Below, piece by piece: positions 1 through 64,000 of a stretch of 64,000 nt of DNA (positions are counted from its first letter, which is position 1; every line of letters begins with the position of its first letter). The stretch is from Gammaproteobacteria bacterium. Lineage in GTDB: Bacteria; Pseudomonadota; Gammaproteobacteria; Burkholderiales; Gallionellaceae. The notes beneath the pieces were generated by a model. That model was given only the letters and a program-made list of their open reading frames with translations. It searched no databases and was not told the origin of the DNA. Made by a program: the position numbers and the translations under genes. The stretch is from contig JAHIZO010000007.1 in NCBI GenBank assembly GCA_018814405.1, forward strand, positions 400,299-464,298. The letters run 5' to 3'.

Positions 1-304
1 GTAGATCTTCCGCGATGTTGGAAAGCTGAGAGAAATAGCTGAAGGCGCGCACCACGAGCAAGGTGTCTTCTGGAGAGAGTTGATCCAGCATCTGCTCCAG
101 TTTTTCGCCATCACGCTCGTCCTGTGTTTTGCGAAAGTGCACGGCAGCCTGGCGGATGCTTTCAATCAATTCGTAGGTTTTATCGCCTTCCTGTTCGCGC
201 AAGGTATTGCCCAACACGCGTCCGAGTAAGCGGATATCTTCACGCAAAGGCGCATCTTTGCTGGAGATGTTGGTGGGTGTTGCGATCAGATTTGTTTTCA
301 TCAT
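1..304 (-). CDS. ppc: phosphoenolpyruvate carboxylase, N-terminal part (runs off window edge)
   Basis: Reverse-complement translation MMKTNLIATPTNISSKDAPLREDIRLLGRVLGNTLREQEGDKTYELIESIRQAAVHFRK...SYFSQLSNIAEDL matches the PEPC N-terminus (DxPLREDIRLLGRxLGxTLREQEG, ..NIAED). Confidence 0.9.
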   Translation of the reverse strand, partial: MMKTNLIATPTNISSKDAPLREDIRLLGRVLGNTLREQEGDKTYELIESIRQAAVHFRKTQDERDGEKLEQMLDQLSPEDTLLVVRAFSYFSQLSNIAEDL

Positions 305-323
305 AGATATGTCGTCGGCGCAA

Positions 324-357
324 AAGCGCGGCGCTCCTGATAGAATGCGCCGCGCTT
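324..357. promoter_or_regulatory. 11-bp perfect inverted repeat enclosing the extended -10 of hemC
   Basis: AAGCGCGGCGC (324-334) - TCCTGATAGAAT - GCGCCGCGCTT (347-357), between divergent ppc and hemC. Confidence 0.7.
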
Positions 358-386
358 ATGAACTAAATTAATTGCAAGGAAAACCA

Positions 387-1331
387 ATGAATCAGGCTAC
401 GTTCACTCCTCCATCCCGTCTGGTAATTGCCTCGCGCGAAAGCGCGTTGGCCATGTGGCAGGCAGAACATATACGGGACAGGCTGCGCGCATTATACCCG
501 CAAACCGAAGTTGCAATTCTTGGCATGACGACCAAGGGAGACCAGATACTTGACGTCTCTTTGTCCAAGATCGGCGGCAAGGGATTGTTTGTAAAAGAAC
601 TTGAGACGGCGCTGGAAGACGGCAGTGCCGATATCGCGGTACATTCCCTAAAAGATGTACCGATGCGTCTGCCGGAAGGCTTCGTGATGCCTTGTATTTG
701 CGAGCGCCATGATCCTTGCGATGCGTTTGTGTCGAATGATTTCAAGACCCTGCAAGACTTGCCTGCTGGCAGCGTAGTGGGTACATCCAGCCTGCGCCGC
801 GAAAGCCAGTTGCGCGCGCGCTTCCCTCATCTGAAAGTAGAGCCGCTGCGCGGCAATGTGCAGACCCGTCTGCGCAAGCTGGATGAAGGTCAATACTCAG
901 CCATCATCCTTGCCGCCGCCGGTTTGAAGCGTCTTGGCTTGGGGGAGCGTATCCGTAACGTCATCAGCAGTGAGGACAGCCTGCCCGCAGTGGGACAAGG
1001 TGCACTGGGTATCGAGATACGTGCCGGGCGTCCGGAACTGGAAGCGGTGTTGGCACCGTTGCACCATGCCGAGTCAGCCACCTGCGCGCTGGCGGAACGC
1101 GCCATGAGCCGCACGCTGAACGGTAGCTGCCAAGTGCCGCTGGGTGGTTTCGCGGAAATTCAGGGTGGCAAGTTGCGCATGCGCGGTTTTGTCGCAACAC
1201 CGGATGGTTCGCGCATGTTGCGAGCCGAACACATCGGCGACATCGCGCAACCGGAAGCACTGGGTAAGCTGATCGCCCAAGAGTTGCTCAAGCAAGGTGC
1301 CGGCGAGATCCTTGCCGCACTGAATGACTGA
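387..1331 (+). CDS. hemC: hydroxymethylbilane synthase (porphobilinogen deaminase)
   Basis: [53 protein letters not shown] at 387 with AAGGA upstream (track start 372 is TTG). Confidence 0.97.
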
Positions 1332-2082
1332 CAGGCCACTCGGCAGATTGAACATCGTCGTCACGCGTCCGCGTGACCAGGCGAGTGGATTGGCTGCAAG
1401 TCTGCGGACGCTGGGTGCCAATCCGGTCATGCTGCCACTGCTGGAGATCGCTCCGGCGCCAGATCAGGCTGCGTTGCAGGATTTCGTGCAGCAAGCGGCC
1501 AGCTACCAACTTCTTATCTTCATCAGCCCCAATGCCGTGCATTACGGCATGGCTGCTTTGCATCGCATCCCGCAAGGGGTGCGTGTCGCCGCCGTCGGCC
1601 AAGGCACGGCCAAAGCTTTACGCAAGCTGCAAGTCAAACCGGTGATCGTGCCGAGCGAGCGGTTCGACAGTGAAGGTCTGTTGGCCTTGCCCGAACTGCA
1701 GCGTGTGGAAGGTTGGCGCATCGCCATCCTGCGCGGGGATGGCGGACGCGAACTGTTGGGCGAGACGCTTGCATCGCGCGGGGCACAGGTCGAGTATGTG
1801 ACCTGCTATCAGCGCAGCAAGCCCAAGTTGGAAGCGGATGCATGGCTGGCTGCACAGCCAGATGTCATCACGGTGACCAGTAGCGAAGCATTGGCGCATC
1901 TGTGGCAGGGGTTGGGCGAGGCCGCTGTCACGCTGGCGCGAAGCGTGACATTGTTCGTGGCACATCCGCGCATCGCACAGATTGCACAATCTCAGGGCTG
2001 GCAGCATGTGGTCATCACAACTGCCGGAGATGACGGGATGTGCGAGGGTTTGGTAGCATGGGCTGCACAGCACAGAAAGTGA
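1324..2082 (+). CDS. hemD: uroporphyrinogen-III synthase
   Basis: Overlaps hemC by 8 bp; [31 protein letters not shown] and HemD-like organisation. Confidence 0.93.
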
Positions 2083-2089
2083 GTCGAGC

Positions 2090-3175
2090 ATGAGCGAAGA
2101 GACATCATCCAATCAGACACCAGATGCGCATGACAAAGCGGTTGCCGCGCCGCGCGCCGCGCCCGAAAGCCGCGTGACTTCGACGGTGTCGCGCATGTCG
2201 CTCACCCAGCTGACGTTGGTGGTGCTGGTGGTGATATTCATCTGGCAATGGTTGGATTCGCATAACCGCATCAATCAGATGCAGGAGGTTGTGGCGAAGC
2301 GCTTGACTGAAGTATCGGGTAACAACCAAGCGAATCAGACCTTGCTGGCGCAAAGCCAGGAGCAGGTGCGTGATCTGGGCGGTAAGCTAAGTCTGCTGGA
2401 GAATCGCTTTGCTGAGACGCAAGCACAACGTGCGGTGCTCGATGCACTGTATCAGGACATCTCCAGTAATCGCGATGTGGGCGTGCTGGCCGATGTCGAG
2501 CAGGTGTTGCTGGTGGCAGACCAGCAATTACAACTGTCTGCCAACGTCAAAGCGGCGTTGATCGCCATGCAGAATGCGGACAGCCGTTTACAACGGTTGG
2601 ACAGGCCGGGCTTGACTGATCTGCGCAAGCGCATCGCGCGTGACATCGAGCGTCTGCGTGCATTGCCGGAGGTCGATCTGCCGCTATTGAGCAAACAACT
2701 GGAAGGCATCATCCTCGCGGTAGATAAGTTACCGCTGGCGCAGGATGTGCGACCGCCTGCCAGCGCCAAAATGGGCGGACCGAAGCCGGTTGAAGATAAT
2801 GCTTGGCAGCGCTTCTGGCATGAGCTGTGGCAAGAATTGCGTCAGCTCATACGCATCGAAGATACCCATCAAAAGGAGCTGCCGCTGCTGTCGCCCGAAC
2901 AGTCTTTCTTCATGCGGGAGAACGTCAAGTTGCGTTTACTCACGGCTAAGATCGCTTTGCTGACGCACGATCAGGCCGGATTCCGGCGCGAACTTCACAC
3001 CGTGCAGCTATGGCTGGGCCGTTATTGCGATAACACGGCACGCAGTACGCAGCAGGTGCTTGAGGAGGTGAAGAAGCTGTCTGCCACACCTATCTCTGCT
3101 GACCTGCCGGATGTCAGCCCCACGTTGGATGCCGTGCGCAACTATCGCGCCGCGCAGGAGCGGAGCGCGAAATGA
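2090..3175 (+). CDS. hemX: HemX-like uroporphyrinogen-III C-methyltransferase family membrane protein
   Basis: Single TM segment followed by coiled-coil HemX domain; position in hemCDXY. Confidence 0.85.
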   Translation: MSEETSSNQTPDAHDKAVAAPRAAPESRVTSTVSRMSLTQLTLVVLVVIFIWQWLDSHNRINQMQEVVAKRLTEVSGNNQANQTLLAQSQEQVRDLGGKLSLLENRFAETQAQRAVLDALYQDISSNRDVGVLADVEQVLLVADQQLQLSANVKAALIAMQNADSRLQRLDRPGLTDLRKRIARDIERLRALPEVDLPLLSKQLEGIILAVDKLPLAQDVRPPASAKMGGPKPVEDNAWQRFWHELWQELRQLIRIEDTHQKELPLLSPEQSFFMRENVKLRLLTAKIALLTHDQAGFRRELHTVQLWLGRYCDNTARSTQQVLEEVKKLSATPISADLPDVSPTLDAVRNYRAAQERSAK

Positions 3176-4365
3176 GATTCCTCTTCTGGTTGCTGGCCAT
3201 CTTTGCTGTCGCGGCGGGGTTTTCTGTGTTGGCCCGCAATCCAGGCTATGTATTGCTGGTCTACGCACCTTGGCGTATAGAGCTTTCGCTCACCATGTAC
3301 ATCATGGCGCAACTGCTTGTATTGGCAGGCGCCTATATGCTGTTGCGTCTGCTGCTCGGTGCAATGATTTTGCCGGACTTCGTGCGCCGCTTCCGTGCTG
3401 CACGTGTGCAGAAGAAAGGCCGCGAAGCTATGCTGGCCGGCTTGACCGCTTATTTCGAGGGGCGTTTTGCAGCTGCAGCGAAAGAGGCCGAGCGCGCGAT
3501 CGCGCTCGGTGAAAGCACCTCGATCAACGCTATCGTAGCGGCGCGTGCCGCCAATGAACTGCGGCAATTCGACAAGCGGGATGCGCACTTGCAAACCGCC
3601 AAAGGTAAGTCACCCGGCGACGATACGCTGCGCCTGATGGCGCAAGCGCAATTCGATCTGGAGCAGCGCCAGCCGCAAAAAGCGCTCGGTGCGTTGAGGG
3701 AATTGCCGGGCAATGCAAAGCGCAAGCACATCGGCGCCCTGACACTGGAATTGAAAGCGCAACAACAGGCGCGCAACTGGGATGCCGTGCTGGAAGTGGC
3801 CAACCAACTCGAGAAACGCGACGACACGCATCGCACCATGGCAGAGCAGATGCGCCAGCAGGCTTGGTTGGAGAAGCTGCGCGCCTGTGCGGAAGATGGC
3901 AAATCGCTGCGCGCGGTGTGGAAGAGCATGCCGAACGAGTTCAAGCATCAGCCGCGTATCGCTGGCGAAGCGGCGCGCACCTTCATGCGTCTGGGTGAAT
4001 GCGCGATGTCGCGCAAATTGCTGGCCGAGACATTGAGTGCGGAATGGGATAGCGGACTGGTCGCACTGTACGGCGATTGCCGCGAAGGCAGCGTGGTCGC
4101 GCAGATCGAACAGGCGGAAGATTGGCTGAAGGAACATCACGACGACGCCGGCCTGATGCTGACACTGGGCAAGCTGTGTCTGCATCAGGAACTATGGGGC
4201 AAGGCGCAGAGCTATCTGGATGCCAGCATCAGTTTGCAACCCAGCCGGGATGCCTACACGACGCTGGCACATCTGGCCGAAAAACAGCAAAAACCGGATG
4301 ACGCCTTCAAGTACTACCAGAAGGCTACGCAGCTGGCTGAATCGGGCTCTTTGGCGCGAAAGTGA
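3172..4365 (+). CDS. hemY: HemY-like heme biosynthesis-associated TPR membrane protein
   Basis: Two N-terminal TM segments plus TPR region; hemCDXY order; ATGA overlap with hemX. Confidence 0.88.
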   Translation: MRFLFWLLAIFAVAAGFSVLARNPGYVLLVYAPWRIELSLTMYIMAQLLVLAGAYMLLRLLLGAMILPDFVRRFRAARVQKKGREAMLAGLTAYFEGRFAAAAKEAERAIALGESTSINAIVAARAANELRQFDKRDAHLQTAKGKSPGDDTLRLMAQAQFDLEQRQPQKALGALRELPGNAKRKHIGALTLELKAQQQARNWDAVLEVANQLEKRDDTHRTMAEQMRQQAWLEKLRACAEDGKSLRAVWKSMPNEFKHQPRIAGEAARTFMRLGECAMSRKLLAETLSAEWDSGLVALYGDCREGSVVAQIEQAEDWLKEHHDDAGLMLTLGKLCLHQELWGKAQSYLDASISLQPSRDAYTTLAHLAEKQQKPDDAFKYYQKATQLAESGSLARK

Positions 4366-5344
4366 ACGCGTCGGAATAGAAGGCGCTGTTCGGCAGACCG
4401 CGCTGCGCAGTGAAGTCGGTGTGTGCTGCTTCCACTACCACCGGCGCACCGCAGGCATACACATCGTAGCCGGACAGGTCGGCGAAATCCTCCAGCACCG
4501 CCTGATGCACGAAGCCGGAACGTCCTTCCCAAACCTCATCCGATACCACCGCAGTGAACTTGATGCCATGCGCTTCCCATGCGCGGATCTTGTCCAGCAT
4601 GTACAGATCGGCAGCTTTGCGCACCCCCCAGTAGAAATGCATCTCACGTTTGAAGCCGATCTTGATCGCATGTTCGATGATGGCTTTGACCGGCGCGAAA
4701 CCCGTACCGCTGGCCACGAACACGATAGGCTTGGGAGAATCCTCGCGCAGGAAGAAAGTGCCCAGCGGGCCTTTGATACGCAGGATGTCGCGCTCCTTCA
4801 TGGTGTTAAATACATGCTCAGTGAACGTGCCGCCGGGGATGTAACGGACATGCAGTTCCAACAGGCCATCGTCGTGCGGCGCATTGGCCAGCGAGAAGCT
4901 GCGCGGCTTGTCGTCCTTTTGTAGGATGTCGATGTATTGACCGGCGAGGAACTGCAAACGCTCATTGGCAGGCAGCTTGAGGAAGATCGCCATCACATCA
5001 TCGGCCAGTTGCTCCATCTTCTCTACACGGCATGGCAACATCTTTACCGGGATGTCCTGTGCGCGCGTCACCTCAAGGCTCTCGATCACCACGTCAGACA
5101 ACGGCTTGGCACAGCAGAACAAGGCCATGCCGTCGGCCTTCTCTTCGTCGGTCAGTGCATAAGCTTGATGCTCACCGAAATCGACTTTACCTTCCAAGAC
5201 CTTACCCTTGCATACCCCGCAAGCGCCATTGCGGCAGCTATAGGGCAGCACCAAGCCATGCTCCAGAGCTGCCCCCAGAATGGTCTCGCCTTCTGCAACG
5301 GGGAAGGAGTGCTGGCTGGGTTGAATCGTGGTCTTGAAGCTCAT
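4325..5344 (-). CDS. 2Fe-2S ferredoxin / FAD-NAD(P)H oxidoreductase (CDP-6-deoxy-glucoseen reductase-like)
   Basis: N-terminal SCRNGACGVCKGKV...FCCAKP 2Fe-2S motif, RSFSLAN flavin motif, VASGTGFAPVKAIIEH nucleotide-binding motif. Confidence 0.88.
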   Translation of the reverse strand: MSFKTTIQPSQHSFPVAEGETILGAALEHGLVLPYSCRNGACGVCKGKVLEGKVDFGEHQAYALTDEEKADGMALFCCAKPLSDVVIESLEVTRAQDIPVKMLPCRVEKMEQLADDVMAIFLKLPANERLQFLAGQYIDILQKDDKPRSFSLANAPHDDGLLELHVRYIPGGTFTEHVFNTMKERDILRIKGPLGTFFLREDSPKPIVFVASGTGFAPVKAIIEHAIKIGFKREMHFYWGVRKAADLYMLDKIRAWEAHGIKFTAVVSDEVWEGRSGFVHQAVLEDFADLSGYDVYACGAPVVVEAAHTDFTAQRGLPNSAFYSDAFTFAPKSPIQPAA

Positions 5345-5396
5345 GGTGCGAATTCCGATTTTAATAAAGAGCGCGATTTTAACGCATAATCACCGA

Positions 5397-6254
5397 ATGA
5401 CTAATCTGCTCCTTGTCGGCAGCGGGGATATTGCATGGCGTTTGTTGCCGTTGTTGCGCGACCACTGCTGTATCTATGCCCTTCTACGCGACCCAAAAAA
5501 ATCTTCCGACTGGCGTGCCGGCGGTGTAGCCCCTCTCGTTGCCGATCTTGATGATAGAAAAAGTCTCGCGCGTATCAGTGGTTTGGCAGATGTTGTGATC
5601 CATCTTGCGCCGCCACTGGCGGGCGGCAGCCATGACACGCGTACGGCCCATCTATTGGCGGCATTGTCGCAAGGAAAATTACCACGGCGATTCATCTACA
5701 TCAGCACCAGCGGCGTGTATGGCGATTGCGGAGGGGATGAGGTAAGTGAGACGCACCGCCTCGCACCGCATACCGCGCGCGCGCAACTGCGTGTCAGTGC
5801 TGAGCAGCAAGTGCGTAACTGGGCAAGCCGCAACGGCGTACGTGCCAGCATCCTGCGCGTGCCCGGCATCTACGCCGCCGAACGCCTGCCTTTGGAAAGA
5901 TTACGCTCGGGCGCCGCCGCTATCGTTACCGCAGAAGATAGCTATACCAACCACATCCACGCCGACGATCTGGCGCGCATCATCGTTGCCGCATTGCGTC
6001 GCGGCAAAAGTAATCGCGTGTATCACGCTGTGGATGACGATGAGATGAAGATGGGTGACTACTTCGATCTGGTCGCTGATGCTTATGGTCTGCCGCGTCC
6101 GCCGCGATTGACGCGTGACGCGGTGCGGCGGGCGGTGTCGGCTGGGATGTGGTCGTTCATGGCGGAGTCGAGACGTTTGAGTAACGTCAGGATGAAGCGG
6201 GAATTGAAGGTGAAGCTGTTTTATCCGACAGTGGCCGATGCGTTGAAGAAATAA
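5397..6254 (+). CDS. NAD(P)-dependent epimerase/dehydratase (SDR-like)
   Basis: LLVGSGDIAWRLLPLL (Rossmann), YISTSGVYGD, HADDLARII; ATG at 5397. Confidence 0.85.
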   Translation: MTNLLLVGSGDIAWRLLPLLRDHCCIYALLRDPKKSSDWRAGGVAPLVADLDDRKSLARISGLADVVIHLAPPLAGGSHDTRTAHLLAALSQGKLPRRFIYISTSGVYGDCGGDEVSETHRLAPHTARAQLRVSAEQQVRNWASRNGVRASILRVPGIYAAERLPLERLRSGAAAIVTAEDSYTNHIHADDLARIIVAALRRGKSNRVYHAVDDDEMKMGDYFDLVADAYGLPRPPRLTRDAVRRAVSAGMWSFMAESRRLSNVRMKRELKVKLFYPTVADALKK

Positions 6255-6287
6255 GCCATGGGGGTCAAATAAAGTCTCGGGTGGAGC

Positions 6288-6887
6288 TTAGGCTCCCCAC
6301 TTGTCCATCAACGTCTGTTCCACCCCGAGATGATCCAATATCCGCGCCACCACGAAGTCCACCATCGCCTGCACACTCTGCGGATGATTATAGAAGCCCG
6401 GATTTGGCGGCATGATCACCGCTCCGGCATGCGATAACTTAAGCATGTTCTCCAGATGGATGGACGAGAAAGGCATCTCTCGCGGTGAGAGTATCAATGT
6501 GCGTTTTTCTTTGAGCATCACATCGGCTGCACGGCAGATGAGGTCATCGCTGATGCCGCCTGCAATCTTGCCCAACGTGCCCATAGTGCAAGGGCAGACC
6601 ACCATGCCGTCGCCGGGGTTGGAGCCAGAGGCCATGGGTGCGTACCAGTCTTGGATGCCGAATACCTTCAATTCTCCGCTGAATGCGCCGATGCGCTCCT
6701 TGAACAACTGTTCTGCATCTTGCGGACGGCTGGGCAGGGTGAAATCCAGTTCCTGTTTGGCGACGATCTGCGCGGCTTGCGAATAGATTAGGTGTACGCG
6801 CTGCCCGCCTTGCAGCAAGCATTCGAGCAGGCGCATGCCATAGGGCAGGCCGGATGCACCGGTGAGGGCGAGGGTGATGGTCTTCAT
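6288..6887 (-). CDS. ubiX: flavin prenyltransferase UbiX
   Basis: ALTGASGLPYGMRLLECLL, APMASGS...MVVCPCTMGTLGKIAGGISDDLICRAADVMLKE. Confidence 0.95.
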   Translation of the reverse strand: MKTITLALTGASGLPYGMRLLECLLQGGQRVHLIYSQAAQIVAKQELDFTLPSRPQDAEQLFKERIGAFSGELKVFGIQDWYAPMASGSNPGDGMVVCPCTMGTLGKIAGGISDDLICRAADVMLKEKRTLILSPREMPFSSIHLENMLKLSHAGAVIMPPNPGFYNHPQSVQAMVDFVVARILDHLGVEQTLMDKWGA

Positions 6888-6897
6888 ACAAGCGATT

Positions 6898-6981
6898 GTC
6901 CACGAAATACACGAAAAGCACGAAATTTTGTTCTCAAACTTTGAGGGGGGTTATTTCGTGCCTTTTGTGTCTTTCGTGGAC
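6898..6981. repeat. 29-bp imperfect inverted repeat (26/29 identical arms) with inner palindrome
   Basis: GTCCACGAAATACACGAAAAGCACGAAAT (6898-6926) vs ATTTCGTGCCTTTTGTGTCTTTCGTGGAC (6953-6981); inner CTCAAA-C-TTTGAG (6933-6945). Confidence 0.9.
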
Positions 6982-7502
6982 TAAGGGTTCTCGTCTTTAT
7001 CCATGAATCGCGCCGCGACCAATCCGTTCACGGTGCCAAACACCAATGCCGCTGTGGCAAAGATGGGGATGAGGTAGGCGATGCCACTGTGCGGGATGAG
7101 CCACAGGTAGATGAGGGTCATCTGCCCGGTGATGTGGGCGAACGAGGCGAGCACGCTGTGGGTGACGGGGCCGAAGAGGCGTTGCGGCAGGTGAATAGCG
7201 AGGGCGAGTGCGGCTAGACTGCACAGCGCACCACTCAAGCTTAGGAAGAAGCCGGGGGCAAGGAAATTGCCGAACAGTAGACTGCCCGCCACCACGCGCA
7301 ACAGCGACACCCAAACCGCAGCACGCCAGCCGAAGCGGGCCAGCACGATGAGTGTGATGATGTTGGCCAAACCCGGTTTGACGCCGGGCAGGGGCGAGGG
7401 GATGGCGTTCTCCAGCACGGTGAGGCCGAGCGCGACCGCTGCCATCTTGGCGATGTGATGGTCTTCGGTGGTGGTGCTCAGCTTAATAGTTGAGGCTGTC
7501 AT
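6981..7502 (-). CDS. Gx transporter family / heptaprenyl diphosphate synthase component I-like membrane protein
   Basis: LENAIPSPLPGVKPGLANIITLIVL, multiple TM segments typical of the Gx transporter family. Confidence 0.8.
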   Translation of the reverse strand: MTASTIKLSTTTEDHHIAKMAAVALGLTVLENAIPSPLPGVKPGLANIITLIVLARFGWRAAVWVSLLRVVAGSLLFGNFLAPGFFLSLSGALCSLAALALAIHLPQRLFGPVTHSVLASFAHITGQMTLIYLWLIPHSGIAYLIPIFATAALVFGTVNGLVAARFMDKDENP

Positions 7503-7878
7503 ATTTTTTCTGTCCGCCAGTCAGCTCCACGCTGACCTCATTTGGCAGGCATATCGCGATTTCACCCGATTGTTCCAGCCAGCCCTGACGCACGCAATAT
7601 TGTCTTGGGCTGGGGTCGCTGCTGATGCGCGCTTTGCCTTTTTCGATGGTGATGATGCTGGTGCCGAGCGGGCCGGGCACTTCGATTAGTTGGTCACGGG
7701 AAAGCGGGACTGAACTGAAGACTTTGCCGCCGCTACGGACGACAGCCGTGTCGGCGATACCGCCGTTCCATACTTTGTTGGATAACAGAATGATGCAAAG
7801 TACACCTGCAAGCAGGGTGAGCCAGTCGCCCGGTTTCAGATCACGCAGGAAGGAAAAGGTTGTTTCATGAGAGTTCAC
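7483..7878 (-). CDS. NusG domain II-containing membrane-anchored protein (probable GTG start)
   Basis: TM segment [19 protein letters not shown] then small domain ending [39 protein letters not shown], typical of NusG_II proteins; next to Gx transporter. Confidence 0.75.
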
Positions 7879-8701
7879 GGTGGCGCACCAACACCTGTTG
7901 CTGAGACTGGAAGTGACGGGCAAGGCGCTCGGACAGATATACCGAACGGTGTTGTCCGCCGGTGCAGCCGATGGCAACGGTCAAATAGCTGCGATTGTCG
8001 GCGATGTAGTTGGGCAACCAGTCTTCCACGAAGCGGCAAATGTCGCCGTGCATCTTGTCCACCATCGGCGTGTTCTGCAGGAACTGGATAACCGGTGCAT
8101 CACGTCCGGTGAGCGGGCGCAGCACAGGGTCGTAGTGCGGATTGGGTAAACAACGCACGTCGAATACCAGATCGGCATCCAGCGGGATACCGTGTTTGAA
8201 GCCAAATGACTGGAACAGCAAAGTGAGACGTGCACGGTCGAGCTGGATGAATTGCTTGACCCAGGCGCGCAGGGCATTTGCACCCAGTTCGGAGGTGTCG
8301 ATGCGGTGGCCGATGCTGGAGATATTGGTCAGGAGCTCGCGTTCGTAAGTCACACATTCTGGGAGTGTGCGCACCCCGTCATTCAGTGGGTGCAGACGGC
8401 GTGTCTCGGAAAAACGTTTTACCAGTGTGTCAGACTGCGCATCGAGGAACAGCAAGTGCACATCCAACCCCTGTTGTTTGAGCGCTTCCAGATGTGTTGG
8501 CAAAGATTGGACGCTGCCACCACTGCGTACGTCGATGCTGACGCCGACGAGAGTACAGCCGCTATTGTTTAGATTCGTGATCAGTGCGGGCAACAATTCT
8601 GCGGGCAGGTTGTCCACGCAATAGAAGCCGGCGTCTTCGAGTGTCTTGAGGGCGACGCTCTTGCCTGAGCCGGATAGTCCGCTGATCAGAATGAGCTGCA
8701 T
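7865..8701 (-). CDS. rapZ: RNase adapter protein RapZ
   Basis: [68 protein letters not shown]. Confidence 0.97.
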
Positions 8702-8704
8702 CGG

Positions 8705-9637
8705 TCAGTCTCCAGTGAGCTGTTGTTCCTGCCGTGAGATGAATTCCTGCATGGTGTCTATGCCGCGTTGTTGCAATACAAAATTGCGCGCGGCGGCTTC
8801 GACCAGCACGGAGAGGTTGCGTCCTGCCAGTACCGGGATTTCCACCTTGCTGATAGACACGCCGAGGATGTCGTCCTTGCCGGACTGCGGTAATCGATCG
8901 AGCTTGGACAGGTCGTCGTGTTGCGGGCGGTAAAGATGCACAATGAGCTTCAGGCTCTTTTTGCGTCGTACTGCTGTCTCGCCAAACATGGTGCGAATAT
9001 TGAGGATGCCAAGACCGCGCACCTCAAGCAGGTCGCGCAACAGTTCTGGGCAGCGACCTTCGAGCGCTTCGGGTGAGATGCGGAACAGGTCGACGATGTC
9101 GTCGGCGACCAAGCCGTTACCGCGAGTGATCAGTTCCAACGCCAGTTCGCTCTTGCCGACACCGCTGTCGCCCGTGATCATCACGCCGACCCCCAGCACA
9201 TCCAGAAACACGCCATGACGTGAAGCGGAATCGGCCAGCGCTTTGACCATGTAGTGGCGCACCATCCACATCAGGTGCACGCTGCCGAGCGGTGAATGGA
9301 ACAGCGGTGTCTCGGTACGGTTGGCGAATTCGATCAGACCTTTGGGTATCTCGGTCTCGCCGGCGACGATCAGGCAAGAAGGCTTTTGCTGATCCAGCGT
9401 AGCGAGTGATGTTGCAAGCTCGGTGGGCGAGAGGTCGTGCAGATAATCCAGTTCGGTGTTGCTCAGTACCTGTATCCAGTTCGGATGTACCAGGTTTAGG
9501 TGGCCGATCAACCCCCAGTTGGAAGCGCTGACAGATTCACTTTCGAGCGTACGTTCAGAGCCATCACCCGCGACCCAGGTCAGGCCGAGGCGTTCCTGCT
9601 TGTCGCGAAATAGTTGCCTGATGTTGACTTGGGCCAC
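8705..9637 (-). CDS. hprK: HPr(Ser) kinase/phosphorylase
   Basis: VGVMITGDSGVGKSELALELITRGNGLVADD, EVRGLGILNIRTMFGETAVR. Confidence 0.97.
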   Translation of the reverse strand: MAQVNIRQLFRDKQERLGLTWVAGDGSERTLESESVSASNWGLIGHLNLVHPNWIQVLSNTELDYLHDLSPTELATSLATLDQQKPSCLIVAGETEIPKGLIEFANRTETPLFHSPLGSVHLMWMVRHYMVKALADSASRHGVFLDVLGVGVMITGDSGVGKSELALELITRGNGLVADDIVDLFRISPEALEGRCPELLRDLLEVRGLGILNIRTMFGETAVRRKKSLKLIVHLYRPQHDDLSKLDRLPQSGKDDILGVSISKVEIPVLAGRNLSVLVEAAARNFVLQQRGIDTMQEFISRQEQQLTGD

Positions 9638-9643
9638 GGCTGA

Positions 9644-10099
9644 TCAGGCGTTCCAGTCGTTGAAGATCTGATGCATCTCGGTCGGGTCGTCGGTCGCTTC
9701 CAGACGGTCGCGGAACGATTGCTCGCTGAACATCTGGGCCAATTCGCCGAGGATCTGCAAGTGCAGGTCGGTGGCGCGTTCCGGTACCAGCAAGACAAAA
9801 ATGAACTTCACCGGTTGTCCGTCAGGCGCATCGAACGGGATGGGAGTGGACATCTTGACGAAGGCAGCTGCCGCATCGCGCAGGCCTTTGACGCGACCAT
9901 GCGGGATCGCCACGCCCTGTCCCAGTCCGGTGGAGCCCAGTTTTTCGCGGGCGAAAAGGCTGTCGAAAACCTGGCTGCGTGCAATACCCAGCGTGTTTTC
10001 AAACAGGAGGCCCACATGTTCGAATACGCGCTTCTTGCTGGCGGACTCGCTGTCCAGCATCACGCAATCGGGGGCCAATATCTTGCTAATTAGACTCAT
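9644..10099 (-). CDS. ptsN: PTS IIA-like nitrogen regulatory protein
   Basis: GQGVAIPHGRVKGL (phosphorylated His), EIIA-Ntr family; hpf-ptsN-hprK context. Confidence 0.95.
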   Translation of the reverse strand: MSLISKILAPDCVMLDSESASKKRVFEHVGLLFENTLGIARSQVFDSLFAREKLGSTGLGQGVAIPHGRVKGLRDAAAAFVKMSTPIPFDAPDGQPVKFIFVLLVPERATDLHLQILGELAQMFSEQSFRDRLEATDDPTEMHQIFNDWNA

Positions 10100-10110
10100 G
10101 CTGATTCACC

Positions 10111-10145
10111 AAATTAAAACGAGGCAGCGTTTGTTGCTGCCTCGT
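10111..10145 (-). terminator. rho-independent terminator (minus strand, after hpf)
   Basis: 10-bp perfect stem ACGAGGCAGC (10119-10128)/GCTGCCTCGT (10136-10145), 7-nt loop; minus-strand tail TTTAATTT. Confidence 0.7.
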
Positions 10146-10150
10146 CCGGT

Positions 10151-10474
10151 TTACTCTGCTGCTTGATGTTTGCCCGAATCGTCGTGGCGACGTGCTTCGA
10201 ACTTCTCCTTGTGCTTCAGTACCTGGCGATCCAGAGAATCGATCAGGGCGTCGATAGCAACGTACAGATTGCTGTCTTCGGATTCTGCAAACAGCGTCTT
10301 GCCGCTGATGTTGAGCGTGGCTTCGGCTTTTTGCTGCAGTTTTTCGACCGAGAGAATCACGTTCACATCGATCACATTGTCGAAATGGCGTTTGACCTTG
10401 TCCAGTTTGCCGATCACATGTTCGCGGATCGCGGGAGTGATATCCATGTGGCGTCCTGTGAGATTGAGGTTCAT
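10151..10474 (-). CDS. hpf: ribosome hibernation promoting factor
   Basis: MNLNLTGRHMDITPAIREHVIGKLDKVKRHFDNVIDVNVILSVEK. Confidence 0.95.
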   Translation of the reverse strand: MNLNLTGRHMDITPAIREHVIGKLDKVKRHFDNVIDVNVILSVEKLQQKAEATLNISGKTLFAESEDSNLYVAIDALIDSLDRQVLKHKEKFEARRHDDSGKHQAAE

Positions 10475-10491
10475 AGCCTGCTCCTTTATGG

Positions 10492-11916
10492 TTAAAGTGA
10501 TTTACGAAGGTTGACCGGGAGGATGTTCATCGATTCCCGGTATTTTGCCACGGTACGGCGGGCGACGATAATGCCCTGCTGTGCCAGGATTTCAGACATG
10601 CGGCTATCAGACAGCGGCTGGCGAGTATCTTCCTCGCCAACCATCTGTTTAATAAGGGCGCGGATGGCGGTGGAGGAACAAGCCCCCCCCGCATCGGTAG
10701 CCAGACCGCTGCCAAAGAAATATTTAAATTCATAGATGCCGCGCGGTGTGAGCATGAACTTCTGCGTGGTCACACGTGAGATGGTCGATTCGTGCAGCTC
10801 GAGCTGCTCGGCGATCTCGCGCAGTACCAAGGGGCGCATGGCGATGTCGCCGTGTTCGAAGAACTGGCGCTGGCGCTGTGCGATGGCCTGTGCTACACGC
10901 AGGATAGTCTCGAAACGCTGTTGCAGGTTCTTGATGAACCAGCGCGCTTCCTGCAATTGCGTTGCCATGCCCTGTGCGCTGGCATCGCCGCGCTGCTGCA
11001 GGATATTGGCATAGACCTGATTGATGCGCAGGCGCGGCATAGCTTCCGGATTCAGGCGCGCCTTCCAGATGCCGCCGACTTTCTCAATCAGCACGTCCGG
11101 CACCACATAGTCGGCCGCGCGATGTTCGAAGGCCATGCCTGGCTTGGGTTGCAGATGCACGATCAAATCTTGTGCGGTGCGCAAAGCGTCGTCGTCGCAA
11201 CGCAACACACGCTTCAGCTTGGAAAAGTCGCGTGCCGCCAGCAAGTCCAGATGTTCGCCGACGATGGTCAAGGCCATATCGCGGCCGGGAATGTCCTCGG
11301 AGAGGGCATTCAACTGTAGTGCCAGACATTCGCGCAGATCGCGTGCGCCGATGCCGGGCGCATCCAAGTGCTGCAACTGCACCAGCGCCGTCTCCAGATC
11401 GTCCAGCGTGATATCCAGTTCCTCCGGGAATATCTCCACGATCTCTTCCAGAGGTTGGGTCAGATAGGCGTTCTCATCCAATGCGTCCACCAGCAGACTG
11501 ATAATCTTCTTGTCACGATCGTCCAGTAGGCTCATGTTCAATTGCCAGAGCAAATGCTCACGCAGGTTGGGGCGCTCAGCGGCGACTTCCTGATAGCCGT
11601 CGTCCTCATCGTCCGGGCTGGCATTGCCGGAATGGCTGAAATTCGCCTCGCCCCATTCTGGGGTGCTGTCCTGGACAGGGTTATCGGCTGCGGTGGACTC
11701 CGTGCTTTCCTGCGCGGGTGCTTGGGCATCGCTGCTGCCGCTATAGGTCTGGTTGGCGTTATCGTCTATCCGTTCCAGCAGCGGGTTCTCGTCCAGCAAG
11801 CGCGAGGCTTCTTGGTTGATTTCCAGTGTGGAAAGCTGCAACAGCTTGATAGCTTGCTGCAACTGCGGCGTGAGCAGCAGCTGTTGGGATTGGCGGAGTT
11901 GGAGAGCGGGTTTCAT
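10492..11916 (-). CDS. rpoN: RNA polymerase sigma-54 factor
   Basis: MKPALQLRQSQQLLLTPQLQQAIKLLQLSTLE; C-terminal RpoN box ARRTVAKYRESMNI. Confidence 0.98.
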   Translation of the reverse strand: MKPALQLRQSQQLLLTPQLQQAIKLLQLSTLEINQEASRLLDENPLLERIDDNANQTYSGSSDAQAPAQESTESTAADNPVQDSTPEWGEANFSHSGNASPDDEDDGYQEVAAERPNLREHLLWQLNMSLLDDRDKKIISLLVDALDENAYLTQPLEEIVEIFPEELDITLDDLETALVQLQHLDAPGIGARDLRECLALQLNALSEDIPGRDMALTIVGEHLDLLAARDFSKLKRVLRCDDDALRTAQDLIVHLQPKPGMAFEHRAADYVVPDVLIEKVGGIWKARLNPEAMPRLRINQVYANILQQRGDASAQGMATQLQEARWFIKNLQQRFETILRVAQAIAQRQRQFFEHGDIAMRPLVLREIAEQLELHESTISRVTTQKFMLTPRGIYEFKYFFGSGLATDAGGACSSTAIRALIKQMVGEEDTRQPLSDSRMSEILAQQGIIVARRTVAKYRESMNILPVNLRKSL

Positions 11917-11945
11917 CTTGGGTGTTTGGTGTGGGGCGGCGCTTC

Positions 11946-12668
11946 TTATAGCTTGAAGTTCTCGCCCAAATACACCTTCCTCACGCCCTCATTATAGATG
12001 ATTTCCTCGGGCGTGCCTTCCGCCATTACCGATCCGGCATTGATGATGTAGGCGCGGTCACAGATACCCAGTGTCTCGCGTACGTTGTGGTCGGTAATCA
12101 AAACGCCGATATCGCGCTCTTTGAGGAAGCGGATGATCTTCTGGATGTCCAGCACGGCGATCGGGTCAACACCTGCAAAGGGTTCGTCGAGCAGGATGAA
12201 GCGCGGATCAGTGGCCAGTGCACGGGCGATCTCCACGCGACGACGCTCTCCGCCGGACAGGCTGATGGCAGGGTTGTTGCGGATGTGGGTGATGTGCAGG
12301 TCGTTCAGCAGGGCTTCGAGGCGCTGCGCTTGCTCTTCAGGTGAATAATCATGCAATTCAAGGACTGCCTCGATGTTCTGGCTGACGGTCATGCGACGGA
12401 AAATGGAGGCTTCCTGCGGCAGATAGGCCAGCCCCAGTCGTGCACGTCTATGGATGGGCAGATGGGTGACTTTTTCGCCGTCTATGGTGATCTCTCCGCC
12501 ATCCGCAGCGACCAAGCCAACGATCATATAAAAAGTGGTGGTTTTGCCGGCACCATTGGGGCCCAGCAAGCCGACCACCTCACCACTGCTCACATGTAGC
12601 GAGGCATCCTGCACCACAGTACGGGCGCGATAGGATTTCTTTAGAGATTCGGTACGTAGTTCGCTCAT
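11946..12668 (-). CDS. lptB: LPS export ABC transporter ATPase LptB
   Basis: [57 protein letters not shown]. Confidence 0.97.
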
Positions 12669-12669
12669 G

Positions 12670-13266
12670 TCAGTGTTTTTGCGTGAGGGGAGGCGACAAA
12701 GTTTCGCTAGGTTGTATGTCTAAAGAGTTCGTCGGCATGGATGTTTCTGCAGGTGTGTCGCGCTTGGGCTGTAATACGGCTCGCACGCGATTGTTGCCGG
12801 GGGTTTGAGAGGCATTGTCGCCGCTGGCTTTGAATACTTCGGTCTTGGTGCTGTAGGTGATGCGAGCACCCTGAACTTCATCTTGGCCGCGCTTGACGCG
12901 GGCACGGTCGTAGAAGTCCACTGTTTCGGCGCGCGTGTCGTATTCGATCCTTTCACCATAGCCCTCAGCATACTCCTCGCTGCCTTCATAGCGTTGGCGG
13001 AACTTGGCAGGATGTCCGGTGGCCGTTAGGTGTTGATAGCCTTCGGTATCTTCCCGAACTTCGATGCGATCGGCCTGAATATTCAATGTGCCTTGAATCA
13101 ACTGGACGCGGCCTTCAAAACTTTTGAATTGGCGCGCGTCGTCTATCAATACCTGATCGGCTTCCAGATGAACCGGTTTGTCACGGTCAGTCTGTTCTGC
13201 CAGCACATTATTGGCGCAAAGCAATATCAGCAAGAGTCTCGATATTTGCTTAATCAGTATTTTCAT
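12670..13266 (-). CDS. lptA: LPS transport periplasmic protein LptA
   Basis: OstA-like [42 protein letters not shown]; signal peptide; lptBAC order. Confidence 0.93.
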
Positions 13267-13834
13267 GGACTGATCTCACTTGTTTCAGAAATTTCACAGT
13301 GCGTGCCTCGTTGTTCAGTTCCATGCCGACAGCATTGATGGTGTTGTATCGGTCATACATCAGTATCGGAAAGTCGGTCTCGGCCCAGCCATCATCCGGC
13401 AGCACACGCAGATACTCGGTATTGAAATGCTGGGCTTGTGAAGGTGGCTTGCCGGGGCGGAGGATGCGCACCTTCTCATATAGTCGGATTTCTTCCCCTT
13501 TGCTGCTGAGCATGCCGTTTAGCGCATCGATCTGGGTCGGCGGCTGGTCTTTAAAGAAGCTGATCAGGTTCGGGCTTTGCATGTGTGTGGTGTCGTCATC
13601 CGGGTAATGCCACATCTTTTCGGTGAGCAACGCGAAGCGTGGCTGTCCCTCTGTGTCCAAGGCAGTGGAGCGCAAGCCATAGACCACAAAATCAATATCG
13701 TGCCTTAGGGCGCCGGTGGGGGATTCATACGGTTTGACTTGAAGATTCAGCCAGTAGCTGCCAAGCAGTAGCGCCATGATGGGCAGCAGTGGCAGCCAGG
13801 CACGCAAACGAATAGCAAAAGTAAAACGGCTCAT
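13250..13834 (-). CDS. lptC: LPS export protein LptC
   Basis: Single TM, LptC/YrbK-like; 17-bp overlap with lptA. Confidence 0.9.
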   Translation of the reverse strand: MSRFTFAIRLRAWLPLLPIMALLLGSYWLNLQVKPYESPTGALRHDIDFVVYGLRSTALDTEGQPRFALLTEKMWHYPDDDTTHMQSPNLISFFKDQPPTQIDALNGMLSSKGEEIRLYEKVRILRPGKPPSQAQHFNTEYLRVLPDDGWAETDFPILMYDRYNTINAVGMELNNEARTVKFLKQVRSVHENTD

Positions 13835-14355
13835 TGGTCCAGATAGGGGGCGAGTTGCGTCTCAAGCGTGCCTTGTGCGGACATGATCAGTTCGCAAATT
13901 TCGCGTACGGCACCGTGTCCTCCGGCGCGCTGACTGACATAATCGGCGTGGTCGCGTACGCATTGCGGCGCATCGGGAACACTGAACGCCATGCCGATGC
14001 GGCGCATCACTGGCAAGTCGATCACATCGTCACCCATGAACGCGGCGGCTTCTGGCGGCAGGTCAAGGTCGGCAAGCAGAGACTGCATGGCGGCGTATTT
14101 GTTATCCACGCCCTGATAGAGACGGGTGATGCCAAGGTTGTGCGCTCTAAGTTCAACACAGCGTGAAGTTCGGCCGGTGATGATGGCAAGTTCCATGCCG
14201 CTGGCTTTGAGCATCTTCAGTCCGTGGCCGTCGAGGGAGTTGAAGCGTTTGAACTCTTCGCCGGAATCGGAAAGGTAAAGGCCGCCGTCCGTCAGAACGC
14301 CGTCCACATCAAAAGCGATCAGACGCAGTGGCTTGATTCGGTCTGTCAGAGACAT
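13831..14355 (-). CDS. kdsC: 3-deoxy-D-manno-octulosonate 8-phosphate phosphatase
   Basis: HAD motif LIAFDVDGVLTDGGLYLSDSGEEFKRFNSLDGHGLKML, AAFMGDDVIDLPVM. Confidence 0.96.
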   Translation of the reverse strand: MSLTDRIKPLRLIAFDVDGVLTDGGLYLSDSGEEFKRFNSLDGHGLKMLKASGMELAIITGRTSRCVELRAHNLGITRLYQGVDNKYAAMQSLLADLDLPPEAAAFMGDDVIDLPVMRRIGMAFSVPDAPQCVRDHADYVSQRAGGHGAVREICELIMSAQGTLETQLAPYLDQ

Positions 14356-15341
14356 CAGATGACTTTCGCTTTCAGTAAGTCGTGCATGTTCAAGGCACCA
14401 ACCACCTTCTTGTTCGCGTCGACCACCAGCAGCTGGGTGATGTTGTACTCTTCCATCAATTGCACCGCTCCAACCGCGAGTTCATCTGGGCCTATGGTGC
14501 GTGGCGTTTTCGACATCACCGAGCTGACCGCTGTGGTGTTGAAGTCCAGCTTCTTGTCTAGAGTGCGGCGCAGGTCGCCATCGGTATAGATGCCCAGCAG
14601 ATGATGGCTCTCATCCACGACACCGGTCATGCCAAGCCCTTTGCGTGAGATCTCCAGCACCGCTTGGGCCAGCGTCGCGTCTTCTCGCACCATGGGAATG
14701 CTGGCATGGCTATGCATGATGTCGCGCACATGGGTGAGCAGACGTCGTCCCAAGCTGCCGCCTGGATGAGAGCGGGCGAAATCCGCTTCACCGAAACCTT
14801 TTGCATCCAGCAAGGCGACTGCAAGCGCGTCGCCCAAGGCCAAGGCGGCCGTGGTGCTGGCTGTCGGCGCCAAACCCATGGGGCAGGCTTCTTGTGCGAC
14901 CGCGCCGTTGAGGTGCACGTCCGCTTCGAGCGCAAGGCTGGATTGGGGGTTGCCGGTCAAGCTGATGAGTTTTGCACCTTGGCGCTTCAGCACGGGAACG
15001 ATAGTCAGCAACTCTTCACTTTCGCCGGAGTAGGAGATGCCGATGAATACGTCATCCCGCGTCACCATGCCGAGATCGCCGTGGCTGGCTTCGCCCGGGT
15101 GCACGAAATAGGCGGGTGTGCCGGTGCTGGAGAAGGTGGCCGCGATCTTGCGTGCGATATGTCCGGATTTTCCCATGCCACTTACGATCACTCTTCCTTT
15201 GCAAGAGAGGATCAGGTTGATGGCGTTAAGGAAGTTCGAGTCGACACGATCAACCAGCGCTTTGATGGCGTCGGCTTCAATGGTCAGGACTCGTCGCGCA
15301 AGTTCAAGCGCATGCGGAGCGGCGGGAGCAGGTTTGTTCAT
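14355..15341 (-). CDS. kdsD: D-arabinose 5-phosphate isomerase (SIS + 2 CBS)
   Basis: GRVIVSGMGKSGHIARKIAATFSSTGTPAYFVHPGEASHGDLGM; ATG at 15341 (track start is further upstream). Confidence 0.96.
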   Translation of the reverse strand: MNKPAPAAPHALELARRVLTIEADAIKALVDRVDSNFLNAINLILSCKGRVIVSGMGKSGHIARKIAATFSSTGTPAYFVHPGEASHGDLGMVTRDDVFIGISYSGESEELLTIVPVLKRQGAKLISLTGNPQSSLALEADVHLNGAVAQEACPMGLAPTASTTAALALGDALAVALLDAKGFGEADFARSHPGGSLGRRLLTHVRDIMHSHASIPMVREDATLAQAVLEISRKGLGMTGVVDESHHLLGIYTDGDLRRTLDKKLDFNTTAVSSVMSKTPRTIGPDELAVGAVQLMEEYNITQLLVVDANKKVVGALNMHDLLKAKVI

Positions 15342-15438
15342 GGCGCGAATTATAGGTGAACAACCCAGCCGTGTCTTTGCTGGCTTCCATGATGCAAACG
15401 ATTTTGAAACTTGCACAAGTTAAGGCATCATCAGGCGC

Positions 15439-17409
15439 ATGAACAATTCGTTGCAACTATTACTCATTTTGCTCGCCGTCGCTGTGCTGGTGGTGGTGCT
15501 GTTCCGTTCGCTGCATTTGCCTGCCATGTTGGGTTATCTCATCGTCGGCGTGTTGATCGGTCCGAACGCACTGGGCTGGATCCCGGATGCGCCAGAGACT
15601 CGTCATTTGGCAGAGTTCGGCGTGGTGTTCCTGATGTTCAGCATCGGTCTCGAATTCAGTCTGGCTCGATTACGGTCGATGCAGCGTTTGGTGTTCGGGC
15701 TGGGCACGGCACAAGTGGTCGCTACGATGTTGTTGGTCATGATGACTTCCCTGTTCTTTGATCTTGGCTGGGCGGCGGGTCTGGCGCTGGGCGGCATCAT
15801 GGCGATGTCCTCGACAGCTATCGTCAGCAAGATGCTGGTAGAGCGCGGCGAGCTCAACACTCCGCACGGCCAGAAGATCATGGGTGTGCTGTTATTCCAG
15901 GATCTGGCCGTGGTGCCGCTCATCATCCTGATCCCCGCGCTGTCGTCGAATGATGGCAACCTCTCGGCCACGCTCGCCTTCGCAGCCTTGAAAGCGGTAC
16001 TGGTGTTGACCGCACTGCTCACCTTTGGCCAGCGTTTGTTGCGGCCGTGGTTCCATTTGGTTGCACGTCAAAAATCATCCGAGTTGTTCATGCTGAACGT
16101 GCTGTTGTTCACGCTCGGTCTGGCATGGATCACCGAGCTGAGCGGGCTGTCCATGGCGCTGGGGGCCTTCGTAGCCGGCATGCTGATCTCCGAGACTGAA
16201 TACCGCTATCAGGTGGAAGAGGACATCAAACCGTTCCGAGATGTGTTGCTCGGCCTGTTTTTCGTCACCATCGGCATGATGCTGGATATTCATACTGTGA
16301 TCGATGGCTGGGGATGGATATTGTTATTGCTGCTCATTCTGTTGCCATTCAAGGCGTTGGTGGTGGCGTTGCTGGTGCGTGCCTTCTCGGGAGACTGGGG
16401 GCCGGCATTGCGTACCGGTCTCGGCTTGGCGCAAGCGGGCGAATTCGGCTTTGTGCTGCTGACGCTCACCGGCGGGGCCAATCTACTACCGCATGACGTG
16501 ATGCAGAACGTATTGGCTGCCATGCTGATTTCCATGTTGATCGCACCATTCATGATCCAGCACGCGGAAGCCATCGTGCGTCGCATCTCGCCCGAGGAAT
16601 GGATGAACAGCGCTGTGCAGATGCACCAGATCGCCGTTCAGAGTATGAGCACTAACCAGCATGTGATCATCTGCGGCTATGGCCGAAGTGGTCAGGCACT
16701 GGCTGTGTTTCTGAAGAATGAGAATGTCAGCTTCATCGCGCTCGATCTTGATTCACGCAGGGTTCACGAGGCAAGTTCGTCGGGAGAGCGCGTCGTGTAC
16801 GGCGACGCCGGCAAGCACGAAGTTTTGCAGGCGGCCGGCTTGATGCGCGCCAAGGCGCTGGTCATCACATACGACGACAAGCATTCCGCACTCAGAATCC
16901 TGCGCCATATCCAACAGAACAGGCCCGACCTGCCGGTCATCGTGCGCACTGCCGACGATAGCAACGTCGAAATCCTGAAAAAAGCCGGTGCGACTGAAGT
17001 GGTGGCTGAAGTGCTTGAGGGCAGCGTCATGCTCGCCTCGCAGGCATTGCTGATGGCGGGCATACCGCTAAGTCGCGTAGTGCGCCGCGTGCAGGAAGCT
17101 CGCGCCAAGCGTTACAGCATGTTCAGCGGCTATCTGCGTGGCAATCGAGAAGAAGCGACCGACGAGACAGATAGTGTCCAGCCGCGTTTTCAGAGCGTCA
17201 TGCTGCACGAAAAAGACAGGGCGGTCGGTATGCGGCTGGGAGACCTGAAACTTGCGGAACTCAATATCGAGGTCAATGGTGTGCGTCGCCACAACCTGCT
17301 GGGGGGAGAGCCTTCGGACGACATGTTGCTTCGGGCGGGTGATGTGTTGCTGCTCTTGGGGCAGCCGATGATGCTGGAGGCGGCTGAGAAGAGACTGCGC
17401 AAAGATTAG
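15439..17409 (+). CDS. CPA2 family monovalent cation:proton antiporter with RCK/TrkA-N and TrkA-C domains (KefB/C, YbaL-like)
   Basis: Polytopic N-half plus VIICGYGRSGQALAVFL Rossmann (TrkA-N) and TrkA-C end. Confidence 0.93.
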   Translation: MNNSLQLLLILLAVAVLVVVLFRSLHLPAMLGYLIVGVLIGPNALGWIPDAPETRHLAEFGVVFLMFSIGLEFSLARLRSMQRLVFGLGTAQVVATMLLVMMTSLFFDLGWAAGLALGGIMAMSSTAIVSKMLVERGELNTPHGQKIMGVLLFQDLAVVPLIILIPALSSNDGNLSATLAFAALKAVLVLTALLTFGQRLLRPWFHLVARQKSSELFMLNVLLFTLGLAWITELSGLSMALGAFVAGMLISETEYRYQVEEDIKPFRDVLLGLFFVTIGMMLDIHTVIDGWGWILLLLLILLPFKALVVALLVRAFSGDWGPALRTGLGLAQAGEFGFVLLTLTGGANLLPHDVMQNVLAAMLISMLIAPFMIQHAEAIVRRISPEEWMNSAVQMHQIAVQSMSTNQHVIICGYGRSGQALAVFLKNENVSFIALDLDSRRVHEASSSGERVVYGDAGKHEVLQAAGLMRAKALVITYDDKHSALRILRHIQQNRPDLPVIVRTADDSNVEILKKAGATEVVAEVLEGSVMLASQALLMAGIPLSRVVRRVQEARAKRYSMFSGYLRGNREEATDETDSVQPRFQSVMLHEKDRAVGMRLGDLKLAELNIEVNGVRRHNLLGGEPSDDMLLRAGDVLLLLGQPMMLEAAEKRLRKD

Positions 17410-17431
17410 CGCGTGTATTCTTGTATTTGCT

Positions 17432-18064
17432 TCAGCTTGTCAGACAGGCCAGATATGAATTGTTATCGATGATGCTGCTACTGGGAATCGGCTCTCCGCC
17501 GGTGTTCGCGTGAGAGACCAGCATCGCGCCTTTGGCCGTATAGCCATCGTCCAGCATCATGTCCAGTTGTTTGACCAAGCGCCCAGAGATGTTGTCCGAG
17601 CAAATAATGTAACCGCCGCTCATACCGGTGATGGGGGCGTTGCTGATGTCTGTCACGCCAAAAGCGCCTCCAGCAGCACTGATCGGCACATATCCCGTCG
17701 CCGCTGGATCGATTGCTCCCTGAAGGAATCCTGCCAGTCTGATGTGTTGCCAAAGGAAATACGATTCGCCCCAAGCTGCATTCAGTTGGCCCTCGATGTG
17801 CAGATTTCCATTGCCGTTATTGATGACCGTAGGGCTGCCTTTCAGGTGCGCTGAGGCGTTGCTGTCATCTCCGGGTAGGGCACGAAATCGATCCTGATAG
17901 CCATAGAGCGCGGTCTGTATCCCTCTAAAGTCGCTCGCAATGCTCTTCGCACGTGAACTTTCTACCAACTCGCGTCCTTTGATAGTTAGTGTGATGAGTA
18001 GGCTGATAATCGCCATGACGATGGAGATCTCAATCAAAGTGAAGCCGGATTGTTTGCGTTGCAT
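17432..18064 (-). CDS. type IV prepilin-like protein B
   Basis: QSGFTLIEISIVMAIISLLITLTIKGRELV class III/type IVa prepilin cleavage motif; YGYQDRFRALPGDD; C-terminal Cys pair. Confidence 0.88.
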   Translation of the reverse strand: MQRKQSGFTLIEISIVMAIISLLITLTIKGRELVESSRAKSIASDFRGIQTALYGYQDRFRALPGDDSNASAHLKGSPTVINNGNGNLHIEGQLNAAWGESYFLWQHIRLAGFLQGAIDPAATGYVPISAAGGAFGVTDISNAPITGMSGGYIICSDNISGRLVKQLDMMLDDGYTAKGAMLVSHANTGGEPIPSSSIIDNNSYLACLTS

Positions 18065-18234
18065 GAGTCGGTTGGACCTTGGCGATTATCAGTAAAAGTT
18101 AATGAAAGCAGTAACCATGCCAATGGTAAGGCTTAGTGATATATGGCTAAAGCACCGTGCGGTGGCTTGCAGGAGGAGGAATGACGGCGACATACCGTCA
18201 AACGGTGACGAGAAATAGCCAAGAGATGGGCGTA

Positions 18235-18262
18235 AAAAAGCCCGCCGGATTAGGGCGGGCTT
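18235..18262 (-). terminator. rho-independent terminator downstream of the pilin remnant
   Basis: Perfect 9-bp stem AAGCCCGCC(GGATTAG)GGCGGGCTT; minus-strand T-run from plus A6 (18234-18239). Confidence 0.85.
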
Positions 18263-18282
18263 GTAAATGGTAGTGGCTTGAA

Positions 18283-18455
18283 TTACACGCCCATACAAAC
18301 GGTATAGCTGTTTGCGTCGATAAGATTGCCGTTGGCCTATAGAGATGCGGGTGTGACGGGTATTCTCAAAGCAGTACCACGGCCGCCTGCCTGTGTGTAC
18401 GTTATCATCGCGCCGGACAACGGATCACCATTAACCATTCAATTGGTGCGGATAG
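18283..18455 (-). pseudogene. 3' remnant of a third prepilin gene
   Basis: Minus-strand conceptual translation *MVNGDPLSGAMITYTQAGGRGTALRIPVTPASL*ANGNLIDANSYTVCMGV*; end resembles prepilin A C-terminus TAYTVCMGF*; interrupted by UGA/UAG and a probable frameshift. Confidence 0.75.
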
Positions 18456-18543
18456 GTGGCGGTGAGTTTCTAAGCATGAATCTTGAGCACAGAAGAGGTG
18501 TTTTTTAGATGAGAAAAAGTCTGCAGAGGGAGTTGCTGAAAAT

Positions 18544-18569
18544 AAAAAACCCGCCGAAGCGGGTTTTTT
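18544..18569 (-). terminator. rho-independent terminator downstream of prepilin A
   Basis: A6-CCCGC-CGAA-GCGGG-T6, symmetrical, 19 bp past the stop codon. Confidence 0.85.
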
Positions 18570-18587
18570 AGAGAAACATTGGGTTAA

Positions 18588-19244
18588 TTAGAATCCCATG
18601 CACACGGTGTAAGCAGTTTCGTCATCAGCTGTGGTCAAGTTTGATGAGGCAGCTGCCGCAGCTTGTGCTTGCATGGTCTCAGCTGTTGCGGCGGTCACCA
18701 TCACAGATCCGGTGGTGGTATTGCCATCATCCAAGTTGGTGTCTAGCTGTCGTGCAAACTTGCCGAGGATGCTTTCAGAGCAGATTACATATGAGCCTTT
18801 AAGGTTCGCAATAGAAAATGTGCTGCCCCCTTGAATGCCAATGCGGCCGCCTGAGGCATTCCTGGGCAGGAAGTCAACAGCTGCAGTATCGGTCGAGCCG
18901 GCAGCTAAGCCAGCTCTGCGGACATGCTCCCAAAACAAACTTGTTTCTGCAGTTTGGGTGGCTGGAAGCCAAGTGCCATTGATGATGCCGTTGCCATTTC
19001 CGTTGTGTCCTGTTGCTGCGCCAACGTGACTTTCTGCTTGTATGTCATCTCCGGGCATGGATCGGTACTTATCTTGATAACCGTAAATGTAAACAGGGAT
19101 GTTCTTAAAGTCTGTAGCCAGATTCTTAACCTTGGCGCTGTTGATCAGCTCTTGACCCTTCAGCACGCCGCCGAGCAGCAAGCCGATAATCACCAGAACG
19201 ATGGCGATTTCAATTAGAGTAAAGCCAGATTGTTTTTGCTTCAT
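18588..19244 (-). CDS. type IV prepilin-like protein A (candidate major pilin)
   Basis: MKQKQSGFTLIEIAIVLVIIGLLLGGVLKGQELI; ATG at 19244 preceded by GGAGGAA; C...C near C-terminus; own terminator. Confidence 0.9.
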   Translation of the reverse strand: MKQKQSGFTLIEIAIVLVIIGLLLGGVLKGQELINSAKVKNLATDFKNIPVYIYGYQDKYRSMPGDDIQAESHVGAATGHNGNGNGIINGTWLPATQTAETSLFWEHVRRAGLAAGSTDTAAVDFLPRNASGGRIGIQGGSTFSIANLKGSYVICSESILGKFARQLDTNLDDGNTTTGSVMVTAATAETMQAQAAAAASSNLTTADDETAYTVCMGF

Positions 19245-19350
19245 TTGTGTTTCCTCCAGTGGGTGAATGTTGGGTCTTGGCGCACTTAACTGTTTGTATT
19301 CTGGTGCGCGAAGCCCTGATGGCGTAAGCCATCGCGTGCACATTTTAATC

Positions 19351-19366
19351 AGCAAATCTTGTGCCA
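19351..19366 (-). promoter_or_regulatory. sigma-54 promoter (-24/-12) for prepilin A
   Basis: Minus strand TGGCACAAGATTTGCT = TGGCAC-N5-TTGCT, matches RpoN consensus; about 107 bp upstream of the prepilin start. Confidence 0.85.
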
Positions 19367-19502
19367 CATGCATAATTGGGCACATGGTAATCGTTAAATC
19401 ACAAATATACAAATACATAGATATGAATTGTCATTTACGTGAGCAGAGGTGCAGGTTGGATTTAAAATGCGTTCGTCGGGGTCTCGACGCGGCGGTGACG
19501 AT

Positions 19503-21179
19503 ATGACGACACTCAATCCTGCGCAATGGGCGCGTTCAAGCCGCTGGCTGTCCTTGGCTATGCTGGTATTTCTGCATGCAGCTTTCTGGCTTGGTGTTGA
19601 GCATATGTGGGCTCGGCCGCTGTTGCTTGCCCACTTGGGCCTGTTTCTCATTTGGCAGCCAGTGTGGCGCAGTGAAGCACGTTTGAGTTGGGGAAACTCT
19701 CTATTCATTCTTGGCGTCAGCTTGGCTGCCCTCACTTGGCTGAACTGGTGGATATTGGCCTTCTGGGTCGGAGGGTTGTTTGCCTTGGTGGGTGCGCGGG
19801 CATTCTCGTTCTATGCACGCTGGCAGCGCATCTACCACCTTTTGGTCATGGCATATCTCTTGGCGGTGTTGCTGTTGCACATCACGCCGCATCTATTCGA
19901 TCTGCCAGCTTTTGATGAGGTCACGAACAATCTGATGACGGTGGCGCTGCCTTTGATGTTGGTGGTAATGGCGCTCATTCCGGTTGAAAAAGAGAAGCCA
20001 GATGCCGTGCAGGCCATCGATTTCTTCTACGTGCTGCTTTTGTTTACGCTGCTAACGGTACTTGTGCTGGGCACGCTTGCATTCATGACTTTGAATCAAG
20101 CGGGATATTTGGATGCATTGTTGCGCACATTGTTTCTGATCGCGGTTGCGTTATTTGTACTGGGAGCGCTTTGGCATGCCGACTTTGGTCCATTTGGCCT
20201 GCAAACCAGTTTTTCTAGATATGTGCTTTCTATCGGTACGCCGTTGGAAGTTTGGCTTAAGCAGTTGGCGGTAGAGGCGCAGCTAGATAGTAGTCCGCGT
20301 GAATTTATTGAAAGCGCGACTGCGCATATGATCGAGATGCCTTGGATGTCCGGTATGACATGGGTGTCGGCAGAGGGGCACGGCACATTGGGAAGCGCCA
20401 GTCCACACAGGGTTGATCTGGTAGATGAAGATCTGCAAGTAACATTGTTTACCAGACAGGCAGTGGCACCAACAGTGTTGTTGCATATGCGCTTATTGGT
20501 CCAGGTACTTGGATATTTTTATCAAGCCAAGCGCCGCGAGCAGCGCTTGAGGGAGATCACGCGCCAGCAGGCTATATATGAAACAGGGGCCCGCATGACA
20601 CATGATTTGAAGAACATGTTGCAATCATTGTTTGCATTGGCTTCAATTGCGCAGAGTGAGCCGGCAAAGGCGCAGCCCATATTGCAGCAGCAGTTGCCGG
20701 TGCTATCGCAGAGGATTGAATCCCTATTGGATAAACTTAAATCGCCCGGGTTAGAAACCGACGCACGGGAAATTGAGTTGATGGCGTGGTGGGAAGAGCT
20801 ATGCCAGCGCTATCAACATCGCGGGTTCGAATGGCAGCTAGCAGCAAAGAGCAGATCGGCCATAAACATCCCCGCTGCGATGTTCGATTGTGCAGCGGAC
20901 AACCTGATTGAGAATGCGCTAAATAAGCGCTTGCGAGAGCCGGGGTTGAAAATCGTGGTCAGTCTGGATGCGGAGTCCGGCGCTTTGACTGTCAGCGATA
21001 ACGGTAGCGCTATCCCTGCTGGCTATGCTGAGAAATTACTGCGAACGGTCGTGCCTTCTGAAGACGGCTTGGGGGTGGGGTTATATCAGGCTGCGCGTTG
21101 GGCCGGACAGCATGACTTCATGATGCGACTGGTAGAAAATGAACCTGGCAAAGTCTCGTTCAGTCTTGCACGCCATTAG
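19503..21179 (+). CDS. membrane sensor histidine kinase (PrsK/PilS-like)
   Basis: Multiple N-terminal TM helices, H-box ARMTHDLKNMLQSL, N-box DNLIENALNKR, G-boxes SDNGSAIP and EDGLGVGLYQA; ATG at 19503. Confidence 0.88.
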   Translation: MTTLNPAQWARSSRWLSLAMLVFLHAAFWLGVEHMWARPLLLAHLGLFLIWQPVWRSEARLSWGNSLFILGVSLAALTWLNWWILAFWVGGLFALVGARAFSFYARWQRIYHLLVMAYLLAVLLLHITPHLFDLPAFDEVTNNLMTVALPLMLVVMALIPVEKEKPDAVQAIDFFYVLLLFTLLTVLVLGTLAFMTLNQAGYLDALLRTLFLIAVALFVLGALWHADFGPFGLQTSFSRYVLSIGTPLEVWLKQLAVEAQLDSSPREFIESATAHMIEMPWMSGMTWVSAEGHGTLGSASPHRVDLVDEDLQVTLFTRQAVAPTVLLHMRLLVQVLGYFYQAKRREQRLREITRQQAIYETGARMTHDLKNMLQSLFALASIAQSEPAKAQPILQQQLPVLSQRIESLLDKLKSPGLETDAREIELMAWWEELCQRYQHRGFEWQLAAKSRSAINIPAAMFDCAADNLIENALNKRLREPGLKIVVSLDAESGALTVSDNGSAIPAGYAEKLLRTVVPSEDGLGVGLYQAARWAGQHDFMMRLVENEPGKVSFSLARH

Positions 21180-21189
21180 TTGATGCAGC

Positions 21190-21213
21190 TTGTGTTGCAA
21201 TATTGCAACACAA
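21190..21213. promoter_or_regulatory. perfect 24-bp palindrome, candidate operator
   Basis: TTGTGTTGCAATATTGCAACACAA is its own reverse complement; intergenic, 14 nt upstream of a TTGACA box. Confidence 0.8.
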
Positions 21214-21226
21214 TCGCCACAAAGTT

Positions 21227-21256
21227 TTGACACTCGCTTCACGTTTTCTTTATTGT
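21227..21256 (+). promoter_or_regulatory. sigma-70-type promoter for the Cyc2-like gene
   Basis: TTGACA (21227-21232), 18-bp spacer, TATTGT (21251-21256). Confidence 0.6.
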
Positions 21257-21334
21257 GCGTCCCCGTGGTTGATGGGTAAGAAGCCCTTCAGCCATCTAAA
21301 GGGTAAATATCCAAATTAACGAGGAGAAACATCA

Positions 21335-22519
21335 ATGAAGAAAATCGCTCTCTCTCTGGCTAGCGTACTGGCTGCAGCAGCCTTCGCACCAGAAGCATCC
21401 GCTATTCCTGCGTTCGCGCGTCAAACAGGCATGGCTTGTTCCGCTTGCCACGCACAACACTTTCCAGTGCTGAACGGCTTCGGTCGTGCATTCAAGGCTG
21501 GTGGTTTCACAATGATGGGTTCACAAGAGCAAGTTTCTGGCGAGCACCTGTCTATCCCCGCACAAATGAACTTCGGCCAGTTGCTGAAGGTTCGTTTCCA
21601 GAAGACAAACGGCACTGTGCCTGCATCTGAAGTGAAGGGTGCTACAACTAACTCCGGTCAGTGGCAGTTCCCTGACGAGTACGCTCTGTTCGTCGGCGGT
21701 CGTATGGCTGACAACGGCTCCGTTAAAGTTGGCGTGATGGCTGAAAACGCACTGGGTGGTACTGCTGCTGGTATCGTTGCTGGTCTGCGCACGCCTGTTG
21801 TCATCGATCTGGATGCAGCTTCTGTTTCGGTGATTCCGTTCACCACCGACTCTCTGGGACCGTTCTACGGCTACACTGAGTCCAGCAACGGTATCAACCG
21901 TGCAATCCGTTGGGCTGAGCACCGTAAAGAAATCTCTGCTTACCAGTACGTTGGCCTGGGTTCTCTGGCTGCTACCGGTCTGACATTCGTTGCTCGCAAC
22001 GACATGGGTTACATCAACTACACCCGTTTCAACCCTGAGTTCGCAAGCAACGGTGCTCAGACAGCAACTGCGATCGAGCTGGCTCTGACACCGACTATCG
22101 CTGACTTCGCTACCGTGCTGACTCTGGACATCCTGTCCGGCAACGCACACGCAGGCGTAGCTGCTCCTACAGCTGACTACAAGGGTTCGGGTATCACTGC
22201 CCAAGGTCACGGCGAAGTCGCCGGCATGGAAACAGGCCTGTACATGACCTATGCTAAGGGCGATGCTGCTGGCTTCTACGGCGACAAGACAGCTACCACT
22301 ATTGGTGCTGACTTCACTGTGATCCCGCACACTCTGTCTCTGGGCGCAGCGATCCGCTCCGCTTCGAACGCAGGTGTTGGTGACAACGCTACGACCTTCA
22401 CCGCAGTGTATGACTTGGCACAGAACATTGCTATCGTTGCGAACTACTCCAAGTACAGCAAGGTGCAGGGCGCGAACGGTGATGCACTGTTCACCGGCAT
22501 GCTGGAAGCAGCTTGGTAA
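21335..22519 (+). CDS. secreted monoheme cytochrome c fused to predicted outer-membrane beta-barrel (Cyc2-like)
   Basis: Signal peptide MKKIALSLASVLAAAAFAPEASA, PAFARQTGMACSACHAQHFPVLNGFGRAFKAGGFTMMG (one CxxCH), then about 330 aa Gly/aromatic-alternating sequence ending in ...MLEAAW (C-terminal aromatic). Confidence 0.75.
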   Translation: MKKIALSLASVLAAAAFAPEASAIPAFARQTGMACSACHAQHFPVLNGFGRAFKAGGFTMMGSQEQVSGEHLSIPAQMNFGQLLKVRFQKTNGTVPASEVKGATTNSGQWQFPDEYALFVGGRMADNGSVKVGVMAENALGGTAAGIVAGLRTPVVIDLDAASVSVIPFTTDSLGPFYGYTESSNGINRAIRWAEHRKEISAYQYVGLGSLAATGLTFVARNDMGYINYTRFNPEFASNGAQTATAIELALTPTIADFATVLTLDILSGNAHAGVAAPTADYKGSGITAQGHGEVAGMETGLYMTYAKGDAAGFYGDKTATTIGADFTVIPHTLSLGAAIRSASNAGVGDNATTFTAVYDLAQNIAIVANYSKYSKVQGANGDALFTGMLEAAW

Positions 22520-22579
22520 GTTTGAGCTGACGTAAGGGTTCCGGTTCGCCGGGATCCAAACCAAGCACAAGCACCAATG

Positions 22580-22613
22580 AAACAGGGGAGACTTCGGTCT
22601 CCCCTGTTTTTTT
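22580..22613 (+). terminator. strong rho-independent terminator
   Basis: 13-bp perfect stem AAACAGGGGAGAC-TTCG-GTCTCCCCTGTTT followed by Ts; UUCG tetraloop. Confidence 0.95.
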
Positions 22614-22666
22614 ATGCATTAAAATTATGAAATGGAGCTGCTGAACTTCAAGTAGGGCCGAAAGAA

Positions 22667-23392
22667 CTAGCTGAACTTCAGGTATTGGGTGTCAGTATTG
22701 CTGACTTGCAGCGCATTGGCCTGGGTATCCCAGTCACCCAGCACCCAGCGTTCGCAGGTGTGACCATCTATATGATAAATGTGTTTGTTGGGGCGATGGG
22801 TATGGCCGTGGATGAGGTGCGGGAAATCGTATCGTCGTAGTAGCTCAAGCACAGCGTCATGGGTGACGTCCATGATGTCTGCTTCCTTGTTGCGCTTGGA
22901 TTGCTCACTTTGAGTACGCAATTGCTCGATCGTTGCTTTGCGCTGACGCAGGGGCTGCGAAAGGAAATGCGACCTCCATTCCGAACTTCGTACCGTGCCC
23001 CTGAATTGTTGGTAAGCACCATCTCCTGTGCAAAGCGTGTCGCCGTGGCTGAGTAGGGTGGGTTGGCCATATAGCTCAACCAGCGTTGGGTCGCTCAGGA
23101 GGGTGGCTTTGCATGCCTTGGCGAGTGCTTCATCCATCAGGAAGTCACGGTTGCCGTGCATGATGTACAACTTGGTCGAGTTGCTGGAGAGCGAGGCTAA
23201 CGCGCTGCATATCTGGCGATGGAATGGTGCATCCAGATCGTCATCGCCCGCCCAGTATTCGAACAGGTCGCCCAGAATGTAGAGCGCTTCAGCATGAGGT
23301 GCGACATCCTGCATGAAGCGCAGGAACTGCACTGTCGTCTGCGGATGGGATTCGCTGAGGTGCAGGTCGGAAATGAAAAGGGTATGGGGCAT
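22667..23392 (-). CDS. lpxH: UDP-2,3-diacylglucosamine diphosphatase
   Basis: TLFISDLHLSESHP, LGDLFEYWAGDDD, MHGNRDFL, LIHGHTHRP. Confidence 0.96.
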   Translation of the reverse strand: MPHTLFISDLHLSESHPQTTVQFLRFMQDVAPHAEALYILGDLFEYWAGDDDLDAPFHRQICSALASLSSNSTKLYIMHGNRDFLMDEALAKACKATLLSDPTLVELYGQPTLLSHGDTLCTGDGAYQQFRGTVRSSEWRSHFLSQPLRQRKATIEQLRTQSEQSKRNKEADIMDVTHDAVLELLRRYDFPHLIHGHTHRPNKHIYHIDGHTCERWVLGDWDTQANALQVSNTDTQYLKFS

Positions 23393-23402
23393 CTCTAATT
23401 AA

Positions 23403-23516
23403 CCGTCACACCGGCGGAGGCCGGTGTCCAGTGAAAATAATGATGCAGTGCAACGCACTGACATAACGGCATTATTAAGTAGAAGCACTGGATTCCGGCC
23501 TTCGCCGGAATGACGG
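23403..23516. repeat. paired REP/BIME-like element (two 31-bp inverted palindromic units)
   Basis: CCGTCACACCGGCGGAGGCCGGTGTCCAGTG (23403-23433) and, inverted, CACTGGATTCCGGCCTTCGCCGGAATGACGG (23486-23516); inner CAGTGC-AAC-GCACTG (23446-23460). Confidence 0.88.
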
Positions 23517-23583
23517 AATTTAGATTTTTAGAGGTGCTAATAACTAGAGATTCCATAATGCTTGAATCTCGGTTTTCCAAAGC

Positions 23584-24165
23584 TTACTGAACCACTTCAG
23601 CCTTGATGATGATGACGTCCTCTTTGGGCACGTCCTGGTGGAAGCCACTGCTGCCGGTCTTGACCTTGCCGATGGCATCCACAACATCCATGCCTTCGAC
23701 CACCTTGCCGAACACACAATAGCCCCAGCCATCCTGTCCGGGATAGTCGAGGAAGCTGTTGTTCTTGGTGTTGATGAAGAACTGGGCGCTGGCGGAGTGC
23801 GGGTCGCTGGTGCGCGCCATGGCGATGGTGTATTTGTCGTTCTTCAGGCCATTGGCTGCTTCGTTCTTGATCTTGTCGTTGGTCTTCTTTTCTTTCATGC
23901 CTGGCTCGAAGCCACCACCTTGGATCATGAAGTTGGGGATGACGCGGTGGAACACGACGTTGCTATAGAAGCCGCTGTTCACATAGTCTAGAAAGTTTTG
24001 TGTGGTGATCGGCGCTTTTTCAGCGTCCAGTTGCAGGGTGATAGTGCCGTGGTTGGTTTCGAGTTTGACCATGTTCATTTTTCCTTTGGTTGTAGATGCG
24101 GCTTGTGCAGGCAGGATGCAGAGTCCGGCTAGCAGAAATACGGTAATGAAACGAGTGAAAAGCAT
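23584..24165 (-). CDS. peptidyl-prolyl cis-trans isomerase, cyclophilin type, with signal peptide
   Basis: [38 protein letters not shown]-terminal signal peptide. Confidence 0.95.
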
Positions 24166-24168
24166 GGT

Positions 24169-25335
24169 TTATGCGGCTCCTTCGTAGACGATCTGCCAGC
24201 GACCTTCTCGCTTTTGCCAGTACTGGCGCTTGTGCATGCGATTGGTGAGGTTGTTGCTGTCGTAAGCTTGTTCGAAATCCACCACGACCAAGTCCTGTTG
24301 GGTCGGATAGGGGAAGAGGCTCAGGTTCTCGACCTTTACTTTGATCCAGGATTTGCCGCTATTGACTAGGCGTTTATGTACAGCAAAGTCGGTAAGCGCG
24401 GTTTTTCCAGTATTGAAATCATCAGCATAATGAGACAGATATTTCTCAGTGTCGCGGCTCTCCCAATCAATGCGCCATTGTTCGATGGATTGCAGCAAGG
24501 ATTCGCGCTCCAGACTGTCGGAGGTGCTTAACCAGTCAATGCCGTTGGTGATGATGACTGGTGTGGTGCCTACTTCGATACTATGGCCAAGTTGTTGCAA
24601 GTCGGCATTGGATAGCACGACGCAACCGTTGCTGGCGCGCGGTGGACGGCTATAGGTGCCTGACGGTGTGCCATGTACCCAGATGCCATGGCCATTGCGC
24701 CCCTGACGTCTGTCCCACTCGTTCGGGTAACTGATCGGGTAAGCACCTGAGCCATACAGGTCGGCCAACTTGTGACGAGGAATATAGCCGTCGACAAAAT
24801 AGACGCCAAGCGGAGTCTTTTGATCTCCTTCAATGACTTTGTCTGCGCCTTTCTTGCCCATGCTGATGTAGAAGTCGGCGACATAGCGCGGTTCGCCATT
24901 TACGTTCTCATACAGATAGAGCGTGGACTTGCTTGTATCCACCACCACCGCGTGGCGCTGCTTGGCATTGAGTTGCCATAGGTAGCGTGGCACGGCGATC
25001 GGCTGTTGTTGCTGTGCTCTGTGCAAACGCACTTGCGCTTCTTCGCGCAGATCCTGCACGCGATCCCGTGGGGCGTTGGGAGCGTCGCCAAACTCGTTGA
25101 TGGAGCGTGAGCGGGCCAGTAGCAAGTCACCCTTTACCAATTGTGCAAGTTTGAAGTTGGGGTTGATCCTCAGCAGGGAGTCCACCTCGTTCAAGGCAAC
25201 ATCTAGCCTATTATCGCCAACGGCCTGCAGGCTTCGCGCCAGAAGCTGCTCCATATCGCGTGAGTCTGGCTCCGCATTCGCGGCCAGCCCGATGAAGGGC
25301 AGCAGTAGCAAAAGGTGTGGGAGCCGAGTCTTCAT
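24169..25335 (-). CDS. L,D-transpeptidase (YkuD) with C-terminal NTF2-like (Cds6-type) domain
   Basis: IWVHGTPSGTYSRPPRASNGCVVLSNAD (YkuD HxxxS..SxGC); C-terminal DWESRDTEKYLSHYADDF NTF2-like region. Confidence 0.9.
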   Translation of the reverse strand: MKTRLPHLLLLLPFIGLAANAEPDSRDMEQLLARSLQAVGDNRLDVALNEVDSLLRINPNFKLAQLVKGDLLLARSRSINEFGDAPNAPRDRVQDLREEAQVRLHRAQQQQPIAVPRYLWQLNAKQRHAVVVDTSKSTLYLYENVNGEPRYVADFYISMGKKGADKVIEGDQKTPLGVYFVDGYIPRHKLADLYGSGAYPISYPNEWDRRQGRNGHGIWVHGTPSGTYSRPPRASNGCVVLSNADLQQLGHSIEVGTTPVIITNGIDWLSTSDSLERESLLQSIEQWRIDWESRDTEKYLSHYADDFNTGKTALTDFAVHKRLVNSGKSWIKVKVENLSLFPYPTQQDLVVVDFEQAYDSNNLTNRMHKRQYWQKREGRWQIVYEGAA

Positions 25336-25337
25336 TA

Positions 25338-26435
25338 TCAGTTGTCGCTATTTTCATCCGTGATCTGCCAGCCTTTGGAAGTCTTGATCCAGACCAGCGT
25401 CTTGTTGTTCACGCTCTTGAAGTGACTTGCATTGTAGTGCTGACGGAAGCTGATGCGTGCATGGTTAGCGTCGACGATCTCGACTTTTGCGTTGTCGATC
25501 TTGACCTTGATGGATTTTGGGTTGCTGATGCGTGCATGGCGCAACGCTTCCCATGCCTTGCGTGATTCGCCATTGGGTGTTTTGAACTCATTTGCATAGA
25601 AACCCAGATAACGCTTCACGTTTTGAGCGGACCAAGCTGCAGCCCATTCGCGAGTCGCTTGCATGATATCTGCACTTGCATCAGCTGCAGGTGCTGCAAC
25701 TGGTTTGGGAGCAGGGGCGGGCGCTGCCTTGGCTGGTGGCGTGCTTGCCGCCACGACGACAGGCTTAGTGACGGGCGCAGGACTTGGCTCTGCTTTCGGC
25801 TGTGGTGTCACTGCAGGTTGCACGGGCGCAGCAACAGCGACAACAACGGGCTTCGCGGGTGTGACGGCTTGTGTCGGAGCAGATTCAGCTAATGTGGGTG
25901 AGGTGGGCTTTGCGTCGCGCGTATCCTTGCCGAACAGGTCGCGGATCAGGGCAAGCTTGGTTTTGGTGCCGGTGTTGTTCTTGTCTAACTGGAGTGCGCG
26001 GTCGTAGGCTTGGCTGGCCATCTTGGCATAGATGTCGCCAAGGTTCTCATGGGCGGTGGCATAGCTCGGATGCGTGCGAATCGCCATCTCTAGCGCGACT
26101 TTGGCCTTTTCGTATTGCCCTTGACCGGCATACAGCACTGCGAGGTTGTTATAAGGCTCTGGCAGCTCCGGATAGTCGTTGGTCAATTCGGTGAAGATAG
26201 AGATGGCTTCCATCGCGTCGCCTTGTTCATTGACGATAAGCCCCTTCAGGAAGCGCGCCTGAGCATCTTTGGGTTTATTCGACAGATAGCCGTTCACCAT
26301 ATCCAGCGCTTGGGTCAGGTTTCCCTGTTTGAAGAGCTTGTTTGCATCTTGAATTTCGTCGGCATGGCCGTTGATGGCGAAGGTCAGCAGCATGCACAAT
26401 GCGGCTCTAGTAGCGAATTTTTTCAAAATTTCCAT
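25338..26435 (-). CDS. periplasmic TPR protein with Pro/Ala-rich linker and C-terminal NTF2-like (Cds6-type) domain
   Basis: Signal peptide, TPRs, APAPAPKP linker, C-terminal EWAAAWSAQNVKRYLGFYANEF. Confidence 0.85.
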   Translation of the reverse strand: MEILKKFATRAALCMLLTFAINGHADEIQDANKLFKQGNLTQALDMVNGYLSNKPKDAQARFLKGLIVNEQGDAMEAISIFTELTNDYPELPEPYNNLAVLYAGQGQYEKAKVALEMAIRTHPSYATAHENLGDIYAKMASQAYDRALQLDKNNTGTKTKLALIRDLFGKDTRDAKPTSPTLAESAPTQAVTPAKPVVVAVAAPVQPAVTPQPKAEPSPAPVTKPVVVAASTPPAKAAPAPAPKPVAAPAADASADIMQATREWAAAWSAQNVKRYLGFYANEFKTPNGESRKAWEALRHARISNPKSIKVKIDNAKVEIVDANHARISFRQHYNASHFKSVNNKTLVWIKTSKGWQITDENSDN

Positions 26436-26613
26436 TTTTTGGTCTTTTTCTTGAGTGGGTTATGTGGCGGCGCCTAGTGCGCCAAACGCACGCGATTCTA
26501 CCAAAGAAGCGCCTTGCACACACAGATTGCCTGCGTGAGGAAGTGCGCGGCGGGCAGTTGCCGGTTTCGGGTAGAATCACACATCTTTATAGCAACGCAT
26601 TATTGGCACTGAT

Positions 26614-28290
26614 ATGAGCAGCAACGCACCCGCCCCGGCCCCCGTTTCGAACTTCATTCGTACGATCATTGATGCTGATCTCGCCAGCGGCAAACACACG
26701 AGCATCGTCACCCGCTTTCCGCCCGAGCCGAATGGATACCTGCATGTCGGCCATGCCAAGTCTATCTGTCTGAACTTCGGGCTGGCGCAAGATTATAACG
26801 GCCTGTGCAATCTGCGTTTCGACGACACCAATCCGGAGAAGGAAAGTGAAGAATACGCGCTTTCAATCCAGGAGGATGTGCGTTGGCTTGGTTTTGAATG
26901 GAATGGGGAGGTGCACTGGGCATCGGATTATTTCGATGCCTTGCACGACTTTGCGGTTGAGCTGATCAACAAAGGTCTGGCTTATGTGGATGACCTGACC
27001 CCGGAGCAGATGCGCGAATATCGCGGCACGCTCAAAGAACCGGGCAGAAACAGCCCCAACCGCGACCGCAGCGTGGCGGAGAACCTCGACCTGTTCGCGC
27101 GTATGAAGGCCGGTGAATTCGCCGACGGCGCGATGGTGCTGCGTGCCAAGATCGATATGGCTTCGCCCAATATGAACATGCGCGATCCGGCGATCTACCG
27201 TATCCGCCGCGCGCATCACATCCGTACTGGTGACAAGTGGTGCATCTACCCGATGTACGACTACACACATTGCATCTCCGATGCGCTGGAAGGCATCACC
27301 CATTCCATCTGTACGCTGGAGTTCGAGGATCACCGGCCCCTGTACGACTGGGTGTTGGACAACCTCAGCATCCCGTGCCACCCGCGCCAGTATGAGTTCT
27401 CGCGGTTGGAGTTGCACTACACCATCACCAGCAAGCGCAAGCTATTGCAACTGGTGACCGAAAAGAAAGTAAGCGGCTGGGACGACCCGCGCATGCCCAC
27501 CATTAGCGGTATGCGTCGCCGTGGCTACACGCCGGAAGGCATCCGCGAATTCGCCAAGCGCATCGGTGTCTCCAAGAGTGAGAACAGCGTCGACATGGCG
27601 ATCATGGAAGGTGCGATCCGCGAAGATCTTGAACTGCGCGTAGCGCGTGTGATGGCAATCATCAATCCTTTGAAAGTGACCATCACCAATGCCGAAGGCG
27701 CATTGACACGTGAAGCGGATTTCCACCCCAACGTGCCGGAACTTGGCAAGCGTGTGGTGCCGTTCAGTAGTGAGCTATTCATTGAAGCCGACGATTTTGC
27801 CGAAGTGCCGCCGTCCGGTTGGAAGCGTCTTACTCTCGGCGGCGAGATCCGTTTGCGCCACAGTTATGTGATGCGTTGCGACGAAGTGGTGAAGGATGCA
27901 GATGGGAAAGTGGTCGAGCTCAAGTGCAGCATTGACCACAACACGCTGGGCAAAAACCCAGAAGGACGCAAAGTGAAAGGCGTGATCCACTTCCTTTCCT
28001 GCGAGCACGCATTGCCTGCGGAGATTCGACTTTACGATCGCTTGTTCAGCGTGCCCGAGCCGGATGCTGACAAGGACGTGGATTTCCATGGCTATCTGAA
28101 TTCGGAGTCACTCACGATTGTGCAAGGCTGGGTCGAGGCAAGCGTAAAAGACGCAGCCCCCGAAACACGTTACCAGTTCGAGCGACTGGGCTACTTCTGT
28201 ACTGATCGTCGTGACCATCAACCTGGCGAAAAACTGGTGTTCAACCGTACGGTCACACTGAAAGATTCTTGGGCGAAAGAGCAGAAATAA
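26614..28290 (+). CDS. glnS: glutaminyl-tRNA synthetase
   Basis: [49 protein letters not shown]. Confidence 0.98.
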
Positions 28291-28291
28291 C

Positions 28292-29689
28292 ATGCTGAAG
28301 ATCCACAACACCCTTGCCCGCGACAAACAGGAATTCACACCTATCGAAGCCAACAAAGTGCGCATGTATGTATGCGGCATGACCGTGTATGACTACTGCC
28401 ATCTCGGCCATGCGCGCGTGATGGTGGTGTTCGATATGGTGTATCGCTGGCTAAAGTCTTCCGGCTACGGCGTCACCTATGTGCGCAACATCACCGACAT
28501 CGATGACAAGATCATCAAGCGCGCGGCGGAGAACAAGGAGTCCATCCATACCCTGACCCAGCGCTTCATCGATGCCATGCATGAGGATGCCGATGCGCTC
28601 GGCGTACAACGTCCGGACCACGAACCGCGCGCCACACAGTTCATTCCGCAGATGCTGCAGATGGTTGAGCAACTGGAGCAGAAAGGCCTTGCTTACCAAG
28701 CGGCGGATGGCGATGTGAACTACGCCGTGCGCAAATTCGAGGGTTACGGAAAACTTTCAGGCAAGTCGCTGGAAGACTTGCGTGCCGGAGAGCGAGTAGA
28801 GGTGGCTTCGGACAAGAACGACCCGCTCGACTTCGTGTTGTGGAAACACGCAAAGGATGGCGAAGCGGACGAAGTGAAATGGGATTCAAAGTGGGGCAAG
28901 GGCCGTCCCGGCTGGCACTTGGAATGTTCGGCGATGGGCTCCGAATTACTGGGCAAGCACTTCGACATCCACGGCGGCGGTGCCGACCTGCAGTTTCCGC
29001 ACCACGAGAACGAGATAGCCCAGAGCGAAGGCGCGCACCAGTGCCAGTACGTGAACTACTGGATGCACAACGGCTTCGTGCGCGTGGACAACGAGAAGAT
29101 GTCCAAGAGCCTGGGGAACTTCTTCACCATCCGCGAAGTGCTAAAGAAATACGATGCCGAAGTCGTGCGCTTCTTCATCCTGCGTGCGCACTACCGCAGC
29201 CCGTTGAATTACTCGGACCATCATCTGGACGATGCGAAGGGCGCATTGACGCGACTCTATACAGCATTGAAGTCAGCACCCGCTGACGTGAAGGATGTGG
29301 ATTGGAACGAGGCGCATGCCCAGCGTTTCAAAGCCGCGATGGATGATGATTTCAACACCCCGGAAGCCGTCGCCGTGCTGTTCGACCTCGCTAATGAAGT
29401 GAATCGTAGTCACTCGGCAGAAGCGGCTGTGCAACTCAAAGCACTGGGGGGCGTATTGGGTTTGTTGCAAAGAGATGCTCATGAATTCCTGCAAGGCGGG
29501 CCAAGCTCTGAGGACTATTCAAAATTTCAGAAATATACGGACGCCTTGATAACTGAGCAAATCGAAGGTCGAGCAGCTGCTAAGAAAGCGAAGAACTTCG
29601 CCGAGGCGGATCGTATCCGCAAGGAATTGCTGGATGCGGGGATCGTCCTCGAAGATACCGCGCAGGGGACGAGTTGGCGCAGGGCTTAA
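28292..29689 (+). CDS. cysS: cysteinyl-tRNA synthetase
   Basis: [48 protein letters not shown]. Confidence 0.98.
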
Positions 29690-30435
29690 GGTAGTTTGCC
29701 GGCTGTCACCATACGATTGAGCAGAACCTGATTCGATATCCAGACCACCAAATCATCGAACTCTCCATTGGTGACTGATGAGGCAGTCGGGGTGTGGCTG
29801 ACGAAGAACCTGTCACCATCCAGATTCTCTGCTTCATCGGCACCGGTCCCGCCGGATGCGCCATTCTTGCCGGTAGAGAAGATCACGACTGGTACGCCCG
29901 TATCCGCAGTCAAGGCTTCTCCCGTAGCGCAGTCAGTGGCCGTGATGCCTGTGGAGGTGGTGCATACCAGCAGTGTGGGGTTCAGTGATGAGAGGCCGAC
30001 CGTAGCCATGCCGTCAGCAGTTGTGTATTTCGAAGAATTCCAGTTAGTGACGACATAGCGGATGGGGTTGTCCCAGGCATCGAGCACCAGCCCTTGCTCA
30101 TTTAATGAATTCAGCCCCAGCGTCGCTCCCGGCACATATCCATCAAAGAAGTTGCTGCAAGTGCCGCCCGTACTGGGACTCTCGACACCATTGCTGCTGG
30201 TCGTTGCGGGGCAAGGCAAGCGACCTTTGATGATGGCGAAGCCGATCAAAGCCTGTTGTATCTCTTCCAGCTGCTTTTTCGTCTCAGCCGATCGCCTTTG
30301 CTCTATCTGCCCGGAAATGGTGGGCACTAAACCCGCAAGCAATAACGTGACGATCGCCAGCACCATGGACATCTCGACCAGCGTGAAACCTTGCGTGTTG
30401 GCGGGACTTGCTGAAAGCGGCTTCATTCGATTCAT
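29686..30435 (-). CDS. type IV prepilin-like protein C (minor pilin)
   Basis: [42 protein letters not shown] at 30435, ATGA overlap with the upstream gene. Confidence 0.85.
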
Positions 30436-32147
30436 GGGCAATTGTTCTTTCCATCAATGCACAAAACCGTATCGTTGACGGTGTTGTAGTCGGGCTCAGA
30501 AATCCGATGCGTTACGAAGTCGGGCGTTGGTGTGGCGGGGGTCTTCCCTGCCGCATTCACCCCTTCTAAAAAATTCGAGACGGTGTCAATCGTGCTGCGG
30601 TTTTGTCCTGCCAACGTTTTGGAGGCAGCGACCACGACAGCATGATAGCTACCGGAGCCGGCATTGGTATGCCCAGTTCCTGTGATGCTTAAGCAGGTTG
30701 CTCCAGTCGTGCAGCTGCCTGTCCCGTCTGGCTGGTAACCATCAGCGATCTGTAAAAACACCCAGTCCCGCCATGCGGCCCATGAATTCGAATCGAAGAA
30801 TGACTGGCACGAGGTGCCGACCCAGGCGCTGGGCATGCTGCTGCCGCCAGTGCAGTCGTTGATCTCGGCAAAGGCCGCATCCAGCTTGGTTTGCATGGTT
30901 GAAGTGTTGGTGCAAGTCTTGGGTGAGCCGCTGCAATAATCATCTACATATTTACCAGCTGATCGTATCGGATCGGACCAAGGCAGGTTGTAAGGCGGAT
31001 CCTCAGCGAAATCCTTCAAGTCTTCACCTGCATCATTCAGTACGTTTCCTGTTGCGCCGGGTCCTGTGTAGGCATCCAGTGCATTCTGCACTTGTTGGAG
31101 GGCATCATTCAGCGCGGTGATCTGAGCGGCGTCAAAACTACTCAGGGGGCTTGAGCTACTTGGGCAGGTGCCCGTGCCACCTGAGCCGCTGATGTTGGGC
31201 ACATCTGGGAATCGCCCGAATCGGAAGCCCGGAGTGCCAGTGCGGTTCGGTGCGATGTTGTTACTCAACGATACTGCCCAAGGATACTTATGGTCGGGAT
31301 TCGAGGCATCGGCTGCATAATCATCCAGACACTTCTTCGCTTGGCGGGCGATGCGCTTCTGGATGCTGTTCCAGATATCCTGACGTGTGATGTAAAGGAT
31401 CTGGTCATTGGTGCTGGATGTGACGTTGCCGTTGGCGTCGCGATGTTCGTGCGGCAGGATCAACTTGCCCGAGGCGATGTTGGAATTATCAATGGCAGGG
31501 GAATGCGCAGTGTCGTTCTCAAGATAGGCGGCTGCGGTGTAGTTTCCCCCGCAGGTCGGTGCTGCAGAACTGGCAGTTCTGGCACTGTTGCCACTCAATG
31601 GTGGTCCAGGGGCGATAACGGCGGCGACGACCTCGCCAGCCTCAACGATACTTCCATTGTCAGCATAGATCGTGAACTCGCCGGGGTTGTCCCAGTTCAT
31701 CGTGGTGCCCGAAGCTGCCGGGTTGTTCTTGTATTTGCCGGAAACGGCATACCAGAGGCATTCGCCAGCGCCATCATAGAGTGCGGGAAGGTCGAGTGTG
31801 CGCCAGGGTAGTCTGCCGATGGTGTGATCTCCGGCGTTGCCGCAGGTCTCAGAGGTGCCTTCGTAGGGGGACGATCCTCCGGCTGTGCCGTCCATGTCAG
31901 GGCACGGCAGGAAGCCATGTGCGCCGGCATGCGTGTCGCCGTAAGTCAACGCGTAACCGATAAGGGCTTCCTTGGCTTTGGCCAAAGATTCTGCGCTTGA
32001 ATGATTGCGGCGGTTCTGCAGGGTGGTGCCGCTCAGCGAGGAGACAAAAACCGTTGTGATGCCTATCACCAGTATGACGAGCATGACCAGCAGGGCCCCG
32101 CCCTTTTGATATTTACCACCAGTGATCGCTAGAAGGGAGAATGGCAT
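30432..32147 (-). CDS. large PilX/minor-pilin-like Cys-rich protein, 571 aa, candidate pilus tip component
   Basis: KGGALLVMLVILVIGITTVFVSSLSGT hydrophobic N-terminus, GFLPCPDMDG motif shared with prepilin C; ATG at 32147 (track start is inside mshK). Confidence 0.75.
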   Translation of the reverse strand: MPFSLLAITGGKYQKGGALLVMLVILVIGITTVFVSSLSGTTLQNRRNHSSAESLAKAKEALIGYALTYGDTHAGAHGFLPCPDMDGTAGGSSPYEGTSETCGNAGDHTIGRLPWRTLDLPALYDGAGECLWYAVSGKYKNNPAASGTTMNWDNPGEFTIYADNGSIVEAGEVVAAVIAPGPPLSGNSARTASSAAPTCGGNYTAAAYLENDTAHSPAIDNSNIASGKLILPHEHRDANGNVTSSTNDQILYITRQDIWNSIQKRIARQAKKCLDDYAADASNPDHKYPWAVSLSNNIAPNRTGTPGFRFGRFPDVPNISGSGGTGTCPSSSSPLSSFDAAQITALNDALQQVQNALDAYTGPGATGNVLNDAGEDLKDFAEDPPYNLPWSDPIRSAGKYVDDYCSGSPKTCTNTSTMQTKLDAAFAEINDCTGGSSMPSAWVGTSCQSFFDSNSWAAWRDWVFLQIADGYQPDGTGSCTTGATCLSITGTGHTNAGSGSYHAVVVAASKTLAGQNRSTIDTVSNFLEGVNAAGKTPATPTPDFVTHRISEPDYNTVNDTVLCIDGKNNCP

Positions 32148-32158
32148 CGCGCGCACCT

Positions 32159-32515
32159 TCAGTCCTTGGGGGCGGCCTCGGGGCTGTCTAGCAGCAGTCG
32201 CTGTCCGACCTTGACCTTCACCGAATCTGTCTTTCCGGGAAGGATGACCGGTACGCTGGCCGGTGTGCGTGAGTCGGCTGAGCCGGCAGATTGTTGTTCG
32301 CCGTTGATCCATATGATGCGTTTTCCGCCATCGCGCTGGATCATGCCGTTGACGACGAGTGAGCGGCTGTTGTCGTCGCCGGCTTCGTCGGCACTGAGCA
32401 CATGCTGACGTTCCAATTGTGCACGTTCATTTGGTGTAAAGAACAGGCGGCCCAGATCGGCCGCTTGTGCGGTTGTGCTAAGTGCTATCAGGGCGAGGGC
32501 TAATTGAATTTTCAT
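32159..32515 (-). CDS. mshK: MshK-like pilus biogenesis protein
   Basis: Signal peptide MKIQLALALIALSTTAQAADLGRLFFTPNERAQLE; position in msh operon; ATG at 32515. Confidence 0.75.
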   Translation of the reverse strand: MKIQLALALIALSTTAQAADLGRLFFTPNERAQLERQHVLSADEAGDDNSRSLVVNGMIQRDGGKRIIWINGEQQSAGSADSRTPASVPVILPGKTDSVKVKVGQRLLLDSPEAAPKD

Positions 32516-33111
32516 GGCGCGCTCCGGTTCCTCATGGTGAACCACCCTCCAGCACATTGCGCTTTGAGCATTACGCCGCCGTTCTGTGCGGCGTCGGTAC
32601 GGAAAAGCGCGCACTTGTCGAGCAGGAACCAGCCGGGCATCTGGCGGCTAAGCGCGCCAAAGAAATTCAGCAGTTGGCCTTCATGCAGCAAGTCCAGCTC
32701 CATAGTCATTGGGCTGATGCTAAGTGCGAAGTTGCCCGCGTTCAGGGGCGGATTGGGGGCGTAAGTGCTTTGCGGTGCGATGTTGTATTTGAAGTCGGGC
32801 AGCAGGTTCTGGTTGCGCAGCCTTTCCAGACCCTCTATCCAATCTAGGCGTTGTTCGCTGCCAATGACTTTTTGTGTGACCAATGCGTCATATTCCATCT
32901 GGTATGAAGACATGTTCTCTTGATCGTTTTGTGCGGTGAGGAGCTGATCGCGCGCCGCATTGAGTTGGCGCTGGGCCTGCTGCAGCTCTTTGAGAGATTG
33001 CTGCTGGATGTCGGCGCTGTAATTGATCAGACCAACTGCAACACCTGTGCAAAGCAGGCACGCAAGCAAACTCCATTTGATCTCTCCGAGGTCGTCTGTA
33101 GAGAAGCTCAT
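32512..33111 (-). CDS. mshJ: MshJ-like (PilO/GspM-type) pilus assembly protein
   Basis: One TM then coiled coil; ATGA overlap with mshI; operon position. Confidence 0.78.
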   Translation of the reverse strand: MSFSTDDLGEIKWSLLACLLCTGVAVGLINYSADIQQQSLKELQQAQRQLNAARDQLLTAQNDQENMSSYQMEYDALVTQKVIGSEQRLDWIEGLERLRNQNLLPDFKYNIAPQSTYAPNPPLNAGNFALSISPMTMELDLLHEGQLLNFFGALSRQMPGWFLLDKCALFRTDAAQNGGVMLKAQCAGGWFTMRNRSAP

Positions 33112-34583
33112 GACGGTACCCTCCATATGATCTTAAGGGTGAACTGACCTTGTGACGCATCGGCACTCTGGCCACTGATACTGCCTTTTGAGGTGATATC
33201 CAATGGCAGTGCTGTGGCGCTGACAGCATAGCCGTGCCGAATCAAGGCCTGTTCGAACTTCTCCAGATAAGCCAGCGCACCACGATGGTCGCTGCCGAAT
33301 CCGCTAAGGGTGCCCTCGAAGGTGATGACTTGGGCTGGGTATGGTGTGGGGGCTGCATCTGCAGGGCTGGCTTGCCATGCAAGTTCGTTCAAGGTGATGC
33401 GCGGGAAGGATTCCAGCACCGCGCTCAACTCATAGATGATCCCTTGAGGAGGATGCGAATACTGGTTCAGGCTGCGTGCCAGCAACACAGCGGTCTTCAT
33501 GTCAGCAGCAGGTACGGAGGTATTGGCGAAGTTGCGCTGAATACCTTGCGCTTGCGTTTGCAGTTGTGCCGTTTGCTTTAACAGCGGCTTGGTCTCTGAG
33601 GAGAATTGCTCGCTCTGCCAGAAGGCCATCCCGCCCCACATCAAGCCGAGTAACAGGATGAAGATGGCAAGGCCAAACAATACGAAGCGCAATTGCCACA
33701 ACATGAAGAAGTGTGTGTGGGCTGAATTGGCGTAGTGCGCACTTGGCGGTTTGCCGGCCAAAAGATTGAGAAATAACGCTGTGCTGTCTGAATCTTCTAT
33801 TTCCTGTTTGCACTTGTGCTTGCGAGCGAATTCGGTGATATCCAGATAGTTGAAATGCTGCTCTCCGTCACTGGAGAGTTTGGTGCTCAACTGGGCGATC
33901 TCATTCGCATGGCACAGGATATAAACTTCCAGCACTTCTCCCGGCGGAGGCAGGGAAAGGCTTTTCAAATATTGTTGAGTGCGCGGTGTCTCCGAAATGA
34001 TTGCTTCGATCAGCGTGCCGTTCTCATTGATCGGGATCAGGCGCGAGAAATGCAGCCGTTTATTGTGGAAGTACGTCTGTCGCAAGCCTGCATTCCGCTC
34101 CCAAGTCAGCAGCAGGATGTGTTCGGACTGTATGTCCTTCAGTAGCGGCGCACTGATGTTGGGGATGGAGTAGATGCCGGCGAGCGGGACATGGTTCTCC
34201 AACAAGGCATCCAGCCAGGGGGTGATGCGCTGCGGATTGGTCAGGGCTGAGAACAGATAGTCGTCATCGCGGCGGCCTTCTTCCTGTCTCTTGAGCAGCG
34301 TCGCCTGGCGGAAAGGGGTGCTTCGGTAGTACTGTTCGAACTTGCGTTCGATAAGCGCAGAGCGGCTTGGTCCGATCAGATGCGGGATGGTCTCAAGGTG
34401 AAAATCTTCCTCGATGATGTCGACCAACAGATAGGTCGGGTTGTGATTCTGTTCAAGGAATGAGGAAAATTGCTCGCGGCCATCTGCGTCGTTGCTGAAC
34501 TCGTGAGCGAAGGTCAGGCCCTTGCCGTTCCAGAGGTAGGCCTGGAAATTTTCTGCGCTGAGGAATAACAGGGTGCGTGCCAT
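33108..34583 (-). CDS. mshI: MshI-like (PilM/GspL-type) pilus assembly protein
   Basis: N-terminal actin-like domain, TM FVLFGLAIFILLLGLMWGGMAFW, operon position. Confidence 0.8.
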   Translation of the reverse strand: MARTLLFLSAENFQAYLWNGKGLTFAHEFSNDADGREQFSSFLEQNHNPTYLLVDIIEEDFHLETIPHLIGPSRSALIERKFEQYYRSTPFRQATLLKRQEEGRRDDDYLFSALTNPQRITPWLDALLENHVPLAGIYSIPNISAPLLKDIQSEHILLLTWERNAGLRQTYFHNKRLHFSRLIPINENGTLIEAIISETPRTQQYLKSLSLPPPGEVLEVYILCHANEIAQLSTKLSSDGEQHFNYLDITEFARKHKCKQEIEDSDSTALFLNLLAGKPPSAHYANSAHTHFFMLWQLRFVLFGLAIFILLLGLMWGGMAFWQSEQFSSETKPLLKQTAQLQTQAQGIQRNFANTSVPAADMKTAVLLARSLNQYSHPPQGIIYELSAVLESFPRITLNELAWQASPADAAPTPYPAQVITFEGTLSGFGSDHRGALAYLEKFEQALIRHGYAVSATALPLDITSKGSISGQSADASQGQFTLKIIWRVPS

Positions 34584-34585
34584 AG

Positions 34586-35788
34586 TCAGAGCTGTACTTT
34601 TCCGATGAGGTCATAGATGGGCGAGAGGACAGACAGCATCACCCAGCCGAGTAGTGCACCAAGGATCAAAGTCATGGCAGGTTCGATCATGACCTGTACT
34701 TTTTTGATTGCATCCTTTACGTCACGGTCATAAAAGTAACTGACGTTAAGCAGCGCTTGGTCGAGCTGGCCGGTGGCTTCGCCGACCTTGAGCATGCGCA
34801 CCACCAGCGGCGGGAAGATGCCCGTTTTCTGGAAGCTTTGTGTCAGGTTCTTGCCGGCTTCGATCTCGCTCATAACGTTCTGCAGACTTTGTGCGATGAC
34901 CTGATTGTCCACCAGATCGCGCGAATTGGCGATGCAGTCCAGGATGGTGATGCCGGAACTGTACATCATGGCGAAGGTGTTGGCGAAGCGGGCCAGAATG
35001 ATCTTGCGCAGGATGGGGCCGGTGGGCCATATGTTCAGCTTCAGGTTGTCCACGTGGTATTGCAGCTTTGGATTGACCAGCAGCGCCAACTTGTAGCTGC
35101 CGAACAGCACGAATGGGGCGAGCAGGATCACATACCAATAGTTGACGAAGATATCCGATGTGGCCAGCAGGATGCGCGTTTGAATCGGGATCTCCTGCCC
35201 CATGCCCTTGATGAAACCCACCAACTGCGGCACCAGATAGATCATCAGGAAAAAGGTGATGGCCAGCACGATGGTGCCGACGAAGGCCGGGTAGATCATC
35301 ATGGTCTTTGTTTGCGAGGCCATCTCGTCCTGCCACTTCAACGATTCCATGAGGTGTTTGAACACATCTACCAGTCTGCCGCTGTCCTCACCGGCCTTGG
35401 TCAGGTTTGAGGTGATCTTGTCGAATGCGTTGGGGTGTTCCGCCATCGCTTGTGAGAGCTTCTTTCCGCTCTCGATGGACTCCACCATGTTGGCGATGAT
35501 CTCGCGAAAAGTTGGCTCTTCCATGGTGTCGCGCAGATCGGCCAGGCATTCCAGCAAGGGTACGCCGGCGCGGGAAAGTTGCTCAAGATTGAAAAAGAAC
35601 GTGATGAGATCTACACGTTTGATCTTGGTAGCGCCGAACGAAGTTAAGTGTTCTTCTTCCTTCGCACTGATCAGGTCGAGACCACCGCGCTTGAGGCGCA
35701 TCTCCAAGTCGATCAGATTGGCAGCATCCTGCAGTCCTTTGGCGCTCTTGCCGTCGCTGTCAATCGCTTTGTAGAGATAGAGGGCCAT
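34586..35788 (-). CDS. mshG: MshG (PilC/GspF) inner-membrane platform protein
   Basis: LEQLSRAGVPLLECLADLRD, LTKAGEDSGRL, MLKVGEATGQLD. Confidence 0.92.
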   Translation of the reverse strand: MALYLYKAIDSDGKSAKGLQDAANLIDLEMRLKRGGLDLISAKEEEHLTSFGATKIKRVDLITFFFNLEQLSRAGVPLLECLADLRDTMEEPTFREIIANMVESIESGKKLSQAMAEHPNAFDKITSNLTKAGEDSGRLVDVFKHLMESLKWQDEMASQTKTMMIYPAFVGTIVLAITFFLMIYLVPQLVGFIKGMGQEIPIQTRILLATSDIFVNYWYVILLAPFVLFGSYKLALLVNPKLQYHVDNLKLNIWPTGPILRKIILARFANTFAMMYSSGITILDCIANSRDLVDNQVIAQSLQNVMSEIEAGKNLTQSFQKTGIFPPLVVRMLKVGEATGQLDQALLNVSYFYDRDVKDAIKKVQVMIEPAMTLILGALLGWVMLSVLSPIYDLIGKVQL

Positions 35789-35794
35789 GGGACG

Positions 35795-37501
35795 CTAGTG
35801 CCGGTCCGTAAGGTCGACTACACGTGAGACTTCGGCCACGGAAGTGACGCCCTGCAAGATCCGCCTGATGCCGTCCTGCGCCAGCGGGCGGAAACCGGCT
35901 TCCAATGCGGCATGTTTGATGTCGCGGATGCTGGCTCGTCGCGCGACCAGATCATCCATCTCCGAATCCATCTTGAGGATCTCCATGATGGCTTGACGTC
36001 CTGTGTAGCCCTGATGGCGGCAGAGGTCACAACCGGCAGCACGGTAAAGGGTGACCTCTTCGTTATGATGCAGTCCGAGCAGTTTGCGTTCAGACAGATC
36101 AGGCTGGTAAGGATATTTGCAGTGTTTACACAGCATGCGGATCAGGCGCTGCGCCACGATGCCGATGATGTTCCCGGCCAAAATGTCGGGCAGGATACCG
36201 ATATCCAGCAAACGCGGTATCGCGCCCACCGCGGAGTTGGTGTGCAGGGTCGAATACACCTGGTGGCCGGTCATCGCGGCGCGGAACGCCATCTCGGCAG
36301 TCGGGTGGTCGCGCACCTCGCCGACCAGGATGATGTCCGGGTCTTGGCGCATCAGGGAGCGGATGCCGCTGACGAAATCGAGTTTAGCCGCCTCGTTCAC
36401 CGAACTCTGGCGGATCAGCGGGATCGGATATTCCACCGGATCTTCCAAGGTCATGATGTTCACCGATTCGGTGTTCACATGATTGAGGATGGAGTAAAGC
36501 GTGGTGGTCTTGCCGGAGCCGGTCGGGCCGGTGACCAGTACGATACCCTCCGGTTTGGAGATGATGGAGAGCAGCGTCGAAAGCGCGATGTCGTCCAAAC
36601 CGAGCTGGTTGATCGGCACGATGCCTTTCTGGCGATCGAGGATACGCAGCACCAGATTCTCGCCATACGAGGTCGGATGTGAAGCAACGCGAAAATCGAT
36701 AGGGCGGCCGGACAGGCGCAAAGAGATGCGTCCATCCTGCGGCGCACGCGTCTCCGCGATGTTCATGCCGCTCATCACCTTCATGCGCACCACCATGGCG
36801 GGCCAGAAGCTCTTGTGCAGGCTGCGCACTTGGCGCAATACGCCGTCTACGCGGTAGCGGATGCGCAGGAAGCTGTTCTCAGGCTCGAAGTGGATGTCGG
36901 AAGCGTTCTGCTGCACGGCCTCAGTCAGCAAGGCGTCTATCAGGCGCACCACCGGCTGGCTGAATTCGTTGACGCCTTGTTGCAGGCTCTGGTGCTCCAG
37001 CTCGCCCGGCTCGATCTCGTGCAGGATACCGTCGATGGATAGCTCGAAGCCGTAATACTGGTCGATTGCGCGCAGGATGTCTGATTCGCTGGCAAGCAGC
37101 GTGATCAGCCTGTATTCATCTTTGAGCAACGCGCGCACTTGATCCAGCGCGATGATGTTGTCTGGATCGGCGATGGCGAGCGTAAGATTTTTGCTGCCTG
37201 CATCTACCGAAATCGGCACCAATTGGTAGCGTCGTGCAACCTCTTTGGGAATCATCGTCACTGCAGCTGAATCGACGATCACATTGGCCAGATCGACACT
37301 CTCTTGTCCCAGATTCTCGGACAATACATCGCGGATAGTCGCTTCGGACAGGAAACCGAGACGAACCAGCAAACGCCCCAGCGGCTGGGGGGATTTGCTC
37401 TGTTCTTGGGTGGCGATGCGCAATTGGTCTTCGCTGATGACGCCTTTCGCGATGAGCAATTGTCCTATCGGCTGCTGGAACTGTTGTTGCGGTGCGGCCA
37501 T
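35795..37501 (-). CDS. mshE: MshE (PilB/GspE) assembly ATPase
   Basis: GIVLVTGPTGSGKTTTLYSILNHVN, DPDIILVGEVRDHPTAEMAFRAAMTGHQVYSTLHTNSA. Confidence 0.95.
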   Translation of the reverse strand: MAAPQQQFQQPIGQLLIAKGVISEDQLRIATQEQSKSPQPLGRLLVRLGFLSEATIRDVLSENLGQESVDLANVIVDSAAVTMIPKEVARRYQLVPISVDAGSKNLTLAIADPDNIIALDQVRALLKDEYRLITLLASESDILRAIDQYYGFELSIDGILHEIEPGELEHQSLQQGVNEFSQPVVRLIDALLTEAVQQNASDIHFEPENSFLRIRYRVDGVLRQVRSLHKSFWPAMVVRMKVMSGMNIAETRAPQDGRISLRLSGRPIDFRVASHPTSYGENLVLRILDRQKGIVPINQLGLDDIALSTLLSIISKPEGIVLVTGPTGSGKTTTLYSILNHVNTESVNIMTLEDPVEYPIPLIRQSSVNEAAKLDFVSGIRSLMRQDPDIILVGEVRDHPTAEMAFRAAMTGHQVYSTLHTNSAVGAIPRLLDIGILPDILAGNIIGIVAQRLIRMLCKHCKYPYQPDLSERKLLGLHHNEEVTLYRAAGCDLCRHQGYTGRQAIMEILKMDSEMDDLVARRASIRDIKHAALEAGFRPLAQDGIRRILQGVTSVAEVSRVVDLTDRH

Positions 37502-37509
37502 CGTCGTTC

Positions 37510-38604
37510 CTAGCGGGAAGAGGTCAGTTCATTCAGACGACGCAGTGCCTGTACATGATCGAAGCCGGCGCTATTGTTGCTGTCCAGTTCCAGAGCCTGG
37601 CGATAATGGTCCGCTGCCAACTTGCTTTGTCCGAGGTGATCCAGACTGACCGCCAAGTTGAAGGTGAACAATGCATTGCCCGGCTCCAGTGCTCGCGCGC
37701 TGAAATAGGCTTGTTGGGCTTCTGCCCAGCGCGACTGGTCCGCATACGTATTACCCAGTGCGTAATGCAGGGCGGCTGCTTGCGGTTGCTCGGACAGCAT
37801 CTGTTTCAAGCGCACTTCAGCGTCGACTTCGTTCGTGCTGTAGGAAGACATCGCGCCCAAAGCGACGGGATCGCGAGGGTCGAGCAACAGCACTTGACGG
37901 TAGTAATGCTGGGCGGTTTGATCCTGCCCCTGTTGTTGGGCGACTGCGCCCAAGCCGAGCAAGGCATCGCGGTTCCGCGCATCCTGAGCGAGCACCGTGT
38001 GGTAACCCTGTGCCGCCGCCAGATATTCGCCGCGTTGATATGCTTGCCAGGCATCCTGCAATGTAGGCGTGATGGTATCCACCTTGGGCTGGCGTTTGAT
38101 AGTCAGGCGACGGGGTGGGCGCTTGGGAGCACGATGTGTGACTGTTTCGGCAGGTGCAGCTTTGACCGTCTCGGTCACAGGTGGCGTGAATGGCGGCGTT
38201 GGCTCAGCGACTTGAACGGGTGTGGGTTCCGGAGCGATGGCGGCAACCAAACGCGGCGAAGCTGGTGGGGGGGTGATTGGCGCGGTCGCGGCGGGGAGTG
38301 GCCGCGCAACAGGGCGTCTGACGGGCGGATTGAGCTCAGTCCAGACGTAATAGCCATAGCCGGCACCTATCGTGCTGCAGATCAAAAAAGTGGTAGGAAC
38401 CAGACCTAGTTTCCAGCGCCGGCGTGGGGGCGCTTTTTTCTTCTTTGCGGCAAACAGTGTTTGGCCAGCGGCACGCGAAGCTTCTGCCGGGGTGCTTTCA
38501 GGCGCAGCGCTTGCTGTCGACTGATTGGGGTGATCCTCCAGCGTCAGACCTGTGCCTTTGCCCTTTTCACCAGACTTCTTCATCGCGTCGAGTAGCAGGC
38601 TCAT
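37510..38604 (-). CDS. mshN: MshN-like TPR pilus assembly protein
   Basis: Pro-rich linker after single TM, C-terminal TPRs, operon position. Confidence 0.82.
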   Translation of the reverse strand: MSLLLDAMKKSGEKGKGTGLTLEDHPNQSTASAAPESTPAEASRAAGQTLFAAKKKKAPPRRRWKLGLVPTTFLICSTIGAGYGYYVWTELNPPVRRPVARPLPAATAPITPPPASPRLVAAIAPEPTPVQVAEPTPPFTPPVTETVKAAPAETVTHRAPKRPPRRLTIKRQPKVDTITPTLQDAWQAYQRGEYLAAAQGYHTVLAQDARNRDALLGLGAVAQQQGQDQTAQHYYRQVLLLDPRDPVALGAMSSYSTNEVDAEVRLKQMLSEQPQAAALHYALGNTYADQSRWAEAQQAYFSARALEPGNALFTFNLAVSLDHLGQSKLAADHYRQALELDSNNSAGFDHVQALRRLNELTSSR

Positions 38605-38606
38605 CG

Positions 38607-40364
38607 TTATTCCTTTTTGCTTTCTGGCTTGAGGAAGTCACTGGTCGGCAAGCTGTCACGGAACTCGGAGTAGTCGCCGTCAAGGCTGCCATCTTTGATC
38701 ACTACAGGTCGCAAGAAGATCACTAGTTCAGTCTTGGTTGATTTGTCACTGCGATTCTTGAAAGCTGCTCCAAAAAATGGAATTTTGCTTAGCAGAGGAA
38801 CTTCATCAGTTTGATTGGTGATGTCATCCTGCATCAAACCACCTAAAACAGCGATCTGGTTACTATCAATTTTCAAAATTGATTCCATTTCGCGAGTTTG
38901 CGTTTCCGGTATTTGATTTAGTGACACTCCGCCAACCAATAGGCCGGGATTAGGATCGGGTACATAGCGAACCAAGCGCGTGATGGTTGGGCGCAAATTG
39001 ATTTGCACAGAGTCATTCTCGCTGATTTGTGGCGTGACACTCATGGTGAAACCAACTGGAACGGTTTGTGGAGAGGTATTGTAAGTTGGTGCTACTGCAG
39101 GTGAAGTTGCAGTGGCAGCAGTTCCTGGCGTTACGCTCACAAGGAAATATATCAAGTTGTTTACGATGCGCAGCACAGCGGTCTGGTTATTCATCACGCT
39201 GAGTTTAGGGCTAGACAGCACTTTTACATCGCCGAAAGATTCCAGCAATGAAACGCTAGCTGCAATAGCGCCAAACTTTGAGCTGGGGTTGGCGTAGTTT
39301 AGAACGAACGTTCCAGATGACAACCCAGTGGTGGTAGGTAAAACGCCAGTACCAGGAGCCTGTCCGACTGAAAAACCTTTACTGGAGCCTGCCGCTAATA
39401 GCTTTGACCAATTAATCCCCTGTTGGTAGCTGTTGCTCAATGCCACCTCGGCAACGGTAACCTCAATGAGCACTTGCCGACGTGCGTTTTGCATCACGCG
39501 TGTAATGAGCTCATGAATCTTTTCATGCTGCTTCCCTGTGGCGCGTACGGTGATGATGCCGGCCTCTGGGTTGGGGATGACGGAAGCAGCCTCTCGGAAA
39601 GTGCTGCGTCGCGTTACGGTTGTCCCTTCTCCTTCTACCACGGCCGCATTGTCGGCATTAGCAGCAGCTGAGTCGCCTTTTTGGCTTTGGGTATTCTGTT
39701 GCTGTACGATAACTTCGCTGGAGCCTTGGGGCAGGACCTTATCTGTTTCGCGCAGGATGTCGGTTATGTTTTTGACTAAAGTATCCCAGAAGTGGTTCTT
39801 CGAAGAGTTCTTGATCGAGAGCTGCGAATTATTCGCCCCACCGCTGCTTGCGCCACCAGCGCCCCCCCCGCCAACCTGTGATGTATTGGAGATGCCGCCC
39901 TCGGCATCCCGAGCCATGTTCACATAGTCGATCTTGTAGCTTTTCAAGAATGGGGTGTCTGGCATTACAACTAGCAGGCCATCCTTGAGTTCATACCGCA
40001 TGTCCACTTGCTTGGAGATACGGTCAAGGATCTGGGGCAGCGTTTGGTTGATGGCGTTCAGCGTGACTACGCCATCGATGCCGCTATGGATGTCGATGTT
40101 GATCTTGGCGTCACGCGCCAGTGCGAACAGTATCTCGCGGGCGGGAAGATTGGTGACGACTACGCTGTAGGTTTCTACCTTTGCCGCTGCTTGAGGGGGC
40201 GGAAGAACAACAGCTTGTTTGCTGGGTTGGGGGATGGTGCCGCTGCTGCGGGCGACTGTATCCGGCGTCTGCTGGATGTGCATGTCGGACTGCTGGAGCG
40301 GTTTCGTGCTACAGGCGGCTAGCAACACACCGGTAGCGCAAAGCAATGCGTGACTGGACCTCAT
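38607..40364 (-). CDS. mshL: MshL secretin (lipoprotein)
   Basis: Lipobox LLAACS, secretin core (VTPQISENDSVQINLRPTITR, LGGLMQDD), ATG at 40364. Confidence 0.93.
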   Translation of the reverse strand: MRSSHALLCATGVLLAACSTKPLQQSDMHIQQTPDTVARSSGTIPQPSKQAVVLPPPQAAAKVETYSVVVTNLPAREILFALARDAKINIDIHSGIDGVVTLNAINQTLPQILDRISKQVDMRYELKDGLLVVMPDTPFLKSYKIDYVNMARDAEGGISNTSQVGGGGAGGASSGGANNSQLSIKNSSKNHFWDTLVKNITDILRETDKVLPQGSSEVIVQQQNTQSQKGDSAAANADNAAVVEGEGTTVTRRSTFREAASVIPNPEAGIITVRATGKQHEKIHELITRVMQNARRQVLIEVTVAEVALSNSYQQGINWSKLLAAGSSKGFSVGQAPGTGVLPTTTGLSSGTFVLNYANPSSKFGAIAASVSLLESFGDVKVLSSPKLSVMNNQTAVLRIVNNLIYFLVSVTPGTAATATSPAVAPTYNTSPQTVPVGFTMSVTPQISENDSVQINLRPTITRLVRYVPDPNPGLLVGGVSLNQIPETQTREMESILKIDSNQIAVLGGLMQDDITNQTDEVPLLSKIPFFGAAFKNRSDKSTKTELVIFLRPVVIKDGSLDGDYSEFRDSLPTSDFLKPESKKE

Positions 40365-40459
40365 TCCCTTTTTCCCCCTTAGGTTTTGCCGCAAGGTAAC
40401 CTAAATCACAGCGTGTCGCAACCGCCCTGATGGTCTATATATTTTTTTGTTTCATCAGC

Positions 40460-41917
40460 TTAAGGCGTGTTCTGATAGCTTTCCAGTAAGTGCAGGGTCG
40501 GTGCAAAAGCTTCCAAATAGCGAGCAGGGAGTTCCGGGATGGCTGCGCGAGCCTCGCTGCTGCTGGGGAAGCTGCCGTACAGCACGCGGAATGCATCTTG
40601 ACCATTTAGCTCGATAGGAATGATGAAGATATCTTCCAGTTTGCCCAGTTTGCGGGCTCTGCGCAGGAAACCTTCCATGCGTGCCGGCTGCACATTGGTG
40701 GTGTAGAAAAGCTGGATGCTGGTGTTTCCCTGAGACATTGCATTCAGCATGGCTTCGGTGGCATCCAGCCGTTGCTGCAGCAGGCTGCGCGGCGGAATGC
40801 TAGGTATATGTTTGAGCTTGATGGGTGGTCGCGCTTCCGCAATGTTGACAGTTTCCGCGACAGGGGCAGCGGCACTGACGGCAGATGCAGTCTCAATTTG
40901 TGGCGCTTCGGCTTCGGCAGATGCTGCGGGTGTAACAGCAACGGCAGAAGCAGCGGGAATGACCGGCTTCAATTCAGCCAGTTGTCGCGGCTTCTGTGCT
41001 TCTGGCATGCGCTCTTGATTAAAGAACCATCCGGCGCCGACCAGAATGGCTGCGAACAATATCAATCCGCCCAGCACTGCAACATATCTTCGGCCACTCC
41101 AGTTGCGCATCGGCGTCATTTCGCTATCGCGCAAGGCTGCCTGTACGTGACGTTCTTCGATCTTGTGTGTGTTTTCAACAAAAGCGGCCAGCAATGACTT
41201 GTCGGCCAGGATGTTGACTCTACGCATCAGGCCTTGCGAGGCTTTTCCGATTTGCTTTTCCGCGTTTGCAGAAAAAATATCCGGCCCTTTGTAACCCGCA
41301 GCACGCATGCGGAACATCAGATAGGCATGCACGATCTTGGGTGAGAGCGGCAGGATGGTGAAGTGATGAACGATGCGATCTTTCAGTTGGCGCATATTGG
41401 TTTGCGCCAGTTTCTCGTCCAGTTCGGGTTGACCGAACAACACGATCTGCAGCAATTTGTGTTTGCCGACTTGCAGGTTGTAGAGCAATCGCAACTCTTC
41501 TAGTGTCTCCAGCGGCATGGCATGGGCTTCATCTACCAGTACCACGACACGCTCGCCACGTTCGTACATGGTTTCCAGATGATTTTGCAGCGTCTGCAGG
41601 ATGACGTTTACGCGCTTGCCTTCCAGGTCGAGTTGCAGGCGGTCGGCGATGGCGTACAGCAGTTCGTCGCGCGACATGCTGGGATTGGCGAGGTAGATCG
41701 CCTTGATGTTGGTGGGGAGCTTGTCCAGCAGCATGCGGCAAAGCATGGTCTTGCCACTGCCGACTTCGCCGCTGATCTTGATGATGCCTTCGCCGTCAGT
41801 GATGGCGTAGACCAATGCGTCGAGTATCTCTCCGCGATTGGCGCCCGAGAAGAAGAAATCTGTGACCGGTGTGATCTTGAACGGAGGCTCGTCGAGCCCG
41901 AAATGCTCCAGATACAT
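40460..41917 (-). CDS. mshM: MshM (ExeA-like) AAA ATPase with SPOR-like C-terminus
   Basis: MYLEHFGLDEPPFKITPVTDFFFSGANRGEILDALVYAI, GEVGSGKTMLCRMLL, VVLVDEAHAMPLETLEELRLL. Confidence 0.9.
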   Translation of the reverse strand: MYLEHFGLDEPPFKITPVTDFFFSGANRGEILDALVYAITDGEGIIKISGEVGSGKTMLCRMLLDKLPTNIKAIYLANPSMSRDELLYAIADRLQLDLEGKRVNVILQTLQNHLETMYERGERVVVLVDEAHAMPLETLEELRLLYNLQVGKHKLLQIVLFGQPELDEKLAQTNMRQLKDRIVHHFTILPLSPKIVHAYLMFRMRAAGYKGPDIFSANAEKQIGKASQGLMRRVNILADKSLLAAFVENTHKIEERHVQAALRDSEMTPMRNWSGRRYVAVLGGLILFAAILVGAGWFFNQERMPEAQKPRQLAELKPVIPAASAVAVTPAASAEAEAPQIETASAVSAAAPVAETVNIAEARPPIKLKHIPSIPPRSLLQQRLDATEAMLNAMSQGNTSIQLFYTTNVQPARMEGFLRRARKLGKLEDIFIIPIELNGQDAFRVLYGSFPSSSEARAAIPELPARYLEAFAPTLHLLESYQNTP

Positions 41918-41926
41918 CTTTTCCCC

Positions 41927-43453
41927 TTATTGATTGCGTTGCTGCGATCTGTGTTTTTGCAATGCATCCATGCGGCTGTACAAGGTGGTGCGTGCGATGC
42001 CGAGTAGTTTGGCCGCTTCGCTCACATTGCCTTGTGCCAGTTCCATGGCGGCATCGATATACGTTTGAGTATAGCCCATCAGCAGGTCATCAAGATTGAA
42101 GTCGCCTTCTTGTAAACGCGTGTGTGCGCCGACTTCGGGTGAGGTGGTCAGACTATCTGATAGATCGGGATGCAGATCGAACTCGCTTTCGAGCTGCTGG
42201 GCCGTGAGCTGTGCGTCAGGGTGTTTGGTGATCAAGCGAATCACGATATTGCGCAGTTCGCGGGTGTTGCCGGGGAAGCTATAGCGCTTCCAACTTGCTT
42301 CTGCGGACTCATCCAGTGTGAAGGGTGCGCTTTGCATCTGCTTGGAATACAGGCGTCGGAAGTGGTCGAGCAACAACATCTTGTCTTCGCCCAGCGTGCG
42401 CAGCGAAGGTACATTGATCGTGAAAACACTAAGGCGATGAAAAAGGTCGCTGCGGAAGTCGTTGCTGCGTACCGCTTGTGCCAACATTAAGTTGGTCGCT
42501 GCAATGATACGGGCATTGCTTTTTCGGGTGGCGGTCTCGCCTACACGCTGATATTCCCCGTTTTCCAGTACGCGCAGCAGCTTGGCTTGCAATTCCTGTG
42601 GCAGCTCGCCGATCTCGTCGAGGAACAGGATGCCATCTGATGCTTTTTCAAAGAATCCGACTTGCGCTGTCGTCGCGCCCGTGAATGACCCTTTGGCATG
42701 GCCGAACAAGGTGGATTCGAGCAAATTGGGGGCGATGGCTGCGCAGTTGATGGCGATGAATGGAGCGCTAGAATCGCGGCTGAGGCGCTGTAGCGCAGCC
42801 GCCACCAGCTCCTTGCCGCTGCCGGATTCGCCTTGGATCAACACCGGATAAGGGGTGTTCGCATAGAGTCTGATCTGATCGCGCATGGTGCGGATAGGCA
42901 GGCTGTCGCCAATGATGCCGAGTTGCTGTTCATTATAAGCGGCGCTCCGGCGTTCGTTGTGTTGCGCGATGAGGGCTGCGCGCAATTCGGCACGCAACGC
43001 CTCGGGCTTGCTGGGTTTTGCTACAAATTCGAATGCGCCCAATGCACGAGCATGGCGCGCATTGCCTTCATCGCTCTGTCCGGAGAGGGTGATGATCTTG
43101 ATATCGGGTGCATGGGCCAGCAGCTCTGCGATCAGGCGAAAGCCTTCCTGCGGACGGTGCGGGGTGGGCGGCAGGCCCAGATCGACCAGTGCCAGTTGCG
43201 GCGGCTCGGCTAATTCGCGCACCAGTCGCACGGCTTGCGGCCGATCCTCGGCTAGCAGGATGTCGAATTCGTCCGAGAGCGCCAGATGTAGCGAATCACG
43301 TATGAGTGGATCGTCATCGACGATGAGCAGGCTGGGGCGGACGTCTGAGTTCAATGGTTGGCACGGTGTTGGGTCGGCGATGCGCGCAGGATAGCCAGTA
43401 ATCGTGTCTAGCTCAAGCCGCTGCCGCGGCAGAATCACCGGATGGTTGAGCAT
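41927..43453 (-). CDS. sigma-54-dependent response regulator, REC-AAA-Fis (PrsR/NtrC family)
   Basis: LLIVDDDPLIRDSL receiver, GESGSGKELVAAAL, ESTLFGHAKGSFTGA (GAFTGA variant GSFTGA), C-terminal Fis HTH; ATG at 43453. Confidence 0.92.
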   Translation of the reverse strand: MLNHPVILPRQRLELDTITGYPARIADPTPCQPLNSDVRPSLLIVDDDPLIRDSLHLALSDEFDILLAEDRPQAVRLVRELAEPPQLALVDLGLPPTPHRPQEGFRLIAELLAHAPDIKIITLSGQSDEGNARHARALGAFEFVAKPSKPEALRAELRAALIAQHNERRSAAYNEQQLGIIGDSLPIRTMRDQIRLYANTPYPVLIQGESGSGKELVAAALQRLSRDSSAPFIAINCAAIAPNLLESTLFGHAKGSFTGATTAQVGFFEKASDGILFLDEIGELPQELQAKLLRVLENGEYQRVGETATRKSNARIIAATNLMLAQAVRSNDFRSDLFHRLSVFTINVPSLRTLGEDKMLLLDHFRRLYSKQMQSAPFTLDESAEASWKRYSFPGNTRELRNIVIRLITKHPDAQLTAQQLESEFDLHPDLSDSLTTSPEVGAHTRLQEGDFNLDDLLMGYTQTYIDAAMELAQGNVSEAAKLLGIARTTLYSRMDALQKHRSQQRNQ

Positions 43454-43474
43454 GGCGAAACAGAAGGGGTGAGG

Positions 43475-43483
43475 TGATAGAAT
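43475..43483 (+). promoter_or_regulatory. extended -10 for mlaF operon
   Basis: TGATAGAAT with GC-rich discriminator GCGCGCC. Confidence 0.6.
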
Positions 43484-43514
43484 GCGCGCCTGATTATTCA
43501 GTCGAGGTGTCTTT

Positions 43515-44321
43515 GTGTCCGAACAAGCGTTAGTTGAAATACGGGATGTGAACTTCTCGTACGATCGACGTCCCGTGCTGAACGGCATCAATATGTCTTT
43601 CGGCAAGGGCAAGGTGATCGCCGTGATGGGCGGCAGCGGCTGTGGCAAGACCACGCTTTTCAGGCTCATAGGCGGTGCACTGCGTCCGACCCGGGGCGAG
43701 GTGCGCATCGACGGCAAGGTCATCCACGAGCTGGACGACAAGGGTCTGTATGAGATGCGCCGCAAGATGGGCGTGCTGTTCCAGTTCGGCGCATTGTTCA
43801 CCGATATGTCGGTGTTCGATAATGTCGCATTCCAGATGCGCGAACATACCGATCTGCCGGAAGAGATCATCCATGATCTGGTGATGATGAAGTTGCACGC
43901 GGTCGGTTTGCGCGGCACGCATCAATTGATGCCGGCAGAGCTTTCGGGCGGTATGGCGCGCCGGGTCGCACTGGCGCGCACCATCGCGCTGGACCCTATG
44001 TTGATTTTGTATGACGAGCCGTTCGCCGGTTTGGACCCGATTTCGCTTTCAGTGGTGGGACAATTGATCCGCAAATTGAACGATGCGTTGGGTACCACAT
44101 CGGTGGTGGTGACGCACGATGTGCAGGAGTCGTTGAAGATAGTGGATTACGTGTATTTCATTTCGGATGGCGTGATCCGTGCGGAAGGTACGCCGGACGA
44201 GATACGTGCTTCGAGCGACCCTTTCGTGCACCAGTTCGTGCACGGCGAGATGGATGGGCCGCTGCCATTCCATTACCCTACAGCCGCGACGTATGAGCAG
44301 GACATGGGAGTAAATAACTGA
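43515..44321 (+). CDS. mlaF: phospholipid ABC transporter ATPase MlaF
   Basis: VMGGSGCGKTTLFRLIGG, LSGGMARRVALARTIALDPMLILYDEPFAGLDPIS. Confidence 0.97.
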   Translation: MSEQALVEIRDVNFSYDRRPVLNGINMSFGKGKVIAVMGGSGCGKTTLFRLIGGALRPTRGEVRIDGKVIHELDDKGLYEMRRKMGVLFQFGALFTDMSVFDNVAFQMREHTDLPEEIIHDLVMMKLHAVGLRGTHQLMPAELSGGMARRVALARTIALDPMLILYDEPFAGLDPISLSVVGQLIRKLNDALGTTSVVVTHDVQESLKIVDYVYFISDGVIRAEGTPDEIRASSDPFVHQFVHGEMDGPLPFHYPTAATYEQDMGVNN

Positions 44322-45109
44322 TGCCGTTGATCAAGAGTGTTCAAGGAGTTGGGCATCGTGTCGTGGATTCGATATGGCGGCTGGGCGTTGCGGCGCGTTT
44401 TCTGTCGATGACGCTGTTGCAATCCGGCATGAGTTTCCGGCGTTTCCATCTCATCGTGAAGGAGATGTTCTCCAGTGGTGTGATGTCGCTCATCATCATA
44501 GGCGTGGCGGGCTTGTTCGTGGGTATGGTGTTGGGTTTGCAAGGATTCGAAACACTGAAGCGCTATGGCTCCGAATCTGCTCTGGGTTCGCTGGTCGCGC
44601 TGTCGCTGGTGCGTGAACTGGGGCCGGTGTTAGCGGCGTTGTTGTTCGCCAGCCGCGCTGGCTCGGCGATGACAGCCGAGATCGGTCTGATGAAAGCGAC
44701 CGAACAGATCTCCGCCATGGAGATGATGGCGGTCAGCCCTATCGCCCGTGTGGTAGCGCCGCGTTTCTGGGCGGGCGTGATCTCCATGCCTTTGCTGGCG
44801 GCACTGTTCTCTGCCATGGGCGTGTTCGGCGGTTATGTGGTCGGGGTGGTGATGATCGGCGTGGACGAAGGATCGTTCTGGTCGCAGATGCAGGCATCGG
44901 TGGATTTTCGCGATGACATCATCAACGGCGTCATCAAGAGTTTCGTATTCGGTGTGGCGGTCACAGTGATCGCCTTGTTCGAGGGTTTCGATGCGCCGCC
45001 GACGGCGGAAGGCGTATCAGGCGCGACCACGCGCACAGTGGTGGAATCATCTTTGGCGATCTTGATGCTTGATTTCATCTTGACCGCATTCATGTTCAGG
45101 GGAGTTTGA
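44321..45109 (+). CDS. mlaE: phospholipid ABC transporter permease MlaE
   Basis: MlaE family, RAGSAMTAEIGLMKATEQISAMEMM. Confidence 0.97.
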   Translation: MPLIKSVQGVGHRVVDSIWRLGVAARFLSMTLLQSGMSFRRFHLIVKEMFSSGVMSLIIIGVAGLFVGMVLGLQGFETLKRYGSESALGSLVALSLVRELGPVLAALLFASRAGSAMTAEIGLMKATEQISAMEMMAVSPIARVVAPRFWAGVISMPLLAALFSAMGVFGGYVVGVVMIGVDEGSFWSQMQASVDFRDDIINGVIKSFVFGVAVTVIALFEGFDAPPTAEGVSGATTRTVVESSLAILMLDFILTAFMFRGV

Positions 45110-45573
45110 CGATGCAGCGCACGATATTGGATCTGTGGGTAGGGGCTTTCGTGGTGGCGGGTATCGCCGCTTTAGTGGTGTTGGCACTGAAAGTTGGAAA
45201 CTTGAGTACTTACAACGTGTCGGAGACTTACCAGTTGTCCGCGTACTTCACCAACGTTGGCGGCTTGAAGCCGACTGCTTCGGTGCGCAGTGCCGGAGTG
45301 CTGGTGGGGCGGGTGAACAGTATCGTGTTGGATACTGATCGTTACGAAGCCAAGGTGACGATCAGCGTTGACAAACGTTACCAGTTCCCCAAGGACACAT
45401 TTGCCAACATCCTGACTTCGGGTTTGTTGGGCGAGCAGTACATCGGATTGATCCCAGGTGGGGATGAGGAGACGTTGCAGGATGGTGGCGTGTTCAGGAA
45501 GACGCAGTCGGCTATGGTGCTGGAAGACCTGATCGGCAAGTTCCTGTTCAGCCAGGCTGACAGCAAAGAGTAA
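45106..45573 (+). CDS. mlaD: MCE-domain protein MlaD
   Basis: YQLSAYFTNVGGLKPTASVRSAGVLVGRVNSI, LTSGLLGEQYIGLIPGG. Confidence 0.96.
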   Translation: MTMQRTILDLWVGAFVVAGIAALVVLALKVGNLSTYNVSETYQLSAYFTNVGGLKPTASVRSAGVLVGRVNSIVLDTDRYEAKVTISVDKRYQFPKDTFANILTSGLLGEQYIGLIPGGDEETLQDGGVFRKTQSAMVLEDLIGKFLFSQADSKE

Positions 45574-45594
45574 TCCAGGAGAGAAGGACGCAAC

Positions 45595-46221
45595 ATGAAA
45601 AAGATACTTTTGGTATTGCTGATGGCGACTATGGGCATGTCCGCGTGGGCAGAGGAGGTGAACGCAACGCCCGATGGGTTGATCATGGCTACCGTGCGTG
45701 AAGTGCTCGCAGTCGTGAAGCAGGATAATTCTATCGTGACAGACCAGCCGCGTTTGCAGGCTCTGGTCAACGAGAAGATCCTGCCGCATTTTGACTTTAC
45801 GCGCATGACGCAACTGGCAGTGGGACGTCCGTGGCGCACGGCTACAGCCGAGCAAAAGGAGTCGCTGGTGCGGGAGTTCCGCGCCATGCTGGTGCGTACC
45901 TATACCAAAGTATTCAGCACCTATCCCGATCCGGAAGTTGAAGTTAAATCCGCCAGATTGTTGGACGAGAACGAGGCGACGGTGCGCAGCGTCATTCGCG
46001 TATCGGACGGCCGGGTGGTGACAGTGGACTACGAGATGAGGAAGAAAGAGGGCGACTGGAAGGCATTCGATGTGACCGTAGAGGGCATCAGCATGGTGAC
46101 CAGCTACCGCGGCTCTTTTGCCGACGAGATCAAGCAGGTCGGTATTGATGGATTGATCAAGACGCTGTCCGAAAAGAATCGTGACGCAGGCGATACGGCC
46201 GCGGCTGGAAAAAAGGGATAA
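45595..46221 (+). CDS. mlaC: phospholipid-binding protein MlaC
   Basis: Signal peptide, ILPHFDFTRMTQLAVGRPWRTATAEQKESLVREFRAMLVRTY. Confidence 0.96.
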   Translation: MKKILLVLLMATMGMSAWAEEVNATPDGLIMATVREVLAVVKQDNSIVTDQPRLQALVNEKILPHFDFTRMTQLAVGRPWRTATAEQKESLVREFRAMLVRTYTKVFSTYPDPEVEVKSARLLDENEATVRSVIRVSDGRVVTVDYEMRKKEGDWKAFDVTVEGISMVTSYRGSFADEIKQVGIDGLIKTLSEKNRDAGDTAAAGKKG

Positions 46222-46517
46222 TGGAATTGATACAGTTCGAAGGTGATCGCATGTTGGTATCCGGGCCGCTTACGCTGGAAACGGCAAGAGAAGCGTCGCT
46301 CACTGAAATCCCTGCCGAGCTTAATGTGTCGACCATCGATCTTGGTGGTGTGACTACGGTCGATTCGTTCGCGTTGGGTGTGCTCATGCAGTGGGCACGC
46401 CAGCATAAGGGTAAACTTGATTTCACAAATATTCCGCAAAGCCTGCGCAGCCTCGCAGATCTATACGATGTGTCCGCCATGCTTTCCATCGCGGCTCCCG
46501 AAAACTCCTCTCATTGA
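46221..46517 (+). CDS. mlaB: STAS-domain protein MlaB
   Basis: Small STAS protein, VSTIDLGGVTTVDSFALGVL; mlaFEDCB order. Confidence 0.93.
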   Translation: MELIQFEGDRMLVSGPLTLETAREASLTEIPAELNVSTIDLGGVTTVDSFALGVLMQWARQHKGKLDFTNIPQSLRSLADLYDVSAMLSIAAPENSSH

Positions 46518-47774
<1,257 letters not shown>

Positions 47775-47824
47775 TCACCTTAATGCAGGCGCTTGCGCCG
47801 TTTGCAACGATAGAAAGTAGAAAT

Positions 47825-48460
47825 ATGATCACCATCGCCTTATCCAAGGGCCGCATCTTCGAAGAGACTCTGCCGCTGCTGGAGGCAGCCGGTATCAAAC
47901 CGCTGGAAGATCCGGAATCCTCGCGCAAACTCATCTTGCCCACCAATCGTGATGATGTACAACTCATCATCGTGCGCGCTTCCGATGTGCCGACCTATGT
48001 GCAATACGGTGCGGCCGATCTGGGCGTGGCGGGCAAGGATGTGCTGAACGAGCATGGCGGAGAAGGGTTGTACCAGCCGCTGGATCTGAACATCGCCAAG
48101 TGCCGCATGATGGTGGCCGTGCAGAACGGTTTCGATTACGAATCGGCAGTCAAACAGGGGGCGCGTCTGCGCGTGGCAACCAAATATGTGAAGACGGCGC
48201 GCGAACACTTCGCCTCCAAGGGCGTGCATGTCGACCTGATCAAGCTGTACGGCTCAATGGAGTTGGCACCGCTGGTCGGATTGTCCGATGCCATCGTCGA
48301 CTTGGTGAGCAGTGGTGCGACCCTGAAAGCCAACGATCTCGTGGCAGTGGAGGATATCGTGCATATCTCTTCGCGCTTGGTGGTGAATCAGGCCTCGCTG
48401 AAACTCAAGCGCGCGACCATCCAGCCCATGCTGGATGCTTTTGCCGGAGCGATCAAATGA
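47825..48460 (+). CDS. hisG: ATP phosphoribosyltransferase (short form)
   Basis: [27 protein letters not shown] at 47825. Confidence 0.97.
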
Positions 48461-49755
48461 ACATCACACGACTCTCTACCCAGCAAGTCGATTTCGATGC
48501 GCGTCTGAGTGCGCTGCTGGCCTTCGAAGAGACAGCCGACGAGAAGCTGGAAGCGACCGTCGCAGCCATCCTTGCCGATGTGAAGAAGCGTGGTGACGAT
48601 GCCGTGCTGGAATACACGCGCAAGTTTGACCGTCTGCCATTGGCCGATGCGGCTGCGATGGAATTGTCGAAGTCCGAACTGAAAGCGGCATTTGATGGTT
48701 TGCCTGCCGAGCAGAGAATAGCGCTGGAGCAAGCTGCGCAACGCGTCACTTCCTATCACCAGAAGCAGGTGCAGCCTTCCTGGAGTTATGAGGATGAAGA
48801 CGGCACCTTGCTCGGCCAGCAAGTCACGCCGCTGGATCGCGTCGGTCTGTATGTGCCGGGCGGCAAGGCGGCCTATCCTTCTTCTGTCTTGATGAATGCA
48901 TTGCCCGCCAAGGTGGCCGGCGTGTCTGAACTCATCATGGTTGTGCCGACACCGGATGGCACAAAGAACCAGTTGGTGTTGGCTGCTGCACATCTATGTG
49001 GAGTGGATCGCGTGTTCACTATCGGTGGCGCACAGGCGGTGGCGGCACTCGCTTATGGCACAGCCAGCATCCCCAAGGTGGACAAGATCGTCGGCCCCGG
49101 CAACGCCTATGTCGCTTCCGCCAAGCGCCGCGTGTTCGGTGCTTGCGGTATCGACATGATCGCGGGACCTTCAGAGATATTGGTGATCTGTGATGGACAG
49201 ACTAACCCTGACTGGGTGGCGATGGATCTGTTCTCGCAGGCCGAGCACGATGAGCTGGCGCAAGCCATCCTGCTGTCGCCGGATGCGGCCTTCATCGAAG
49301 CAGTGGCTGCCAGTGCCGACAAGCTGTTGGAACAGATGCCGCGCAAGGACATCATCAAGACTGCGCTGGAGAATCGCGGTGCATTGATCCATGTGGCTGA
49401 TATGGATGAAGCCTGCGCGATCTCCAACCGTATCGCACCGGAACACTTGGAGATGTCGGTGGCAGATCCGCAGTCTTGGTTGCCCAAGCTCAAGCATGCT
49501 GGGGCCATCTTCATGGGGCGCTACACCTCGGAATCGCTGGGCGACTACTGTGCCGGTCCGAATCACGTTCTGCCAACATCGGGAACGGCGCGTTTTTCTT
49601 CGCCGCTGGGGGTCTATGACTTCCAGAAACGCAGCAGCCTGATCCAGGTTTCGGCGGCCGGGGCGCAGAAATTGGGGGCAATCGCCTCTACGCTTGCGTT
49701 TGGCGAGGGTTTGCAGGCACACGCCCAGTCTGCGCTGTACCGGAAAAACGGTTAA
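48457..49755 (+). CDS. hisD: histidinol dehydrogenase
   Basis: [43 protein letters not shown] at 48457, ATGA overlap with hisG. Confidence 0.98.
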
Positions 49756-49764
49756 AACTTTCGG

Positions 49765-49793
49765 TTGTGTGTTCTGCTCTGTTTGGGTAGAAT
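49765..49793 (+). promoter_or_regulatory. rpmB promoter
   Basis: TTGTGT (49765-49770), 17-bp spacer, TAGAAT (49788-49793), CCGCGCC discriminator. Confidence 0.7.
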
Positions 49794-49829
49794 CCGCGCC
49801 TCATTTTTGCAATTGGTCTGGAGTCAGTC

Positions 49830-50066
49830 ATGGCACGCGTATGTCAAGTAACGGGAAAAGCCCCAATGTCGGGCAACAATGTTTCCCACGCACACAACAA
49901 AACCAAGCGTCGTTTCTTGCCGAATCTGCAACGTCGTCGTTTGTGGGTTGAATCGGAAAACCGTTGGGTGTCTTTGCGCCTGACTAATGCTGCATTGCGC
50001 ACCATCGACAAGAACGGCATCGAAGCCGTACTGTTCGAAATGCGTGCTCGCGGCGAGAAGGTATAA
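49830..50066 (+). CDS. rpmB: 50S ribosomal protein L28
   Basis: [34 protein letters not shown]. Confidence 0.98.
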
Positions 50067-50077
50067 GGAGACGCACC

Positions 50078-50248
50078 ATGGCATCTAAAGGCGGACGCGA
50101 AAAAATCAAACTGGAATCCTCTGCTGGTACAGGGCATTTCTACACGACTAACAAGAACAAGCGCACTACTCCACAAAAGCTCGAATTCATGAAGTTCGAC
50201 CCAGTGGCACGTAAGCATGTCGCATACAAGGAAACCAAGCTGAAGTGA
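50078..50248 (+). CDS. rpmG: 50S ribosomal protein L33 (no Zn-ribbon cysteines)
   Basis: [56 protein letters not shown], 56 aa, missing from the ORF track because of length. Confidence 0.97.
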
Positions 50249-50276
50249 TTCGGTTAAGTTTCGGCAGACAATAAAG

Positions 50277-50305
50277 AACCCGCAGCGATGCGGGTTTTCT
50301 TTTTG
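50277..50305 (+). terminator. rho-independent terminator after rpmG
   Basis: AACCCGCA-GCGA-TGCGGGTT then TTCTTTTT. Confidence 0.88.
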
Positions 50306-50309
50306 GAGA

Positions 50310-50684
50310 TTAACTTCGTCGTCTGCCGAGACTCGGCAATCCGCCCGACATGAAGGGGCCACGAACGGGATATGGGTTCTCAGGTAAGGTGGATTTCCTC
50401 TCCGGTTCTTTCATTTCATGGAGCCTTCTTCTATCGAGAGGGCGTTCAACTATTTTTTTGAGAGTGTTTCTTAGTACTAGCTGTCTCAACTCTTGAGATT
50501 TATTTTGTTCTTTACGAATACGAACCAGCGCTTCTCGCGGCGATATTCTGAGTTTTGTGGCTAGCAATCTTGCTTGGCGTCTCAGTTTGACAGGTACGCT
50601 ATCAGTACCGAAATCCTCAATTGATAATTGGCGAAGTTGTTCCTTATTCAGTGATGAAGTGGTTTTGATTTTTGTGTCACCCAC
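50310..50684 (-). CDS. hypothetical basic protein, 124 aa
   Basis: Open frame (alternative start), Arg/Lys-rich; 9 bp downstream of the STAS-like gene; no family recognised. Confidence 0.5.
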   Translation of the reverse strand: MGDTKIKTTSSLNKEQLRQLSIEDFGTDSVPVKLRRQARLLATKLRISPREALVRIRKEQNKSQELRQLVLRNTLKKIVERPLDRRRLHEMKEPERKSTLPENPYPVRGPFMSGGLPSLGRRRS

Positions 50685-50693
50685 AATGCATGC

Positions 50694-51041
50694 CTAAGCA
50701 ATCACCCAGTCTTGCGCTTCGCTGTAGTCGCCGAATGCGCGGATGTCTGCATCCACGAACAAGCGTGACAACCACGCTTGCCAAGTCAGCCACTGGTCAT
50801 CGGTGACGACGGCAATCCTATTGAAATCGTGATTGTGTTCATGGCTGAAGAACTTGATCTCTTCCCAGGCCACATCTGTGGTGTAAGAGAGCATGCCGCG
50901 CAGATCGAAAATCAGGTTCAGGCCGGAGCCACTTTTGAGTTTGTAAAGCGCGTGTTGTTCGAACTGCTTGAAGTCGGCCAGTGTGAATTCGCCCATGACG
51001 GCGATGTTGACCAGATTGTTGCTGTCAGCGATGGTGATCAT
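50694..51041 (-). CDS. STAS/SpoIIAA-like domain protein
   Basis: [32 protein letters not shown]...LIFDLRGMLSYTTDVAWEEIKFFSHE; ATGA overlap with the upstream gene. Confidence 0.7.
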   Translation of the reverse strand: MITIADSNNLVNIAVMGEFTLADFKQFEQHALYKLKSGSGLNLIFDLRGMLSYTTDVAWEEIKFFSHEHNHDFNRIAVVTDDQWLTWQAWLSRLFVDADIRAFGDYSEAQDWVIA

Positions 51042-51889
51042 GTTTTTTCCTGGATCTTTGGGGACAGTTTCAAGCTTAACACACCGCTGGTGATGATGAG
51101 CGCCATGCCTATCCATGCTTCGACAGTTAGATGCTCATGCCAGAAAAGCAAGCCGAAAAGTGCGGAGAATATGATGGTGGTGTAAGCCAAGCTGCCCACA
51201 ACCAGCGTCTGACCGGTGCGGTAAGCGCGTGTCATGAACAGCTGCGCGAAGGTGGCGGAAGCACCAATGGCTATCAGCAGCGGCAGGTCGGATAATGAGA
51301 CTGCATGCAGTGTGTCGCCGAGTATCCACATCGCGCTGGCGAGTGTGGCGATCAGGTTGAAATAGAACACGACGCGCATCCCGGGCTCACCCAACTTGCC
51401 GAGGTGGCGCACATTCATCAATGCGACACCTGCGAGTAAGCCAGAAGTGAGGCCCAGCAGACCATCCCAGAATTGCTCCTGTTCCAGCGTGGGTTGTAGC
51501 AGTAGCACCACGCCGGCGAAGCCGATCGCCAGTGAAATACTCACCGGAAAATGGAACTTCTCTTTCAGTACCAATACCGTCAGTAGTGAAAGGAACAGCG
51601 AAGAGGTGTAGTTCAAGGTGATGGCGGTCGCCAGCGGCAATGTGGTGATGCAGTGGAAGAACAGCAGCATGGCGACCGTGCCGGATAAGCCGCGCCATAG
51701 ATGTGTGCGCCAATGAAAGGTGGAGAGTTTGGTGCGCGAGCGGTGCAGCATCGCGTACACAATGATCAGGCCGAAGAAGGAGCGGTAGAAGACCAGTTCG
51801 CCGCTAGAGAAGTGAGGCGCGCCCAGCTTGACGAGCGCGCCCATGCAGGCGAAGAGTAGTGCGGCTACCAGCATCCATAGTGAGCCCAC
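51038..51889 (-). CDS. EamA/DMT family transporter
   Basis: About 10 TM segments, EamA repeats. Confidence 0.9.
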
Positions 51890-51893
51890 GTCT

Positions 51894-53000
51894 TTATTTC
51901 AAATGCGGCTCAAGATTGCGCCGCAGGAACTCGTGAAAGTGCAGCATGCCGTCCTCGGTCGGGGACTGGTAAGGGCCTTGTTCTTCGATACCTTGTTTGT
52001 ACAGGGCGCGTCGTCCCTGGTGCATACGCAGACAGATGAAATCATCTTCGACCGCAGTCTCACGATAGGCCTGCTTTTCAGCTTCGATGTAGTCGCGTTC
52101 AAACAGCACGATGTCTTCCGGATAGTAGAACTCGACGATGTTGGTGCAGGCATCCGTGCCGCGTGGCACGACGGTGCTGACGACCAGTGTGTTCGGATAC
52201 CACTCGACTGTGATATTGGGGTAATAGGTGAGCCAGATCGCGCCGTACTTGGGGAGTTCGCCGTTGTTATAGCGCAGCACCTGCTGTGCCCATTTGGCAT
52301 AAGTCGGACTGCCGGACTTCTTCAATGCATGGTTGAGCCCCACGGTCTGCACGCTGAACTGCTCGCCGAAAGTCCATTGCAGGTCGTCGCAGTCGACGAA
52401 TTGGCCTAGGCCGGGATGGAACGGCACAACGTGATAGTCCTCCTGATACACCTCGATGAAGGTCTTCCAGTTGAAGTTGTATTCATCGATCTCGACACGG
52501 TCCAGCATGTAACCGGAGAAGTCGATCTCTTTGAATGCGGGCATGTTGGCCAAGTCTTTAGCGACATCGCGCTTGCCGGCGAACAGCAGGCCGTTCCAAT
52601 TCTGCAGCGGCGTCTTGTTCAGATGCAGGCAGGGGTTGTTGGGGAATTGCGGTGCGCCGATCAACTCGCCGTCGGTCTTGTATGTCCAGCGATGAAGCGG
52701 GCATACGATGTTCTTCGCGGTGCCGCGACCTTCCAGCATGGTGGCCTGGCGATGGCGGCAGATATTTGAGAGCAACTCTACGCCGCCTTCGTTGCGTACC
52801 AGCATCTTCGCTTTATCCATCCACTCGATCACGTGATAGTCGCCCAGATTCGGAACCATCAATTCGTGGCCTACATATTGCGGCCCGGTGTCGAGTAACA
52901 CGCGTTGTTCCAACTCCAATATCGTTGGATCGAAATACCAGCTCAACGGAGGTTGGGCGGAGACGGGATTGAACTGTTGCAGCTTTGCTATTTCGGACAT
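51894..53000 (-). CDS. Rieske 2Fe-2S aromatic ring-hydroxylating oxygenase alpha-subunit family protein
   Basis: CRHRQATMLEGRGTAKNIVCPLHRWTY (Rieske CxH-x17-CxxH); EVYQEDYHVVPFHPGLG (mononuclear Fe site). Confidence 0.9.
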   Translation of the reverse strand: MSEIAKLQQFNPVSAQPPLSWYFDPTILELEQRVLLDTGPQYVGHELMVPNLGDYHVIEWMDKAKMLVRNEGGVELLSNICRHRQATMLEGRGTAKNIVCPLHRWTYKTDGELIGAPQFPNNPCLHLNKTPLQNWNGLLFAGKRDVAKDLANMPAFKEIDFSGYMLDRVEIDEYNFNWKTFIEVYQEDYHVVPFHPGLGQFVDCDDLQWTFGEQFSVQTVGLNHALKKSGSPTYAKWAQQVLRYNNGELPKYGAIWLTYYPNITVEWYPNTLVVSTVVPRGTDACTNIVEFYYPEDIVLFERDYIEAEKQAYRETAVEDDFICLRMHQGRRALYKQGIEEQGPYQSPTEDGMLHFHEFLRRNLEPHLK

Positions 53001-53182
53001 ACCCACATTCCTATGTGAATACGAGGAATCTGACAATGCTCACAGAGCATGTGCCTATTGATTCCCGGACGTTTAAAGGGTCGGGGATTGTCCTAGAAAA
53101 ACAGGGGGTGGGCAACAAAAATTGGCCGCACTGTATAGGCTTGGGTAAAATGCCGCCCCTACGCGAAACAATGCACATAGGA

Positions 53183-53422
53183 ATGATGATGGCGACAAAG
53201 TCTGAAAAGAAGCCGAGTTTCGAGACGGCCATGGCCGATCTGGAACAACTCGTGGCAGATATGGAATCAGGCAAGCTGTCTCTTGAGGACTCACTGGCCG
53301 CCTACAAGCGCGGCGCGGAACTGATGTCATATTGCCGTACGCGACTGGAAGAAGCGCAGCAACAGGTGCGCGTGCTGGAAGATAGCGTGCTGAAGGATTT
53401 CAACGCAGGTGACGGGAACTGA
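53183..53422 (+). CDS. xseB: exodeoxyribonuclease VII small subunit
   Basis: SFETAMADLEQLVADMESGKLSLEDSLAAYKRGAELMSYCRTRLEEAQQQV. Confidence 0.96.
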   Translation: MMMATKSEKKPSFETAMADLEQLVADMESGKLSLEDSLAAYKRGAELMSYCRTRLEEAQQQVRVLEDSVLKDFNAGDGN

Positions 53423-54315
53423 TGGCGGCCGATTTCACTGCATGGGTATCCACCCATCAATCCCTATTTGAAGAAGTATTGAAGCGGCTGCTGCCGCAGG
53501 CCGAAGTGATGCCGCAACGTTTGCACAGCGCTATGCGCTACAGCGTGCTCGATGGTGGCAAGCGTGTGCGCCCATTGCTGGCTTATGCCGCGGGTGAATT
53601 GGCGGGTGCGACTGCCGAACGAGTAGAGATCGCCGCTGCCGCAGTCGAACTCATTCATGCCTATTCGTTGGTACACGACGACATGCCCTGCATGGACGAC
53701 GATGTGCTGCGACGCGGCAAACCGACCTGCCATGTCGAGTACGACGAAGCCACTGCGCTATTAGTGGGCGATGCGCTGCAAAGTCTGTCCTTCCAACTGC
53801 TGTCAGAACATCAACTGAACGACGATGCTACCAAGCAACTGCAGATGGTGAAGCTGCTGGCGGTTGCATCCGGCTCGCGCGGTATGGCAGGCGGACAGGC
53901 GATCGATCTGGCCAGTGTGGGCAAGCAATTGTCGCTGCCCGAACTGGAACAGATGCATATACATAAGACTGGCGCGTTGATTCGCGCCGCCATCCTGCTG
54001 GGTGCTTATTGCGGAAATAAATTGAGCGATGCGCAACTCGAACGGCTGGATCACTTCGGCAAACTGATCGGTCTGGCCTTCCAAGTGGTGGACGATGTAC
54101 TGGATTGCGAAGCGGACACTGCTACGCTGGGCAAGACTGCCGGCAAGGATGCAGATAACGACAAACCGACCTATGTCAGCCTGCTCGGTCTGGCAGGCGC
54201 CAAAGAGATGGCGCAACGTCTGCATCACGAAGCACTGGAAACATTGGGCGAATTCGGAGAGGCTGCATTAAGACTGCGTGAGCTGGCCGACTTCATCGTG
54301 TTGAGAAAGTTCTGA
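53422..54315 (+). CDS. ispA: polyprenyl (farnesyl) diphosphate synthase
   Basis: [20 protein letters not shown] and FQVVDDVLD Asp-rich motifs. Confidence 0.96.
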
Positions 54316-56162
54316 TGACACCGCTGCTCGATACCATCAATAGTCCCGAAGACCTGCGCAAACTGTCGCGCGATCAGTTGCCGCAACTGGCGGATGAGCT
54401 GCGCGAGTTCCTAATCGAGTCGGTGAGCAAGACCGGCGGTCACCTGTCTTCCAATCTGGGTACGGTGGAGCTGACCATCGCGCTGCATGCCGTGTTCAAT
54501 ACACCGCAAGACAAGCTGGTGTGGGACGTCGGTCACCAGACCTACGTGCACAAGATACTCACCGGCCGCCGCGCGGCGATGAGCAAGCTGCGTATGCATG
54601 GCGGCATCGCCGGTTTTCCCAAGCGAGACGAAAGCCCCTACGACACTTTCGGTACCGGCCATTCCAGCACTTCGATCTCGGCGGCGCTGGGTATGGCGGC
54701 TGCCGCAAAATTGCGCGGGTCGGATGAGCGTGCTGTCGCCATCATCGGCGATGGAGCGATGACCGGAGGGATGGCGTTCGAGGCGCTGAATAACGCGGGG
54801 GCGATGGATGCCAATCTGCTGGTCATCCTCAACGACAACGATATGTCGATCTCGCGCCCGGTCGGCGCGCTCAACAACTATCTGGCGAAACTGATGTCGG
54901 GCCGATTCTACGCGGCGATGCGCCGCGGCAGCGAGAAGATGCTCAAAGGCATGCCGCCGGTGCTGGAGTTCGCCAAGCGCACCGAGGAACACATCAAGGG
55001 CATGGTCATCCCTGGCACGATGTTCGAGGAGTTCGGCTTCAACTACATCGGTCCCATCGACGGGCACGACATCGACGTGCTGATGGATACCCTGAACAAT
55101 ATCCGCAAACTGGAAGGGCCGCAGTTCCTGCACATCGTCACGCAGAAGGGCAAGGGCTATGCTTTGGCGGAAGAAGACTGCCTGCTCTATCACGGCGTAT
55201 CCAAGTTCGACCGCAGCAGCGGCATCATCCCCAAGCCCGCGCCGCAGCGCACTTACACCCAGATATTCGGCGAATGGCTGTGCGACATGGCGGCGGCGGA
55301 CGGCAAGCTGGTGGCGATCACACCGGCCATGTGTGAAGGCTCCGGTATGGCGGAGTTCTCGGAGAAATATCCGGACAGATATTTCGATGTGGGTATCGCC
55401 GAGCAGCATGCACTCACTTTTGCGGCCGGTATGGCCTGCGAGGGCAGCAAGCCAGTGGTCGCCATCTACTCCACCTTCCTGCAGCGCGCCTATGACCAGT
55501 TGATCCATGACATCGCTATCCAGAATCTGCCGGTGATGCTGGCAGTCGACCGCGGCGGTCTGGTCGGCGCGGACGGTGCGACACATGCGGGGAGCTTTGA
55601 TCTGTCCTTTCTGCGCAGCATCCCCAACATGACCGTGATGGCACCGGCTGACGAGAACGAATGTCGTCAGATGCTCACTACAGCCTATCGTATGGATACG
55701 CCGACAGCTGTGCGTTATCCGCGCGGCACAGGCCCGGGCGTGGCGGTCGGAAAAGAATTGATTGCGTTGGCAGTCGGCAAAGGCGAGATCCGTCGCAACG
55801 GTATCGGCGTTGCCATCCTGTCGTTCGGCACCATGCTGGCACCGGCGCTGGAAGCGGCAGAGAAGCTGAATGCCACGGTCGCCAATATGCGCTTCGTCAA
55901 ACCGCTGGATGAAGGACTGGTCTTGAAGCTGGCACGCGAGCATGTGCTGCTGGTGACGATTGAAGAGAACACGGTGCAAGGCGGTGCCGGTAGCGCGGTG
56001 GCCGAGTGCCTCGCGCTGCATGGCGTGAAAGTATCCATGCTGCATCTGGGCTTACCCGACCGTTTTGTAGAACAAGGTGAGCACGCACTATTGCTGGCGG
56101 ACTGCGGGCTGGATGCAGCCGGTATTGAAAACAGCGTGCGCAAGGTGCATGTTTCCGTATAA
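54315..56162 (+). CDS. dxs: 1-deoxy-D-xylulose-5-phosphate synthase
   Basis: [62 protein letters not shown]. Confidence 0.98.
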
Positions 56163-56234
56163 CAAGATAACCCGACAAAAACAGTCGGAGATTGTCTATA
56201 ATCGGCCCTCGGCCACAACGCAAAGGTTACGACA

Positions 56235-57032
56235 ATGAACGCACCCGCGCCCATTCCAGACGTGCAGAGCAGCGCGGATACCCGCCAACTCGCTATAAAC
56301 AAAGTCGGTATCAAGAGTATCCGTCACCCCATCGTCGTCAGCGACAAGAGTGAAGGCGTGCAGCACACCATCGCCACATTCAATATGTATGTGCGTCTGC
56401 CGCACAATTTCAAGGGCACGCACATGTCGCGTTTCGTGCAGATATTGAATCAGCACGGTCGCGAGATCACTGTCGAATCGTTCGAGAGCATCCTGCGCGA
56501 GATGGTGGAGAAGCTGGAAGCCAAATCCGGTCATCTGGAAATGAGCTTCCCGTATTTCGTGAACAAGACCGCGCCCATTTCCGGCGTGCAGAGTCTGCTC
56601 GATTACGACGTCACCTTTACGGGTGAGATCATCGAGGGCGAATACCGCTTCACCATGAAGGTATTGGTGCCGGTCACCAGCCTGTGCCCCTGCTCCAAAG
56701 AGATCTCCGAGCGCGGCGCGCACAACCAGCGTTCCCATGTCACGCTCACTGTGCGCACAAAAGGCTCGGTGTGGATAGAGGACGTGGTGCGCATCGCCGA
56801 AGAACAGGCATCGAGCGAGTTGTATGGTCTGCTCAAGCGTCCGGACGAGAAGTTCGTCACCGAGCGCGCCTATGACAATCCCAAGTTCGTGGAAGACATG
56901 GTGCGCGACGTGGCTGCGGCATTGAATGCCGATGAGCGTATCGAAGCCTATATCGTCGAATCCGAGAACTTCGAGTCGATCCATAATCATTCTGCCTATG
57001 CGCTGATCGAGCGCGACAAGACGCAGGACTGA
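56235..57032 (+). CDS. folE2: GTP cyclohydrolase FolE2
   Basis: [57 protein letters not shown]. Confidence 0.97.
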
Positions 57033-57034
57033 TT

Positions 57035-57751
57035 TTGAAGCCGGTCGCCGTTTTTCGGCATTCCACGAATGAAGGGCCGGGACATATCGCACTGTTCTTG
57101 ACGCAGCACGCCATCCCCTGGCAGATGTTCCACATCGATCAGGGGGATGCAGTGCCTGCGAATGCGGGTGATTTCAGTGGTCTGGTATTCATGGGCGGTG
57201 TAATGAGCGTGAACGATGATTCGCCCTGGATAGCGGAGGAACTCGCGCTGATCCGCGATGCCATCGCAAAAGATATCCCCGTGCTTGGCCACTGCCTGGG
57301 CGGGCAACTTATGAGCAAAGCGCTTGGCGGTGTAGTGACCAAGAATCCCGTGAAAGAATTTGGCTGGGGCGAAGTCAGCGTTGCCGACAACGAGACAGCA
57401 AAACAGTGGTTCGGGGATATCGAACGTTTCGATTCATTCCATTGGCACGGTGAGACTTTCTCGCTACCACCAGATGCCGTCCATCTGCTCTCCAATCAAC
57501 ATTGCGCCAATCAGGCATGGGCCATGGGCAAACATCTGGCCATGCAATGCCATGTTGAGATGACTGCGCACATGATCGAAGACTGGTGCAAGGCTGGAGC
57601 TGAAACGCTTGCCGCCAACAGTGACGGTCCCGGTGTGCAAAGTGCCGAGACCATGCAGGCACAGATGCACGACAAGTTGCCTTCGCTGAACAAAGTGGCT
57701 GAGCAACTCTACCGTCACTGGATACACGGCATCGCTCCCCGCGCGAGTTAG
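57035..57751 (+). CDS. class I glutamine amidotransferase (GMP synthase-like), probable TTG start
   Basis: [19 protein letters not shown] nucleophile, [11 protein letters not shown]. Confidence 0.9.
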
Positions 57752-57759
57752 AATGCGGC

Positions 57760-58083
57760 ATGACCTACGTCGTTGCCGAAAATTGCATCCGCTGTAAATA
57801 CACCGACTGTGTGGAAGTGTGTCCGGTCGACTGTTTTCGTGAAGGCGAGAACTTCCTTGTCATCGATCCCGAAGAATGCATCGACTGTTCGTTATGCGTG
57901 CCGGAATGTCCGGCCAATGCCATCTATGCAGAAGATGATCTGCCCGCAGATCAACAGCAGTTCATCGCGCTGAATGCTGAGCTGGCCAAACAGTGGCAAC
58001 CCATTGTGGTGAAGAAAAATGCCCCGCCTGATGCCGATGACTGGCTGAAGGTTAAAGACAAACTCCAATTGCTGAAGAAGTGA
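57760..58083 (+). CDS. fdxA: 7Fe/8Fe ferredoxin
   Basis: [21 protein letters not shown] and [16 protein letters not shown]. Confidence 0.95.
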
Positions 58084-60629
58084 GTCAAGCAAACGTACTC
58101 TTCGACCGCGTCGCCCAGCGCATCCTCGCGGCACATCCCGCGCCCGATCTGCGCGGCATCACCATCCTCTTGCCGAACATGCATGCCGCACAACCACTGG
58201 CGCAGGCTTTGATGCGCAAAGCGCAAGTGTCAGCCATCCTGTTGCCACAGATGGTGACGCTGAACGAATGGGCACAAAGCGTGCCGCTCGATGTGGCTGT
58301 CGCCAGCGACAGCCAGCGCAGCGCCATGCTCTACCAGCAGCTGCGCAAGCTGCAATGGTTCGAGAACGCGGACCTGTGGAGCATGACGCAGGAGTTGCTC
58401 AAGCTGTTCGATGAATTGACGCATGCGCTACATGCCTTGCCGGAAGATGCGGATGCTTTCGCTGCGGCCGTGCAACAGGCTTATCAGGCCAGGCAGAACA
58501 CCACGCTGCAACTGGAAGCACGACTGGTGTTCGAGTTGTGGCATGCCATGCAGAGCGGTGAAGAACTGGATGCCGCGCGTGCCTACCAGATGCGCTTAGC
58601 CAAACTGGCACAACAAGCCGACCGTCCCTTGTATGTGCTGCGCGCTTCGGAATGGGATGCATTGGAGCAACGCTTCCTCGAAGAATACGAACAGCGCGCG
58701 ATGGTGAAGGTGTTCGATGTGCGCGAGATGGAAGTGCCAAGCCAGATGCCTCTGTTCTTCGCAGCCACTTCACTCGAGCAGGAAGCCCGAGCCGCTGCCA
58801 TGCAGGTGCGCCGCTGGCTGGCTGAAGGCAAACGCAATATCGCCATCGTCGCGCAAGACCGCGTGGCTGCGCGACGCACACGCGCCCTGTTGGAGCGTGC
58901 CGAGATATTGGTGGCGGACGAAACAGGTTGGACTTTCGCCACGTTGTCGGTGAGCACCGTGCTCGACCGCTGGCTCACCGCATTGCAAAGCGATTTCTAT
59001 CATCACGACCTGCTCGACCTGCTCAAGTCGCCATACATCTTCGCCGACATGACGGCGGGTGAACGCAAGGCGACTGTATATCAACTGGAGCAACTACTGC
59101 GCAAACAGGGTGTGGTCGCCGGGCTGGAGAACTTCGTCGCGCTCACCGCACAGGAAGTATCGCTGCACCAACCGTTGGCGCGTTTGCGTCAGGCCGCGGC
59201 ACTGCTGGAACAGAACAGGAAGCACACGCTGGCGCAATGGCTGGCGGCATTGCAGAAAAGCCTGAACGTACTGGGCATAGACAGCGGTTTGCAGCAGGAC
59301 GACGCCGGGCAGCAGTTGCTGCGTGCATTGCAGAACTGGCAGCAGGAGCTGCATGGCGACGAAGGCCCCTACCACTTCGCCGAATGGCGACGCTGGCTGG
59401 CGCAGCAGCTGGACACCGAGACCTTCCGCGACAGCAGCATCGACAGTCCGGTGCGCTTCACACACTTGGCCGCCACGCGTTGGCGCAGATTCGATGCGGT
59501 GCTGATGCTCGGGTGCGACGCGGCACACCTGCCCAGCGCGGGTGATGGCGGTCGCTGGTTCAATGATGCCGTGCGTTCCACGCTCAACCTGCCGACGCGT
59601 GCATTCCATGCTGTGCGCCAGCATGATGACCTGCGCGCCTTGCTGGCGATGAACGACGAGGTGCTGGTCACCTGGCAGAAAGAACAGAACGGCGAAGCGC
59701 GCTTGCTTAGTCCTTTCTTGCAGATGCTGCGTGATGCGCATAAGCAAGCGCAGGGTGATGATCTGAGTGCGCGCGAGTTGCCTGCCTATCTTGCGGCAGA
59801 GGATGCGCAGCATATCGAGCTGCCTGCATCGACTCGGCCTGTTCCCAGCGTTGCGTCGGACAGCGTGCCGGCCAGTATCTCCATTAGCGGCTACAACACG
59901 CTGGTTGCCTGCCCCTACCAATACTATGCGCGCCATATCCTGAAGCTGAATGAGCTGGATGAAGTGCAGGAGGCCATCGAGAAACGCGATTACGGTGAGT
60001 GCGTGCACGGCATCCTGCAACGTTTCCATGAGCAGTATCCGTTGGTGATGCAGGGTGACTTGGCCGAGATGGAAGCTGCGCTGCAGCGCATCAGCGAAGA
60101 AGTGTTCGCCGACCTGCTGGCACATGACTTCACCGCGCAAGCATGGCTGGCACGCTGGGTTCAATCCTTGCCTGCCTATCTGGATTGGCAGATCAAACGC
60201 GAGCGCGAAGGCTGGCGCTATGCAGAGTCCGAGCAGGCTTTCGATTGGCCGCTGGATGGTATCCGCCTGCGCGGACGTATCGATCGACTCGATGTGCGCG
60301 GCGAAGAAAAGCTGGTGCTGGATTACAAGACGCAGAGCGACCAGTTGCTGCGCAATAAATTAAAAGAGCCGGGTGAGGACGTGCAACTCGCCTGCTACGC
60401 CTATGCGCACGAGGCAGCGGACGCGGCCTTTGTCAGTATCGAGAGTGGCAAGGTGAAGCAGGTCGCGCCGCAGGAGGATGTGCCACTGCTGGCACAACTG
60501 AATGCCGAGCGACTGGAGCAAGTGATGGGTGAGATACGCGGCGGTGCTGGCCTGCCCGCGAACGGCATCGATGCGGTGTGCGGTTATTGCGAAATGCGCG
60601 GCGTGTGCAGAAAGGGGGAGTGGCAATGA
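58080..60629 (+). CDS. addB: AddB-like PD-(D/E)XK nuclease/helicase-like subunit (GTG start)
   Basis: C-terminal [21 protein letters not shown] nuclease motif and Cys set ([11 protein letters not shown] ... [10 protein letters not shown]). Confidence 0.85.
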
Positions 60630-63600
60630 GCAATCACATCGCACTCGACCCCACCCGCAGCGTCGTCGTCGAAGCTTGTGCCGGTAGCGGCAAGACCTGG
60701 TTGCTGGTGTCGCGCATTGTGCGCTTGCTGCTGGATGGCGCGCAGCCTTCAACCATCCTTGCTATCACCTTCACGCGCAAAGCTGCGCAGGAGATGCAGG
60801 CGCGTTTGCAACTGTGGTTGCGCGATCTTGCGATGGGCAATGAAGCTTCGGTGCGTCAGTTCTTCGCCGAGCGGGGTATTGCAGAGCTGAGCGAAGAACA
60901 GCTGCAACGCGCGCGCGATCTTTATAAAGAAGTGTTGCTTGCGCAACCCGCTATCACCATCAGCACTTTCCATGGCTGGTTCATGCAGGTCATGCAGCGC
61001 GCGCCGCTGAATGCGGATGTGATGCAAGGCATGAGTCTGCTGGAGCGTGCCGGGGCTGAGCAGGAGGAGGCATGGGAAGAATTGCTGGAGCAGATGCGCA
61101 AGCAGCCGGAAGGTGCACAAGCGCCGCACATGCAATGGCTGTTCGAAACACAGGGCCTGTTCAACACACGCAAGCTGCTGTTCAACTTCCTCGCCAAACG
61201 CGCCGAGTGGTGGGCGTATACGCAGGGGCAGGCGGAGCCGCTGAGTATTGCGCTGGATAATCTGCGTCACGATCTGGCGGTGGATATGGACTTTGATCCG
61301 GTCGCCGACTGGGGCATGTGCGGCAACAGCGAAGAAGCGTATTTCGCTTTCGTGCGTCAACTAACGAGCAACGGTACCGCCGCGCAGGCGAAGAAGGCGA
61401 GCGAACTGGAGCGAGCCTGGACGGACAGCTCGCCCGAGGTGCGCTTCGCTGTTGTATCGCCATTGTTGTTCACGCAGGCGGATGAACCGCGCAGCTTCAA
61501 GCCGACCAAGAAACAGGACGCCGACGCCTTCCTTCTCACGCGCGATGCCATGTTCGCCAGTGTACAAGAAGTGCGCGACACGCTCGCCGAGCAACAGGCT
61601 TATAGTTTGAACGAAGCTGTGCTGCATTGTGGCGTCGCTTTCCTTGAGCACTATCAGACGCTCAAGGCGCAGAAGCAACAGATGGATTTCTCCGATCTGG
61701 AATGGCAGTTGTGCCGCCTGTTGCAACAGAGCGAACACGCCGAGACCATGCAGTACAAGCTAGACAGCCGTTACCGCCATGTATTGCTGGATGAGTTCCA
61801 GGACACCAACCCGCTGCAATGGCAGATCATGCGCGCCTGGTTCGATGCCTCGGTGGCGGTGGAATCGCAGCCAACAGTGTTCGTGGTGGGCGATCCCAAG
61901 CAATCCATCTATCGTTTCCGTCGTGCCGATGCGCGCCTGTTCGGCGTGGCGCGCGAATACCTGCAGCAGCATTTCGATGCCGAGACCTTGGGCAACAGTC
62001 TCACGCGCCGCAACTCGCAAGCTGTGGTCAATGCGGTGAACGCGGTGTTCTGCGAACAGCCGGATGGCTTTGAGTTCGTCGAGCACCAGACGCACCAGAA
62101 AGAACTGCCCGGTCATGTGCTGGTGCTGCCGCTGGCGGAAGCCGAGTATGCCGAGGCAGTGGTCGCCGAGGATGCGCCACTCGTGTTGCGCGATCCGCTC
62201 ACCATCGCGCGCGCTGAAGCGGGTGAAGGTGAGCGCCACATGGAGGCCGAACAATTCGCTGCGCAACTGCAAACCATTGTCAGCGAGTGGTCGGTGAATG
62301 CAGAAGGCGAGACACGCCGCGCGACTTACGGCGACATCATGGTGTTGGTGCGCAGCCGTACCCACCTCGCCATCTATGAAGAAGCATTGCGCGCCAGACA
62401 CATTCCCTTCATCAGTTCGCGGCGCGGCGGTCTGCTCGATACGCTGGAAGCGGAAGATATCCAGGCACTGTTGCTGTTCCTCATCACGCCCTTTGCCGAC
62501 TTGGCGCTGGCACAAGTGTTGCGCACGCCGATCTTTGCGTGCGGTGATGTGGATCTGATGGCTTTGGCGACAGTCACTGCATCGTCAGTCGAGGAAGCTG
62601 ATATCAAGACAAGCTGGTGGTCGCGCCTGCAACAAATGGTTTCACCGCCACCTGCTCTGCAGCGTGCGGTCCAACTGCTGCAACGCTGGCTCACCCTCGC
62701 GGACAAACTGCCGGTGCATGACTTGCTCGATCGCATCTATTTCGAAGGTGATGTGATCGCGCGTTACAAGGCGGTGATGCCAGTCGAGATGCGTGCCAAG
62801 GTGATAGCCAATCTACATGCCTTCATGGAGATCGCGCTGTCGGTGGATGCCGGGCGCTATCCAAGTTTGCCGCGTTTCCTGCAAGAGTTGCGCGAACTGC
62901 GCGACAGCGCGGACGATGCGCCGGACGAAGGCAAGCTCGGAGCGGCGGGCGATGCGGTGCGCATCTACACCGTGCATGAATCCAAAGGTCTGGAAGCGCC
63001 AATCGTGTGGCTGCTGGATGCGAACGCCGAGAAGAAGAATCGTGACGGCAGCGATGTGCTGCTGGACTGGCCGACCCACGAAGCACAGCCGTTGCACTTC
63101 TCGCTCTATGCCGATCAAGCCTCGCGCGGTAAGAAACGAATGCCGCTGTTCGAGCAGGATGCTGCCGAACAGGCGCGCGAGGAGATGAATCTGCTCTACG
63201 TCGCCATGACCCGTGCGCAGCAGGCGCTCGTCGTCAGCGGTAGTCAGGGCGCGCGGGAGACGAAGCAAGTCACTTGGTATGGTCGAATCGCTGAAGCGAT
63301 TAGCGAGCAGAGCAACCCGCTGCATGCCGTCGTCACATCGACGGCTGATGAAATCGTGGCGGTGAATGTGCAGAATATATCGCTGCCCATCATCACTCCC
63401 GTCGGTAACCGTGCCGCCCGCAACACCACTCAGCAGCAGCGAGGTATCTGGCTGCATGCCCTGCTGCAGCACTTGACGGAAGGGTCGCTAGACTTGGCTG
63501 AGTTGCAGCAACGTCTCGCCATCCCCGCAGCAGAGATCGAATCCCTCTGGCAACAAGCCCAAGGCCTGCTTGCTGCACCGCAACTCGCGCGCTTCTTTGA

Positions 63601-63853
63601 TGCGCCGCAATACCATACCGCCTGCAACGAGATGCCCTACATCAATGCCAAGGGTGAGCTGAAGCGCATCGATCGTCTGGTCGAGTTCGACAATGAAGTT
63701 TGGGTGCTGGATTACAAACTCGGTGATTCAGAAGGTGTGGCCCGCTATCGCGCGCAGATGGCGGAATACCGTGCTGCGATGCAGGCTATATATATAGATA
63801 AGGATGTTAAATGCGCACTGTTGTTTGCGGATGGAGTTTTGAGTGAGTTGTAA
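60626..63853 (+). CDS. addA: AddA-like UvrD/RecB-type helicase-nuclease
   Basis: VVEACAGSGKTWLLVSRIVRLLL, LLDEFQDTNPLQWQIM, VVGDPKQSIYRFRRAD, C-terminal IDRLVEFDNEVWVLDYKLG; ATG at 60626. Confidence 0.92.
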   Translation: MSNHIALDPTRSVVVEACAGSGKTWLLVSRIVRLLLDGAQPSTILAITFTRKAAQEMQARLQLWLRDLAMGNEASVRQFFAERGIAELSEEQLQRARDLYKEVLLAQPAITISTFHGWFMQVMQRAPLNADVMQGMSLLERAGAEQEEAWEELLEQMRKQPEGAQAPHMQWLFETQGLFNTRKLLFNFLAKRAEWWAYTQGQAEPLSIALDNLRHDLAVDMDFDPVADWGMCGNSEEAYFAFVRQLTSNGTAAQAKKASELERAWTDSSPEVRFAVVSPLLFTQADEPRSFKPTKKQDADAFLLTRDAMFASVQEVRDTLAEQQAYSLNEAVLHCGVAFLEHYQTLKAQKQQMDFSDLEWQLCRLLQQSEHAETMQYKLDSRYRHVLLDEFQDTNPLQWQIMRAWFDASVAVESQPTVFVVGDPKQSIYRFRRADARLFGVAREYLQQHFDAETLGNSLTRRNSQAVVNAVNAVFCEQPDGFEFVEHQTHQKELPGHVLVLPLAEAEYAEAVVAEDAPLVLRDPLTIARAEAGEGERHMEAEQFAAQLQTIVSEWSVNAEGETRRATYGDIMVLVRSRTHLAIYEEALRARHIPFISSRRGGLLDTLEAEDIQALLLFLITPFADLALAQVLRTPIFACGDVDLMALATVTASSVEEADIKTSWWSRLQQMVSPPPALQRAVQLLQRWLTLADKLPVHDLLDRIYFEGDVIARYKAVMPVEMRAKVIANLHAFMEIALSVDAGRYPSLPRFLQELRELRDSADDAPDEGKLGAAGDAVRIYTVHESKGLEAPIVWLLDANAEKKNRDGSDVLLDWPTHEAQPLHFSLYADQASRGKKRMPLFEQDAAEQAREEMNLLYVAMTRAQQALVVSGSQGARETKQVTWYGRIAEAISEQSNPLHAVVTSTADEIVAVNVQNISLPIITPVGNRAARNTTQQQRGIWLHALLQHLTEGSLDLAELQQRLAIPAAEIESLWQQAQGLLAAPQLARFFDAPQYHTACNEMPYINAKGELKRIDRLVEFDNEVWVLDYKLGDSEGVARYRAQMAEYRAAMQAIYIDKDVKCALLFADGVLSEL

Positions 63854-63924
63854 TAACGCATCAGTGGCAACCCAACGTTGACCGTCGAGCCGATTGTAAT
63901 TGATTGAAGGAACGAAGATATTTC

Positions 63925-64000
63925 ATGGTTAAGTCTGGTCTCGATTTGAACTTGGCAAGTAGCATTCGGGGTATTTCCAACCCGATTGCGAGGACTGCCA
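63925..64000 (+). CDS. unknown protein, N-terminus only (truncated by window end)
   Basis: ATG at 63925, MVKSGLDLNLASSIRGISNPIARTA; purine-rich upstream. Confidence 0.35.
   Translation, partial: MVKSGLDLNLASSIRGISNPIARTA

Follow-up and report, generated by a model that had tools for sequence, protein, structure and literature searches.

The window, a 64,000-nucleotide stretch of DNA, carries a gene that encodes Cyc2, a monoheme cytochrome-porin of an already described family, of which this protein is a slightly short, ordinary member. Iron-oxidising bacteria of the Sideroxydans/Gallionella group draw electrons from dissolved iron by means of Cyc2. At a probability of roughly 90%, we read it as a Cluster 1-type Cyc2 that serves a neutrophilic bacterium of Sideroxydans type as its Fe(II) oxidase in the outer membrane, an activity that we infer from its relatives. 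On the strength of cyc2, the organism is probably a neutrophilic iron oxidiser. The coordinates of the gene, its domains and its putative flanking signals are collected in Table 1.

Table 1. Features of cyc2 and its flanks (window coordinates)
Feature	Position	Strand	Basis
cyc2, monoheme cytochrome c fused to predicted 16-strand outer-membrane beta-barrel	21335..22519	+	ORF, signature motif, tree, AlphaFold, Foldseek
Signal peptide, residues 1-23	21335..21403	+	cleavage after ...EASA judged by eye
Cyc2 cytochrome signature A23-x-P-x-FARQT31 ... C35-SAC-H39 ... P44-V-L46	21401..21472	+	sequence compared with the PMC8406198 definition
Beta-barrel domain, 16 predicted strands, residues 79-393	21569..22513	+	AlphaFold secondary structure
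Promoter-like site TTGACA-18-TATTGT, 5' of cyc2	21227..21256	+	consensus scan, 10/12 matches
Terminator-like hairpin and T-run, 3' of cyc2	22585..22610	+	consensus scan and sequence

The protein carries the Cyc2 signature

Translation of the window yields a 394-aa open reading frame exactly as the sequence-only reading had described it, with a signal peptide, a single CSACH and a barrel-like remainder ending in Trp. The protein begins with Lys-Lys and a hydrophobic leader, followed by AIPAFARQTGMACSACHAQHFPVLNGFGRAFKAGGFTMMG. By the published definition (Keffer et al. 2021, PMC8406198), a Cyc2 protein is at least 365 aa long and combines a signal peptide with one CxxCH, the motif AxPxFAR[Q/K][T/Y] shortly before the CxxCH, a PxL four residues past it and a fused 16-strand porin; the motif is said there to occur in Cyc2 alone. 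The sole CxxCH of the window protein is CSACH, at residues 35-39; it is preceded by A23-I-P-A-FARQT31, which conforms to the motif and ends three residues before C35, and is followed by AQHF and then by P44-V-L46. The spacing between motif and CxxCH is three residues both here and in the copies of Sideroxydans lithotrophicus ES-1, against five in the published definition (PMC8406198). A signal peptide is recognised by eye and by conservation, the pattern MKKxxLSLAxVLAAxAFAPEASA being kept in homologues; the length of 394 aa lies above the minimum, and a C-terminal barrel of 16 strands is predicted by AlphaFold, in agreement with matches to porins and with a control fold of the Cyc2 from Ca. 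Ferrigenium straubiae KS03.

Residues A23, P25, F27-Q30, C35, C38, H39 and P44 are invariant among the aligned Cyc2 rows, and the full signature pattern is matched by 95 of the 99 rows of the tree described below. When 12,779 open reading frames of at least 60 aa were scanned genome-wide, the FAR...CxxCH signature occurred in one, cyc2 itself, and it is therefore no chance motif. Neither Pfam nor NCBIfam holds a family model matching the protein, so library annotation is silent on it. Searches of the PDB by sequence, with single sequences and with profiles, returned nothing meaningful and no Cyc2 structure, and a search of a plasmid collection gave no match.

A predicted 16-strand barrel with trimmed external loops

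The sequence-only reading had proposed structure prediction as a check for a 16-strand barrel, and the AlphaFold model (71 sequences; mean pLDDT 86, pTM 0.83) has precisely that number of strands. The loops L1 to L8 of the model are 17, 2, 41, 10, 11, 8, 6 and 9 residues long, and the turns T1 to T7 are 3, 3, 2, 6, 2, 3 and 2 residues; in the model, long loops and short turns succeed each other as in classical porins, both ends are periplasmic, and L3 (172-212) is long as well as conserved. The best PDB matches by Foldseek are 16-strand porins, including BpsOmp38, OmpU and OprP (probability 1.00, E of 3e-7 or better), the last of which is named in the Cyc2 literature. These share the barrel fold but have no heme domain, and their sequence identity is 11-14%. 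The KS03 protein, folded as a control, gives an identical 16-strand layout in which the extracellular L6 and L8 are longer. Confidence is low for the N-terminal heme domain, with residues 11-40 mostly below a pLDDT of 60 in a model that lacks the heme. Judging from strand alternation, the invariant residues E115, R123, E137, Q290 and Y303 would point into the pore lumen.

At 394 aa the protein is, as had been remarked from the sequence, on the short side, being among the shortest of the 99 rows (median 427). Only L6, L7 and L8 are clearly short, at 8, 6 and 9 residues compared with family medians of 19, 9 and 14, and the reduced length is therefore attributable to trimming of extracellular loops, with no strand missing. 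A loss of strands as the cause of this length is rejected on the 16-strand model together with this comparison of loop lengths.

Placement within the Gallionellaceae Cyc2 proteins

Matches to the protein were found in 55 of 100 related genomes, the nearest being a Cyc2 with 76% identity from the same genus. One of these genomes carries three adjacent cyc2 genes with spacings of 604 and 437 bp, identical to those published for Slit_0263-0265 of ES-1 (PMC8788666), and was therefore used as a named ES-1 anchor, which in turn places the window genome in the GTDB genus of ES-1. A scan of a genome collection supplied further named loci, among them those of KS03 and of Ca. Ferrigenium altingense AG11. 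The window protein has 50% identity to ES-1 copy 3, 54% to KS03 and 52% to AG11; the first of these values falls inside the range of the ES-1 copies against each other, which is 44-52% by the same method (37-50% as published; PMC8788666).

ES-1 thus shares with the window genome the signature motif, the genus and the fused architecture, with full-length identities of 42-50%, but has three adjacent copies of 437-445 aa where the window genome has one. The flanks also differ, with transcriptional regulators before and a ppc-looking gene after cyc2 in ES-1, as opposed to a PrsK-like kinase and lpxH here. For Cyc2 PV-1 of Mariprofundus ferrooxydans, the biochemically tested Cluster 1 protein, the likeness is one of published definition and not of alignment, and comprises the signal peptide, one CxxCH, the motif and the 16-strand barrel.

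In a tree of 99 rows (IQ-TREE in quick mode, with SH-aLRT as the only support measure), the window protein belongs to a 12-row clade of uncultured Sideroxydans-like sequences (SH-aLRT 99) that is nested in the Gallionellaceae Cyc2 proteins; it shares its group there with one of the ES-1 copies and with the sequences from the KS and AG enrichment cultures. Distant Cyc2-like proteins of the order branch outside Gallionellaceae Cyc2, and the deep root is unsure owing to long outgroup branches, which leaves the local placement unaffected. The sequence-only reading had offered the protein as either a Cyc2 homologue or a distinct sister clade, to be decided by phylogeny: homology is upheld by the motif, the 16-strand model, the KS03 control and the tree, whereas the sister clade falls on the nesting within Gallionellaceae Cyc2. 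The literature assigns Gallionellaceae iron oxidisers to Cyc2 Cluster 1, and we apply that label here, as a probable one, by association with the ES-1, KS and AG sequences with which the protein was compared.

Codon usage points to high expression

Relative to a ribosomal protein reference, cyc2 has a codon adaptation index of 0.861 and ranks second among 2068 open reading frames of 100 aa or more, for which the median is 0.65, in keeping with the highly expressed type of codon choice noted from the sequence. It ranks 20th when groEL, atpD, gapA and dnaK serve as the reference, and its z-score corrected for amino-acid make-up is 6.4-6.6, at rank 25-45 in an ordering that favours long genes through their length. 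Crude gene calling makes all of these ranks approximate, but that the gene is strongly optimised is a robust result. On codon usage, cyc2 is probably among the most heavily expressed genes of the genome. This agrees with published observations in relatives, cyc2_1 being among the top expressed genes of ES-1 (PMC8788666) and high cyc2 expression having been published for CL21, and the rank provides independent genomic support for them.

Other electron-transfer genes

The genome (2.38 Mb, 10 contigs, 98.7% complete) has a single cyc2. Counts of CxxCH in its open reading frames revealed no decaheme protein, and thus no MtoA was found; one cyc2 with no mtoA found makes for a simple genetic setting for the Cyc2 family. 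Four or more heme motifs were counted only in a 24-heme cytochrome, a 13-heme cytochrome and an octaheme protein. The first two are followed by a 711-aa porin-like protein in a PCC3-like cluster (C8:26367-31789), which by its sequences is a candidate second route across the outer membrane. A diheme/monoheme pair beside an Hsp33 gene (C3:209326-213378) resembles irc, and the IrcA-like diheme has 66% identity to a protein located at 1.316 Mb in ES-1, a position that would fit Slit_1324. The gene of this diheme cytochrome (C3:212404-213378) ranks tenth in codon adaptation, which also suggests high expression. Genes that we take to be DsrJ-like and cbb3-type CcoP-like are present as well.

Proposed function of the window Cyc2

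A single-protein route for electrons at the outer membrane, as the sequence-only reading proposed, is the already published reading of the Cyc2 family, not a new possibility. The mechanism and activity set out here are drawn from published PV-1 work and models and carried over to the window protein. Dissolved Fe2+ would come into the lumen from the cell exterior, passing the conserved long loop L3 and the putative lumen-facing acidic residues, and at the periplasmic mouth it would reduce the single N-terminal heme. From there the electron would move on to periplasmic cytochromes, for which the IrcA/IrcB-like pair are the candidates here, and from these to a terminal oxidase or into reverse electron transport.

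The most serious competing explanation, which we nonetheless consider improbable, is that the protein is Cyc2 by descent with another main role, as an Fe(II) sensor, a constitutive 'readiness' protein or a conduit for another donor, while a PCC3-type complex carries out the bulk of extracellular electron uptake. The PCC3-like cluster of this genome, with its large cytochromes and porin-like protein, is compatible with such a division, as is CL21, in which cyc2 is high without iron oxidation, a sensor role has been proposed, and cyc2 expression alone is no proof of iron oxidation activity. Yet the tested Cluster 1 member, PV-1 Cyc2, oxidises Fe(II) in vitro, the function of PCC3 is itself putative, and the only cyc2 of this genome is extremely codon-optimised, unlike the needs of a low-level sensor.

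Far less probable is a distinct sister family of short cytochrome-porins that use another metal or electron partner; the unusual shortness of the protein would suit this, but its position in the tree, the retention of 16 of 16 strands with only extracellular L6-L8 clearly short, and the lengths of its clade neighbours (385-432 aa) all speak against it. A plain porin in which the CxxCH arose by chance would account for the match of the barrel alone to general porins, but is rendered negligible by the conservation of the signature around the CxxCH in nearly all rows of the tree and by its single occurrence in the genome. We favour the Cluster 1-type Fe(II) oxidase. A more specific version of it, that this is a loop-trimmed minimal Cyc2 with reduced L6-L8 and the sole agent of dissolved-iron oxidation in a Sideroxydans whose genome is small, is put forward tentatively, as we think it rather doubtful; if it is true, the clade could reveal external loops dispensable for iron oxidation. 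The clade, with its proteins of 385-414 aa, indicates how small a full 16-strand Cyc2 can be and offers a compact choice for structure work.

Gene neighbourhood

A GAGGAG ribosome site lies immediately 5' of the cyc2 ATG, and the arrangement suggests a one-gene unit, with a promoter and a terminator that are consensus matches only: the region holds 2 promoter-like sites, where shuffled sequence would be expected to give 0.8, which is weak evidence, and 3 terminator-like sites against 1.8 expected. The neighbouring genes are a PrsK-like sensor kinase (576 aa, 19449-21179, +) and lpxH (22667-23392, -). The order kefB, prepilin-like gene(s), PrsK-like kinase, cyc2 (and lpxH), at 15439-23392 in the window, is kept across many Gallionellaceae, and one relative has a tandem cyc2 pair within it. 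Although the kinase adjoins cyc2 in many relatives, its candidacy as a dedicated regulator of cyc2 is unsupported, because in ES-1, among others, its orthologue lies far away from cyc2, and because it is also present in relatives at the level of the order in which no cyc2 was detected.

Two related prepilin-like genes adjoin each other (17432-18064 and 18588-19235, -), and in relatives each also matches the homologue of the other. A pilus/type II secretion-like cluster, containing an ATPase, an inner-membrane protein, a secretin and prepilins, is found with a PEP-CTERM/NtrC-type response regulator at 29686-41917 (-) and 41930-43666 (-), and this regulator may pair with the PrsK-like kinase.
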